From Morchella semilibera (Eukaryota; Ascomycota; Pezizomycetes; Pezizales; Morchellaceae), in assembly GCA_009192285.1 (NCBI GenBank), contig WBVU01000009.1:1736001-1800000 (forward strand): a stretch of 64,000 nt of DNA, given 5' to 3'. Under the pieces are notes generated by a model that worked only from the letters and a program-made list of their open reading frames with translations, did not search any database and was not told the DNA's origin. Shown piece after piece: positions 1-64,000 of this stretch (positions within the stretch are counted from its first letter, which is position 1; each line of letters begins with the position of its first letter). The position numbers were made by a program, and so were the translations under genes.

Positions 1-409
1 AGTACCTTGGCCTTCTTGCTGGCACCTGCCCTCTGCTGAGGGAACGGGGCAGCGGCGGTCTTCTTTGATTTTCCGGGCTGGTCATTGAGAGATTTAAATC
101 AGCGAATATTCTTCAACAGATTAAATCTACTCTAAAAGTCTCGTGGCATATGCAATAAAGCCATCAGCACATGAGACTTCAGCCATTTCAAAACATGAAA
201 GCAGAATTCCACTTCACAAGCACTAGCTTGCTTAGTTTCTTTCGCTCGGGGTCATGCATGATGCAAAACACTTTTCCAGAGCCCCTTCGTCATGGGCTTT
301 TATCTCAATGACGGAGGAGATAGAAAAGTACCAAATGGCGATGTCGTAGCCGAGGCGTTTATTGCAGCCGTTCGAGAAGAAGTAAGGGGAGCACGAGGGG
401 AAGTACCAT
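1..409 (-). CDS. Probable 60S ribosomal protein eL8 (L7a), 5' end only
   Basis: Only the beginning of this minus-strand gene is in the window. The stretch 77 down to 6 reads, without a stop, as a basic peptide containing KSKKTAAAPFPQ followed by RAGASKKAK. This resembles the N-terminus of ascomycete eL8, where a KKVAPAPFPQGKAG-type segment follows the initiator. It is bounded by a CAG acceptor (80-78) and an AAG|GTACT donor at the window edge. An ATG directly followed by a GTACTT donor at 409-407 could be a three-base first exon, giving MPGKSKK; a tiny first exon and long first intron are common in fungal ribosomal protein genes. The rest of the gene lies outside the window. eL8 is a structural protein of the large cytosolic ribosomal subunit. 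The family call rests on about 24 residues and the first exon is inferred. Confidence 0.45.
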
Positions 410-691
410 GGTGAGTATTTGGGCCGGAGTTGGACGTGGTTTTTCGTATGGTTGATTGTCGTTTGGTACGTTACAGAAGAATCTTTTTGTCAATTGTGAT
501 CGGTAGCACTTTGAACAGTTGGGGAAGTGTGCGCGCCAAGTTTGGGACTGCTTTTTAGCAGTTACCTGCCAAGACCACTCACATGACTCGTGTAACACAT
601 ATTCTTAATAGTAGTATCGTTTATCATTGGCCAACCCAAGCGCAAGGTCCCACTGCTTTCACCCACCCAAGGCCGGCTCAGCTAACATCGG

Positions 692-905
692 GGTAGGTAC
701 ATACATGTACCTACATACATGTAGTCTCGTTCCAGCCCATACGGTGTGGTGGTGGTTGTGATTGAGAGATACATGTAATTTGATACAACCACTGGGGTCT
801 GGGAACGAGACTACTAGAGCCATTACGGCTACCCCCGTCCTATTGATAAAAATTTGGCAAGTACAGGGTACATACATACATGTAAGTACATACATGTACA
901 TTTAT
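692..905. repeat. TACATGTA-rich simple repeat zone
   Basis: Two clusters of short repeats built on ACATACATGTA and its complement lie at about 692-722 and 868-905, on either side of the small hairpin element at 724-811. No coding frame is supported in 420-1029. Confidence 0.6.
724..811. mobile_element. MITE-like hairpin element, 88 bp, TA-flanked
   Basis: The segment starts with GTCTCGTTCC and ends with GGAACGAGAC, and is flanked by TA at 722-723 and 812-813. Further in, GTGGTTGT and ACAACCAC are again inverted, so most of the element can fold. A TA target and short inverted ends are typical of Tc1/mariner-derived MITEs. It has no coding capacity. It could also be a simple hairpin; only other genomic copies would settle this. 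Confidence 0.45.
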
Positions 906-1029
906 TTAATTTGATGATTACATGTACTCTAATCCAATATTTATGCGCATGTAATTCCAGGCGATCGCTAAATTTCTCCCATACCTACATAAGTATCTCA
1001 CGAATACACTAAGATTCCTCATCTTTACC

Positions 1030-2422
1030 TCACTTGTTTCCTTCACTCCTTCTCTCTTTCTTGGTCTCTTTCTTGGTACCATTTGCATTTTCCTCCTCAG
1101 AATTGCCATTTTCGTCTTCGTCTTCGTCTTCTTTTTCAACGTTAATGGCGGCGCCCTGCTCTATCCCCCCTCTCGTCTCTTCCGCCTCTTCCATCCTTTC
1201 TTTTGCAACTCTCATTTTACGTTCATCGTCTTCCTTTTGCAGGTTCTCCCATTGAGAATCACGTAGGTCCTGAAGATAGGCTGCAGGTCCTGGGAGTTTT
1301 GAAACTCGATCCCCAATCTATAAATGTTGTTACTATGTATTACAAGAGGAGCAAGAGTGTATGTTTATTTACCTGACCACGTCCAACTAAGGTCATCACA
1401 ATTGACGCGCCCACGACGAATGTTAACAAGAATCTATATGTCATGTACCACTTTGGTGCCCACCCCTTGGTTGTTGCTGTTGAATCTGCGAAATACATTC
1501 CAGTGAACCCAACGAATTGAGCAATTAAAGCTATATTGACAGGCAATAGTAACTATTGCAAAGGGCTCGTCAGATAATGGCCTTGAAGCTGTGAGCTAAA
1601 ATGGGAATTCCCAGCTTACGGTTGGCCAAGCAATAACCGGTGCTAAAATACTCAGTGAATAGCGTTTATAAGAGTGTTTACCACCATACTCTGCCATTTC
1701 TAACCCCCAATGAACGGCGCCCAAAAACGATAAAATAACAGCACCCAGCCCAACCTGCAATGGTTCCAATATATGGAGGAGATGTCCTGCCGTTTCTTCG
1801 CTGATTAAATATCCAATTCCATTTTCTTGCGAATAGTTGATATCCCAGGCGAGATAGAGTGTTGACAGGGATGTTCCAAGATATGGGACTAGTCCGCCAA
1901 AACCGATATATAAAACCTCCTTTGGTACCTCATTTAATTCAAATGTTTCCTTGACTGTTCTCTATTATATATATATATCGTTAGTACTTATGCCTAATAA
2001 ATGTGGATCAAGGGGTCTACAAGGTCCGATTTCAATCCGTGAAGCATATCCGGTTCCTCCCCAGACCCGTTATGCGCATCTGTACTCCTAGGCTTAGGAT
2101 CGAGGATTGGGGTCATTCCACTCGTGGTTGTAACTTTCTCGGGATCGGATTCTAGTTTTTGCCGTAAGGCACGCTCTCTCTCCGCTTCGATCTTTGATCT
2201 CTTCTCTATTTTGATTAAATTCAACGGGGTACTCGAAAGAGGTGACTTCGAGACCTTTTGAGGGTGCGAAAAGTAAAGATTTACGGGTCCATGCCCTGGA
2301 TTTAATTGTGTAAAAAGAGTCTTGAGACGAGGTGTGGCATTACTATTGAAAAAGCGAAAACCGCGGAGTCCTGTTAAGGAACGCGAAGGCGAGATACGAT
2401 TTGGGGGGATTGTGCGAAACAT
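1030..2422 (-). CDS. DUF3429 / TMEM69-like mitochondrial membrane protein
   Basis: Four exons are proposed: 2422-2021, 1961-1620, 1552-1373 and 1317-1030, all joined in phase 0 (about 403 aa). The ATG at 2422 is chosen over one 18 codons upstream because it opens a presequence-like stretch (MFRTIPPNRISPSRSLTGL) rich in Arg and Ser with no acidic residues, suggesting mitochondrial import. The DUF3429 core follows: EVLYIGFGGLVPYLGTSLST, FLGAVHWGLEMAEYGG, VIAWPTLLLPVNIALIAQF and FVVGASIVMTLVGRGQ, which are hydrophobic membrane segments. The last exon is a charged tail rich in Glu and Lys. The family is widespread in fungi and its biochemical role is not established. The exon 1 donor (CTT|GTAGAC) is weak, but the 59-nt intron has a clear TACTAAC branch site. 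Family call is firm; function unknown. Confidence 0.82.
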
Positions 2423-3789
2423 TGTTCCTGGTGAGTTGGTGACCGAAAGATAGTTTTGAAAGACACATAGTCTCAATTGATTATGTAGTCGCTACTCATC
2501 GTGACGTCATCTCGTGGGTCGTTGCCAACGTCATAGTCAAAAGCTCCAGTAATTCTTATCGGTCTTTCCAGTAATTGAGCGTCTGCCAATCTGCCAAGTG
2601 CGACATGGGCGTCAAAGGTTGACTTCGGTCATTTTGTAGCTAACGTTTGGTTGCAACACCCAGTAGCGGAATCAGTCACGTGAGCGATATTCTAGGCTCT
2701 GTTCGGTTGACGTTGGGTTGGGTTGGTTGCAATCCATGGATCCGCATGTTTAGTTTTCGCGCCGCACCATAATCTTACTAATCTGATAAGGCGCTGTGGG
2801 ATATTACTGTATAGAGGTCCCATTGCGCTGATGGCTAAGGAATTATATTCAGCCTCGCATTTGACTCCTAGAGAGTTGGCTAACCGCCCAATTAGACCTC
2901 CACTCCTTCTATTCTTTGTAGAATAACCAAGTGAGGGCCTTTTTTGAAGAGGGTTCTGCCATAACAAAATTCAGATGTACCGGGGGTTATGGGTTATTCT
3001 GAAGAACATTTTTTGGCGGTATGATTGGTTGAAGCTGCAGAAAATGATACTTGGCACCAGAAAAGGTACTTGAATAGGTTGCCCTCCATCTTTTGCAACG
3101 TAACCTCTGAGACTGCAATTTGACCAAAAAATGCTTCACACAAGGGCTTATGAGCTCAAAATCTTATCTAGGGGAAGCTGGGAGTCAGTGCTATTCTGCA
3201 GTTATTTTTTTGTATTTTTAACAAAATATTTAGATTTTTGAGTGGAGATATATGAAAGTTCTTCAGACTTTTTTCCCCATACAAATTTGGTGCGCTAAGG
3301 CTGGTGTGTGATTGATGATAATTGGTTGCTCCCATTAAAATCCCTGCATTTTTAACCAATAAAGCAGAGTTCTTCAGACTAAAGGTGAACACCCGGTACA
3401 TAACTACACCCTCTATCAACCAAAAGGTTGATCGGAGGTCCATATAGCGCCAAGATAGATGCATCTAGCGCAAAGGGCGAAAGGCGGGGTGATTTCTTGG
3501 CGGCATCGCCACCAATTAGCCAGGGTGCATGGGCTTCTACTTATGGCACACGTCATTGGGGTTGTTGGTGTCCGCATTCTCATATGCATAGCGGGGGTTG
3601 GTGATTAACGTCCATCGCTTTCCAAACGCCATCATCACCCTCTCGCCATCCAACCCGATACCTAGCTAGCTGAGGCGTTGGTCAAACTCATAGCATAAAC
3701 ACACTTTCACAACATACAACCACAGGGTAGGACACAAGAACCACCATCGAACCCCATTAGTAGCTCTATATATAGGGTTCTTAGCCAAT
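2423..3789. other. Divergent intergenic region, DUF3429 gene / VPS13
   Basis: This 1.4-kb stretch separates the starts of two divergent genes and should hold both promoters. I see no supported reading frame, RNA gene or transposon in it. A GTTGGGTTGGGTTGG run lies near 2710. Confidence 0.5.
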
Positions 3790-6700
3790 ATGTTGGAAGG
3801 ACTGGTATATTTGAACCCTCTTCAGCTTGTGAGCGTATGCACTTACCAATGTTTATTAGATTGCAACGTTGATGAACCGATTTCTGGGGATGTATGATAC
3901 CTGCTATTCGACCCTTGGCGATGCGGATGCTGATAATATGTAGGTACATCAAAAACTTCGATAGTAAACAGCTAAACGTAGGAATATGGAGGTATTTAAC
4001 CCAGTCTAACATAAACCTCAATATATCTAATGATTTGGGGTAGTGGAGATGTGAAGTTGCGAAATTTGGAGTTGAAGAAAGAGGCGTTAGATCAAATGAA
4101 GCTGCCCCTCAACGTATCAGAAGGTCATCTAGGGCAATTGACTTTACAGTACGTAGTCAATTTTACAGACATTGGGGTATTGTGATTAACCCATGGTATG
4201 AATTTAGAATCCCATGGAGTAATCTTAAAGGGAAGCCAGTTAAAGTGATCATCGAAGACGTATACCTACTAGCAGCCCCAAAGGCCGACCAGGAGGTGTG
4301 TGCGCATCCATTTCATTCTCTGGTGGTGTTCCTGGCCGCCCAGACTAGGATCTGCTTTTCTGACCGTGAACTCTGCCCCCTCTGTGAACAGTACGACGAA
4401 GAGGAAGAGGAGCGCAGACAACAAGCCGTAAAACAGGAAAAGCTTCAGAACGCAGAACTTTTGCAAGAACGAAGCACCGAAGGAATGTCTGACGAGGAGC
4501 AACAAAAGAACTCAAGTTTTACCCATAGTTTGATTACAAAGGCACCTATAAGCATGCCCCTACGGAGGTGTAGTCTGCTAACCTCTTGAGATAGATTTTG
4601 GACAATTTGCAAATCACAGTTAAGAATATTCATATAAGATATGAAGATTCTATTAGTACCCCGGGGGTGAGTCAGCAATGCACTCTATTAGAAATGCAAG
4701 AAGCTAAACCTAGCAGCATCCATTCGCTCTTGGATTTACTCTCGAAGAGTTTTCGGCAGTATCTACAAATGAAGCTTGGGAACCAAGCTACGTTCAAGAT
4801 AATGCCCCAGTGACCCATAAACTTGCTAAACTCGGGTCACTCGCTGTTTATTGGAACACTGATGCAGAGCATTTTCGCGGTGGCAAAAAACCCAAAACTC
4901 ATGATGAAATAATAGAAGCATTTAAAGGACTCATCGCCAATGGCGATCACGTTCCAGGAGATCATCAATTCGTGTTGAAACCAGTGAGCGGAGAGGGCCG
5001 TATCGAGATGAGTAAAACCGGGAAATCAGACAGACCTAAATTGAAGGCTCAGTTGATATTCGATGAGATTGGATTTATTCTTGACGAGGATCAATATCGA
5101 GATGTTCTTATGATGGTTGATCTCTTCCATTTTTACATTCGTCACCAACAGTACAAGAAATACCAGCCTAAAGGCGTTACGCCAAAGGAGAACCCGAGAG
5201 CCTGGTTAAAGTTCGCTACGGATGCTGTACTGGCACAGATTCACGAGAAGAATAGACAATGGTCATGGGACTACTTCAGGGAAAGACGAGATGATAGGAA
5301 GCGTTACATTATACTTTTCAAGAAACAGAAGAAAGAGGAACCACTAGAATTGGATGAGCAAGAAGAGTTAAAAAGGCTGGAATGGAAGCTATCCTACCAG
5401 GATTTAAGGTTCTATCGTTCATTAGCTAGGAATCAACTCAGGAAGGAACGGGCACTGGTAAAGAAACCCGAGGAACAACAGAAACCCCAGGGCTGGGTAG
5501 CATGGGTTTGGGGATCGACCCCTAAAAAGGAAGAGGAACATGGATCTAGTGAGGTCATGACAGAGCAACAGCGTAAGGAGTTGTACGATGCAATTGATTG
5601 GGACGAGAAAAAGGTCATTGCGGAGTCTATTGACCTACCCCGGGAAACAATAAAAACGCAGATTGAGGCAAGTTTAAGGACGGGAAGTTTCACCCTCAAA
5701 AGAGATCCACACGGGAGTGGGACAGAGATTCTGTCTCTTTTATTTGACGCTTTTCAGTCAAAAGTATTACAGCGCCCGGATTCATTCTACGGAGAGCTTA
5801 GTCTTGGGGGCCTCAGAGTTTATGACGGCACAACTCCAGGTTCTCTATTTCCCCAGATCGTGAGAATTAAAAGCGAGCCAGCACCTCCTATTGAACATCA
5901 CATCGAAGAGTTAGACGACGAGCAAACATCAGAACAACAGCTTCAAAAGGAGTTAGAAGCACCTTTCTTCGAGGCCTCGTTCGAACAGAACCCGCTCGAT
6001 GAGAGTGCTGACTCTGCAATCACAATGAAGATGAGGAGTATGGAAATCATATATAATCCCCGTTTTGTAGAGGAGATTTTCAAATTCTTCAAGCCACCAG
6101 AGCGACATATGGAAAGTATCGGTGCATTGATGGAATCTGCTGGTGCCACTGTGGAGGGCATCCGACAACAAACAAGGGCTGGGCTGGAGTTCGCGTTGGA
6201 GGAACACAAAACGCTTAACACGAAGCTTGATTTACAAGCCCCTTTGATCATTATCCCCGAGAGTTGTACAGAAATGATGGCTAACTGTTTGATCCTCGAC
6301 GCCGGCCATGTCAGCATAACGAGTGACTTGGTAAAGAAGTCAGATATCAAAGAAATACAGTCAAAACAGAGGCAAACATACAACGATGAAGATTTTGCTC
6401 AGCTCGAGCGATTGATGTACGATAAGTTTTCACTAAAACTGGAGTCAACGCAGGTTCGTATACCGTATAGACTAAAATTAACATTAAAAACTAACTCGGA
6501 TTAAGGTTCTTATCGGGCCCTCAATCGAGGAGACTGTTGCCCAGCTTCAGAAGGGTTCCGACAGGAAGCATCTTCATATTGTTGACCGAATTAATATTGA
6601 TTTTACCGTCGAGATATCGATCCTTCCCAAAGCACCAAACCTTACCAAGTTCCGACTTTCGGGTCATCTTCCGGTTCTCCATGCTTCTTTGTCTGACAAG

Positions 6701-9700
6701 AAGTATAAAGCCCTAATGAAAATCATTGACGTGTCAATTCCGAAACTTGGTGATAGCGAACCAACCACCCTAGGACAACCAGCAAAGTCGGAAATTCAAG
6801 AGGTTCAACCCGAGGGATATGTAGAACTCCGGCGTCCCAGTGCCTTTCAGTTTTCTGCCCAGAAGGAGTTGGTACTAGATGACGATAGTGACTCTGATGA
6901 TGAGCACGAGCAATTTGAGGAGGCATCAGACGGAATTCCAGATGATTCGCCAAGCATCCATCAACGAACCTTTGAACTAAAGTTTACCGTGGGGGAGTTG
7001 CGTGGGTCTCTTTTTAGGGCGGATCCTGAAGGGGAAAACCCAGACAAAGAACTGGTTCTTTTGGTTGCAGAGCACTTTGCATTAGACTTCTATATTAGAC
7101 CATTCGACATGGGAGCGGAAGTGGTCCTCGAATCTTTAAACGTCGAGGATTTAATCGATGAGGATCCATCGCCAGATTTCAAACGTATAATTACTTCTGA
7201 TGCTATGCAAGAGCAGAAAAATGACAACCCCCTATTCTTCGTCAAGTACGTCAAAGTCAATCGCGAATCACCAGAATATATGACGGTTTTTGAAGCAATT
7301 GAAACGAATGTAGACGTATCAATATCAACAATTAATGTGGTTGTAACACGCAAAACACTGCTTACTCTTCTTGATTTCGTTATCACAACGTTCACAAATC
7401 CCGGTACACCACCACCTACACCACCTCAGCCCCGAAGAATAGAAGCTCTCAAGGGCGAAAAAGAAGAGCAGCAGGTGGATCAGGCTTTGACTAAAGCAGC
7501 CCCCGAAGCCGATAAAATCCGAGTCAAGATTGATTTAGATAGTATCGCGCTCATTTTGAACAATGATGGAATTCGTTTGGCTACATTAAGTCTGGCAAAG
7601 GCTGATGTCGGAATTTTTCTCATGGGGAAAACTATGCGAGTCGGAGCTCGCCTTGGAAATTTCTCCCTTTTTGATGACATTAACGAAGGCGCGGACGGGT
7701 CATCGCCGCTGCGTCAATTAATTAGTATCCAAGGAGAGGAGCTCGCTGATTTCCGATATGAAACCTTCGACCCCGAAGCAAGGAGCTCATATCCTGGGTA
7801 CAACTCATCTGTTTATCTCCGCTCAGGTTCTATCAAAGTAAATTTCGTGGAGGAGCCGTTCCGAAAAATCATTCAGTTCGCAGTAAAGTTTGGAAAGATG
7901 CAGGCTTTATTCAACGCGGCTCGACAGGCAGCTGCCAACCAGGCCAGTACTTTGCAGGAGAATGCCGATAAGATGCATTTTGACATCATAGTCCGAACAC
8001 CAATTATCGTTTTCCCTAGGGTTCTCACAAAAGAGAGTCCAGAGCGAGATGTCCTGACAGCATATTTGGGAGAACTTTATGCGCAGAACAAGTTTGTGCC
8101 ACTTGAGGACACAAATGGATCGGCAATTGTAAATAAAATTTCGGCCGGTATCAGAAAAACTCGACTTACATCTGAGTTCCATTTTGAAGACGGCCGGAAG
8201 GAGCTTCTTGAGTTACTTGATAAACTAGACCTCACCTTTGCAGTCACATATATGGAGCACGTCGAGAACACAAAAAGGCCAGACCTAGTGGTAAGCAAAT
8301 CGATCTTTCGATGGATAATGGGTGTTAAACTAACGCATTTCCAAGATCGAGAGTGGTATGTCGGATCTTAACTTAAAATTGACGCAGACCCAATTCAAAT
8401 TTCTCCTGGAGCTTTCTCGATCAATCCCGTCCGTGTTTGCTGGCGAGCCAGATGAAGGAAGTGTCGTTGAGGAGTTACCTTTGGAAACCTCGGAACCAGC
8501 CAAGGAAGTAATGGCGGGGAAAAGTCAAGAGCTTCCGAAGTCGGACCAAGTTGTGCATCTGAATCCTGAACTAGGGGTTGGGTCAGATACCTGGACAAAG
8601 CTCGATATGGTCTTTAATGTTGGCAGTATTGGATTGGAACTATTTGTCTCTGATCCTAACAACCCCATCGAGGATCTTGAAGCAGCGAGTTTGTCACGAG
8701 CATCATTAAACAAAACCCATGTCAAGTTGAGGATGATTAGCGATGGTTCAATCGAATCAGAATTGTTGATCGAAGCCTTTAACATCGAGGATAGTCGACG
8801 CCAGGAATCTAATAAATTCCGAAAATTCATGTCCTCAACTAACAAGGAAGGGTCTCAATTCATGGCTAGCTTTACCCTCTCAGGCGGAGTTGAAAGGAAT
8901 CTTGTTGCACTCCTCACAATCGATAGCCCAAGAATCATTTTTGCGCTTGATTATATATTCGCAGTTCGGGACTATGTTATGTCTGGGTTGGAAATAGAGG
9001 AGGACACTTTAGCTGAAGCTCTTGAGGAAAGTTCTGGGAGCGGGAGTGAAGGAGATTCTGACGGGGATAATACGCAACTTAGGGTTCCCTCAGACCGGAG
9101 AACACAGTCTATAGAAATCCCGAAGACATCAAAAAAAAGCGAGAAACCAAATCCGCAAACCCAACAAGGAGTCAACATATCATTTCGTGTTAACATAGTT
9201 GACTCACAGGTTATCCTCATCGCCAATCCGGCAATCGCCAACTCTGAGGCAATTGTTCTCGGCACGAAGCAGATCCTGTTGTCTCAACAACATGCCCTAA
9301 CACTTCAAGTAGAAGAGGTTGGGATGTTCCTTTGCAGAATGGACAAATTTGAGACTAGCCGTCTCCGTATACTTGACGATTTTACCTTAAACTTCACTAT
9401 GGACAACCGGACGCTCAGTCAATTCCAGTCGGTTCAAAGTATTCACGTTGAGGTCGAGCCATTAGTCCTTAGGGTATCACTCAGAGATATATTGCTGGCA
9501 ACCCAGATTTTCAATAAAGCCTCTGAAATGTCAACTTCTAAGCAGAGTAGAGACGCTCAAGAATCAGAACCAACAAAAATAAAGCAGTTAAAAGGTTCGG
9601 GTAAATCATTGAAGCGGAGAACACCAAGTGGTAGAGGAGTTTCAACTATGGTCAAAAAAGGAGCGAAGTCATTCGCTACCGGTAGGAGCAACGCTCCACA

Positions 9701-12700
9701 AAGGGGTGCACCTGCTGGGGCTGGATCAACCATTGTAAAGAGAGAAGAATTGACTGCAGGGTTTAATGGTATGAGAGTTATATTGATCGGTGATCAACAT
9801 GAACTGCCTTTACTCGATTTAAGTGTGAAGAAATTCACCGCTAGGATTAGGGATTGGTCCGGAGAGGTATCTATCCATGCCCAGTTATATCCGACATAAC
9901 ATGACAGCTAATTGTACCTAGATGGACGCCGACACAAACATAGAGACATTTGTGAACATCTATAATTTCTCTAAATCGGCTTGGGAGCCTCTGATTGAGC
10001 CATGGCAGCTTGGGTTTCATGTAGGCCACTTTATCTCTTATACGGACTGTGGTAACTAATCTTCTTCTAGATGTCTCGGACAGCAAATCCGGAAAAGTTA
10101 TCGATTGACCTGGTCTCAAGAAAGACTCTTGAAGTCACCATAACTTCACAGACAATTGCCCTTGCTTCGAAGGCAGCTCAATTCATGCAACAGGACGAGG
10201 ATATGTTGACCAAGCCCCGTGGAGTTGATTCTCCATACCGAATTCGAAATCAGACCGGATTTTCTTTGCATGTTTGGGCTGCATCAGATTCTGGCGAGGG
10301 TCAGTCAATGGCGATCAAGCTTGAGGACGGCGAACAAGCACCGTGGAGGTTCGAGGAATGGGAGAAAATGCGTGAGGTGAGGCCTATCTTCATATAGGAT
10401 AGGGTTGAAGCCGGACTATAAGCATGAAGAATCTGAGCCCTGAAGGATCGAGTGGGATAGTCGGAATTAGAATCGAGAGTTCCGGATTTGAGAGCATTGC
10501 AGAAATCCCGGTAAACAAGGAGGGTGAGACATTATATACACTCCGCCCGGCAAAGAACGATATCCTTCATCGACTTTTATGTGAGGTTCACCTTGGAACG
10601 GACAATATCAAGTACATCACCTTCCGATCACCACTAGTTGTGGAAAATAATTCACAAATTCCAGTGGAATTGGGTGTGTTGGATGCCGAGGGGCAGCACA
10701 TCGTCAGAGTCTACAAGGTCTTACCAGGGGAAAGTCAGCCGGCTCCAGTAGAGGCAGCATATCATCAATCCTTGGTATTAAGACCGGATGGTGAGTGGTG
10801 TGGTAGTTTTTTTTTTTTTAATAGCGTTTCACTAACTACATACAGCGGGTTTTGGCTATACATGGTCGCAGGATCACCTGTCTTGGAAAAACTTACTCAA
10901 AAAACAGACTCGATGCATAACTTGCAACAGCGAGGAAGGGAATAATGCCCCTCCATTTTACTTCCAGATGCATGCAAACTTTCGGAAGAACAACCCCATT
11001 ACTAAGTAAAAATACTTGACATTATGCTTAGCTTCCGAGTTTAACGCTAATACTTGCTACAGTGTTTATCCGTATATGAGAATTCGGTTGTCCGCACCAT
11101 TAGAAGTTCAGAATTTACTTCCTTACGATTTCAAATTTAGGATCTATGATAGAAACACAAAGAAAGAATGGACGAACTTTCTGCGGAAAGGAGGATTGAG
11201 CCCGGTGCATGTAGTGGAGCTCTCGCATTTACTACTTATGAATATTGACATGCAGGACACCGTCTACAAAGCCAGCGAATTTGCGATAATAAACTCAAAC
11301 GACTCAGAACTGGCTAAAGAAGATGATCTTGTAGCAAAGGACAATCAAGGGCTAGAATTAAGGCTAGGACTTCATTACCTACCGATTCCCGACAGTGGCG
11401 GTGCCTTCCGCATCACTGTCTACAGCCACTATGTTATTCTCAACAAGACAGGTTTGAATATGATGGTCAAGTCAAAATCACTATTGCAACAGGCGAAAGC
11501 TGCTGCCGGACAAATTCAAACAGGTAGCCTACCCCGTCCCATCTGTGAATCATACTCTGATATTATTAGGTTCTGGAACTTCGCAAAAGGCAGTACCATT
11601 CCTATTTTCGTACCGAGTGATGAACGCCAAAATCGAGCTGTCCTCAGAGTCGGAGATTCAAACTGGAGTAGGCCCCAAAGTTTCGAGGCTATAGGAAGTG
11701 TAACAGATGTTGTTCTTCCATCAACCTCGAAAGCGAGTGAAATACATGTGGGCATATCGGTGGATGAAGGGGAGGGAAAGTACAACTTGACCAAGGTTGT
11801 GACGCTCGCCCCGCGGTTCATTCTGAGGAGTAAGCTTTCAGAAAATCTCCAGATTCGAGAACCTGGAGCGGGATCGACCGAAATAATGACATTAAGACCT
11901 GGGGAGCTACTTCCGTTGCATTTTCTGAAAGCTACTCAACAAAAGCAACTCACTTTCCTCTTCCCCGGCATTAATAATAGATGGTCATCCCCTTTCAACA
12001 TATCCGACCTAGGCTCCACACATGTCAAGATGCATAAGGCGAATCAACGTCAGTCGCTTATCCGGGTTGAAATTTTACAGGAGAAAGCTACTATTTTCCT
12101 TCACATCAGTCTAGAGAAGAATAATTGGCCATTCTCTATGCGTAATGAAAGTAACCAGGAGTTTACCTTTTTCCAAGCAGATCCCCACCTAGATGACGAT
12201 GAGGATAGGCCAACGAACTTTCGACCTATTCTATACAAGCTACCACCCCGAAGCATTATGCCCTATGCCTGGGATTTTCCTGCCGCAAGGAACAAGGAAT
12301 TAGTACTTGCAGTTCGCAACCACTCGAGACACGTTCGCCTTTCAGAAATCGGAAACCTTATCCCGTTCAAGATCGATAGCGATACTGTGGGCGCAGATGG
12401 CCGACCAACGCGGAAAACAATCGAAATAAATGTCATTGCCGATGGACCTACTCAGACTCTTGTCCTATCCAACTACAAGGCTTCCAAAAGTTTGTACAAG
12501 CCAAAACCTAACGTATCCTCTAGTAGTGTTGCGACTGGTTTTGAAGTCAAAGATGAGGACAACACGGAGACCTTCCAAGCCCAGCTTCGTTTTGCTGGTA
12601 TTGGAATCTCGTTGATCAACAGGCAGCTAAAGGAGCTGGCCTACATAACCTTTCGCGACTTAGAATTGAAATTCGGCGAATCTAAACTACAACAAAGTAT

Positions 12701-14474
12701 TACTCTATTTATTAAGTGGATTCAAATTGACAATCAGCTTTATGGGGGGATTTTTCCTATCATTATGTATCCAAGCGTTGTACCCAAAACCGGCAAGGAG
12801 ATAGATACCCACCCCTCTCTTCGATTTGAAGTAACCCGAGTTAAAGATGATTGTAAGTTTACATAACGGTCTTTAAGCGTATTTTAACTAACCAATGTAA
12901 GCATATGGTGTTCTCTACATTAAATTGTTCAATGTCCTTCTACAACAAATGACGGTTGAAATTGACGAAGACTTCATTTATGCACTCCTCGACTTTTCGA
13001 AGATTTCCGGGGCAAGTTGGTCTGAAAGAGAGGAAGGAAAGTTGTGTGACGATGACTTGGAACTTCCAGAACCCAAGACTGTCAGTGCCGGCCAAGACTA
13101 TTATTTCGAGCAATTTTGCATCCAACCTATGCAACTTGATTTGTCGCTGCTTCGAACTGAGGTTGTCAATGCTGAGGATAAGACAACTTCCCGAAATCCT
13201 TTGATGTTTGTACTAAACGTCCTTACAATGGCAATTGGAAACGTCAACGACGCGCCGGTAAAGCTCTCTGCATTGATGTTTCCCAATGCTAGGGTTTCAA
13301 TGCCAGTTTTGCAGCAAAGACTTGCAGCACATTACGGTCAAGAGTTCCTCTATCAAATCCATAATATTCTAGGTTCAGCAGACTTCTTGGGAAATCCTGT
13401 GGGACTTTTCAATAACATTAGTTCTGGTGTTATCGACATATTCTACGAACCATACCAGGGATTTATCATGACTGATCGTCCGCAGGAACTAGGCCTTGGA
13501 ATCGCAAAGGGAGCTACTATGTTTGTGAAGAAATCAGTGTTTGGAGTGTCTGACAGTTTTTCTAAATTCACCGGAAGTATTTCAAAAGGTGACAAGTTCT
13601 GGTAGAAGATCCGTATTTACAGAACTGACATGAAATAGGTCTTTCGGCAGCTACTTTCGACAAGCAATTTCAGGACCGCAGACGTATCTCGCGTTCACGT
13701 AACCGACCAAAGCATGCACTTTATGGTGTCACTCAAGGCGCAAATTCATTTATCACTAGTTTAGCAAGTGGAGTGGGCGGACTAGCACGAAAACCACTTG
13801 AAGGCGCGGAACGTGAAGGCGTTTCCGGGTTTTTGAAAGGGCTTGGCAAAGGAGTAGCGGGTTTCGCTACTAAACCCGTCATTGGAGTATTCGATCTCGC
13901 ATCAAGTACGAAATATACCTTTCAAGCTTTAAATTCCTTGTCCGTACTAACTTCATTACCTTCCAGATGTTTCTGAAGGGGTACGCAACACCACTACAGT
14001 CTTTGATGCGGACGGTCTAGACCGTGTCCGATTAACGAGACATATCGGCCAAGACGGCGTTGTTCGACCTTATTCTCAGCGGGAGGCTCTCGGTCAATTT
14101 TGGCTGAAGAATTTGGATACTGGAAAATATTTTAATGAGGAGTATATTGCACATTTGGAGCTCCCGGAACAGGACGTGGTAGTAATATTGACCTATACGT
14201 GAGTGCGAAATACACGAGTTGCAGGAAATTCTTGCTAACGTAAACAATTAGGCGCATAATGCTTGTCAAGTCAAAAAAGTTGTATACCGAGTGGGATGTC
14301 CAACTCAAGGATTTGCAGACTATAAGCATGGAAAGAACTGGGATAGTGCTCATATTGCGCGGAAATCGACAGGGTCCGTTCATTCCAACGAAAGATGAAT
14401 CTTCGCGGAAATTCCTATTTAAGAAGATTGGACTAGCGGTAAATTCATTTAACAGTACCGCAGCTGTTTCTTAG
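3790..14474 (+). CDS. VPS13: VPS13, bridge-like lipid transfer protein
   Basis: VPS13 moves bulk lipid between organelles at membrane contact sites. Nineteen exons close in phase (about 3225 aa, usual for fungi): 3790-3804, 3860-3891, 3944-3991, 4044-4148, 4208-4295, 4392-4541, 4595-4666, 4717-6453, 6506-8290, 8346-9866, 9922-10020, 10071-10376, 10430-10790, 10846-11005, 11063-12852, 12902-13588, 13639-13905, 13967-14198, 14252-14474. The N-terminal chorein region is clear (MLEGL, LMNRFLGMYIKNFD, LNVGIWSGDVKLRNLEL, IPWSNLKGKPVKV). The hydrophobic-groove repeats follow, with acidic linkers near residues 1390 and 1560. The VAB adaptor-binding region starts near residue 1945 (YRIRNQTGFSLHVW) and runs through about 2700. 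The VPS13_C/ATG2_C-like amphipathic part (VGGLARKPLEGAEREG) and a PH-like C-terminus (ELPEQDVVVILTYT) close the protein. The first three coding exons are tiny, so simple gene finders will miss the start. The intron at 4542-4594 appears to be GC-AG. Confidence 0.95.
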
Positions 14475-14490
14475 GGGTTAGGGGTTAGGG
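14466..14490. repeat. Telomere-like TTAGGGG repeats at the VPS13 stop
   Basis: Three consecutive units (TTAGGGG, TTAGGGG, TTAGGG) begin at the VPS13 stop codon; the TAG stop is part of the first unit. TTAGGG is the usual filamentous-fungal telomere repeat. Confidence 0.6.
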
Positions 14491-15495
14491 ATGGTATATT
14501 ACTTTAAAGCTGAGGCGTAAACCGAGAACTTTTTTTTATTATTAATTTCAGGCCAGCAAGATTTTCTTCATAGATATTAGCAGTGTAGCCAAATTACATG
14601 TTTTCGGCGGTATATTAAAGGTGCAAGCAAACACTGCCACGAAAACGCGTTCCATTACAGATAATCTTAACGAAAAGAAAAAAAAGGAAGGGAAAGGGAA
14701 GGGAAAGGGAAAGGAAGAAAGAATAGAGGAGGAAATAAAAGGAAATAAAATAAAATAAAGGGAGACGTATCCAGGTTATAAGAATAACTGCGCGCCCAAA
14801 TCTGTATAGAAAACAACGCTCTTTGAGGGTATCCTCTCCAAAGTGCCACCATAAGTTCATGGGGTTGTGGGGTGGTGAGTTTTCAAAGTGAGCCTTTTTT
14901 TGTTGATAACCCACATAGAAATAGTAGAGCTCAACAACTTTGGTAGCTTGGAACATTACAATAACACAATATATCAAAATATAACCATATATCTATTCCA
15001 GAGCTTTAAAAAAAACATTGTTTTTCCATATAAATTGGGATGCAGTCATTTTTTAACCCGGCAATACAAAACGTACAAAAATTCATTAACCTATTATCTA
15101 AATAAGATTACATTATAAGAAAGGGAGTAAAATACCATTGGGGGGGGGGGGGGGGGCAATCATGAAGACCAATAAACAAAATATAATTCGTCGAGTTAAA
15201 CATAATCAAGAAAGTGAAGGTATAATAAAAGGTTAATGTAGATAGTATGGTATGTTGAGCTGGCGGCATGGTAAAGAATTCTAAGTGCAAGTAGAGTACC
15301 CCCAATTCTCTTTACTCTTCCCCTTCGCAAAATTACCTCTTCTATGGGTATCGATTAGTCCTTACCATAATATATCCAAAAACTGTCTCACCCCGCGGAA
15401 CAATAGCCCTACAAAACAATGTGTAAAACATCATTTAGTAAAATTTACCATAACATTCATGGGTTGTAAAATCATGGATGGGCTCAACATGGTTA
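14491..15495. other. Convergent intergenic region, VPS13 / Uds1
   Basis: The 3' flanks of two convergent genes. It contains A/T tracts, a purine GGGAAA repeat run near 14690-14720 and a run of 16 G at 15141-15156. No gene is supported. Confidence 0.5.
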
Positions 15496-18469
15496 TCATG
15501 ATATGCTAGCTTTTGCAGAGGAAACAGTCCCGCGCCGTGATATTGCTTCTTGCTTCATGGCACGGATTTGTTGTTCCAGTTGTCGCCTGTGTTCTTGTTC
15601 GGCCTATATTATAGAAAGAATATTAGTGAGGAAGGTTTCCAGCTGGGAGGGATGTATTTACCCGCAACGTCTTCATAGACTCGGACCTCATATCACGCAT
15701 CATCTTTTTGAACTCCGTCTTGAGGACATGGGTGCTAGTACTTTCACCATCACCATAACGTCCTGTACCGAGCTTCCCATCAGCGCTAGGAGTACGCATT
15801 CCTAACCACCGGACTCTCTCGTCCGCCAAACTTGTTTCTAACGTTTCACACCGGTCACGAAGCCCATCAATGACCCCCTCTAATTTGATACGGTCATTCT
15901 CGTTCTCGATGGATTGTTTGGTCAAGTTTTCAAAATCGACAAGCATCCCATCGAGTTCCGCTTGGAGAACTTTACATCTCTTTTCAAGATCTGCGTTTCC
16001 GGAGGACTTCGCAGCCTTAAGAAGCGCAAGCTCCTCCATTAATTCATAATTTTTGGTTGCAAGGGCTTCTACCTCCTGAAGCAGGCCGGGATCAACGGTC
16101 TGTGGTCCCTTATTTGCGGCTTCGAGCGCAGCGGCAGCAGCACGGGCTTGGGCCGTTTCCGCAGCGCGCTGGGATTTAGAGCCGTATGCAGAATCAAGCT
16201 CTGCTTTCAGCATTGCAACCTCTGTTGATAGCTCTGCTACCTTCCCTTCCAAGCCTCGCATTTCCTCGTCCATTCTCGACATTTGGGATCTGTTAGCCTC
16301 AAGCTCGGACTGTGCATTTCTTGCTGCCTCCTCTGTAGCGGACTTTACTACATTAAGAGCGGCAACCTCTGCCTCGAGCTTCTTCATGCGGTTATCAGAC
16401 TCAGATGTAAGCGCATCTAGCTCTACTTTCATGATATCACGATCCTCACGTGCCTCTTCTAACTCGCCTTGGAGAGCCATTAGAAGCTCCTCTTTGTCCT
16501 TGAGTTGTGCGCATAACACTTCCTCCGCTTCGAATCGTGCCCGCCGTTCTTCTTCCAGGTCGCCAGGACTGTCTCCTACTTGGGCCTCTAGGCGTTGCTG
16601 TTTATCCAGCTGCGTCGGATTGAATGTTAGTTCTTCCGGGAAAATCTTAGCTCCGATTTATTTGAGTCTTACCTCTGACCGCATCGCAACTAGTTCGGCT
16701 GAAAGTGCTTTCGATTTTGATTCGGCTACCATGATATCCTTTTCACGCTGCTCGACAATATTGGAGAGTGCATCTAATTGGCTACTGAGAGTGGAAAGTT
16801 CATGACTAAGATCATCCACGCGGGAAGCATGCTTCTCCTTCAATGCGGCTGATTCCGCCTCAAAGCGATAGCGTTGCTGTGAGTTCTGTTGCCGAAGCAT
16901 AGTGCGTTCTTCGCGTAGCGTGGTCGCACGAGTGTAAAGTGCCTGAACCTTTGCGGAGAAAGTAGATATACTATATTCGGCATGTTGATCTTGATCTTCA
17001 TCTTCGCTGTCGGGGTACTCGAATTCATTATTCTGGTCGGCTTGTTTAAGTGCGTGTTTCTGCGAGCGCACTTCTTCCTCGCCAAGTATGAGCATGTCCC
17101 AAAGGGTAGAGAGAATTGTGTCAGTTCTTTCAAGCTCCTGTGCAGCAAGGTTGGAGCCCGGAGATGCCGGTGCCGGGGCGGGATGCTGTTGAATAAAGTC
17201 TATACTTTGTTCAAGTTTTGAGAGCTGCTCCTGTAGACTATTGCCCCCACTGATGTCATTGGTGTCATTGGGTTGAAGGTGTTGAGGTAAAGACATGCCT
17301 TGGGCGCTGGTTAACTGGAGCACAATGTTCCTGGCTTGAATATTGAGATCTTCTAGCCGGCGACCTAAGTAAGGGTCTTCAAAAGTGGCAGAACCTCGTC
17401 GCGATGGGCCACTAGTGTCAAGCTGAGGGAATTTTGTATGAGAGCTCCTTCTATCGAAACCGCCAAAATCATCAAGCTTGTCCGGCGTTCTGTAAAAGGA
17501 CCGATCATCAAACTCCACTGTTAGGGACGAGCTTGTTACATTCCGGTTCACCAGAGTGTATTGGCTTGATGGCGAGCCTGGGGGCATAGAACTACTGGGG
17601 TAAGCCCTTTGCTGGATTGAGCTCTGGTGGGTCATCCCAAGTATTCCTGCGCTGTGCTGTAGCAACCTGCGCTGAATCTCCATAGCCCGATTACTGAGTC
17701 TCCAGAGCTCCTGAGACAGATCCTCACACTTACGGTTACTCGCAGTGAGTTCCTCATCCGTATGCTTCGTAACATCACTTACCCCGCCCAATAGCGATCT
17801 CCTCCCACGAGCCTTCTTATTGGAATACAATCTACTGAGGGAAAGTGCTGCGTCACGAACCTTGGACTCTAGAGCGAGTTTACGCTTAGACGCGTCGATG
17901 CGATTTGTGAGGAAGTTGTGCTCCTTTTTAAGCTCGTCGACTTCCTCGAAGGAGAGGATTTCGTACACATTGGAGTCGACAATGGCGGTTTCAACGAGAA
18001 GGTGCATGGCCATGGGATCATTGACATTTAGGAGCGCGGAGGAGCGTGGGCGGGTTTTGTTTAACTGTTGAGGTAGGTCAAACGTTTTGAAAGCCTTGCT
18101 ATTAGCCCTTTGCTTCATCTACGGGATAAATGTCTGAATTAAAGTAGTAAAACACGAATTCACCCCCGCTTAACCTACACCTTCAACCCCCCCTCCATTA
18201 TCTAAAGTACGCCAAGGGGTACGGAAAAGCAGGGAGTGTGTGTGTATGTGTGTTGGGGGGGGGGGGGGGGCAAAAAAGGAAAGGTAAGTCCTTACAGCAT
18301 TGAATCTAGGATGAGACTCCTCTGGCGGCGACGAGAAGTGCTTCTCAAGAACATGAGATGGCGGGCAGCTATTTGTACCCGCAGCGACATACCTTGGCGA
18401 CCCATCTCGCAGTTCGGGGTCGTAAGAGGAGGGATACATCGGCTTTGCCGAGCCCATAGTGTTCAACAT
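15496..18469 (-). CDS. Uds1 (up-regulated during septation) domain protein
   Basis: Four exons in phase 0: 18469-18296, 18118-16673, 16609-15662 and 15603-15496, giving about 891 aa. A short disordered N-terminus is followed at residue 59 by MKQRANSKAF, then RPRSSALLNVNDPMAMHLLV and EELKKEH-type sequence, the hallmark of the fungal Uds1 domain (roughly residues 90-215). The remainder is Ser/Pro-rich and then long heptad-type coiled coil (for example ELEAEVAALNV-like stretches in exon 3) up to a basic tail ending in KASIS. The family was named from a fission yeast gene induced at septation; a structural or scaffolding role at septa or polarity sites is inferred from that and from the coiled coil. 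Intron 1 carries a run of 16 G on the plus strand. The ATG at 18469 is chosen because the frame upstream lacks family-like sequence. Confidence 0.85.
18255..18270. repeat. Poly-G tract of 16 in Uds1 intron 1
   Basis: Sixteen consecutive G, preceded by a GT-rich stretch. An equally long G16 tract lies 3.1 kb away at 15141-15156, downstream of the same gene. Confidence 0.8.
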
Positions 18470-21177
18470 ATTCTAAAGAGATGGCGGTGAGTACCGTACC
18501 GGTGGACTGGTCTATTGTCGGCGGTGCCCCTCGGAGGTGCAAGATGATTGAAGGTGAATGCGGATATTTCGTAAATTCACATTCAGGTACGGCGCGCGAC
18601 GGTGGGCTCCACTTGAAACGAGGAAGGGACGGCGGAGAGGTTGACAGGAGGGGCTGCGAGTATTAGTTGACCTTGTAACGGGGTGTAGGAGTGGTGTGAG
18701 TGGTCGAGAATTGTTTCTGTCTGATTCTTGTCGGCAACACCAGTATCTACAATTCGCGGATAGTGAGAGAGTAGTGCGTAAGAAGAGTACGGAGTCGAAA
18801 CGGATCTGGAAGAGTTCTGGCGACAGGGGCGGAGAAATTGGAGAGATGGGCGGAAAGTTTATGGCGATCTGAGTGTCCCGGGAATAGGCAACTAGTTGAA
18901 CTTGTGAACTGTACCAAACTACATTCGTGGTGGTGGTGGGTGGTGGTGATGGTGCTGGTGCTGCTGAGGTGACAACTGTAGGAGGAGCAGCAGCAGGGGT
19001 TAATTGGTCTTGGCAGAGTCCTCTAGGCTTGCAAGTGTTGCTCTCACTCACTCGTTCGCTCTCAACTCGACTCTAGCTCTCACAAAAGATTATAGTTAGA
19101 GCTGAGCCAACGTCATGCATCATAGTATAATTGTGAATCAGTATCTTTTTTTTCCTTTTTTTTTCTTTTTTTTGCTAGAGTATATGCGTGGGGGTGGGGG
19201 GAAGTAAGTGAGAGAAGAGGGGAAGCCATTAAAAGATGAGTAAGATTGTAGCTAGGGATTGACCTTTAGGTTTTGGAAGCACCTGAGACACTCGAGATGA
19301 AGACAATGGAGACGTTGGTACCTGCAATGCTGCTTTGCAGTCGTCTGGAAACGTTTGTTTATATTATGTGACCCTCAAAAATGCATCATACCTGTACACC
19401 ATGCACTCCTAGCTTCAATGCATGATAGGGGCATGCCATTCATCACGTTTAGAGCACCAATTTTATCAGACCTGCGATATAGGAAAGCGGAATAGTCAGG
19501 TACATGGTATCCCCTAGGTTGTCAGTAAATGCTCCCCCCCCCCTCAGAAAAAAGCAAAAATTGGTAATGAAGATCTTATCTCCCTTATCAAATAACTGAT
19601 CTCCTATACAAAATGTCGCCCTCTGTTATAAGGGGCAGCAGTTGACAGCTTAAGGGATACCCTACCCACTGCAAGACAGAAACGGGAACCGCAGGTGATG
19701 AAAGATTACCTAGTGCCGTTCCGAGATATCCGGCCCGGCCGTTAAATGAGACAAGGCTCTTGGCAAAAATGTCTGGGAACGAGTGATAATCTATGCCTCC
19801 CTACACATAATCTGCCAGCCCCTTCCCCCCAGAATAGCAGCGTGCTATGGAATGCGAAAGTCTCGCCGACATATGGGAATGTGAATTAAGGTGTACCATT
19901 TAAGTAGGCAAAGTAGTAGGTACGAAAAGACAAAGGGGTGAAGTTTCAATGCCAGACATATGACATATATGCATATAGGGTTTACACCCCATCCCCCCAC
20001 TCATTTACGGCTGCCTTGGAAAACATCCCAGTGTATATCTAAGGTAAATACACTGATAATCTCGCCGGGTCGCCCCCCGAATCTTAGGCTGCCAGCTTAG
20101 TTATGAGCGGATATATACAGAGGTTATGAGATGTGTTGGCTTGCCATGGTTTCATTCTTATTATTGCGAATGCCTGGCTTTAGGTCAAATTGGTGATGTC
20201 TGGGCCGAACCAGGCAGGCTGTGTGTTAAATGAATTCGAAAATGCGATGGTTCCGCGATTGGTCCCAGTGGGCTGCGGGTAAGCCCCGAATGGTGACTGG
20301 GAGATTTTTATGCTGTGATCTAAGGGGATCGTATGTAAGTGTGCTCGGAACAACTGTTAAGTACCGGACAAACCTCCAGCAATGGGAATAGTAAAAATCG
20401 GTAGAACTTATCTCTTATTTAACGGATATATTAGGCCCTTTGCGCAAAAGACTCCAGAGCCTTCTTCTACCCGTGTGATCGGTTGATGGGAGGATAGGCA
20501 CCAATAAGGTTACCGGGGAAAGACTCCGGAGCCTTTTGCGCAAAGGACCTACAGTCGCAACTCAATATGCTGTCCTGTACGAAATCCTCTGGGATTTTTA
20601 TTTTTTTTACTGCAAAATCAATTTGCTATCCTGGACCTTCTCATGTACTTGTAGGTAAAGCGGTTGCAATTGCTAACGGTTTGTCCACTAGCTAATGCGG
20701 TAGGTAACATTGTACCACATGTGGTTAGTGCTGGCATTGAGGTGGTTTCTTGGCAAATAGGCGAGTGATTTCTCATGATTTGATTGAGTATGCACATGTA
20801 ATTGTTAGTTTATTAAAGTTGATAAAAATTATGGTTTTACTTTGTCTACTCTAGATTAGAGCCCCAGTTTGACAGTAAGACCTATGACTAATCCTATTTC
20901 AACTTATCCTATTTTAACTCGTGTAAGGTGCAGGGTCTAGGGTTCTCGTCGCGATCAACTAGGCCCCTTTTAGATACTACAAACTCTGGTAGCTAAGGTA
21001 GGGAAATCTATATATACATGTATATATCGTACAGAGAGCTCGTCACGTGGTATTCTTGCGAGTGATACTCTGATAAATCTCTTTTTTAAAAAAGTATTTT
21101 CTCGCATGGCCTAGTGCCACTGCGGGGGGTTCGTATACGATATATATCTAGTACCTCTATTTTTATAATATCCGCAC
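18470..21177. other. Uds1 upstream region and CTU1 3' flank
   Basis: A 2.7-kb stretch with no supported gene. The part next to Uds1 has (GGT)n and GCTG-type repeats (18930-18975) and a T-rich tract near 19146-19172, suitable for a long promoter and leader. A 179-residue open frame at 19051-18512 is Ser/Pro/Arg-rich with no family features, so I leave it as leader. One MITE-like element lies at 20434-20549. Confidence 0.5.
20434..20549. mobile_element. MITE-like element, 116 bp, TA-flanked
   Basis: The ends are an imperfect inverted repeat of about 30 bp: GGCCCTTTGCGCAAAAG at the left and its inverted partner CTTTTGCGCAAAGGACC at the right. TA flanks the element at 20432-20433 and 20550-20551. 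The roughly 55-bp centre is unrelated and non-coding. This is the layout of a Tc1/mariner-type MITE. Confidence 0.6.
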
Positions 21178-22468
21178 TTAAGAATCTGCTACTTCAACTT
21201 CTATAGACCTCATAGGCCTATTTTTGTTTAATCCTTTTAATAGTGCGCATGCTTGACAGAGGTTAGAAGACGTCAAATACCCACATTGATTACAATTTGA
21301 CATCTTCTGATCTCGGATCTTCTTCGGTGTTTGTTGCTTCCCTTTATTTTTTTGTCTAACTGGCAAGGTAATCTCTGTTTCGAGATTCTTTGCCCTCTCA
21401 GTTGCGGCGAGCTGTTTCTCCATTTCTAGCATCTCGCCCCCCGAAGCTCGCCCTCCACCGCCGCTTCCACAACCGCCTCCGCTATCTGTGGCCTCTGGGG
21501 TATCCTCACTGCTACTAAATCCAACCCTTTGAATTGAGCCAGGCACCATACCAGCGAAGGCCTCACCAGAGCGGACAATGTCAAGGATGGCAGAAGGTCG
21601 TACACGTTCTAACGACTTGATCAAAGACCGTGCGCTTCCTCTAAATGCCTCAGGAGAGTATATGCATTCTGTTGTGAAATAATCCAACTGTTTATGGTGA
21701 GCGTATAGGACAATCTCCTTCTCATACGCATATTTTAAAGGTTTGCTTCGAGCTATCGGTGAGGAAGAGGATTCAGTAATTATCGAGGTGCATCTATGTA
21801 AGCGGGGAAGATCTCCTCTGAGTACTGTTACTTCTTTTTTCAGCTCGACACTACCATTAAAGTTTTGAAAAGGGTATTTTTGATTACTTACGGTTCATTA
21901 ATACTGTCTCGGCGATATCATCTGCATTATGACCAGTGACTACGTGTGTGATCCCCAATCTTTCTGCCCCTCGATCTAGGGCCTGCCTCCGAAAGACACC
22001 ACAATATGTGCAGTTTCCCTTCTTGCCTATCTGCGCAACCACCTGGTCCATACTCCAACCGTAGAGCTCCGCATAAGATACTATACAAAGTTCCATATCA
22101 TATTGCACTGCGTTGCGTTTTACTGTTTCAAGAGAATCGTCTCGATAGCCTTTGATTCCCTCGTCGATTGAGAGCAAAACAAAAGAAACGCCGTAGTCAT
22201 AACGTTCGTTGAGAGTTTTAAGGACGGAGGCTAGAACAGTCGAGTCTTTGCCACCAGATGCACCGATTGCCACACGGTCACCGCGGCGGAAAAGAGAGGT
22301 GGTAGTGATAGTGGCGTGTATCTCTTCTTCAAAAACGGCCAGGAAGCAGGGCTTGCAGAGACGTTCGTGGGTTTTGGGGCGGAGGATGAGGGCACGGGCG
22401 ACTGTGCAGCGTGCGCACAACCGGGTGATTTGATGGGGACGTGAAGACGGGTTCAATTCAGACTGCAT
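21178..22468 (-). CDS. CTU1: Cytoplasmic tRNA 2-thiolation protein 1 (NCS6/CTU1)
   Basis: CTU1 works with CTU2/NCS2 and the URM1 pathway to put the 2-thio group on wobble U34 of Lys, Glu and Gln tRNAs in the cytosol. Exon 1 is 22468-21892 and exon 2 is 21824-21178; an intron of 67 nt splits the Leu codon of [13 protein letters not shown], and the product is 407 aa. The N-terminal zinc motif ([14 protein letters not shown] then CKPCF), the PP-loop nucleotide-binding motif [12 protein letters not shown], the CTYCGVFRR motif and [14 protein letters not shown] are present. The C-terminus has the terminal [16 protein letters not shown] zinc motif and a basic tail. A Gly/Ser-rich insert (residues about 280-300) makes it longer than many orthologues. 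ATG at 22468 gives the family-typical short leader before the zinc motif. Confidence 0.95.
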
Positions 22469-23019
22469 TTCTAGGTTAATGGGAAAGGTTTTGGGACTTT
22501 TGTGGTGGGGAAAACTTTATTTTATAAGCCGGGTAATGCATGGGATGATGTGCCTTGGAGTTAAAAATACATGTATGCAACTCTAATCACACCAAATACT
22601 AGAGACCCAAGATAAATGAGGGCTTGAAGTAGCCACGACTTGGGTTAGATTCTATGAAGTACATTCGAGTTAGATTTCATGATGCAGTGCCGGGTCTGGC
22701 CATTTGAAGGAATTCCACGTACCACGGGGTTTGGGGTAAGTCTCCAGAACTGTGGACATGGTTGCTTTGCCAAGATTTAGCGATGTCTATTCCCTGGCCT
22801 GGTGAAAGGTATATTCCGGGACCTGTTTTCAAGGCGCGCGACCTATACTGTGAAAGTGCGACCTATTCCATGGTGGGGCGAACTATTCCATGAAAAGAAG
22901 TGGTGGGGCGAACTATTGATGGCTATACTGTGAATGGAAAGTGACTATGACGATTGTTAATATCAGCATTGGATAACTTCATCGGAGTCCGTACCATTTT
23001 GATACTTTACACCTTCCAT
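22469..23019. other. CTU1 promoter and probable left arm of the piggyBac relic
   Basis: The part next to CTU1 is its promoter. At 22840-22935 short direct repeats occur: GTGGGGCGAACTATT twice, and CTATACTGTGAA twice. Subterminal repeats of this kind often mark the end of a DNA transposon and the following transposase supports that reading. I could not fix the TTAA boundary. Confidence 0.4.
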
Positions 23020-25078
23020 ATGCCTCCAAAGCGCAAATCAGTATCAGAAGCGGTTGCAACCTCTGAAAAGCAGAGATGTGGACCTGCCCGTACCTGCAAG
23101 ACAGCTGCAGGTAACGCGATAAAAAGTCAGACTGAAGTACAGGAGGTTGCGTGTAACGACACTGGGGAAGAACACCGGGGCTACAAATCAGGGTCCAAAG
23201 GGAAAAATAATGAGATTGCGCCTCTTAAAGGTAAGCTCTGGATTCCATATTAGTTTAATCAAATTAACAAAAAAGCAGATGGAAGGAGGAAACCTACTAC
23301 CGTTGATGATCAAAAAACAAAAATTCAGAACCTACCGCTTCCTCCTGAGTTTGATTTCTTTCAGAACCTATTCCTGCACATGTCGCGCAACCTCAAAACA
23401 TTCCAGAGGAAGTGGAGGCCGATCCTTCAGCCCTATGCCTTTTTCAACTGTTTTTCACTCAGGACACCCTTCAGTTAATTGCCGATAACACCAATCTCTA
23501 TGCAGATATGAAGCGAGCTGAACAAAAACATTCCCTGCAACAAGCTATTGAGAACGATGATAGAGGAACTTGGGAAAACATTTGCGAGCATGGAAGCCTA
23601 CATGTTCATCGGAACTGAAGATATTTATTGGCCTGCAAATTCATATGGGAATTTACAGGTTTCCGGCCATTGAAGGATGGGGTTAAGCATTTTATTTTCA
23701 ATAAAATGTCATTGGTACGATTCTAGAAATTGAAGAGGTTTCTTCATATATCAGCTCCAAACATCAATGTCGGAACTGGTTCAGATATATGGTGGACTAA
23801 GTTAGAGCCACTAGCATCACAACTTCGGAAAAGATATCAGTATTATTATCTTCCAGCCTCCGATGTCGCATTTGATGAGATGATGATATGTTTTCAAGGA
23901 AAAAGTATGCATATTATCAAAATGCCGAATAAACCAATTGGTGAAGGATATAAAGTATATGAATTATACGAACATGGATACACAACTTCTTTTTTATTTT
24001 ATTCTGGTTGTAAGGGAAATGAAGTCAGCGATGTTACAGGAGCAACGGAAAAATACTCGAAACCTGACAATAATCAGGCATCTGCCTGTTTCCGCTGACT
24101 CCCAGACAAGCTGAGTTCAGCAAACATTAAAAAAAGCATCCAAAATGCGGTTCCCACCAACGCAACAAGCAGTTTGCAGCCTGGTATTCCTTCTGCCGTA
24201 TAAAGACTATCAATTCAATATATATATGGATAACTACTTCACTAGTATACCATTATTCCGTCATTTAAGATTAAATGGTATCGGAGCTGTTGGAACTACC
24301 AGACCGAACCAAATTGAATTTCCTGAAGAAATGGATATAGTTAAAAACTATGCAAAATCATTACTGTCATGGAATCACTGCAGTGGCTATGTACAAAATG
24401 GTGTATGTGTGGTTTTGTGGCAGGACAACAATACAGTATATTTTCTTACCACTATCCATGACGTTCGGGAAATAGTTTTTGCTCTTCGCAAAAAGCCAAG
24501 AGCCTCTAGCACAAACCCAAAAGCAGCACATCAACTTGAAGTTTACGGTACCAACGAACATCCAAAACTGTTTAGAATTCCTCGATGGCAGTGGATTATG
24601 ACGACAATATGGGTGGTGTTGATATTGCAAATCAATTAAGGGCAAACTAAAACTACACTACCCACCGAAGATATTGGAGAAACTGGTTAGCTCTTTGGTT
24701 TTGGTTACTGGATATGACTGTTGTCAAATCCTACATTATTAACAAATATATTTCCAATGGCTTTCATAAACATCAGAAAGAATTCCGTATACAGTTGGCA
24801 AATTCTCTAGTAGAATCCGGTTATAAAGAGCTCCACCCAACCTCATTTCCAATCCTGCCAAAACTCGAATCCCATGTTATAAAATCCACCATTATACCTC
24901 TTTTTTTTTACTAAAGGACCCTACCATTGAACCTCATAATGCAATACAACAGTCCAGAAAGAGATGTTATTATTGCCGGTTGAAGAAGCAATCTCAATCC
25001 TCAAACCTGGTCAAAATAAGAAAGTATGATACAGAGGTTTATCACTGCGTGGATGTGATAGGGCTCTGCCTCTACTAA
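23020..25078 (+). pseudogene. piggyBac-type transposase, decayed
   Basis: A DDE transposase of the piggyBac family (DDE_Tnp_1_7) is spread over several frames. It opens with a basic MPPKRKS segment and has an apparent intron at a GTAAGC donor near 23231. The conserved order is kept: KRFLHISAPN near 23733, VAFDEMMICFQGKS (first catalytic Asp) near 23865, YMDNYFTSIPLF (second Asp) near 24220, GGVDIANQLR (third Asp, in another frame) near 24610, WLALWFWLLD near 24690, and a C-terminal cysteine-rich domain (RKRCYYCRLKK ... YHC) ending at a TAA at 25076-25078. At least three frameshifts and in-frame stops (for example after ACFR at 24098) make it non-functional. Its right flank was displaced to 44275 by later insertions. 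Confidence 0.8.
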
Positions 25079-25153
25079 ACAAAAGTATAGGAAGCAAGAG
25101 AGCGGATAGAAGATAGAAGTTAGGTTTAGAGAGTAAAGATTCTTCTGGGTAGA

Positions 25154-25592
25154 TGTCCCAGTGTCTTGGTATCGGTCCTGACGGCTTGGTAGTTGTAGAG
25201 CTGTTGCGATGGATAGAGTTATGTTAAGCGAGCATGGGATGAGATGAGGTGAAATTGTCGTCATTAGGTTCTATTAGGTTCGGTTGCAGGGAGGATTGAT
25301 AATAAGAATTGGCGAGATGGTAGGGAGGAATATGAGGTGTGGTAGCGAGGGATTTCTATGAGGTCCTATGAGCGAATATGTGATTCATACCGGACTGGTG
25401 AGGGAGAAGTGTTAAATAGCGTAGATAGATGTTTTCCTTAGTTCTTTCTTTCTTTTCTCTCTGTCTCGTCTTCCTGTTATTTCGGTACATAGGAATATAC
25501 TCCTATTGTCAGGCCATAGTCCCTTGCACCCAAGATCCTGTCCTCTTCTGAGGAAACCTATAGTACCTATCATCGTTCTCGTTGAGGTCCAT
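25154..25592 (+). mobile_element. LTR-A solo LTR no. 1, 5' part
   Basis: Begins TGTCCCAGTGTC with GTAGA immediately before it (25149-25153). The LTR is interrupted by LTR no. 2 at 25593, continues at 26230-26298, is interrupted again by Gypsy-A1, and ends at 44274, where GTAGA follows directly. The matching 5-bp duplications show it was one insertion into the piggyBac relic. The CT-rich TTCTTTCTTTCTTTTCTCTC stretch typical of all LTR-A copies is present. Confidence 0.8.
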
Positions 25593-26229
25593 TGTCCCGG
25601 TGTCTTGGCATCGGTCCCGAGGGTTCGGTAGTCGAAGCGCTGCTGTGATTATTTAGGAATAGTTAAGCGAGGACGGGGGTGTGTTAAGGGAGGGTGTCGT
25701 CATTAGGTTCTGGGAGGTTCGATGGCGTGATGAATTTGTAATGTAAATAGCGAAGATGGTGGGGAGGAATACGAGGGGTGGATGCGATGGGTTTCTGTGG
25801 GTTTCTATGAATTGATGTTTGAGTCATAGCGGACTGGTGGAGGAGTAGAGTTAAATAGTGGGGTTAGATGTTTTTCTTAGTTCTTTCTTTCTTTTCTCTC
25901 TGTCTCGTCTTCCTGTTCTCTCGGTACATAGGAATCTACTCCTATTCCAAGCCATAGCCTCTTGTATCCAAGACTCGCTCCTCTGATAAGAGGAAACCCA
26001 TAGTACTCCTCATCGTTCTCGTTGAGGTCCATTCGGTCCTCACTCTCTCTGCTCTGTGTTCCTGTGCCTTTCAAGTTGCTCTTGCCTTTGCCTTCGCCGG
26101 TGCCTGTGCTTGTGCCCGCCCGGTGTTATTCCTGTCTTCATCAGTCCCCTCGTCAAGCAGACTGTACTCCTCGAGTTCCCCTGCGCCATCATTGTCATCT
26201 TCTTCTTTGCGTCGGGTTACTCCGTCACA
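25593..26229 (+). mobile_element. LTR-A solo LTR no. 2 (637 bp)
   Basis: Complete LTR from TGTCCCGGTG to CTCCGTCACA, inserted in LTR no. 1. The flanks are TCCAT on the left and TACAT on the right, a 5-bp duplication with one change. It contains the CT-rich tract and a region of hexamer-like GCCTTT/GCCTGT repeats. Confidence 0.8.
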
Positions 26230-26298
26230 TACATCTGGTCCTCACTCTCTCTGCTTTGTATCCTGATGCATTTGCGTTTGCCTTCGCCAGTGCCTGTG

Positions 26299-27381
26299 TG
26301 TGACGGAGTAACCCGACACAAAGAAGAAGATGACAATGATGACGCAGAAGGACCCGAGGAGCACAGTCTACGTGACGAGGGGACTGACGAAGACAGAGGC
26401 GACACCGGCCAGGCACAAGCACAGGCACAGGCGAAGGCAAAGGCAAGAGCAAGGGCACAAGAGCGCAGAGCAGGGAAGGTGAGGACCGAATGGACCTCAA
26501 CGAGAACGATGAGGGGTACTATGAGTTTCCTCTTGTCACAGGATCGAGTCTTTGGTACGAGAGGCTATGGCTTAGAAACAGGAGTAGATTCCTATGTACC
26601 AGGATAACAGGAAGACGAAACAGAGAGAAAAGAAAGAAAGAACTAAGGAAAACATCTATCCCCGCTATTTAACACACCTCCTCCACTAATCCGCTATGAC
26701 GCACACTTTCGCTCATAGAACCTTATAGAAACCCATCGCTACCACACCTCGTAATCCTCCCCACCATCTCCGCTATTCTACATTACCAATCCATCACACC
26801 ATCGAACCTCCCAGAACCCAATGACGACAACCTCCATCTCGCACTCCCCACTCTCGCTTATATCACGGCGTGGAGCGCGGTCTAGTGGTGTTGCGGGAAG
26901 AGGGATTAGTCAGGGATTCTCTTATGTTCTGGGGGTTTCGGTATTAGGGGTTCGGTTCGGATATAAGGGTTTCGGATATAGGGGATAAGGTGGAGTTAGG
27001 ACGTAAGGGTCTTGGGAGGTTCTATGGGGTTCTGTACAGGGTTACTTGGGTTAGTCATCGGGTCGGGAGGTGTGATATATATAGGGGCCTTGTCCTCGCT
27101 TGTAGATAGTTTCTTTCCTTTCCTCTTCACGCAACCTTCCTATCCTCAGGAGTTTGTAGTCCTTTAGAATATATTCGGTTCTCTACCTCGTATTTTGCCT
27201 CGCTCCATAGTCTCGCCTCGCCTCGCCTCAGATATTACTACTACGTCCCACCTAGGTAGTGTACCTTAGCTCGCTTCGCCCTAGTCTCCGCTTCGCTCCG
27301 TGATAGCTTATCATTACCCTAACAACTACAACCGTGCATCGCCTACCGGGCTGTTGGAACAAATGCCAAGACGCCGGGACA
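26299..27381 (-). repeat. 3' LTR of Gypsy-A1, split by LTR-B
   Basis: LTR-A sequence in two parts, 26299-26860 and 27306-27381, separated by a family-B solo LTR. The right part ends at the polypurine tract of the internal region. Confidence 0.85.
26861..27305 (+). mobile_element. LTR-B solo LTR (445 bp)
   Basis: Runs from TATCACGG to CCGTGATA, a perfect 8-bp inverted pair, and is flanked by GCTTA on both sides (26856-26860 and 27306-27310). A CTCGCTTGTAG block, a CT-rich stretch and CGCCTCGCCTCGCCTC repeats lie inside. The termini are not the usual TG...CA. Confidence 0.8.
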
Positions 27382-27402
27382 GATCAGGTCCCCTCCAAGG
27401 GC

Positions 27403-28201
27403 CTAGCTCCTGATAGGCCGAGGTTTCGAAGGATATTGGTCGTGAAATGCTTTTCTAATATCAGGGCTATGCTCCAAATCACTCGAAGGTTGCCAGGACG
27501 GTTCTTCATATCCAGCATATCTAACCAAGTACTCCACCCGTCGCCCCCTCTTCCGCGAATCCAATATCTCCGCTACTTCCCATTCAATCTCTCCCTCAAT
27601 CTCCACCGGTGGGGGTGGTTCAATCATTTGTCCTGGAACAGGATCATTTATCGCTGGCGATAGCAATGAAACATGAAAAACTGGATGTATTTTCATGGAG
27701 ATAGGTAATTTCAACTCATAGGCATAGGGGCTCACGATTCTTTGGACTGGGTAAGAGCCAATTTGCTTCCAGTCGAGCTTCTTCGAGGGTCGCTTGGTTT
27801 CGATATTCCAGATAGAGAGCCAGACGGAATCGCCCACAACATAGCGAGGTGCTGGAGTTCGATGTAAATTTGCCATTTCCTCCTGTATCTTTTGAGCCCT
27901 TAACATTTCGCTCTTCAGGAAGTCAAAAACCTGGGACATCTCCCTTGCCAGCCCATTAGCCTGATCTTCATTCACCGTCTTTCCATGTTGTAGTGGCCCA
28001 AATGTCATTCGAGGATGTCTTCCATAGTTTGCTTGAAAGGGAGACATATTAGTGATTTCGGAAATATGATTATTCGTAGCAAACTCAGCAAGAGGAAGAA
28101 AATCAGTCCAATCGTCTTGTTGATAGGAAACATAGCTGCGTAGATATTGCTCCATAATCGCATTGGTTCTCTCGGTTTGTCCATCGGTCTGAGGATGAAA
28201 T
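27403..28201 (-). pseudogene. Gypsy-A1 pol part 3: integrase C-terminal half and chromodomain
   Basis: After the solo LTR the integrase resumes with FHPQTDGQTERTN and the catalytic Glu of NAIMEQYL. The SH3-like region APRYVVGDSVWLS and GP/GSYPVQRIVSPYAYEL follow. The chromodomain is WEVAEILDSRKRG ... EYLVRYAGYEEPSWQP near the end, and a stop precedes the polypurine tract. Chromodomains of this type direct integration to marked chromatin. The open frame itself is intact here; the gene is broken by the upstream insertions. Confidence 0.85.
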
Positions 28202-28841
28202 TGTGACGGAGTAACCCGACGCAAAGAAGAAGATGACAATGATGACGCAGAAGGACTCGAGGAGCACAGTCTACGCAACGAGGAGACTAATAAAGACAAA
28301 GGCGACACCGGGCAGGCACAAGCACAGGCACCGGCGGAGGCAAGAGCAAGAGCAAGGGCACACTGGCAAGAACACAGAGCGGGGAGAGTGAAGACCGAAT
28401 GGACCTCAACGAGAACGATGAGAGGTACTATGAGTTTCCTCTTGTTAAAGGATCGAATCTTTTGGTACGAGAGACTATGGCTTAGAAATAGGAGTAAATT
28501 CCTATGTACTGAGATAACAGGAAGACGAGACGAAGAGAAAAGAAAGAAAGAACTAGGGAAAACATCTATCCCCGCTATTTAACACCCCGCCTCCGCTAGT
28601 CCGCTACGACTCACACTTTCACTCATAGAACCTCATAGAAATCCATCGCTACCACACCTCATAATCCTCCCCACCATCTCCGCTATTCTACATTACCAAT
28701 CCATCACGCCATAGAACCTCCCAGAACCCGATGACGACAACCTCCATCTCGCATTCCCCAATCTCGCTTAACATTACTCTAACAACTACAACCATGCATA
28801 GCCTACCAAACTATCGGAACAAGTGCCAAGACGCCGGGACA
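28202..28841 (-). mobile_element. LTR-A solo LTR in the Gypsy-A1 integrase (640 bp)
   Basis: Complete LTR, TGTGACGG to CGGGACA as read on +. The flanks are GAAAT on both sides (28197-28201 and 28842-28846). It separates YSTAF from HPQTDGQ in the integrase. Confidence 0.9.
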
Positions 28842-30535
28842 GAAATGCAGTGGAATATCGTGGAGCAATTTCCAACCGATTGCAAAGAGCTTTCCAAAAT
28901 TCAGCTGTAAACTGTGTCCCTCGATCTGAAACAATAGTCTCTGGCAACCCATGCAACTTCCATACCTGCTCCAGGTATAGACGAGACAGATCCCTGGCGT
29001 TAACATTCTCTGTTGTAGGGATCAAATGCTTCATCTTTGTTAACCGGTCCACCACTACCAATATAGCATTAAACCCATTGCTCTCTGGAAGTCCCATTAC
29101 AAAATCCATAGTAATATCCGTCCAAGGTCCCTTGGGTACTAATAGCGGTCGCAGAACTCCTTGAAGAGAATTATGGTTCACTTTACTCCGTCGACAGATA
29201 TAACAATTTTGAACATAGCAATCCGTATATTTCCACATGGTCGGCCAATAATAATTCCGACTCAGAAGTTCCAATGTCTTCGACCATCCAGGATGTCCAG
29301 CAGAGGGTTTATCGTGGTATTCTTGTAACAAATAGAGTTTAAGTTCGTCGTAATCGGGAACATAGAGTGTATTCCGATAAAGCAATAACCCCTCCTCGCT
29401 CTCCTTGCACTCAGCCAACGAAATCTCTCTCGATTGTCGAACGCCATCTCGGAGCATGGATAGGATTTTGTTTGGAAAGCTATCACTCTGGTAAGCTTTG
29501 TTAAACAACTCAAATACGGAAGACGATCCTTCAGCGGGTTCATTTGACAAAGAGCCCGCTAACAAACCTATCTTAAAATCCAAATTCTCCTTCTTCAAAA
29601 CCACTCGGCTTACTTCAATCTCTCATCCCCCTCCTTCGGTAAATCCTTAGGCCTTCTAGTCAAAATATCAACCTTCCTTCCCTGCTTCCCCGGCCTATAC
29701 TGAATAATAAAATTAAACCGAGATAGAAACTCTGCCCAACGAGTTTGACGCCTATTCAGCAATTTAGTCAACATAAAGTACTCAAGATTGCGATGATCTG
29801 TAAGTACTTTGACTTGGAATTGAGCTGTCTCCAAATGAGGTCTCCATTCCTCGAAGCAACAAATAATGGCCAACAACTCCTTGTCGTAGATCTCGTAATT
29901 ACATTCTGCTGGCGAGTGTGTCTTGGAGAAGAAGGCGACCAGATGCAGTATTCCTTCATCATCTCGTTGTGATAGTATCCCTGCCGACACATAATCTGAC
30001 GCATCGGTTTCTACAATAAATTCTTTTTCGGGGTCAGGATGCATCAGTATGGGAGCGGTGGTAAAAGCAGTCTTGAGTTTCTGAAACGCTTGTTCAACTT
30101 TTTGGGTCCACTCAAATCGTACATGCTTTTTTGTCAGAGCAGTCAATGGCCGAGCCACTCGGGAATAAGCGTAAATAAAACGTCGATAGAAATTGGCAAA
30201 CCCAAGGAATTCCTGAACCTCCTTCACTGTCTTTGGCGCTTCCCAATCCACAATCGTCCGTACTTTAGCAGAATCCATCTTCATTCCTCCGGGAGTTAAA
30301 ATCATGCCTAAATACTTTGTTTCCTGCACACTAAATTCACACTTCTCGGGCTTCAGGTGAACCTCATTGGCCTCTAGGGCTTCCAGTACTTGCTGCACAT
30401 CCTGTTGATGTTGCTCCAGGGTTTCCGAATAAATAAGAATATCATCAAGATAAGCAGTAGCACAACGGTCCAGAAAAGGCCGGAGAATATCGTTAATCCA
30501 GCGTTGAAAGGTGGCAGGGGCATTGGTTATACCAA
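28842..30535 (-). pseudogene. Gypsy-A1 pol part 2: RT thumb, RNase H, integrase N-terminal half
   Basis: Starts at the Plavaka junction with [10 protein letters not shown] and continues with the RT active site [11 protein letters not shown], then the RNase H part ([27 protein letters not shown]). A frameshift or small deletion with a stop at 29610 breaks the frame between DERLK and RVVLKK. The integrase zinc motif (H-H-C-C, with CYVQNCYICRRSK) and the first two catalytic Asp (WTDITMDF, IVSDRGTQF) follow. Confidence 0.88.
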
Positions 30536-30856
30536 CATCAGCAGCCTATTCAACCCTACCGGAGGCCCGGGAGGTATGGGAGACGTTCGGAGACACCCGT
30601 CAAACTTTCGATCTCCAGGCGCTTACCCGCCCGTACGAGGGCCTCCTGAGCCTTTGCAGGAGCCTCCCGAGCCTTCAAGAAGGCTTAGCGGGCTCTCCTG
30701 ATGCTAAGCGGCGCTCTCCTGGCGCCATCTGGAGGCTTTGTAATATTCTCTCCCAAGAGGCTGCGAGATAACGTAGACCTCCACACTAGTAAGAGGTTTT
30801 CGTTTAGAGAGGCTTCAGAGACGCTCTGTTATAAGCCCAAGGATGAGTAGGGCGTT

Positions 30857-31145
30857 CTCGTGAGGGCTCCCCAAGCCCTCCTGCTATCTCCGGAGGATTA
30901 AGCGAGATCTCCCAAGCTCTCCTGTAATCCCTGCCAATCTCCTGGGCTCTCCTGAGGGCTCGCCAAGCCCTCCTGATATCTCCGGAGACTACTGATGATT
31001 AAGCGAAACCTCCCAAGCTCTCCCCTGTAATCCCTGTCAATCTCCTGGGCTCTCCTGATGGCTCGCCAAGCCCTCCTGATATCTCCGGAGACTGCTGATG
31101 ATTAAGCGAAACCTCCCAAGCTCTCCTGTGATCCCTGTCAATCTC
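30857..31145. repeat. Left subterminal tandem repeats, period about 102 bp
   Basis: Two full units (from about 30937 and 31040) and one diverged unit (from 30857) share CTCGCCAAGCCCTCCTGATA, TCTCCGGAGAC and GATTAAGCGAAACCTCCCAA. An inverted copy lies at 35328-35436. Confidence 0.8.
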
Positions 31146-31323
31146 CGAGGACTTTCAAACTATTACTAATCTACTGATACCTCAAAATCCACTTTGATTA
31201 TTCATACCATACATCAAAATAGGAGTCCTCCCCCAAAATCACATATCCACCGTCGAGGCGGGAGGAGGCTCTTGAAATGCCTCTCCTGCCTTTGCCATGT
31301 CCACGCCCCCCAAATCAATTCTC

Positions 31324-33359
31324 TTAATCGCTGCTGGTGCCTTCCCTTTCTTCCCGCCGCGCCTTTGCAGCTCTCCATGCGGCTATATCCACAGCTAATT
31401 GAACATCATCTTCCTCCAGGCCGACTCTGGATATAACCTCTTTAGGCCCTCTTAACTCATCGACCTAAAAGGCTTGTTAGTATATAGATAAGGCTCTTTT
31501 AGACTTTTTTATTTACCTTCTCGCGAATTGATTCTCGTATTACTTCCAGTGTGCCCTCCTGGTTCTCCTTGCTTCAAGTTCTCTTCCCCCATGTGCTTAA
31601 CATCCTGTTATAGGTAGCTGGAGGTATCCCGAAGTCAGAAGGAGCCTTTTAGAGGGCTTGGTGCGCCTTACTCATGATATCCGGATTCTGATGTGGATTG
31701 AAGTTCAACTCTTCGATATATATGCCTGTTTTCCAAGATCGTAAGATAAACCAGATTGCAGTGCAAACTAGGATAATAAACGCCTAAGATATATCATCAA
31801 TGAAACCAGGATCCCTGGCCCCACGCATTTTATCACCTTTGTAATATTTTAGAGATATTACTTCTATGATTTCCGGGGCCCAAAAGTGAAGCTGGCCTGT
31901 CTAGTGGCTGTGAGCACCTTGCTGAAGGCTCATAGAACGGTGGAGAGAGCTCTTACAATATAATTATCAGGATCGCTTATAAAACGGTGATTCTCGAGGA
32001 GAAAGGACACCTTCTTACCCTTTGCCTCTGGCGTTTTCTCCTCGCTCAAGCCATACAAAAGATCCTTCGACATGCAGTCCTTCACTGTAAAAACAAGGTG
32101 CGATCTCACCCGCGAACAATTGATTTGAACCTAATGGAAGCAGTTAGCGAAGGCTCACTAAGCCCTCCGAAAGGCGCGCGAGGCACTCACGTCGCTCCTA
32201 GCTAACTTAGTCATTGGTAGACTTGTATTAAAATGGTCGTTTGCCTCACTCCAAAACCGACGGACGTTAATACTAAGAGAATCAGCTTGAGGCCAAGGCT
32301 CCTCGAGCAATGTATAACGTCCGAGAAGGTATCCCGCATGCTTGATTACGGACTTGGCCTCTGCTGCGTTTTCATTAATGGAGTCAGGCTCTGGTGCTCC
32401 ATACTGCAAAGGCGTTGGCGTTCCATACTGCGAAGGCGTTGGCGTTCTATATGGAGATAGGGCTCTACGATATTGCTGTGGAGAGCTAGGCATGCGAAAG
32501 GGTTGTGAATTTGAAGGGGTTGTCTCGTCCTCGCGGTCGAGCTCTTGTCGCAAGGTGCTGCTGGTCGAGCGAAATAAGGAACTTGTGGAGGCGATGCTAG
32601 CCCTTTCGGAGGCTGCTCCAGCCTTCCGTGGAGTTTCCAGCCTTCGTGAATTCACGACATGACGGTTTCCGTGCTCCGTTATATCAGCAGTTTGACTGAG
32701 ACGAGGGGGATTTAAATATCACATACCTGCATCATATTTACTGCAAAAGAAGAAGAAGCAATTGCTTCTGCCGCCAGTACACTAGGTCTCCTTCGAGTGG
32801 CTACAAGAGCCCTGGCGGAGGCCACAGGGGCCTCCCTTGGTGTTTTTCCAGCTCGCGACCCCCGGTTTGATGGTGGTCGTGGCAGTGGTCGTGATGGTGG
32901 TGGTAGTTGTGGTGGTTGTGGTGGGGATGGTGGGACTGGGGATATACTCTGTTCTGATAAAGGCATACGCTGGGGCGGTGGTGCATTCTCATCTCCCGGC
33001 TCCTCGTCCTCATAGTCATCCTCATGGATTTGAACGTAGTCTTCCTCCTTTGGATGATCATCAAAATCACTCCAGGTTTTTGGTGGGCCCTGCAACGCTC
33101 CGTTTACCAATATTGCCCCGTCCGGAAACCTTTCTGGAGGGTTCGGGGAGCCATAGTAATCGGGGTCAGTATCTGGTTCTGTAGTACCAGAATTCCTACT
33201 GCTCGCAGCACTCGAAATACTCATCGCCCCCCTTAGACGTTTATTAATGGAGGAGGAGATCGGGGCTTGCATGCCATGTCCTTCCTCAACGCCACGCTTG
33301 TTGATTTTTGCTCTCTGCGAAGCTATGATGGTGGTTTGTAAGGCTGGAAGAGCCTTCAT
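31324..33359 (-). pseudogene. Plavaka companion gene with DUF6532-like region, copy 1
   Basis: Five exons join in phase 0: 33359-32727, 32673-32191, 32130-31939, 31900-31517 and 31464-31324 (about 610 aa). The N-terminal two thirds are disordered and Pro/Ser/Asp-rich, including a proline run near 32900. The C-terminal part, with LHFWAPEIIEVISLKYY, ARDPGFIDDIS and FIILVCTAIWFILRSWKTG, matches my memory of the DUF6532 pattern (a TA-x-x-x-L-x-x-W-x-T-G core) found mainly in basidiomycete proteins. In-frame stops at DIS|AFI (TAG), QAL|KAP (TAA, inside a GAGCC/GGCTC palindrome) and KRT|SKE (TGA) break it. The 38-nt intron 31938-31901 is shared with another copy at 57602. Function unknown. Confidence 0.6.
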
Positions 33360-33600
33360 GAAGGCTCTCACCTCCACTATATATGGTTCGATTCACACCA
33401 TATCACCTTTGCTTTTTCTCGGCAATTAGAGGTTTTTGGCGAGAAGCCTTCCGGACGGCTCGCTAAGACAGAATCAATTCTATAACTAACCTAAATAAGA
33501 TAACACGATACCCAAATATGCAACCATATATTCCCAAACAGGCAAAATTGCAACTGCATCTCCAAAAAACAAAAAACAACTGCAGTTAACATCAAACCGC

Positions 33601-33690
33601 TTATCAGGCCTTCTAAGCTCTAATCAAGCCTTCTAAGCTCTAATCAAGCCTTCTAAGCTCCAATCAACGCCCCTCGGGCCTTCTAAACTC
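33601..33690. repeat. 20-bp tandem repeat downstream of companion A
   Basis: Three adjacent units of TAATCAAGCCTTCTAAGCTC and a diverged fourth, immediately beyond the companion A stop codon. A comparable array of another sequence lies at 50568-50650 downstream of the companion A copy in the second element. Confidence 0.8.
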
Positions 33691-34930
33691 ACACTAGGTC
33701 GCTAGAGTCCTCGGAGACACGGTCATTGGCATCTCCGCCTTCACCATTGGTGTGCCTAAACAGGTGATTTCTCTCGGCTTGGGTCCAAATACGTTCACGA
33801 TCATAGTGACAAGACTCAAAGGTAATGGCATTTGGGTAGAGCCTTCTATAATGCTCATCGAGCCTTCTTCCAATCGCCGCGTACCTCTCGGAACGCTCAT
33901 GCACCACCGCCTGGAGCATCTGGCACCCCTCATCAGTACGGGGCATGGAGATATTCAAACCTGTTTGATCAACCTTATTCCTAAACGTTAGCATTTCCTC
34001 CTCAACATCAAGCTCTATTCCATCAATGTCGCCTCTAGTAAGGTGCTGATATCCTTCTAGTGAAGGTGTTTGAGGCATTTGGGTAGGCCCAGTAACAATT
34101 GCCGAAGGCCTGTGAAGCACCGTACAGAGCCTCAAGGGTTTTGCCTCTGTGGTTTTGAGCCAACCTTCCAGCTCTTCAGAATCTCCGATCTGCACATATT
34201 CCGGATTTGGGGGATAGGGTGCCTGCCCCCGGGGGGCCGAATTGGACAACGCCCCGTAGAAGGCTCGGAAAGCCCTCGCGGGGCTCCCTGGAGCCGCTGG
34301 TGGGGCTCGCTTTATTGCAAGTCTTTCTAAATCTTGCATAGACAACCCCTGAAGGATGTTAATAAAGGGGATAAGCGATCCGGGCCCGTACCAATCATAG
34401 TGGCGGTATATATCGCTGGGGATGCCTGTAACCCTTTCTGGGTCAATAATATGTATGGTTATTGCCGGCCTGTAGGGTATTCCCAAGGCCTGCCAGAACT
34501 CCGGTGTGGTCTGCAGTTCGTTTGTGCGGGCAGGAGGTGCCCCGGAGGTGGGTGTATCTTTAACTTCATCATCTGCGCCCCCCAAAGCCCCACCGTGGCG
34601 TTGGGCTGTCCTGTTTCTCTTCTGGGATAGATCGATAATGAGGCGGAGGAGAGCTGCTTGGATCTTTATAGAGTCCTCTGAAGCCTTTGCTGACCATGTG
34701 GTCTTTAGCGCCTTGATGGCCCTGTGGTCCATGCAAAATTGACACAGATTGTTGAATAATTGTTCGCCCGAGGTGACCTTATTAACCCACCCTATTCTTA
34801 CCATCTCGTCCGCGAGGTCGCTACGGAGAGCCTTATAGATAGCATCTTTTCCAGTCAATTGTAGCATTCTTCGGCAGTCGTGGATTGTCGTGCACTTGTA
34901 CGTAGCAGCTGGTCTCCCGCGTGGTGGCAT
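33689..34930 (-). CDS. Plavaka companion protein A, intact copy (413 aa)
   Basis: An uninterrupted frame from ATG at 34930 to the stop at 33689. I do not recognise the family. The N-terminal half is helical-looking and basic: DCRRMLQLTGKDAIYKALR, LADEMVRIGWVNKV, CMDHRAIKALKTTW, EDSIKIQAALLRLIIDLSQK. The middle has AITIHIIDPERVTGIPSD followed by YRHYDWYGPGSLIPFI, and the C-terminal half has PLRLCTVLHRPSAIV, an acidic strip DGIELDVEEE, then NISMPRTDEGCQML and RIWTQAERNHLFRH. Two further copies in the window (36606 and 50903-53770) keep the same order of motifs, which supports a real protein. No transmembrane, zinc or catalytic motif is evident. Its position upstream of and divergent from the transposase in both elements suggests a transposition-linked role (inference). 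Confidence 0.65.
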   Translation of the reverse strand: MPPRGRPAATYKCTTIHDCRRMLQLTGKDAIYKALRSDLADEMVRIGWVNKVTSGEQLFNNLCQFCMDHRAIKALKTTWSAKASEDSIKIQAALLRLIIDLSQKRNRTAQRHGGALGGADDEVKDTPTSGAPPARTNELQTTPEFWQALGIPYRPAITIHIIDPERVTGIPSDIYRHYDWYGPGSLIPFINILQGLSMQDLERLAIKRAPPAAPGSPARAFRAFYGALSNSAPRGQAPYPPNPEYVQIGDSEELEGWLKTTEAKPLRLCTVLHRPSAIVTGPTQMPQTPSLEGYQHLTRGDIDGIELDVEEEMLTFRNKVDQTGLNISMPRTDEGCQMLQAVVHERSERYAAIGRRLDEHYRRLYPNAITFESCHYDRERIWTQAERNHLFRHTNGEGGDANDRVSEDSSDLV

Positions 34931-35327
34931 GGTTGGGGCCTTTTCCGGGTTTGTGGGGCCTTTTTGGAGGTTTGGGGTAGGTGTTAAGATTTGAAGGGAC
35001 TCGGACGTTTAAAGACGCGGCTGTCAATGGCTTGAATATAGAGCTTTAGAGTGGATACTGTACCATCTTAAATACTGTATAGTAATTCAAGATCGAAGCC
35101 TTGAAAGGCCTCGAGTGGCCTGAAGAACCGTATGTTTGGAAGTGACAGGTTTGGAAGTGGTAGGTTTGGAGACATGGAAACGGGTGAGCGGTGTTTATCT
35201 ATGATCGAGCCTCACTACGTAGCGAATATCGTATCACATGATATCACTCGAATCAGGAGAGCAGAGGCACCAAGCGCACTAATTAGGGCTTTTGAAGCCA
35301 TCTGAAGGCTCGAGGAGCCTCCTGCCC

Positions 35328-35436
35328 AGGAGAGCTTGGGAGGTTTCGCTTAATCATCAGCAGTCTCCGGAGATATCAGGAGGGCTTGGCGAGCCCTCAG
35401 GAGAGCCCAGGAGATTGGCAGGGATCACAGGAGACA
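35328..35436. repeat. Inverted copy of the left subterminal repeat
   Basis: Reads as the reverse complement of the 102-bp unit at 30937-31145, with TTGGGAGGTTTCGCTTAATC and CAGTCTCCGGAGATATCAGG. The inverted pair brackets the DUF6532-like gene and companion A. Confidence 0.8.
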
Positions 35437-35768
35437 AAAGATAAATCATATAATTATTGCTAAGACCTAAAGAGGTAACCGGGGTAAAATTAAGAACTGC
35501 ATGTGCAAAAACAAAAAACTCCAATTCCCAAATGAAGGCTCCTCAAGCCTTCTAAACTGCCTACAGAGGTTTGGGAGCCTATCACCGTCGTCGCTGGTTT
35601 TATCCTCTGCACCTACAGGTGGTTTCAGTCAGAATAATAAGATTCATATAAATGCCATTCAGGAAGAGCATTCTATAATGCCCACCCCGATAAGTTCATG
35701 GATTCAGACCTTCAAGTTCCTAATCCAAAAGCTCTATATCATTAATATCGTCTCAGTCAGGTAATCCC

Positions 35769-36606
35769 ATCCCTCTGGTGAAGGCGTTTGGGGCCTTTGG
35801 GTAGGCCCAGCTACGATTGCCGAAGGCCTATGAAGCACCGCACAAAGCCTTAAGGGTTTTGCCTCTGTGGCCCTGAGCCAACCTTCCAGCTCTTGATCGT
35901 CTCCGATCGGCACATATTCTGGATCTGGGGGATAAGCTGCCTGCCCCGGGGTGCCGAATTGGACATCGCCCCGTAGAAGGCTCGAACAGCCCTATTAGGG
36001 CCCCCTGGAGCGGCCGGTGGGACTCGCTTCAGCGCGAGGGCTGCTAAATCATACATAGACATCACTTCGAGAATGCCGGTAAATGGCGTAAGCGACGCAA
36101 TCCCATACCAGTCGTATGGACGGTACGTATCGCTTGGGATGGCAGTAGCCTTCTCTGGGTCAATAACATGTACGGTTATTGCGGGCCTGGGAGGTATTCC
36201 TAAATTTCTCCCAGGACTTGAGTACCATCTTGTAATATCTCTCGTTATCCACCGCACTTTCCAAAGCTTCGTCATGTCGTTTGTCTATCCTTTTCCTCTT
36301 CTGTGATAGATCTACAATGAGATGGGCTAGGGCTGCTTGGATCTTTATAGAGTCCTCTGAAGCCTTTTCTAACCACTTGGGCTTCAAATTCGTGAGGGCC
36401 TTGTGATCCATGGCATATTCGCACAAATGATTGAATGAAGAATCGCCCGAGCTGGATTTATTCACCCACCCTGTCCTTGTCATCTCATCGGCGAGCTCTT
36501 TGCGTAGAGCCTTATAGATACCATCTTTATCTAAGTGCAAGATTCTCCGGCAGTCGTATGTGGTCTGGCAAATGTACTTGGCGGGCTGTTTGTATCGTGG
36601 TGCCAT
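35769..36606 (-). pseudogene. Plavaka companion A, duplicated copy with frameshift
   Basis: Starts at ATG 36606 (MAPRYKQPAKYICQTTYDCRR) and matches companion A through ALRKELADEMTRTGWVNK and EDSIKIQAALAHLIVDLSQK. A frameshift near 36180-36240 moves the frame; the second half (RPAITVHVIDPEKATAIPSD, YRPYDWYGIASLTPF, RAVRAFYGAMSNSAPRG) continues to about 35769, where similarity stops. The C-terminal third is missing. Its upstream DNA repeats the promoter of the intact copy, so the two arose by tandem duplication. Confidence 0.75.
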
Positions 36607-37557
36607 TTCAGGGGCCTCCTTGGTCTTTTGGACCCGCTTCCTGACTTGTGGGTCTAACCTGGGGGGTAGGGAGCGTCGAGTCTTATGGGTAGGTGTCGTT
36701 GGGGGGCGCCAGGGGCCACCGATAAGCCCTTGGGAGCCCTGGATCCTGAAGGCCCGGATCCTGAAGGCTCGGATCCTGGAGGGCGTAGAACGGGGCTTTT
36801 CGGAGGCTCCTCAGACGTTTTCGACTTTCCCTTCTGGGTGCTCCGGGGTATCTCTTCCTCTGACTCGATCTCTATGTAGGATGCAACACCACTGCTAGAG
36901 GCTGAACCAAGGCTGGAGCCCGAGCTCTCACTATCAATGTACTGCCCGGGGATTAATGGTCCGACCTCCTGTTTTTTGGATGCGTTTTTATCACTCTGGG
37001 AGGATATGCGGCTTCGTTTTTGGCCTTGTTTAGGGCTTGCCGGGGTGTTGTCGGGGGTGTTTGGTGAGGGGTGCGTTTTGGATGCCGACTTATAGAAAGA
37101 GGAAAAAAAAAGCCTCCTGTATATATGTCAATTGCTTGAATATAGAGCAATAGAGAGGATAAGATACCATCTTATATCGTGTATTATAAACTCTTGAAGG
37201 CTTCGAGAGACTTGGAGATAGTGTAGTAAGCTTGAGCCAGTGTATCGATCCTAGGGATGGATAGGGATAGAAGTAGGAGAATAGGAGAACGTGGGGTATC
37301 TTCGATCAAACTTCACTACGTCATATATTGGAGTAACAATTGAACATCATATTGAATCATATGATGTCACTCGAATATTGTGATCAGAACGTTAGTGCGA
37401 TAAGATATGATCTATCGGTGCACGGGCCCATTTAGAGTGCCAACCTCCCCGAAGCCTCCCAAGCCTAGGAAGCTTAGGAAGCCCCCAGGGGCTCCAGAGT
37501 CTCCAAAGCCTCCAGAGCCTCCGAAGCCTCCACCAATATTGACTATCAGCAACTTGA
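36607..37557. other. Intergenic region between companion A copy 2 and the transposase
   Basis: Holds the divergent promoters. A GGATCCTGAAGGC unit is repeated three times at about 36745-36780, and a CCNAAGCCTCC pattern at 37440-37530. From 37135 to 37400 it resembles 35030-35285 upstream of the intact companion A (shared TTGAATATAGAGC, GATACCATCTTA-like and CACTACGTA blocks, and ATCATATGATGTCACTCGAA). Confidence 0.6.
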
Positions 37558-40468
37558 ATGAGATCACGATGTCCATTTTGCATACGGAGCTACGCCAATG
37601 CTGGTAGTTTCGATCGACATCTCTCAAAAGTCCACCCATCGCGGACCCGCGGGTGGTACGACAGGCAGCTTTCAGGGACTCCCGTTGAGGGCTCGCGGAG
37701 CCTTCCCGAAGGCTCAGGAGGTCCCCACGAGGGTGGACATTTGAACATACCAGACGAAAGCGAATCCGATACTGAATCGAATGATGATCATACTTTGGGA
37801 TCCACGCGGTTCAATCTAGCAACTACCATATACGAGGGTGCAGAGGAGCCTCTTTTCATCGCAACGGGATATGATGAAGGCTCGGAAAGCCTTTTGATCA
37901 ACCCATGGCAGCCTTTCGAATCAGCAGAGTAATTTCGGTTATCGCGCTGGTTCCTACAATCGAATGTATCTCAGGGTCAAATAGACGATTTCTTCCGCAC
38001 CGTACGCCCTCTACAAGGCTCCTACAGCACTGGTAGAGGCTTCGCACGCCTCCTCGACGAGATGTCGTCTATGGGGGGTTAGGAAAAGAGAGTTGGATAC
38101 ACTCAGAGGTCAAAATGGGCGGGCAGAAAATTCCTTACTACTACAGGGACCCTATGAATATAGTGCGTTTTCTTCTGGGACAACGTGCATTTAGGGAGTC
38201 CTTGGTGTATTCACCTATTATGAAATACAATGAAATGGGGGAGCGGATGTATGGGGAGATGCACACGGCAGACTGGTGGTGGGAGATGCAGGTTCGCAAC
38301 ACTTACTTAGAAGGCTCAGAGAGCCTCCGCTAACCCCTCACAAATGTTATAGAATACCCTTCCAGAAGGATCAACGGTGGTGCCAGTAATATGTGCATCA
38401 GACGGAACACACCTCACTAATTTCAGTGGTGACAAGAAGGCTTGGCCAGTATACCTAACGATTGGCAATATCACCTCGGACACACGAAATAAACCCTCTA
38501 ATTACGCGATCATACTCCTAGCTCTACTGCCAGTGCCACCAAAGGTTGGAGTGCGTACGAACGAACGCCGTTGGGAGAGCCAGATGGTCCTTCACCAGGT
38601 CCTCTCTGAGGTTCTCGAAGGCCTTCAGGGCCCTGCGGAAAGGGGTGAGCTTATAACATGCGCTGATGGCTATGTGCGCCTATGTTATCCGATACTATGT
38701 GCATGGATTGCGGATCAACCAGAACACGCCTTGCTGCTAAACCTCAACAATCAGGCCTGCCCTAGGTGCGAAGTTGATTTCAAGGGCCTAGGGAGCCTTC
38801 AAGAAAACCCGCCACGCATTCAGGAGCGATATATCGAAATGGTAGAGCGTTATAAGGAGGATACGTCAGATACAGCCGGCGGCACCCGTTGAATACCTAG
38901 TGTCGAAATCCTTCAAAACTCTGTACAATGCTTTGTGGGCCTTGCCGAACGCTCAGCCGTATGATCTTCACAAGCCAGATATGTTGCATAATATTTATCT
39001 CGGCCTATTGAAACATATGATGGAATGGATTCAATCGTTTTTGAAAAAACACAATCGGCTAGAGAATTTTGATCGGGCTTGGGCGTCCATTAAGCCTTAC
39101 CCAGGGCTTGCTGTACCAAATAAGGCTTATCGGGCAACTACTCAATGGCAAGGTAAAGAAATGCGTCATCTCGGCCGGATAGTTCTAGGAGCCTTTGCAG
39201 TGGCTCTTTGGAACCCCCCAAAAGCTTCGCAGAGCGACTTCGGGAGATCCTTGAGGTGTGTTCGGTCACTAATCGATTTCCACTTGATGGCACAGTACAC
39301 TACGCATACAAAAGAAACACTAGACTATCTTCAAGGGTATCTCGAAGATTTCCACAAGTATAAGGATGTGTTTCTGGAATTTAGAGCCGATAAACGAACA
39401 AGGAAAGAGGCAAAGGATCGAACAAAGGCGCTGCAAGGCTCGGGAAGCATTGACAGAGGCCTGGCGGAGCTTGAGGAAATTCGCGAGGCTTCTCATTTCA
39501 ACTTCATTAAAATGCATCTTCTTTCACACTTCCGGGGGCATGTAGAGCGATTTGGTAATATTCCAATGTTTTCAACCGATGTGAGCGAGTTAGCTCATAG
39601 GCAACAAATTAAGATGGCTTATGCAGCCTCCAATATGGTCGACGCAACAGTTCAGATTCTCGGTTACCACTCAAGGCGTATGGCTATAGAGATACGGGTC
39701 TTAAATCTAAAAGATATCGTTGTCAGTCTTCCAGAACATTACGAGGGCCTCCCAAGCCATCGAGAGAGCCTCCGGGGCATGTTGGAAGTATTCAAAAACG
39801 AGGACCCACAAAGGACAAACGAAAGATTCCTAGACGATGATAAACATCCGGAACCTAGGATGTCGATCCCCGACGGTGGACCCCACATATTATCTGATAT
39901 CGCCGATATGATTAAAATCAATAGAAGAACACTAGCAAGAGCGGTGTCGGAATATGGTCAGGGCCTGAGCCGGGGAGAACAAGGCTTATTGAGCCTTCTG
40001 GAGTGCCCGGTGGGGTGCTTTAAGTGCCTACAGGTGCCAGTATCAATTTTTCAGAAGCCTGACAGTTACGAGATACACAATATATGGTGTACGGGAGAGG
40101 CATTATTTAGGAAAAGGTCGACTCGAAATGATTGGGCATGGATTAAGGTGGCCACAACGGAGCCATGGGGAGCCTTTCAGGGACGCCTACCAGGGCTTGT
40201 ACGAGCAATATTCAAGATACGTGACAGTATATCGACGAAAACATATCAGCTTTGTCTTGTAGAGCTACTGGAAGCCAAGGATAGGGGTCTTCCAGACGGC
40301 TCACACGGTCTTCTTAGAGTTGCGAGGCGCTCTCGGCAAAGGTTTTGGGTAGTTAATATCAGTAGTGTTTTGGGAATGGCTCATTTGTTCGAGCTGGGAC
40401 AGCCTGAGGGTCAATGGCTTGTGAACACGAGGATAGATTTGAGAACGTGGAATGAATTTGATATATAG
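37558..40468 (+). pseudogene. Plavaka transposase (CACTA superfamily), copy 1
   Basis: ATG at 37558 opens a C2H2 zinc finger (CPFCIRSYANAGSFDRHLSKVH, split here as CPFC and DRHLSKVH) near the N-terminus. The Plavaka core follows: YYRDPMNIVRFLLGQRAF and MHTADWWWEMQ near 38135-38290, an intron 38291-38352, then ICASDGTHLTNFSGDKKAWP (first catalytic Asp) at 38390, and LCYPILCAWIADQPEHA (second Asp) near 38690. The LHKPDMLHNIYLGLLKHMM and FSTDVSELAHRQQIK blocks lie downstream. A stop at 37930, a frameshift near 38090 and another near 38880 disrupt it; the last 522 codons from 38900 are open. GAGCC/GGCTC palindromes occur in the coding frame and are translated as EGS-type peptides. Confidence 0.8.
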
Positions 40469-40599
40469 TGACAATGTCTCTGGTGGCCTGGGGAAAGGTA
40501 CAAGAGGCCTTCATAAAGGTTCGAGTGACTTCAGCTGCATAGAATGTATTTAGAATAAAATTAACATGATAGTAAACGAAACAATATGATCTAGATCGG

Positions 40600-41030
40600 G
40601 GACTCATGAGGGCTCCAGAACCCCTTATAAAGGCGTAGAGGGCCAGAAGCTCCCGGGCGGCGGGGTAGCCATAAAGAGCTGTATATGTTTTTTGCGTGAA
40701 AATAGGTTGTTGGTGGCCTCCGAAACTTACTAATCAAAGCTCGGAAGCCCTCTGGAAGGCTCAGGAAGCCCTCTGGAAGGCTCGGGAGGCGAGAAACAAT
40801 TAGCGAGGTGTCAGGAGAGGAGGGTAACAGAAGGCTCAGGGAGCCCTCTAGAAGGCTCAGGAGGCTACATACAATTAGCGAGGTGTCAGGAGAGGTAAGG
40901 AGGGTAACAGAAGGCTCAGGAGACTCGGACTCTCTAGAAGGCTCGGGAGGCCATCGGGAGGCTCGGGAGGCAACAAATGGTTAGCGAGGTTATTAGGAGA
41001 GACGGGAGGGTAATTGCCTTGGCAACGGCC
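40600..41030. repeat. Right subterminal repeat field
   Basis: Repeats of GAAGGCTCAGGAAGCCCTCT type and of AATTAGCGAGGTGTCAGGAG, the larger unit being about 80-100 bp and repeated three times. It contains the densest palindromes of the element. Confidence 0.75.
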
Positions 41031-41070
41031 TCCGGAGACCCAGTCAAGCCTCTGGAGAGAGTTTGAATCT

Positions 41071-42201
41071 AGGCATCACCAAATATTCCCAGTGTTCATA
41101 GCGAGTTCTAAAAGCCGTCTTCCACTCATCCCCCTCTTTGATCCTAATCTGGTTATAGCCCCAACGTAAATCCAACTTGGTAAAATAATTTGCCCGTGCT
41201 AGGTTGGCCATAGTCTCTGGTGTAAGGGGAAGAGGATATCGATGCTTAACCGTAATGGCATTTAGCTTCCAATAGTCAATGCACAAGCGTAAGGAACCAT
41301 CAGCTTTCTTGACAAATAGCACCGGGGCACCAGCTGGGGAGTTGCTAGACCTAAGAAATCCCTTCTTCAAGTTCTCGGCCAGATAGTCCCTCAACGCCTT
41401 CAACTCTTCCCGTGACATGCTATACATGGGACCAAAGGGTGGTGCTATTCCTTCTTGTAACTTTATCTCATGATCATAGGAACGATGTGGTGGTAGCCTG
41501 GATGCATTGATTTCATCAAATAACTGCTGAAAACGTTGATAATCTATCGGAATCTTTCCATCAGGGTTGGCAGGCATCTCCAATATTTTATTAACGGCAT
41601 ATAGTGTAGTTGAATGAACTTGAACGGCAGGATCCTGAGCCAACTTCTTAAAAGATCGAGGGGTAATCGCTGAAATATGGGTAACTGGCCTTTCTGGTGG
41701 TGGCGTTGAAATTCCCCGAGCAATAATAGGTTTGTGGTTGGCTATGCAATGTTCAAGGCATACTGATGACTGGAAGCGAATCTCATTCCTTCCACTGTCA
41801 ATCAAAACCCCATGTCTTCTCATCCAAGGTATTCCCATCACTATCGGATAGTGTCCTAGTTTCGTAAGAAAGAAAGAACATTCCTCCACATGTCCATTAA
41901 TCTCCAACTCCAACATCACCTTCTTAATTACTTTTCCTGACTCAAGAGGTCTTCCATCAATCACATCAATCTCCATCTCAGTCCTCAAGTTCTTCGTTTT
42001 CAATTCATGGCGGCACACAAAGTCTTCATCAATAAATGCACTGGCATATCCCGATGCTCCAGTATCAATCAAGGCATAGGTGGGTACAATAGATTTTTCA
42101 TTTTGCGAAATAGAACAGACTACAATCAATTGATTCCCATCCATCTCCCTTTCTGATACTGAAAACGTAGAAATAGACACTTTAGAAAAAACTTTAGGAG
42201 G
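41071..42201 (-). pseudogene. Gypsy-A1 pol part 1: protease and first half of RT
   Basis: The pol frame lies -1 relative to gag and overlaps its end. The aspartic protease motif [11 protein letters not shown] is near 42075; [15 protein letters not shown] follows. The RT begins with [14 protein letters not shown] and [14 protein letters not shown], and is cut after EYLVMP by the Plavaka-like element. No stop is present before the junction. Confidence 0.88.
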
Positions 42202-42218
42202 TCCCTGGGCTATGCCGC

Positions 42219-43460
42219 TTAGGCCAGGGACGAATCTTTTAACTCCTCCTCTTCTGACAATAAATCCTCCTTCTCTTCCTTCTTCTCCTTCTTCGCTTCC
42301 GGCAACGCTCCCCTCATCCGAGGTACTGTCCTTCTCAAAGGCGAAAGCTTACAGTTTCTAACCAAATGTCCAATCCCCCCACAATAATAACAACGATTCT
42401 CCACGCGACGTGCCTCCCTTTCTCTAGGGTCCGAGCGACGATAACTGTTAGACAAGTCCATGGGAACAGCTCCCCCAGGAGTATAGGAAGGGTGGGCCGC
42501 TGGCGCAGCACTCTTCGGTAGTGGTTGGGGTGGTCCTCGTACGACTGGGGATGTTGCTGGTGCAACGGAGGGACGAGGAGCAAAGGGACGCGGAGCAGGG
42601 GCACTTGGAATCTGAAAACGAAATCTCCCCATCCTGGCCTGTAGCGCTCGTTGCTTATTATCAAGACGTTGGAGTAGCAGCCCGCAGTCCTTAATCGTGG
42701 TTGGTGTTTCATTCTGAATCATCAGGGCCATTAGGTCCTGGTTAAGTCCCTCCAGCAAACATTCAATCTTAGCCGCCTCGTTGAACTCAGAGTCGGCAGC
42801 ATATCGCTGAAACTCTGCAAAGTACTCGGAAAATGTACGTTGGCGCTGCCTGATCTCTCTCAAATTACGAGCGGCAGTTGCGGCGCAGTCTGGATTCCCA
42901 AAAGCATTATCCAAAATCTCAAACAACTCCGCCATGGAATCAAGAGCGATTCCTTCATCTGTAATATAAACTAAAAATTGATCCGCCGCTGGTCCCTCCA
43001 GTCGAGAAATAGAATATGCCAATTGTTGAGCCGAGGTAGGAAAACGATCGAAATTGGCTGTGAGCTTAATCTGTAACTGCCTCTGGAAGGTTCTGAGAGT
43101 CTTGCGATCGCCCCGGTATTTCTCCGGATCAGGAAGTTTCTCTGATTTAGATGGCTTGATTAAGTCGTCGTGGAGCTCCTCTAGACCTCCTTTGACTCCT
43201 TCTTCCAGCTTCTTGATCTTAGCCCGTAGTCCCTGGAATTCTTTGTGGAACTCGGCCCGGCCTTGTTCGGTTTCGGAGTGATGGGTGGTGATGTCGACCG
43301 CATATTGCTGGACCCCTCCATGCGCTCTTTGGAGGAGGGCATACGCTTGCTTCGCTTCCTCCGTTGCAGCGGGGTCCACTTCAGGGTGAGCGACAAAGAA
43401 CCCTTCGAGATCCGTATGGAGCTTTTGATAATCAAATGCATTGCTAGCTGGCGAGGTCAT
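42219..43460 (-). CDS. Gypsy-A1 gag polyprotein (413 aa)
   Basis: Intact frame from ATG 43460. The N-terminal third is coiled coil. A retrotransposon gag capsid domain lies at residues about 110-270 ([36 protein letters not shown]). A Pro/Ala linker leads to a CCHC zinc knuckle ([14 protein letters not shown]) that binds RNA, and the tail is Lys/Glu-rich. Pol follows in the -1 frame, so a frameshift would be needed to make Gag-Pol. Gag builds the cytoplasmic particle in which reverse transcription occurs. Confidence 0.9.
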
Positions 43461-43527
43461 GGTAGACTATGCCAGTGGTGCGAGGAACTCGGACTGTGCC
43501 AGTCGAGTAAGAGTGGTCTTGTCTTAG

Positions 43528-44160
43528 TGTGACGGAGTAACCCGACACAAAGAAGAAGATGACAATGATGACGCAGAAGGACCCGAGGAGCACAGTCTAC
43601 GCGACGAGGGGACTGACAAAGACAGAGGCGACACCGGCCAGGCACAAGCACAGGCACAGGTGAAGGCAAAGGCAAGAGCAAGGGCACAAGAGCGCAGAGC
43701 AGGGAAGGTGAGGACCGAATGGACCTCAACGAGAATGATGAGGGGTACTATGAGTTTCCTCTTGTTAGAGGATCGAGTCTTTGCTACGAGAGGCTATGGC
43801 TTAGAAACAGTAGTAGATTCCTATGTACCAGGATAACAGGAAGACGAGACAGAGAGAAAAGAAAGAAAGAACTAAGGAAAACATCTATCCCCGCTATTTA
43901 ACACACCTCCTCCACTAATCCGCTATGACGCACACTTTCGCTCATAGAACCTCATAGAAACCCGTCGCTACCACACCTCGTAATCCTCCCCACCATCTCC
44001 GCTATTCTACATTACCAATCCATCACGCCATCGAACCTCCCAGAACCCAATGACGACAACCTCCATCTCGTACTCCCCACTCTCGCTTATCATTACCCTA
44101 ACAACTACAACCGTGCATCGCCTACCGGGCTGTTGGAACAAATGCCAAGACGCCGGGACA
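43528..44160 (-). repeat. 5' LTR of Gypsy-A1 (633 bp)
   Basis: Complete LTR-A, bounded by CTGTG at 44161-44165. On its own strand it begins TGTCCCGGCGTCTTGG and ends CTCCGTCACA. The internal region starts CTAAGACAAGACC. Confidence 0.9.
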
Positions 44161-44274
44161 CTGTGCTTGTGCCTGCCCAGTGTCGTTCCTGTCTTCGTCA
44201 CGTTGGCTGTGCTCCTCGAGTTCTTCTGCGTCATCATTGTCATCTTCTACTTTGCGTCGGGTTAATCCATCACA
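44161..44274 (+). mobile_element. LTR-A solo LTR no. 1, 3' end
   Basis: The last 114 bp of the LTR that starts at 25154, beginning with the Gypsy-A1 duplication CTGTG and ending AATCCATCACA. GTAGA follows at 44275-44279, matching the left flank 19 kb away. Confidence 0.85.
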
Positions 44275-44471
44275 GTAGATTTAGAATAATTTTAATGGTC
44301 TTCCTCCACTTGTTACAACTGATGATGAGGCAAACTAGAACTGGTGGGCGGAAATGAAGATCAGTATTTATACTTCAAATCTCTCTGTTTCCTGCATTCC
44401 ACCACTCAATCTACTAGTAAGTTCCAGTAAAAACTCTGTTCTGGAACGGAAACAATTCCTCCGCTACTCCG
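44275..44471. other. Displaced right flank of the piggyBac relic
   Basis: By the target duplication this DNA was once next to 25153. It has no frame and no recognised terminal repeat; it is T-rich and ends where LTR-B similarity begins. Confidence 0.5.
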
Positions 44472-44788
44472 CTTCTATAGGGAGCTCTCTCCCTCACTTG
44501 TAGGACTTTTCTCTCTTTCCTTTCTTCTTAACGCAACTTTCCTGTCAATTAGAGCAATATAAATTCAAAGAAACCTGGTCATAGTACGACGTCTCTGACA
44601 CTCCCTTGGGGCCTTCAAGCACTCCCATAGCCCTCGTCCTCATCCTCACCTCGTCCTCTATTCCTAGTTACCCCACTACATCCATTTCGCTCTATATCTC
44701 TGCCTTGCCTTGCCTCGTCCTGTTCCGTCCTCGCCCTGGTGTTATACTTTGGCAAGTTCCATCCTTGCTCTCGCTTCGCTCCGTGATA
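44472..44788 (+). mobile_element. LTR-B, 5'-truncated, of Gypsy-B
   Basis: Matches LTR-B from the GGGAGCTCTCTCCCTC block to the CCGTGATA end. The first part of the LTR is missing. The Gypsy-B leader and gag follow directly. Confidence 0.75.
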
Positions 44789-44858
44789 CTAAGGTTGCGT
44801 CTCCAACCGTGACGCCAACCTATAACACACCCAAGCCCGACACCAAAGAAACGTACCT

Positions 44859-46320
44859 ATGTCTACGGGTCCTATGGAAACCGAACCCTTTGACCAAGAA
44901 GGGCTCGCCACCTAACTAGAAGCCTTCTTTACAACAAACTCCAATCCTCGCGATGGAAGCCACCCCGATAATATAAGGATCTACCACATGATCAAGAAGT
45001 GCCAACAAGGCCTCCTACAGTAAAAGAAGGACCTAGCACAGGAAGAGGAGGATGCAAACGAAGCTAAGAAAGAATGGACCAAGAGAATTACAGAACTGGG
45101 GAGGGAAGACAATGATTTGGAAAGACATATCTCCGTTTTGGAAGTACAGATGACGACCCTTCAGGATCAGGTCAATGCAGCAAACCAAGCAACCCAAGCA
45201 GCCCAGGCAGCGTTAGCCGTTCAGGCCACACTCCCACCTCCGCCTCCACCATCAGCAGCCGAATCCCTTCCTCCACCTCCCCCACGTCGCTGCAACCGCT
45301 TACTGGAAGGTCTCACTCTTACCCGGGGACCCAGGGCCGAAAAGTCAGAAAAGCTACCAGACCCGGAGAAAGACCGTGGAAACCAGAAGAGATTCCCCCA
45401 ATTCCAGAATAGTATGTTGAAACTCAAGCTCCTGGGCAATGCCAATCGGTACCCTACCTTCCAGAATTAATTGACCTATGTAATCTCTCGCCTGAAAGGC
45501 CCTGTCGCCGACAAATTCATGCCTTATATTACGACCACCGGAATCAACCTCACATCTATGAAGAGGTTTTTTGAAATTTTGAACACAGTCTTTAGGTACT
45601 CAGACCAGGTAGGTACCGCCCATCGCGCCCTCAGGAAATTTAGACAACTCAACCGCCTCTTCTCGGAATACCTTGCCAAGTTCCAACACTATGCTGCCGA
45701 AGCGGAAATGGGAGAGATGGCCAATGTGGAGGCTCTTATGGAAGGTTTGAGTGAGGAACCCACCAAGCTTATGCATGGTCTATGAGGAAACCCTACCACT
45801 GTTTACGAACTCGCCACCATTCTCTAACGCTTGGACAATAAGCAGCAGATGCTTACTGCTTGCTACAGCCCTCGCTACCAGACTCTTGCTACCCCTACCC
45901 GCCCAACACCTCGCTATATTGCTCCCGCTCTCCCCGCCCCCCATTACCAAGCACCTGTTGCTCCCACCCTGCGCTACCAGGCCTCTATCCCCACTGCTCC
46001 GTGCTACCAAGCTCCCACTCGCCCTAACCCACCTGGCGTCTGAGCCGCTCACCCATCCCATACGTTTGGAGGAGTGGCCCCTATGGATTTGTCCCCTGGT
46101 CGTGGCCACTCAGACACTCAGGAAAGAGAGGCTCGCCGAATGGAAATGGACTCGGATGTTTCTACTGTGGACAAGGAGGATATCTGGTAAGGGAATGCCT
46201 GCAGACGCCGGCTCCCCAGAGCCCAACCTCTAGGATGAGGGGAGCTAGGGCTGATATTGTAAATGCAGAGAATGACGAAGCCTCCGGCGATGAGGCATTA
46301 AAAGATTTTTCCCTGCATTG
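44859..46320 (+). pseudogene. Gypsy-B gag, decayed
   Basis: Reading starts at ATG 44859 (MSTGPMETEPFDQEG). At least five in-frame stops and a frameshift follow. Recognisable parts are a coiled coil near 45110-45200, a proline run near 45235, [12 protein letters not shown] near 45350, the capsid part FSEYLAKFQHYAAEAEMGEM near 45660, and a zinc knuckle CFYCGQGGYLVREC near 46155 where the expected His is Tyr. The layout matches gag of Gypsy-A1 but the sequence is clearly diverged, so this is a separate family. Confidence 0.8.
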
Positions 46321-46362
46321 AGTGGCTCACTCTAGGGACAGTTTAAAGATTGGTTTAAACTT

Positions 46363-46834
46363 TTGCTTTCTGGGTTTTTGGTTTCGGAGAAGGATATAGA
46401 TGAGAATCAATTAGTTGTAACATGTTCAATTTTTCAAAAGAAAGATTCTTCTATCCCATCATATGCTTTTATTGATACTGGTGCCTCAGGATACGCTTTT
46501 TTGGACCAAGACTTCGTATGCCACCACAATCTTATCACAATTCCTCTGCAAGTTCCCCGCCATATAGACGTAATAGATGGTAGACTTATAGAATCAGGAT
46601 AGGTCACCCGGAAGGTTATTCTCAGCCTCGATATCAATGGCCACAGGGAGGACGCCCCTTTCTTTGTTACTCAACTTGACCATTATCCTATAGTTATGGG
46701 CCTCCCATGGATGCGCAGACATGCAACCATTATACTCCCTGCCAAGAATGAGATACACTTTGACTCACCCAGTTGCGTTAATAATTGCTTCCCCACTCAT
46801 ACCAAGGTCATCGCTAAGGGGATTTCTATTGAAC
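46363..46834 (+). pseudogene. Gypsy-B protease region, truncated
   Basis: Contains [18 protein letters not shown] (aspartic protease) and HYPIVMGLPWMRRHA, with a TAG after RLIESG. It stops at an LTR-A copy at 46835; the remainder of pol is not found until the chromodomain at 63.3 kb. Confidence 0.8.
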
Positions 46835-47133
46835 TGTCCCGGCGTCTTGGTATCAGTCCCGGGAATTTGGTAGTCGAAGCACTGATGTAACTAATGAGGA
46901 AGAGTTAAGCGAGGAAGGGGTGTTCTGAGAGAGAGGTGTCGTCATTGGGTTCTAGGAGGTTTGATGGCGTAATGGAATTGTAATGGAAATAACGGAGATG
47001 GTGGGGAGGGATACGAGGTGTGGTAGGATGGATTTCTATTAGGTTCTATGAGCGAATGGGTGAGTCATTTCGGACTGGTGAGGGAGAAGTGTTAAGTAGC
47101 GGGGGTAGTTCTTTCTTTCTTTTCTCTCTGTCT
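46835..47133 (+). mobile_element. LTR-A, 3'-truncated
   Basis: Begins TGTCCCGGCGTCTTGG and breaks off in the CT-rich tract after CTCTGTCT, where Gypsy-A pol sequence starts. The join looks like an internal deletion. Confidence 0.75.
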
Positions 47134-47929
47134 GCCTCCAGTCATCAGTGTGTCTTGAACATTGCATAGCCAATCGCAAACCTATCGTTGCTCGGGGAGA
47201 TTCAACTCCACCACCGGAGAGGCCAGTCACACATATTTTGGCAATCACTCCTCGATTGTTCAAGAAACTCTCCCAGGACTCTACTGTTCAGGTTTACTCG
47301 ACCACTCTATATGCTGTGAATAAAATATTGGAGATGCCTGCCAACCCTGATGGAACGATTCCGATAGAATATCAGCAGTTCCGACAATTATTCGATGAAA
47401 CTAATGCAGCAAGGCTACCACCACACCGTTCCTACGATCATGAGATAAAGCTATAAGAAGTAACAGCACCACCCTTCGGTCCTATATATAGTATGTCGTG
47501 GGAAGAGTTGAAGGCGTTGAGGGATTATTTGGCCGATAATTTAAAGAAAGGATTTCTTCGGTCTAGCAATTCTCCTGCCGGTGTCCCTGTATTATTTGTT
47601 AAAAAAGCTGATGGACCTCTACGTTTGTGCGTTGATTATCGGAAGCTAAACGCTATTACAGTCAAGGATTGATATCCTCTTCTTCTTACCCGAAAGCTAT
47701 GGCCAACCTAGCACGGGCGAATTATTTTACCAAGCTGGACCTACGATGGGGTTATAATCAGATTAGAATTAAAGAGGGGGACGAGTGGAAAATGGCTTTC
47801 AGGACACGCTATAGACATTGGGAATATCTGGTGATGCCTTTTGGCCTAACCAACTCCCCCGCTACCTTTCAACGCTGGATTAATGATATTTTCTGCCCTT
47901 TTTTGGACCGTTGCGCTACGGCCTATTTC
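47134..47929 (+). pseudogene. Gypsy-A pol fragment (protease end to RT)
   Basis: Homologous to Gypsy-A1 pol from [13 protein letters not shown] to FLDRCATAY. Stops at 47455 (CAA to TAA by comparison with Gypsy-A1) and 47671, and a frameshift near 47690, break it. It ends abruptly at an LTR just before the YLDD site. Confidence 0.8.
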
Positions 47930-48569
47930 TGTCCCGGCGTCTTGGTATTTGTTCCGATAGTTCGGTAGGCGATGTACGGTTGTGGTGGTTAGGGTAATGA
48001 TAAGCGAGAGTGGGGAGTGCGAGGTGGAGGTTGTCGTCATTGGGTTCTGGGAGGTTCGATGGCGTGATGGATTGCCAGTGGTAATATAGAATAGCGGAGA
48101 TGGTGGGGAGGATCACGAGGTGTGGTAGCGACGGGGTTTTATGAGGTTCTATGAGCGAAAGTGTGAGTCATAGCGGACTAGTGGAGGAGGTGTATTAAAT
48201 AGCGGGGATAGATGTTTTCCTTAGTTCTTTCTTTCTTTTCTCTCTGTCTCGTCTTCCTGTTATCTCGGTACATAGGAATCTACTCCTATTTTCAAGCCAT
48301 AGCCTCTCGTACCAAAGACTCGTTCCTCTGACGAAGAGGGAACTTATAGTACTCCTCATCGTTCTCGTTGAGGTCCATTCGGTCCTCACTCTCTCTGCTC
48401 TGTGTTCCTGTCTCCTTGCTCTTGCCTTTGCCTTTGCCTGTGCCTGTGCTTGTGCCTGGCCGGTGTCGCCTCTATCTTCATCAGTTCCCTCGTCGCGTAG
48501 ACTGTGCTCCTCGAGCCCTTCTGCGTCATCATTGTCATCTTTTTCTTTGCGTCGGGTTACTCTGTCACA
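47930..48569 (+). mobile_element. LTR-A (640 bp)
   Basis: Complete LTR from TGTCCCGGCG to CTCTGTCACA. The flanks (ATTTC and CTTGA) do not match, so recombination or deletion has removed one side. The right flank is companion-gene DNA of the second Plavaka-like element. Confidence 0.85.
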
Positions 48570-49252
48570 CTTGATGAGAGCTTTCAGGGGTTTGGTAAGA
48601 ATACCTGTCGTCATCATGAGGCGGAGGTAAAGAAGGTGAAGGCGACAGATAGTTAGGGTTCACTGTATCATTATTCCGAGGTGGTCTCTCTAATGAGGAT
48701 GGCTCCATTGTTCGAGGCATTCGAGAGCTAATCTCAAAGCTCGGAGAACCGCCCCACTGGCAGGAGCTATCATCGCTTGGTGGCATGAATCCAGGATTCA
48801 ATGCCATTGGTGTTGGTGATGATTCTCTTAACCTAGAAGAGGAAGGGGGGGGGATACGAAAAGATGAAGAGTAATTAAAAGCATTCAGTCTCCTGGGGGT
48901 AGCAGTAGGAGCCATCACTGGGTCCACAGGAGTCATCGGCGGTCTTTGTGGAGCGCTTGATGGATTTTTTGTTGGCTTCGACGATGTACGATTTCCCTTC
49001 TAAAATTTCTTTCATCTCAGTCACTTATCAAAAAAAAAAGACTGGGGTTAATTACTTGAATAACGTTGATCTCCACTTCTGACGACGCAATTGCCTCAGC
49101 AACCGCACCGGTGGGCTTTCTCCGGGCACTCGCTATACCTCTGGCAGTCGTTACTTGACTACTCGGAGGTCTCTTTCCAGCGACTTGCGTACCCGGGGAT
49201 CTTTTGTCTGCGAGCTGATATCTCACGCTTTGTTCGCGTAGTACTGGAGTGT
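48570..49252 (-). pseudogene. Plavaka companion gene (DUF6532-like type), copy 2 fragment
   Basis: Two exons, 49252-49056 and 48999-48570, separated by an intron of 56 nt at the same place as in copy 1. Upstream of the intron, IASARRKPTGAVAEAIASSE matches VATRRRPSVLAAEAIASSS in copy 1; downstream, KGNRTSSKP matches HGNRHVVNS. The rest is Ser/Pro-rich. It is cut on the right by LTR-C and on the left by LTR-A, so the DUF6532-like part is absent here. Confidence 0.6.
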
Positions 49253-49739
49253 TGTTATGGAGCAACACGAAGACAAGGAACTAGAGAGCTGAGGCACACA
49301 ACCGAGGCGAAACGAGGACGAAGGTAAAGGGCAACAGCGATGGAGTCTAGCCTAGAAGCAGGGTCATGGAGCAGAGGGTCCAAAGGGCCTCTCTTACGAA
49401 GATGTGGAAACGAAGGTAGCAGTAGACAATGCGAACTACGGTCATGGACTATGGGCGAGGCGAGGCGAGGCGAGGTACTATGGAAGACCCAAGTGGGTCT
49501 TGGCAGAACTATGGTGATGACATCGTTTATTCAGAACTAGAGACAAGAAACAAACAGAACTAAACCGTAGGGTTAGAATACGTAAGGAAAGAAAGAAAGA
49601 AAGAGAAAAGAACAAAGGGAAAATTCATAGCCACATATATATACCCCACCTAATCCCTGTACAATCATGACTCATCACATTGTGTAACGGAAACCCATAG
49701 AAACAGTGAAAACCCGAAAGAAACCTTACAACCAAAAAC
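49253..49739 (-). mobile_element. LTR-C solo LTR, copy 1
   Basis: Homologous throughout to 54078-54606. The left end is TGTTATGGAGCAACA; a TATATATA box-like site and AAAGAAAG tracts lie inside. On the minus strand the order of TATA-like site, CT tract and terminal TAACA fits an LTR. The right end is approximate. Confidence 0.6.
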
Positions 49740-50263
49740 CTATTCTCCGATATCCTGCTCCTCCGCAAAGTCCGTAATATGACGTGATAAGTGTCTAGGT
49801 CATCATCATATTCTGAAGAACTGGTTGTACAGCGCTTTTGAACCTCTTGCTCTCCCTCGGACGGGTGTCTTTCAAGGTTAAACTCTATTCGAGTACCGGA
49901 TTTTCTAGATTTTTTGTTCTATCGAGAATGGCTTTTAAGAGATGATTTGGGGACTCCTTGGGCTTTGGTCGAGGCTTTGGTCGAGTGGCGCTCTGGGGGG
50001 TCAGGTAGGTCCTCATCCGATGAGATTTCATTTGGGGGCCTAAAGCGTTTACGAGAAGAAGTACTCCTTTGAAGCAGTCGCTTTCCTTGAGCATTCTTCG
50101 TGGTTGTGCTGACTCTCATGAGAGTGTTGGGAGCTTTCTCGGGTACAGCCTCACCCTCGTTCGAATCTTGCTCTGTAGTTTCCCCATTGTGGTCTTCAGG
50201 GTCAGGGAGGCTTGGAGTGGATTTGGTCGTTTCCGACGTTGAGGGATGCTTTGCTTGATGCAT
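49740..50263 (-). pseudogene. Disordered companion fragment of Plavaka element 2
   Basis: ATG at 50263 opens a frame to 49885 that is Ser/Thr/Glu/Pro-rich with a basic RKRFRPP patch. Beyond the stop, in another frame, RHITDFAEEQDI resembles QRITDFAEEEDIPERV at 54640. No family recognised. Confidence 0.4.
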
Positions 50264-50902
50264 CTTGATGCCTGTGAGGGCTCTCCTGAGGGTTTTGAAG
50301 GCTGTGCTGATTTCTAATCAAAAGAAGTGCTTGGCGTGAAAATTTTCATGTAATCTAAAGCTAACCACATACAGACAAAATTGGTTAATTAGATGGGCTG
50401 GGCACACCAATTTGGGTTAAAATAGCCTCATCGGTAATCATCCGCAATAATGATGTTTTCAGGAGCCTTCGCGATAGCTTTCAAGATCACTAGTAGCATT
50501 CGGGCTTCAAATCACTTTGATATTCGCTATCTATCAGTATCAAATAAATGCTCCTAACCTAAGAATAAATCAATGCTCTCTAATAATACCAAGCCTTCAA
50601 TCAACGCTCTCTAATAATACCAAGCCTCAAATCAACGCTCTCTAATAATAGTAATCACCCAAAATGTTACGTGGTTAACATTCGCGGACCAAGGAAACAA
50701 CAAATAATACCGAACACAAAGCTGTTACCGACCATGTTGAGAGCTCTTAAAGCTATCGCTAAACCTTTCGAAACCTCTGTATACCCTAACAAAAATAGTG
50801 GGAGAAAAAAATCTGTGGGGTCAGTTAATAGATCAATCATGCTAAAATGTGAATAACTCACTAGAATCTCGCAAAACCTGTCCAAACTCTCGCCAAATAG
50901 GC
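50264..50902. other. Non-coding stretch with a 30-bp tandem array
   Basis: At 50568-50650 the unit AATCAACGCTCTCTAATAAT plus ACCAAGCCTT is repeated about three times. The remainder shows no supported frame. Confidence 0.6.
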
Positions 50903-52577
50903 CTAAACACTATCACCATCACCATCACCACTACGTCCGGGGAGGGGAACCAAGGTAGTCTTCAGCTTTTCCGTTGCGCGGCGCCACGGGTTTTTGGCTC
51001 TGTCCTCCTCACGCTTCTGAACGATCTCCGCAGCCCCCCAGACACGCCCGATTCTGAAGCTAGGGTCCGCAATACCAACACCCACAAGGTACTTATTAAG
51101 GTACTTCTGGTTGAGGAGCTCAAGGGCTGATTGCTGCCTATTCCGGCGTGACGAGATCTTGTAGAGGTTTACCTGTTAGTGGAACGACGCATCACTCTTC
51201 GGCATGATGAGCCTGGTTCCAATGGAGGTCAATCTAACTCCGTCCTCCAATTCAGAGTCTTCAGCCGGATAATCAAAGTGTCCATAATCGTTACTAGTGG
51301 TGTATGGCTGGTATAGTCTTCTAGGAAGGGTTTCATCACCATCATGGGGTTCAGTCTGGCCTACTCTGTGAAGTATAACCAGAATACGGAGAGGTTTTGC
51401 CAGACTTCCGAGCATCCAGGCTTCTACCTCCTCAGTGTCCATTATGCGGACCCAGGCTGACTCCTCTTCTGGTTCGGCTGGTTGGTTCATCGAGCCATAG
51501 AATTCCCTGACCAACCGACCAATGGAGATATGCTTGCAGGCGACTCTTCCAAGCTCTTGGATATTCCTCCGAGTCATCACGGCAGTGTAACTAGGCTCAT
51601 TATGTGCATGCCAGTGGGTCCAAGTGTATTCCTGTCTCCTAGCATCAGGATTGTATTCCTTAAAACGGTCAGGGTGTGACGGAGTAACCTGACGCAAAGA
51701 AGAAGATGACAATGATGACACAGAAGGACTCGAGGAGTACAGCCGAAGCAACGAGGAGACTGACGAAGACAGAGGCAACACCTGGCAGGCACAAGCACAG
51801 GTACTGGCGAAGGCAAAGGCAAGGGCAAAGGCACAAGAGCACAGAGCAGGGAGAGTGAGGACCGGATGGACCTCAACGAGAACGATGAGAAGTACTATGG
51901 AGTTCCTCTTTTTAGACGACAGAGTCTTGGGTACGAGAAGTTATGGCCTAGAAATAGGAGTAGATTCCTATATAACGAGATAACAGGAAGATGAGACAGA
52001 GAGAAAAGAAAGGAAGAACTAAGGAAAACATCTATCCCCGCTATTTATCACTTCTCCCCCATCAATCCGAAACAATTAACACATTCGCTCATAGAACCTA
52101 ATAGAACTCCATCGCTACCACACCTCGTATTACTCCCCACCATCTCCATTATTTCTATTACAAATCTATCACACCATCGAACCTCCTAGAACCTAATGAC
52201 GACACCCCCCTCTCGGCACACCCCCTCCTCGCTTAACTTTTCCCCACTGGTTACATCACCACTTCGACTACCAAATCCCCGGAACTGATGTCAAGATGCC
52301 GGGACACAGGGTCGACAACGATGACCCATATATTAGTCCGCTCAGATTGTGGCGATAGCTTTTGGCGCTTTGCTGAGTGCCCTGAGAGCTCTTGCGGCAG
52401 ATCATCCGAATCGTCAGCATCCAGCTCGGGATTGTGAGTGTCAATGTCGGTGGATTCCCGATTCCCCAAGCCCTTAGAGACCTTTTCCTTCCGACTGAAA
52501 TCGACCACTAGCCAGGTAAATGCTTCTTGTATCTTGGCCCTGGTGCTATCCCTCTGGCCTCCCATGATCGTGGCCAA
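50903..52577 (-). pseudogene. Plavaka companion A, copy 3, split by a solo LTR
   Basis: Read in the order 52577-52307 then 51674-50903. DSTRAKIQEAFTWLVVDFSR matches the EDSIKIQAALLRLIIDLSQ block of the intact copy. NIWVIVVDPDRF, formed across the LTR, matches ITIHIIDPERV. PLRILVILHRVGQ and GTRLIMPKSDASFH match the C-terminal blocks. After an in-frame TAA, ELLNQKYLNKY and RIGRVWGAAEIVQKREED match the end. The frame across the LTR is exact once the CAGGG duplication is removed. The N-terminal block lies further right at 53565-53770. Confidence 0.7.
51675..52306 (-). mobile_element. LTR-A solo LTR in companion A copy 3 (632 bp)
   Basis: Complete LTR flanked by CAGGG on both sides (51670-51674 and 52307-52311). 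Confidence 0.92.
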
Positions 52578-53564
52578 ACATACCAGAAGCCTCTGTTCCA
52601 GAAGCCATATGTTACAGGATTTGGAGACAGGAAGACCAGCAAAGCCTCCCTATACTACTGAACTCCCAATTGGCGCCCCAGAGAGGTACAGTGGTGCCAG
52701 TATGGGCCAGATTGCGGAGTTGCAGAATCACTGGTTAAAAAACGCGTTTTCGACCCCGAGAATAACCCCCGGAGCGTCAAGGCGCCGGCACAGCCGCTCA
52801 AGACACCGGTGGGTATATGAGGGGGCAGCAGTTCAAGTTTGGGATCAATCGGACCAAAACTGATCAAATGGCGAAGGTTTTGAGAAAGCTGACGCTGGGG
52901 ACTTCTCAGGGAAAGGTAAGACTACCCGACACCTCCGGTACCTAATCGTTGACAGTCCTAACGTTGAGCCATGCTCCTTAGTGATAGATAACGATGCAGG
53001 GAAGAGTTGGCGAGTGAAGTCGAGGCCCGGTACCAAGGTGTTATCAGGTAGCCTAACTCCGGCACTTCCCCGCTAATGAAAACTGAGTGTATGCAGTAGC
53101 GCAATGTAACATGAGGGATTTAAAAAGGCGTTGTGAACGTTGGCGTTGGTGTTTGATTTTCTTGGCGTTATCAGGGTCTTCTGGGTCTCCCACATACTTG
53201 TTGTAATGATAGTTCTTAGTCCGCGTGACATTTGTGTGGGATATAAATACAGTGTCATTCTCTGACTTTGTTGAAATCATCATCAACGAAGAGAGAGTCT
53301 TAATGATATAAATCTATTACCTCTATTCTATACACTCCCAGTGATTCTTGAAAATATCCACCTGAACTGATTTTCGTGTTAGCATTACCTCAATCTAAAT
53401 AACTTTCTATACTCGTCGGACTAGCATCGGACAACGGAGATTCTAGTTACGTTTAGACTGAAGTGACCCCGTTCCTTTCTGCCTTTGCAGTTAGCGTTTC
53501 GGACTCTGAGCTCTTTACAGTACTACTCTGGTAGTCCGGTGCGACACCCTAATACCATGCCACC
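52578..53564. other. Unassigned insert within companion A copy 3
   Basis: This stretch separates the N-terminal block of companion A from the rest. 53225-53470 has a TATAAATA site, a TTGTTGAAATCATCATC stretch and AT-rich DNA that recall an LTR promoter region, but no paired copy is present. No frame is supported. Confidence 0.3.
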
Positions 53565-53770
53565 AACTCATTAACATGAGTAAGCCCGCTAGTTCTTTTG
53601 TTGTCCTATCTTGTTCTTGTCATCTCTGTGGCGAGGTCTTTCCTCAATCTGTTGTAACCCTTTAGGGAGGCGGCCAATCCCAAACTCACCTTGGCAGTGC
53701 TTGGGTCCATCGAAACAATCTCCTTTGACCACCTTGCCTTGAAAGCCTTTTTTTTTTTCTGTCTCTGACG
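53565..53770 (-). pseudogene. Companion A copy 3, N-terminal block
   Basis: YNRLRKDLATEMTRTR followed by DNKRTSG matches YKALRKELADEMTRTGWVNKSS-type sequence of the other copies. A TAG interrupts it. An upstream FKARWSKEIV segment resembles LKTTWSAKAS. Confidence 0.5.
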
Positions 53771-54077
53771 ACGTCCTTGTGAGGCATGGCGAGGTTCGTC
53801 TCCGTAGTCTCCGTCACTGTCCTCGTCTTCGTCCTCGTCTTCGTCTTCGTTTTCGTCTCCGTCCTCAAGATGATTGTGCTTGTCTCTATCTTCGTTTTGA
53901 TGTGCGTTCTTGGGTATCGCAATAGCTCTGGGAGCTTTGTGGATGGCTCTCGGGGGTGTACTAGCAGGCTGGGAATTAGTAGTAGAGGATGGCCCAGACC
54001 GCAGATCTTGTCAGGTGGTTGGTGCTGTTGCTGTTGCTCTTGGAGCTTTGGAGGTGACTTTTGGAGTGCTTGGGCCT

Positions 54078-54606
54078 TGTTACAGGGCAACACGGAGACA
54101 AGGAACTAGAGAGCCGAGGTACACAACCGAAGCGAGGCGGGGATGTTGATGAGAGGCAGCGGGGGAGAAGTCTAATCGAGGAGCAAGATCGTAGGGCAGA
54201 TGGTCCAAAGAGCCTCTCTTACGAAGACATGGAGACGAAGGTACCAGTAGACGACACTGACTACAGTCATGTGCTATGGGCGGAGCGAAGTAGAACAGAG
54301 CGGAGACGAAGTGTTAATCAAGAATGATGAGGGGTACTATGGAAGACCCAAGGGGGCCTTGTCAGAACTATGATAAGGATGTCGTTTATTCGAAGCTAGA
54401 AACAAGAGACAAACATAACTAAACCATAGGGTTGATAACAGGAAGAACACGTAGGAAAAGAAAGAGAAAGAAAAGAACAAAGGAGAGGTCCGTAGCAATG
54501 TATATATACCCCCCCTAATCCTGATACAGTCATGACTCATAACATTGTGTAATGGAAACCCATAGAAACTCCAAGAACCCAAAAGAAAACACCGCAACTG
54601 AAAACA
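54078..54606 (-). mobile_element. LTR-C solo LTR, copy 2 (about 529 bp)
   Basis: Homologous to 49253-49739. Starts TGTTACAGGGCAACA and ends near CTGAAAACA. It is inserted in the disordered companion sequence whose neighbour resumes at 54607. Confidence 0.65.
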
Positions 54607-54988
54607 CCCGTTCTGGAATATCCTCCTCTTCTGCGAAGTCCGTAATACGCTGTGATAGGCCTGCCACAGCAGTCCTTATTGCTGATGCTGATATGGTTTT
54701 GGAAGTATCTTTTGGAATGCTTGGGCCTGCGATAGCGGTCCGTGTTGCTGATGCTGAGGTGGTTTTGGAAGTTTTTGCTACAGTGCTGGAAGTTGTTTCT
54801 GGGGCTTTGGGAGATGTGATAGTCTCTGGGGTGCTTCGATAAGCTTTAGCTAATGCGATATCTGCTGCTGCTGTTGTCTTTTTCCAAACTGGGGGGGCCT
54901 TGGGTGCTTGCGAAGCCTTGGGTGGCATGGGAGCAGTCTTCGTGGATGTTAGCGCCTGTTTAAGGGTGAGGTCTGGTGGGTGGACCAT
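54607..54988 (-). pseudogene. Disordered Ala/Ser/Thr-rich companion fragment
   Basis: Contains an internal duplication: TSASATRTAIAGPSIPKD and TISASAIRTAVAGL, then QRITDFAEEEDIPERV. It is cut by LTR-C. Probably part of the N-terminal region of a companion gene; no family recognised. Confidence 0.4.
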
Positions 54989-55004
54989 CGTAACTCCATG
55001 GAAT

Positions 55005-55380
55005 TCATACTCTATGTGAGAGGATAGTCAACTCTTCCTCTTTGGCTTTGAGGATAGGATGGTGCAGACGCTTTTGAGGGGTTGGTCGAGATCTTTCAGG
55101 GCTTCCGAAAGTGATGTCAGGACTATCAAGAGCCTGCAGGTTTGAGTGATGGGGTCGTGTGGCAATCTCATCTTCGGAATCAAAAACTGGTTGGCGCCCG
55201 CGTTTTCGGGGGGTTGCGATCAATCTTGGAGAGCTTTGGGGAGGGCTATTAAGAGCTTGTGGGTTCGAATCACGGAGTCTTGTGGCAATATCGTCTTCGG
55301 ATTAAGGGACTGGTTGACGCTGACGCTTTCGAGGGGTTGGGATATCTACTCCAGGGCTTTTGGCAGTGCTTTGTAAGGTA
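55005..55380 (-). pseudogene. Companion fragment with repeated AT-hook-like motif
   Basis: A unit of roughly 40 residues occurs twice: TPRKRQRQPV ... SEDDIATRLRDSNPQALNSP and TPRKRGRQPVFDSEDEIATR ... SNLQALDSP. KRGRQP resembles an AT-hook core (basic, Gly-Arg, Pro). An in-frame stop lies in the upstream unit. Confidence 0.45.
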
Positions 55381-56307
55381 TCGTGAGTATGATGGGAGGG
55401 GCCTTTCGACTTGCCACCGGACTGGAGATATGTTAGAAACTAATGTATAGTAATTAGGGAACAACCATGTGGTGTTTATATACTACCTTCCCAGGGGTAC
55501 TCTTAGTAGCGTTGGGTGGCATCTTTCAACTGGAAATTCTGGGGAGGTATCAAGTTGAAAGTGTCGAAGTGGATAATATCAAGTTGAAATGAAATTGAAA
55601 AGGCTGGACGAACAAGAATGATTAACGTAATATAGGTAGAACGCACCAGCTCAATGCCTGGCGAGGTTGGGAAGAGTAATGGAGATGGTGAAGAAAGATC
55701 TCTCAAGAGTGGAAGAAGAGGTTCTTATACCTCTTCTTCCAACATTCACACGAAATCAAATTAGTCATTAAGAACTATGAGAGCATCTTTCGAAAGCTTC
55801 CACAGTCTTCGCCAGAACGCACAGAGCCAGAATCATTGATTGCTTGGGTGTGTTTCGATGGTTTTGGGCAAGTTACTAAATGACGTAGATTAGTATGAGT
55901 GTTGGTATTCGAGTGCATTTTGGTGTTGGCATAATAGCTTTTCTTCGAATCGTTAGCTGTTCTGATCTCATTTTCAAGTACAGATGTAGTCATTTAGGTA
56001 TCAAAAGATAGGGACTTCTCGGCATTGCCTACGATTTTGAGCCACGATTTCGAGGGTACTCGTGAAACCTTTTAGAGTAGTGGTGAATCCCTAGAAGGTT
56101 TGGCCAATATGTGCGATTGATGTTGGGTTTGATCTGAAAGCATATGTTGGTTAGTTTTCAACGTGAATATATGACGTTGCTAGAAAGTTTGTTTGGCAAG
56201 AGGTTGTTTGCCCGGCAATACACCCTCACAAGTATTAGTAATCCACAGGCTTGGCAGTAGTAATTTTGACACACCTCCGAGAGCCATAGGAGCTATCGCG
56301 ACACCTA
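55381..56307. other. Divergent promoter region of Plavaka element 2
   Basis: Lies between the minus-strand companion fragments and the plus-strand transposase start, as in element 1. It contains a perfect hairpin at 55710-55741 and no supported frame. Confidence 0.5.
55710..55741. repeat. Perfect hairpin, 13-bp arms
   Basis: TGGAAGAAGAGGT, a 6-nt loop TCTTAT, and the exact inverted arm ACCTCTTCTTCCA. Confidence 0.9.
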
Positions 56308-56477
56308 ATGAAGTCCTCCTGTCCTTTTTGTAGCAAGCGATATAGCTCCTTAGCGAACTTTGAGAAGCACCTACGGAATAATCACCCTAACGAAGCGGAT
56401 AGAGAGTTCACAAATCAATGCGATCTTTTGCAGGAGAAACACAAACGACTACAGGAGTCTCACAAGGTTTCAGATGG
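56308..56477 (+). pseudogene. Plavaka transposase, copy 2, N-terminus only
   Basis: ATG at 56308 and MKSSCPFCSKRYSSLANFEK followed by HLRNNH give the same N-terminal C2H2 finger as at 37558. A coiled-coil-like stretch (LLQEKHKRLQESH) follows. An LTR-A at 56478 truncates it and the transposase core is not found in the window. Confidence 0.7.
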
Positions 56478-56968
56478 TGTGACGGAGTAACCTGACGTAA
56501 AGAAAAAGATAACAATGATGACGCAGAAGAACCCAAGGAGCACAGCTGGGGCGACGAGGAGACCGACAAAGACAAGGGCAACACCGGGCAGGCACAAGCA
56601 CAGGCACCGGTGAAGGCAAAGGCAAGGGCAAAGGTACAAAGGCACAGGGCAGGGAGAGTGAGGACCGGATGGACCTCAACGGGAATGATGAAAGGTACTA
56701 TGAGTTTCCTCTTTCAGGAGGACAGAGTCTTTGGTACGAGAAACTATGGCTCAGAGATAGGAGTAGATTCCTATGTACCGAAATAACAGGAAGACGAGAC
56801 AGAGAGAAAAGACAAAAAGAACTAAGGAAAACATTTAACCCTGTTATTTAACACTTCTCCTCTACCAGTCCGCTATGACTCATACATCAGTTCATAGAAG
56901 CCCACCGAAATCTATCGCACCCACACCTCGTATTCCTCCCCACCATCTCCGCTATTTACATTACAAAT
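56478..56968 (-). mobile_element. LTR-A, truncated
   Basis: Starts TGTGACGGAGTAACC (as read on +) and breaks off after TTACAAAT at the next LTR. Confidence 0.85.
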
Positions 56969-57601
56969 TGTGACGGAGTAACCCGACGCAAAGAAGAAGA
57001 TAACAATGATGACGCAGAAGGACTCGAGGAGCACAGTCTACACGACGAGGGGACTGACGAAGACAGAGGCGACACCGGCCAGGCACAAGCACAGGCACAG
57101 GCAAAGGCAAAGGCAAGAGCAAGGGCACAAGAGTACAGAGCAGGGAGAGTGAGGACCAAATGGACTTCAACGAGAACGATGAGGAGTACTATGAGTTTCC
57201 TCTCGTAAGAGGATCGAGTCTTTGGTACAAGAGGTTATGACTTAGAAATAGGAGTAGATTCCTATGTACCAAGATAACAGGAAGACGAGACAGAGAGAAA
57301 AGAAAGAAAGAACTCAGGAAAACATCTATCCCCACTCTTTAACAATACTCCTCCACCAGTCCACTTATGACTCAAACATCAGTTCATAGAAACCCACAGA
57401 AACCCGTCGCATCCACACCTCATATTCCTCCCCACCATCTCCGCTAATTATATTACAAATCCATCACGCCATCGAACCTCCTAGAATCCAATGACGACAA
57501 CCTCCCTTAGCACACCCTCCTCCTCGCTTAACCATTCCTAAACAATCACAACAGCGCTTCGACTACCGAACCCTCGGGACCGATGCCAGGACGCCGGGAC
57601 A
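56969..57601 (-). mobile_element. LTR-A (633 bp)
   Basis: Complete LTR abutting the truncated one. Its right flank is companion-gene DNA and the expected continuation of the interrupted LTR is missing, so the junction is rearranged. Confidence 0.85.
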
Positions 57602-57720
57602 TATACTGTGAGAGCTCTCTCCACCGTTCTATAAGCCTTCGGCAAGGTACTAACAGCCACTAGACAGGCCGGCTTCACTTTTGGGCCCCAAAAATCGTAG
57701 AAGTAAAATTTCTAGAATAT
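57602..57720 (+). pseudogene. DUF6532-like companion gene fragment, copy 3
   Basis: Homologous to 31960-31840 in reverse. VRALST, an intron with a TACTAAC branch site ending CACTAG, then TGRLHFWAPKIVEV. The frame across the intron is the same as in copy 1. Confidence 0.7.
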
Positions 57721-57788
57721 TGTCCCGGCGTCTTGGCATTGGTCCCGAGGGTTCGGTAGTCGAAGCACTGTTGTGATTGTTTAGGAAT
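57721..57788 (+). mobile_element. LTR-A fragment (first 68 bp)
   Basis: Begins TGTCCCGGCGTCTTGG and switches to integrase sequence after GGAATGGTT, an internal deletion between a 5' LTR and the integrase. Confidence 0.75.
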
Positions 57789-58520
57789 GGTTGGGCGGAC
57801 TTTCTACCTCTGGCTGAATTTGCTACGAATAACCATATTTCCGAAACTACTAATATGTCTCCTTTCCAAGCAAATTATGGAAGACATCCGAGAATGACAT
57901 TTGGGCCGTTGCAACATGGGCAGACGATAAATGAGGACCAGGCTAATGGGTTGGCACGGGAGATGTCTCAAGTGTTTGATTTTTTGAAGAGCGAGATGTT
58001 CAGGGCCTAGAAGATACAGGAGGAGATGGCTAATTCACATCGCACCCCCGCACCTCGTTACGCTGTTGGCGACTTCGTCTGGCTCTCGACTAGAAATATT
58101 GAAACCAAACGACCCTCGAAAAAACTTGACTGGAAACAAATTGGTCCCTATTCGGTCAAACGAATTGTGAGCCCTTATGCCTACGAGTTGGAATTGCCCG
58201 CATCTATGAAAATACATCCGGTATTCCATGTCTCATTATTATCACGGACAGTTGGAAATCCTGTTCCCGGACAAATTGCTGAACCACCCCCACAGGTGGA
58301 GATTGAGGGAGAGACTGAATGGGAGGTAGCGGAGATATTGGATTCGCGGAAGAGGGGGCGACGGGTAGAGTATTTGGTTAGATATGTTGGATACGAAGAA
58401 CCGTTCTGGCAACCTTCAAGTGATTTGGAACATAGTCCTGATCTTAGAAAAGCATTTCACAATCAATATTCTTCGAAACCTCGGCCTATCAGGAGCTAGG
58501 CCCTTGGAGGGGACCTGATC
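57789..58520 (+). pseudogene. Gypsy-A integrase C-terminal part and chromodomain
   Basis: Starts at WADFLPLAEFATNNHIS. A TAG at 58008-58010 replaces the CAG of Gypsy-A1 (FRAQKIQEE). The chromodomain WEVAEILDSRKRG is intact, and the polypurine tract precedes the LTR at 58521. Confidence 0.85.
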
Positions 58521-59152
58521 TGTCCCGGCATCTTGGCATTCGTCCCGACAGTCCGGTAGGTGATGCATGGTTAGGATGGTTGTGGTAATGTTAAGCAGGG
58601 GCGGGGAATGCGAGTTGGAGGTTGTCGTCATTAGGTTCTAGGAGGTTCGATGGCGTGATGGATTGGTAATGTAAAATAGCGGAGATGGTGGGAAGGATTA
58701 TGAGGTGTGGTAGTAATGGGTTTCCATGGGGTTCTATGAGCGAAGGTGTGAGTCATAGCGGACTAGTGGAGGAGGTGTGTTAAATAGCGGGGATGGTGTT
58801 TTCCTTAGTTCTTTTTTTCTTTTCTCTCTGTCTCGTCTTCCTGTTATCTCGGTATATAGGACTCTACTCCTATTTCTAAGCCATAGCCTCTTATACCCAA
58901 GATTCGCTCCTCTAACAAGAGGAGACTCATAGTACCCCTTATCGTTCCCGTTGAGGTCCATCCGTTCCTCACTCTCCCTGCTCTGTGCTGTTGTGCCCTT
59001 GCTCTTGCCTTTGTCTTCGCCTGTGCCTGTGCTTGTGCCTGGCCGGTGGTGCCTCTATCTTCTTCAGTCTCCTCGTCGCGTAGACTGTGCTCCTCGAGTC
59101 CTTCTGCGTCATCATTGTCATCTTCTTCTTTGCGTCGGGTTACTCCGTTACA
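58521..59152 (+). mobile_element. LTR-A (632 bp), 3' LTR of a deleted Gypsy-A copy
   Basis: From TGTCCCGGCATC to CTCCGTTACA. It abuts the protease region of another Gypsy-A copy. Confidence 0.88.
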
Positions 59153-62100
59153 CAAAATAAATAATCTGTTGTACCCACCTATGCCTTGATTGATACTGGA
59201 GCGTCGGGATATGCATTCATAGATGAAGACTTTGTGCGCCGCCATGAATTAAAAATGAAGAATTTGAGGACTGAGAGGGAGATTGACGTGATTGATGGAA
59301 GGCCAATTGAGTCAGGGAAAGTGACGAGGAAGGTAACGTTGAAGTTGGAGATTAATGGGCACGTGGAGGAATGCCCCTTCTTTGTTATAACGCTTGGACA
59401 TTATCTGATTGTGATGGGGATACCTTGGATGAGTAGACATGGTGTTTTAATTGATAATGGGAGGAATGAGGTTTGTTTCCAATCATCGGTATGCCTTGAA
59501 CATTGCATAGCCAACCGCAAATCTATTGTGGCTCGGGGGATTTCAACACCACCACCTGAGAAACCAGTCACCCATATTTCAGCTATTACTTCTCGATCAT
59601 TTAAATTACTCTTTCAGGACCCTACTGTTCAAGTTTACTCGACTACTTTGTATGCTGTTAATAAAGTATTGGAAATGCCCGCCAATCGGGATGGGACGAT
59701 CCCAATAGATTACCAACGCTTCCGACAACTTTTTGATGAAACCAACGTATCTAGGCTACCACCACACCGTCCCTGTGATCATGAAATAAAATTGCAAGAA
59801 AGGCTAGTACCACCTTTTGGCCCCATGTACAGTATGTCGCGAGAAGAGCTGAAGGCATTGAGAGATTACCTGACCGATAACTTGAAGAAAGGATTTCTTC
59901 GGTCCAGCAATTCCCCGGCTGGAGCCCCGGTGCTGTTTGTTAAAAAAGCTGACGGTTCTCTACGTTTGTGTGTTGACTACCGGAAGCTAAATGCCATTAT
60001 GGTCAAGGACCGATACCCTCTTCCTCTTACTCCAGAAACTATGGCCAACCTAGCACGAGCAAATTATTTTACCAAGCTAGACTTACGATGGGGTTATAAT
60101 CAGATTAGGATTAAAGAGGGGGACGAGTGGAAAACAGCTTTTAGGACCCGCTATGGACATTGGGAATATCTGGTGATGCCTCTTGGCTTAACCAATGCCC
60201 CCGCTACTTTCCAAAGTTGGATTAATGATATTTTTCGCTCTTTTCTGGATCGTTGTGCTACGGCCTATCTGGATGATATTCTCATTTATTCGGAAACCTT
60301 GGAACAGCATCAGCAAGACGTACAACAGGTGCTGGAAGCCCTAGAAGCCAACGAGGTCCATCTAAAACCTGAGAAGTGCGAATTTAGCGTACAGGAAACA
60401 AAATATTTGGGCATGATTTTGACCTCTGGAGGAATGAAAATGGATCCTGCTAAGGTACATACAATTGTGGACTGGGAGGCGCTGAAGACAGTGAAGGAGG
60501 TTCAGGAAATTCTTGGGTTTGCCAATTTTTATCGACGTTTTATTTATACTTATTCCCGAGTGGCTCGGCCATTGACTGCTTTGACGAAGAAGCATGTACG
60601 ATTTGAATGGACCCACTGGCAGAAGGTCAAACAAGCTTTTCAGAAACTTAAGACCGTTTTTACCACCGCTCCAATACTGATGCATCCTGACCCTAAAAAA
60701 GAATTTATCGTGGAGACTGATACGTCGGATTATGTGTCGGCAGGAATACTATCACAATGCGATGACGAAGGAGTACTCCACCCAGTTGCCTTCTTTTCTA
60801 AGACACATTCGCCTGCAGAATGCAACTATGAGATCTATGACAAAGAGTTACTGGCTATTATTCGTTGTTTTGAGGAATGGAGACCCCATCTGGAGACAGC
60901 TTAATTCCAAGTAAAGGTGCTCACAGATCATCGCAATCTTGAGTATTTTATGTCAACTAAATTGCTCAACCGGCGTCAAACTCGTTGGGCGGAATTCTTA
61001 TCTCAGTTTAATTTTGTTATTCAGTATAGGCCCGGGAAGCAGGGAAGGAAGGTTGATATTTTGACCAGAAGACCGAAGAATTTACCGAAGGAAGGGGATG
61101 AAAGATTGGAACAACAAAGTCGAGTGGTCTTGAAGAAGGAGAACTTAGATTCAAAGATAGGTTTGTTAGCGGGTTCTTTGTCAAATGAACCCGCTGAAGG
61201 ATCGTCTTCCGTACTTGATTTATTTAACAAAGCTTACCAGTGTGATAGCTTTCCAAGTAAAGTTCTGTCCATGCTCCGGAATGGCGTTCGACAATCGAAA
61301 GAGATTTCGTTGGCTGAGTGCAAGGAAAGCGAGGAGGGGTTACTGCTTTATCGGAATACACTCTGTGTTCCTCACTATGATGAACTTAAGTTCTATCTGT
61401 TACGGGAATACCATGATAAACCTTTTGGCGGACATCCTGGATGATCAAAGACAATGGAGCTCTTGAGCCGGAATTATTACTGGCCGACTATGCGGAAATA
61501 TACAGACCGCTATGTTCAGAATTGCCATACTTGCCGGCAGAGCAAAGCAAGTCATAATCCTCTTCAAGGAGTCCTGCGACCGCTATAAGTACCCAAGGGA
61601 CCTTGGACGGATATTACCATAGATTTTGTAACGGGACTTCCAGAAAGCAATGGGTTTAATGCTATACTGGTAGTAGTGGACCGGTTGACAAAGATGAAGC
61701 ATTTAATTCCTACAACAGAAAATGTTAACGCCAGGGATCTGTCTCGTCCATACCTGGAGGTATAGAAATTACATGGACTGCCGGAGGCTATTGTTTCAGA
61801 TCGAGGGACACAGTTTACCACTGAGTTTTGGAAAGCTCTTTGCGATCGACTGGAAATTGCCCCTCGATATTCCACCGCCTTTCATCCTCAGACTGATGGA
61901 CAAACAGAAAGAACCAATGCAATTATGGAGCAATATTTGCGCAGTTATGTTTCCTATCAACAGGACGACTGGACCAACTTTCTTCCCCTTGCTGAGTTTG
62001 CTACTAATAATCATATTTCCGAAACCACCAATATGTCTCCCTTCCAAGCCAATTATGAAAGACATCCTCGAATGACCTTTGAGTCGCTACAACATGGAAA

Positions 62101-62698
62101 GACGGTGAATGAGGATCAGGCGAATGGGTTGGCAAGGGAAATGTCCCAGGTTTTTGATTTTCTGAAGAGCGAAATGTTTAGGGCTCAGAAAATACAAGAG
62201 GAAATAGCAAATCTACACCAGACTCTGGCACCTCGTTATGCTGTTGGCGATTCCGTTTGGCTTTCCACCCGAAATATTGAGACGAAGCAACCCTCGAAGA
62301 AACTCGACTGGAAGCAAATCGGTCCCTATTTGATCAAATGAATTGTGAGTCAATATGCATATGAGTTAGAATTACCTATCTCCATGAAAATACATCCGGT
62401 ATTTTATGTTTTGCTACTATCGCCGGCGATGAACGATTCTGTTCCAGGCCACATTGTTGAACCACCTCCACCAGTGGAGATTGAAGGGGAGACTGAATAG
62501 GAAGTAGCGGAGATATTGGATTCTAGGAAGAAGGGGCGACAGGTGGAGTATTTGGTTAAATATGTTGGATATGAAGAACCTTCCTGTCAACCTTCAAGCG
62601 ATCTTGAATATAGTCCTGACCTTCGAAGAGTGTTCCATAATCAATATCCTTCGAAACCTCAGCCTATCAGGAGCTAGGCCCTAGGAGGGGACCTGATC
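59153..62698 (+). pseudogene. Gypsy-A2 pol, nearly complete
   Basis: Protease ([15 protein letters not shown] near 59190), RT ([23 protein letters not shown] near 60265), RNase H, integrase (zinc motif damaged near 61500; DITIDFVTGLP; IVSDRGTQF; IMEQYLRSYV) and chromodomain. A single frame is open 59186-60904. Stops by comparison with Gypsy-A1 include 60902 (CAA to TAA), 61442 (TGG to TGA), 61587, 61763 (TGG to TAG), 62339 (CGA to TGA) and 62498 (TGG to TAG). Gag and the 5' LTR are missing. Confidence 0.88.
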
Positions 62699-63330
62699 TG
62701 TCCCGGCGTCTTGGCATCGGTTCCGAGGGTTCGGTAGTCGAAGCGCTGTTGTAATTGTTTAGGAATGGTTAAGAGAGGAATGGGTGTGGTAAGGGAGGTT
62801 GTCGTCATTGGGTTCTAGGAAGTTCGATGGCGTGATGGATTTGTAATGTAAATAGCGGAGATGGTGGGGTGGGAATACGAGGTGTGGATGCGATGTATTT
62901 CTGTGTGTTTCTATGAACTGATGAATGAGTCATAGTGGACTGGTGGAGGAGTAGTGTTAAATAGCAGGGTTAGATGTTTCCTTTAGTTCTTTCTTTCTTT
63001 TCTCTCTGTCTCGTCTTTCTGTCATCTCGGTACATAGGAATCTACTCCTGTTCCTAAGCCATAGCCTCTCGTATCAAAGACTCGATCCTCTCACAAGAGG
63101 AAACACATAGTACCTCTCATCGTTCTCGTTGAGGTCCATCCAGTCCTCACTCTCCCTGCCCGGTGCCCTTGTGCCTTTGCCCTTGCCTTTGCCTTTGCCG
63201 GTGCCTGTGCTTGTACCTGCCCGGTATTGCCCCTGTCTTCTTCAGTCTCCTTGTCGCTTAGGCTGTGCTCCTCGGGTTCTTCTGCGTCATCATTGTCATC
63301 TTCTTCTTTGCGTCGGGTTACTCCGTCACA
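62699..63330 (+). mobile_element. LTR-A (632 bp), 3' LTR of Gypsy-A2
   Basis: Follows the polypurine tract GGAGGGGACCTGATC and ends CTCCGTCACA. The right neighbour is the Gypsy-B chromodomain. Confidence 0.9.
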
Positions 63331-63578
63331 GCAAGTACTACCGCCTCCACCGTCAGTTGAGATCGAGGGAGAACAGGAATAGGAAGTAGATGCTATTTTG
63401 GATTCTCGGAAACGACGCGGAAGCCTGGAGTATTTTGTTCGGTACACGGGTTATGCGAGCTATCATGGCAACCTTATGGAGATCTGGATAACTCCCTCGA
63501 GTTGATCAAAGATTTTCATGAACGATACCCACATAAACCTAAGGGGACTTAGGCCTCAGAGGGGGACCTACTAATGTC
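63331..63578 (+). pseudogene. Gypsy-B chromodomain end
   Basis: PPPPSVEIEGEQE, then EVDAILDSRKRRGSLEYFVR and YTGYASYHG give a diverged chromodomain with a TAG and a frameshift. A CAGAGGGGGACCTACTAATG polypurine-like end precedes LTR-B. Confidence 0.75.
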
Positions 63579-64000
63579 TATCACGGCGTGGAGTGTACTT
63601 AGTGACGTTGCGGGAAGAAGGATTAGTCAGGGGTTTTCTATGATGTTCTATGAGTTTCTGTGGCAGGGATTTTATGAGTCAACGTTGGATATGTATTTCT
63701 AATAGGGGGATTTCCTTAGGGTTCTATGGGATTCTATATATAGGGAGCTCTCTCCCTCGCTTGTAGGGTTTCTCTTTCTTTCCTTTCTTCTTCACGCAAT
63801 CTTCTTGTCTTTTTAGTCAATACAAAGCTTTAGGGATCTCTAGCTACTCTTGAGTCCTCCCGCTCCTACCCTCTAGAAGGTAGGAGGAAATCTATAGTTC
63901 TCGTCTCGTACCCCATTTCATCTCGCTTCGTTTCTCGCCCTGTACCCCCGCCGGTTACCTCGCTTCGTTTCTCGCCCTGTACCTCCGCCCGTTACCTCGC
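63579..64000 (+). mobile_element. LTR-B, 3' LTR of Gypsy-B, runs off the window
   Basis: Starts TATCACGGCGTGG and matches the solo LTR at 26861 through the GGGAGCTCTCTCCCTC block. The window ends before the CCGTGATA terminus. A TACCTCGCTTCGTTTCTCGC unit recurs at the end. Confidence 0.8.

Follow-up and report, generated by a model that had tools for sequence, protein, structure and literature searches.

The described systems closest to the locus analysed here include Plavaka, which was reportedly named by Iyer et al. in 2014 in work that may also mention companion genes, and VANDAL, a Mutator-type element of a plant. PlavakaB elements are marked by a transposase with the PF18759 domain, termini of the form 5'-CATCA..TGATG-3', target duplications of 2 or 3 bp, and C(2)C and H(3-4)H motifs (Kojima 2025, PMC12730594). 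An earlier note on this DNA had described Plavaka as known mainly from basidiomycetes; this fits PMC12730594, but the transposon has also been reported in the glomeromycete Rhizophagus (PMC11075540). PF20149 (DUF6532) and PF18759 appear in the same list of added domains for two Ganoderma genomes (PMC8955403); joint movement in basidiomycetes as well would be consistent with this. En/Spm pairs its conserved transposase with a DNA-binding helper protein of low conservation, which recognises repeats specific to the family (PMC2613891). The short word bound by each VANC protein is dense in the VANDAL family to which that protein belongs and rare elsewhere; VANC proteins also bring about loss of methylation (PMC5735166). 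MUGB proteins, which contain a PB1 domain, are MULE transposases that have been domesticated (PMC8616336).

The window, that is, the whole stretch of 64,000 nucleotides analysed here, corresponds to contig C23:1736001-1800000, and 56.8 Mb of the genome was scanned. The Plavaka transposase claimed at 37558 on the plus strand was confirmed by PF18759 at window positions 38353-38889 (162.7 bits against a cut-off of 26.3), one of 128 matches to this domain genome-wide. Its frame is broken into several by introns and by indels relative to near-identical copies. Related elements were assigned to subfamilies, here labelled X (the window element), Y1 to Y3 and Z, whose transposases are 33-69% identical (33-41% for Z against the others). 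The C(2)C and H(3-4)H motifs of PlavakaB were present as CPRC/HQLSH in Y1, CPKC/HLMSH in Z and HLLSH in X, with CPRC also in the X exon at 38353-38889. On the opposite strand, the multi-exon DUF6532-like gene proposed earlier was recovered by PF20149 at window positions 31688-31903 (C23:1767688-1767903; 33.8 bits, cut-off 24); the matched stretch contains two TAG codons, which may reflect introns or decay. Companion A, likewise proposed there, proved to be an intact frame of 413 codons. The order from the transposase outward is transposase (+), A' (-), A (-) and the DUF6532 gene (-); A', which the earlier note had not listed, is 66% identical to A in another copy (Table 1).

Table 1. Features of the Plavaka element and of the second element, in window coordinates.
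Feature	Positions	Strand	Basis
Whole PlavakaB element (subfamily X)	30536..41070	+ (that of the transposase)	Ends shared with the C1, C2 and C7 copies; empty site
Left terminus, CATCAGCAGC in the window copy, CATCAGCAAG in other copies	30536..30545		Comparison of copies
Tandem repeat with a 103-bp unit, 2.5 units in the window copy and more in others	30896..31146		Copy comparison
DUF6532 gene (PF20149), several exons	31688..33392	-	Profile match; outer limits approximate
Companion A, 413 aa, intact frame; predicted helical N-terminal domain and PB1-like core	33692..34930	-	Frame; core fold mainly from a homologue
A', tandem duplicate of A, decayed and out of frame here	35737..36810	-	Sequence comparison
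Plavaka transposase, N-terminal C2H2 zinc finger and DDE domain	37558..40465	+	PF18759, frame inspection
Right terminus, truncated; final 8 bp (TGCTGATG) of other copies gone	41059..41070		Comparison of copies
34 AAGGCTC/GAGCCTT words across the whole element, coding exons included	30536..41070		7-mer enrichment
Second element: exons of DUF6532-type gene	48568..50317	-	Sequence comparison
Second element: companion A, Y1 type, in pieces, repeat-interrupted	50912..55439	-	Sequence comparison
Second element: transposase start with C2H2 finger, ended where an LTR-like repeat begins	56229..56475	+	Sequence comparison; repeat families

The element ends claimed at 30536 and 41070 are real, as end-region alignments of three other copies (C1, C2 and C7) stop at 30535/30536 and at 41070. 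When the flanks of the window copy were joined, they corresponded to uninterrupted Gypsy stretches with one base fewer in the window; the alignment was full for one such stretch and partial for a second, and a third was among the matches listed. This empty site places the element inside an RT gene and indicates that all sequence between its ends arrived with it. Retrotransposon frames flank the element at 27403-30545 and 41044-43466, and uninterrupted Gypsy-type stretches matching these flanks were seen at about 59.2-61.2 kb of the window and elsewhere. The C1, C2 and C7 copies carry A genes with the same DNA sequence, a sign of recent transposition.

Genome scans gave at least 40 matches to one X-type end and at least 40 full-length matches to the other, haplotype duplicates included. 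From 40 full-length matches per end, 19 copies were paired by hand, selected by their matching ends, and both ends read CATCA..TGATG in 18 of them (the remaining copy has TATCA at one end). Copies other than that in the window end in CATCAGCAAG..CTTGCTGATG; the left end of the window copy fits the CATCA terminus and its right tip is lost. A perfect 2-bp target duplication accompanied 10 of the 19 copies, against about 1 expected by chance (P 5e-8 at 1/16 each), and was absent from 9 as well as from the window copy, which has lost its tip and stands outside the 19. CATCA was also found at one DUF6532-side end each of Y1, Y1b and Y2; Y2, likewise outside the 19, carries it at both ends, with no 2-bp duplication visible by eye.

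Shorter sequences with both X-type ends were observed at C20:4674135-4675231 (1.1 kb) and C2:5042085-5045758 (3.7 kb), and these are probably non-autonomous copies. Transposase-side ends with no partner nearby among the matches listed (e.g., C22:2376285, C1:1836472, C14:675558 and C4:58792) are possibly solo ends or another class of derivative. In one copy both ends are present but the sequence between them is N. The 103-bp array varies in copy number among element copies, and a single inverted unit, 98% complementary, lies upstream of companion A at 35329-35434.

Companion A was sought genome-wide with three different A proteins. Among 72 transposase clusters, 63 had A in divergent orientation within 10 kb, one had it on the same strand and eight had none. 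Conversely, 67 of 92 A clusters lay at most 10 kb from a transposase match. Ten of the remaining 25 were within 10 kb of an X-type end, the type checked, which suggests deletion derivatives or nested insertions; one was the second element of the window, whose transposase is cut off, and 14 were unexplained. After merging, 40 of 55 A loci lay within 10 kb of a transposase match, whereas 2000 random placings, in which the lengths of C5, C13, C15 and C22 were guessed, gave 1.66 on average and never more than 7, so the proximity is not due to chance. This placing test used 79 of the 128 PF18759 matches and 80 of 109 A matches, the rest being neighbouring exons or overlapping pieces. The cluster count added 51 of 116 and 10 of 13 matches from two further A searches, most of the others overlapping or adjoining counted loci; nine of the 116 that covered only the last 45 query residues were dropped, having been judged an unrelated repeat. 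Contigs C9/C10, C12/C13 and C21/C22 showed near-identical match coordinates and scores, so some clusters were probably counted twice, and for some chromosomes both haplotypes may be present in the assembly. DUF6532 followed the same pattern: 47 of 51 matches were near a transposase or A, with 42 on the strand of A and 5 on the opposite strand. In Z, the most divergent subfamily, a middle gene occupies the place of A.

The second element, claimed at 48570-56477 with the same gene set, order and strands, is as described, with LTR-like repeats interrupting it. Its A pieces share 66-81% identity with a Y1-type A from a different contig; between that Y1-type A and the A of the first element, identity is 28%. 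LTR-like repeats were seen in the window at 26291, 28194, 43520, 51667, 56470 and 56961, 61-96% alike to the reference copy, and two of them lie in or border this second element.

A and the DUF6532 gene travel together with the transposase as a single unit. The search proposed earlier, which asked whether A homologues lie mainly beside or away from Plavaka transposases, placed most of them beside, and the ends, as defined by other copies and the empty site, take in the companion genes; together with the recurrence across subfamilies, this supports the claim that the companions belong to the transposon. The window is full of nested repeats, and a mere clustering of unrelated transposons in repeat-rich regions might be considered, but clustering cannot set strand, and A was divergent in 63 of the 64 transposase clusters that had it within reach. 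That explanation is also contradicted by the ends and the empty site, both of which enclose the gene set, and we regard it as scarcely credible. DNA transposons capture genes, and A and the DUF6532 gene could in principle be host genes captured once and carried as passengers. Such a capture is very improbable given that A is multicopy, that a single layout recurs among transposases whose identity falls as low as that of Z, and that A is under purifying selection (dN/dS), although a host copy may be among the 14 A clusters that lie near neither a transposase match nor an X-type end. Both explanations were set aside.

The relationship of A to known protein families was examined with Pfam profiles. 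The A of the window matched neither PF24465 (Tri-helical) nor PF24962 (DUF7767). PF24465 exceeded its cut-off for the Z middle gene (28.4 against 27 bits) at two of four genome places and fell below it at a third Z place, at one Y1 place and in L085, L086 and P0005, an X-like Morchella protein; the scores for Y1 A were 20.8 and 25.2 bits. PF24962 appeared below cut-off in two Y2-type and one Y3-type A; it was rejected as a marker of A, as it gave no match in the genome scan and was weak in these three proteins only. BLAST of X or Y A against Z A gave no significant match, and the only links of the Z middle gene to A are where it lies, PF24465 and a weak match between profiles (hhalign probability 11.8%, E 0.0025). 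The literature search returned no paper for PF24465, PF24962 or DUF7767, and among the open-licence papers searched none was found to describe A, or to treat DUF6532 as a gene of Plavaka. The remark of the earlier note that it knew of no described companion A agrees with this search but needs qualifying in view of PF24465.

Two structure models had a mean pLDDT near 52, and neither matched a known structure in Foldseek at E 0.001 or better (best E 0.025). PB1 domains are marked by a beta-beta-alpha-beta-beta-alpha-beta fold with an acidic motif; the core of A, as modelled mainly on a homologue, may resemble such a protein-interaction domain rather than a DNA-binding one. Long low-complexity stretches rich in acidic residues, proline or threonine were seen beside the core in the A reading frames L086, L085 and L093, and these differ between subfamilies. 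Protein searches revealed relatives of A in Morchella snyderi, M. conica and M. importuna, together with unnamed pieces from ena, lgn and jgi sources and one unnamed lgn protein of 30% identity. The Morchella matches make it likely that the DNA belongs to a morel-like fungus of the Pezizales. No basidiomycete relative was found by these searches, which relied on shared five-residue words and, in two of three cases, scored about 8000 candidates. P0009, a 903-aa protein of M. snyderi with no Pfam match, was seen by eye to be a gene model that joins companion A to part of the DUF6532 gene; existing annotations may therefore hide both.

To describe short words dispersed through the elements, the most enriched of all 7-mers were taken, and the words are thus chosen for enrichment. 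In X, AAGGCTC or its complement occurred 34 times against 2.3 expected from dinucleotides, and 20 times after similar contexts were removed. The corresponding words were CCGACGA in Z (18 against 1.7), AGTGCTC in Y2 (24 against 1.6) and AGCTATC in Y1 (13 against 1.4). Unique-context densities per 10 kb in the own subfamily were 19 (X), 18.7 (Z), 14 (Y2) and 10 (Y1), and in the remaining subfamilies and the controls each word stood at 0-4 per 10 kb; the exception was AGCTATC, which reached 7.5 in Y1b and 5.5 in the second window element, both close kin of Y1. Private words are present in three subfamilies. Control stretches gave z values up to 8.6 (poly-C 12.0), so the Y1 word (z 8.2) is not convincing, and no such enriched word was found in Y3.

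The words exceeded synonymous-codon shuffles in the X A (4 against 0.64), the X transposase pieces (4 against 0.51 and 3 against 0.38), the Y1 A (3 against 0.24), the Y1 transposase (4 against 0.67) and the Z transposase (5 against 1.07 and 6 against 0.96), and did not clearly do so in the Y2 A (1 against 0.21 and 2 against 0.30) or the Z A (1 against 0.92 and 2 against 0.47). In the X, Y1 and Z-transposase frames, the words are not confined to one frame or one strand, a pattern that points to selection acting on the DNA and not on the protein. In a hold-out analysis, words were chosen in non-coding DNA and tested in coding DNA. The first choice for X, CAGGAGA, came from the 103-bp array and had no coding occurrence; the second and fifth choices were the two halves of the word, with 9 and 12 coding occurrences against 0.62 expected each, and the second choice ranked 2nd in coding DNA. 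The Y2 word was the first choice and ranked 64th of 2357 in coding DNA, and the words of Z and Y1 were the 7th and 11th choices, so that the word was among the first two in X and Y2 only.

The words might instead be by-products of repeat growth through tandem repeats, slippage or conversion, with no protein reading them, in companions that still belong to the element. X carries 20-, 75- and 103-bp tandem repeats, some of which contain the word or near forms, and its unique contexts are fewer than its occurrences (20 against 34). These unique contexts are still far above expectation, and words in coding exons, in several frames and on both strands, go beyond what synonymous shuffles give; we therefore consider this explanation rather unlikely.

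If the words are read, the reader could be A, DUF6532 or the finger of the transposase. Like En/Spm and VANDAL, the element unites a conserved transposase and a rapidly evolving companion with private words and tandem repeats, and we therefore propose a TnpA- or VANC-like role for A, perhaps with DUF6532. For the interpretation as a whole, namely that the locus is a PlavakaB element of autonomous type with a three-gene module, in which A is likely a regulatory second protein and word recognition is private to the subfamily, we hold the balance to be about even. In this module the transposase is transcribed one way, and A followed by the DUF6532 gene the other. A would most likely act as the second, regulatory protein of the element, like TnpA of En/Spm or VANC of VANDAL. 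Its helical N-terminal domain, its DUF6532 partner or both would bind the short element-wide word, and the PB1-like core might join A molecules to one another or to the transposase, restricting binding to DNA dense in the element's own word. The ends could thereby be brought together for excision, or the element kept unsilenced. A and the word would change together between subfamilies; fast divergence and private words suggest that each subfamily mainly serves itself. Words spread through exons fit coating of the whole element better than synapsis of the ends alone, which leans slightly towards protection or anti-silencing. A more specific form of this proposal, put forward tentatively, treats the words as subfamily address codes: each subfamily would carry its own word throughout, exons included, and A, as a PB1-oligomerising DNA binder that reads only that word, would be a fungal counterpart of VANC or TnpA that separates self from relatives and protects or mobilises whole copies.

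The companions could also be true parts of the element in which the C2H2 finger of the transposase reads the word, while A and DUF6532 do something else, such as blocking host defence through protein contacts of the PB1-like core. X, Y1 and Z transposases all have a C2H2 finger, with recognition stretches that differ, and the core of A is likened to a protein-interaction domain rather than a DNA-binding one. Yet the transposase is the slowly evolving partner and the words differ completely, and one C2H2 finger reads only about three bases. We consider this arrangement possible but doubtful. Two uncharacterised fungal families (A, partly PF24465-like, and PF20149 DUF6532) become transposon proteins with a testable role, and Plavaka in a Pezizales fungus is shown to be a three-gene element. 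The presence of several subfamilies in one genome means that proteins and words could be swapped to test recognition of self against that of relatives.

Compared with described systems, the element agrees with PlavakaB in its PF18759 transposase, CATCA..TGATG termini, 2-bp duplications and C(2)C and H(3-4)H motifs, and differs in its Pezizales host and in a constant divergent module of A and DUF6532, of which no mention was found in the sections of PMC12730594 consulted. In contrast to TET-bearing transposons, it has no TET/JBP gene inside; TET/JBP was rejected as a companion, as none of 11 PF12851 matches genome-wide lay within 60 kb of a transposase cluster. A PB1 domain tied to a DNA transposon lineage would be shared with MUGB, where it lies within a domesticated transposase (PMC8616336); the PB1-like core predicted for the present element belongs to a companion protein of its own. 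The element resembles En/Spm, a CACTA transposon encoding TnpD and TnpA, in having a slow transposase, a fast second protein and repeated family-specific words (PMC2613891), whereas its companions are separate divergent genes rather than splice forms and its words are element-wide, exons included. With VANDAL it shares words that are dense in one family and rare in relatives, that grow partly in tandem repeats, and related proteins with different targets; the VANDAL word lies mainly in non-coding DNA (PMC5735166), whereas here exons carry it too. The transposase here is Plavaka and not MULE, so the likeness to VANC and VANDAL is one of working and not of descent.
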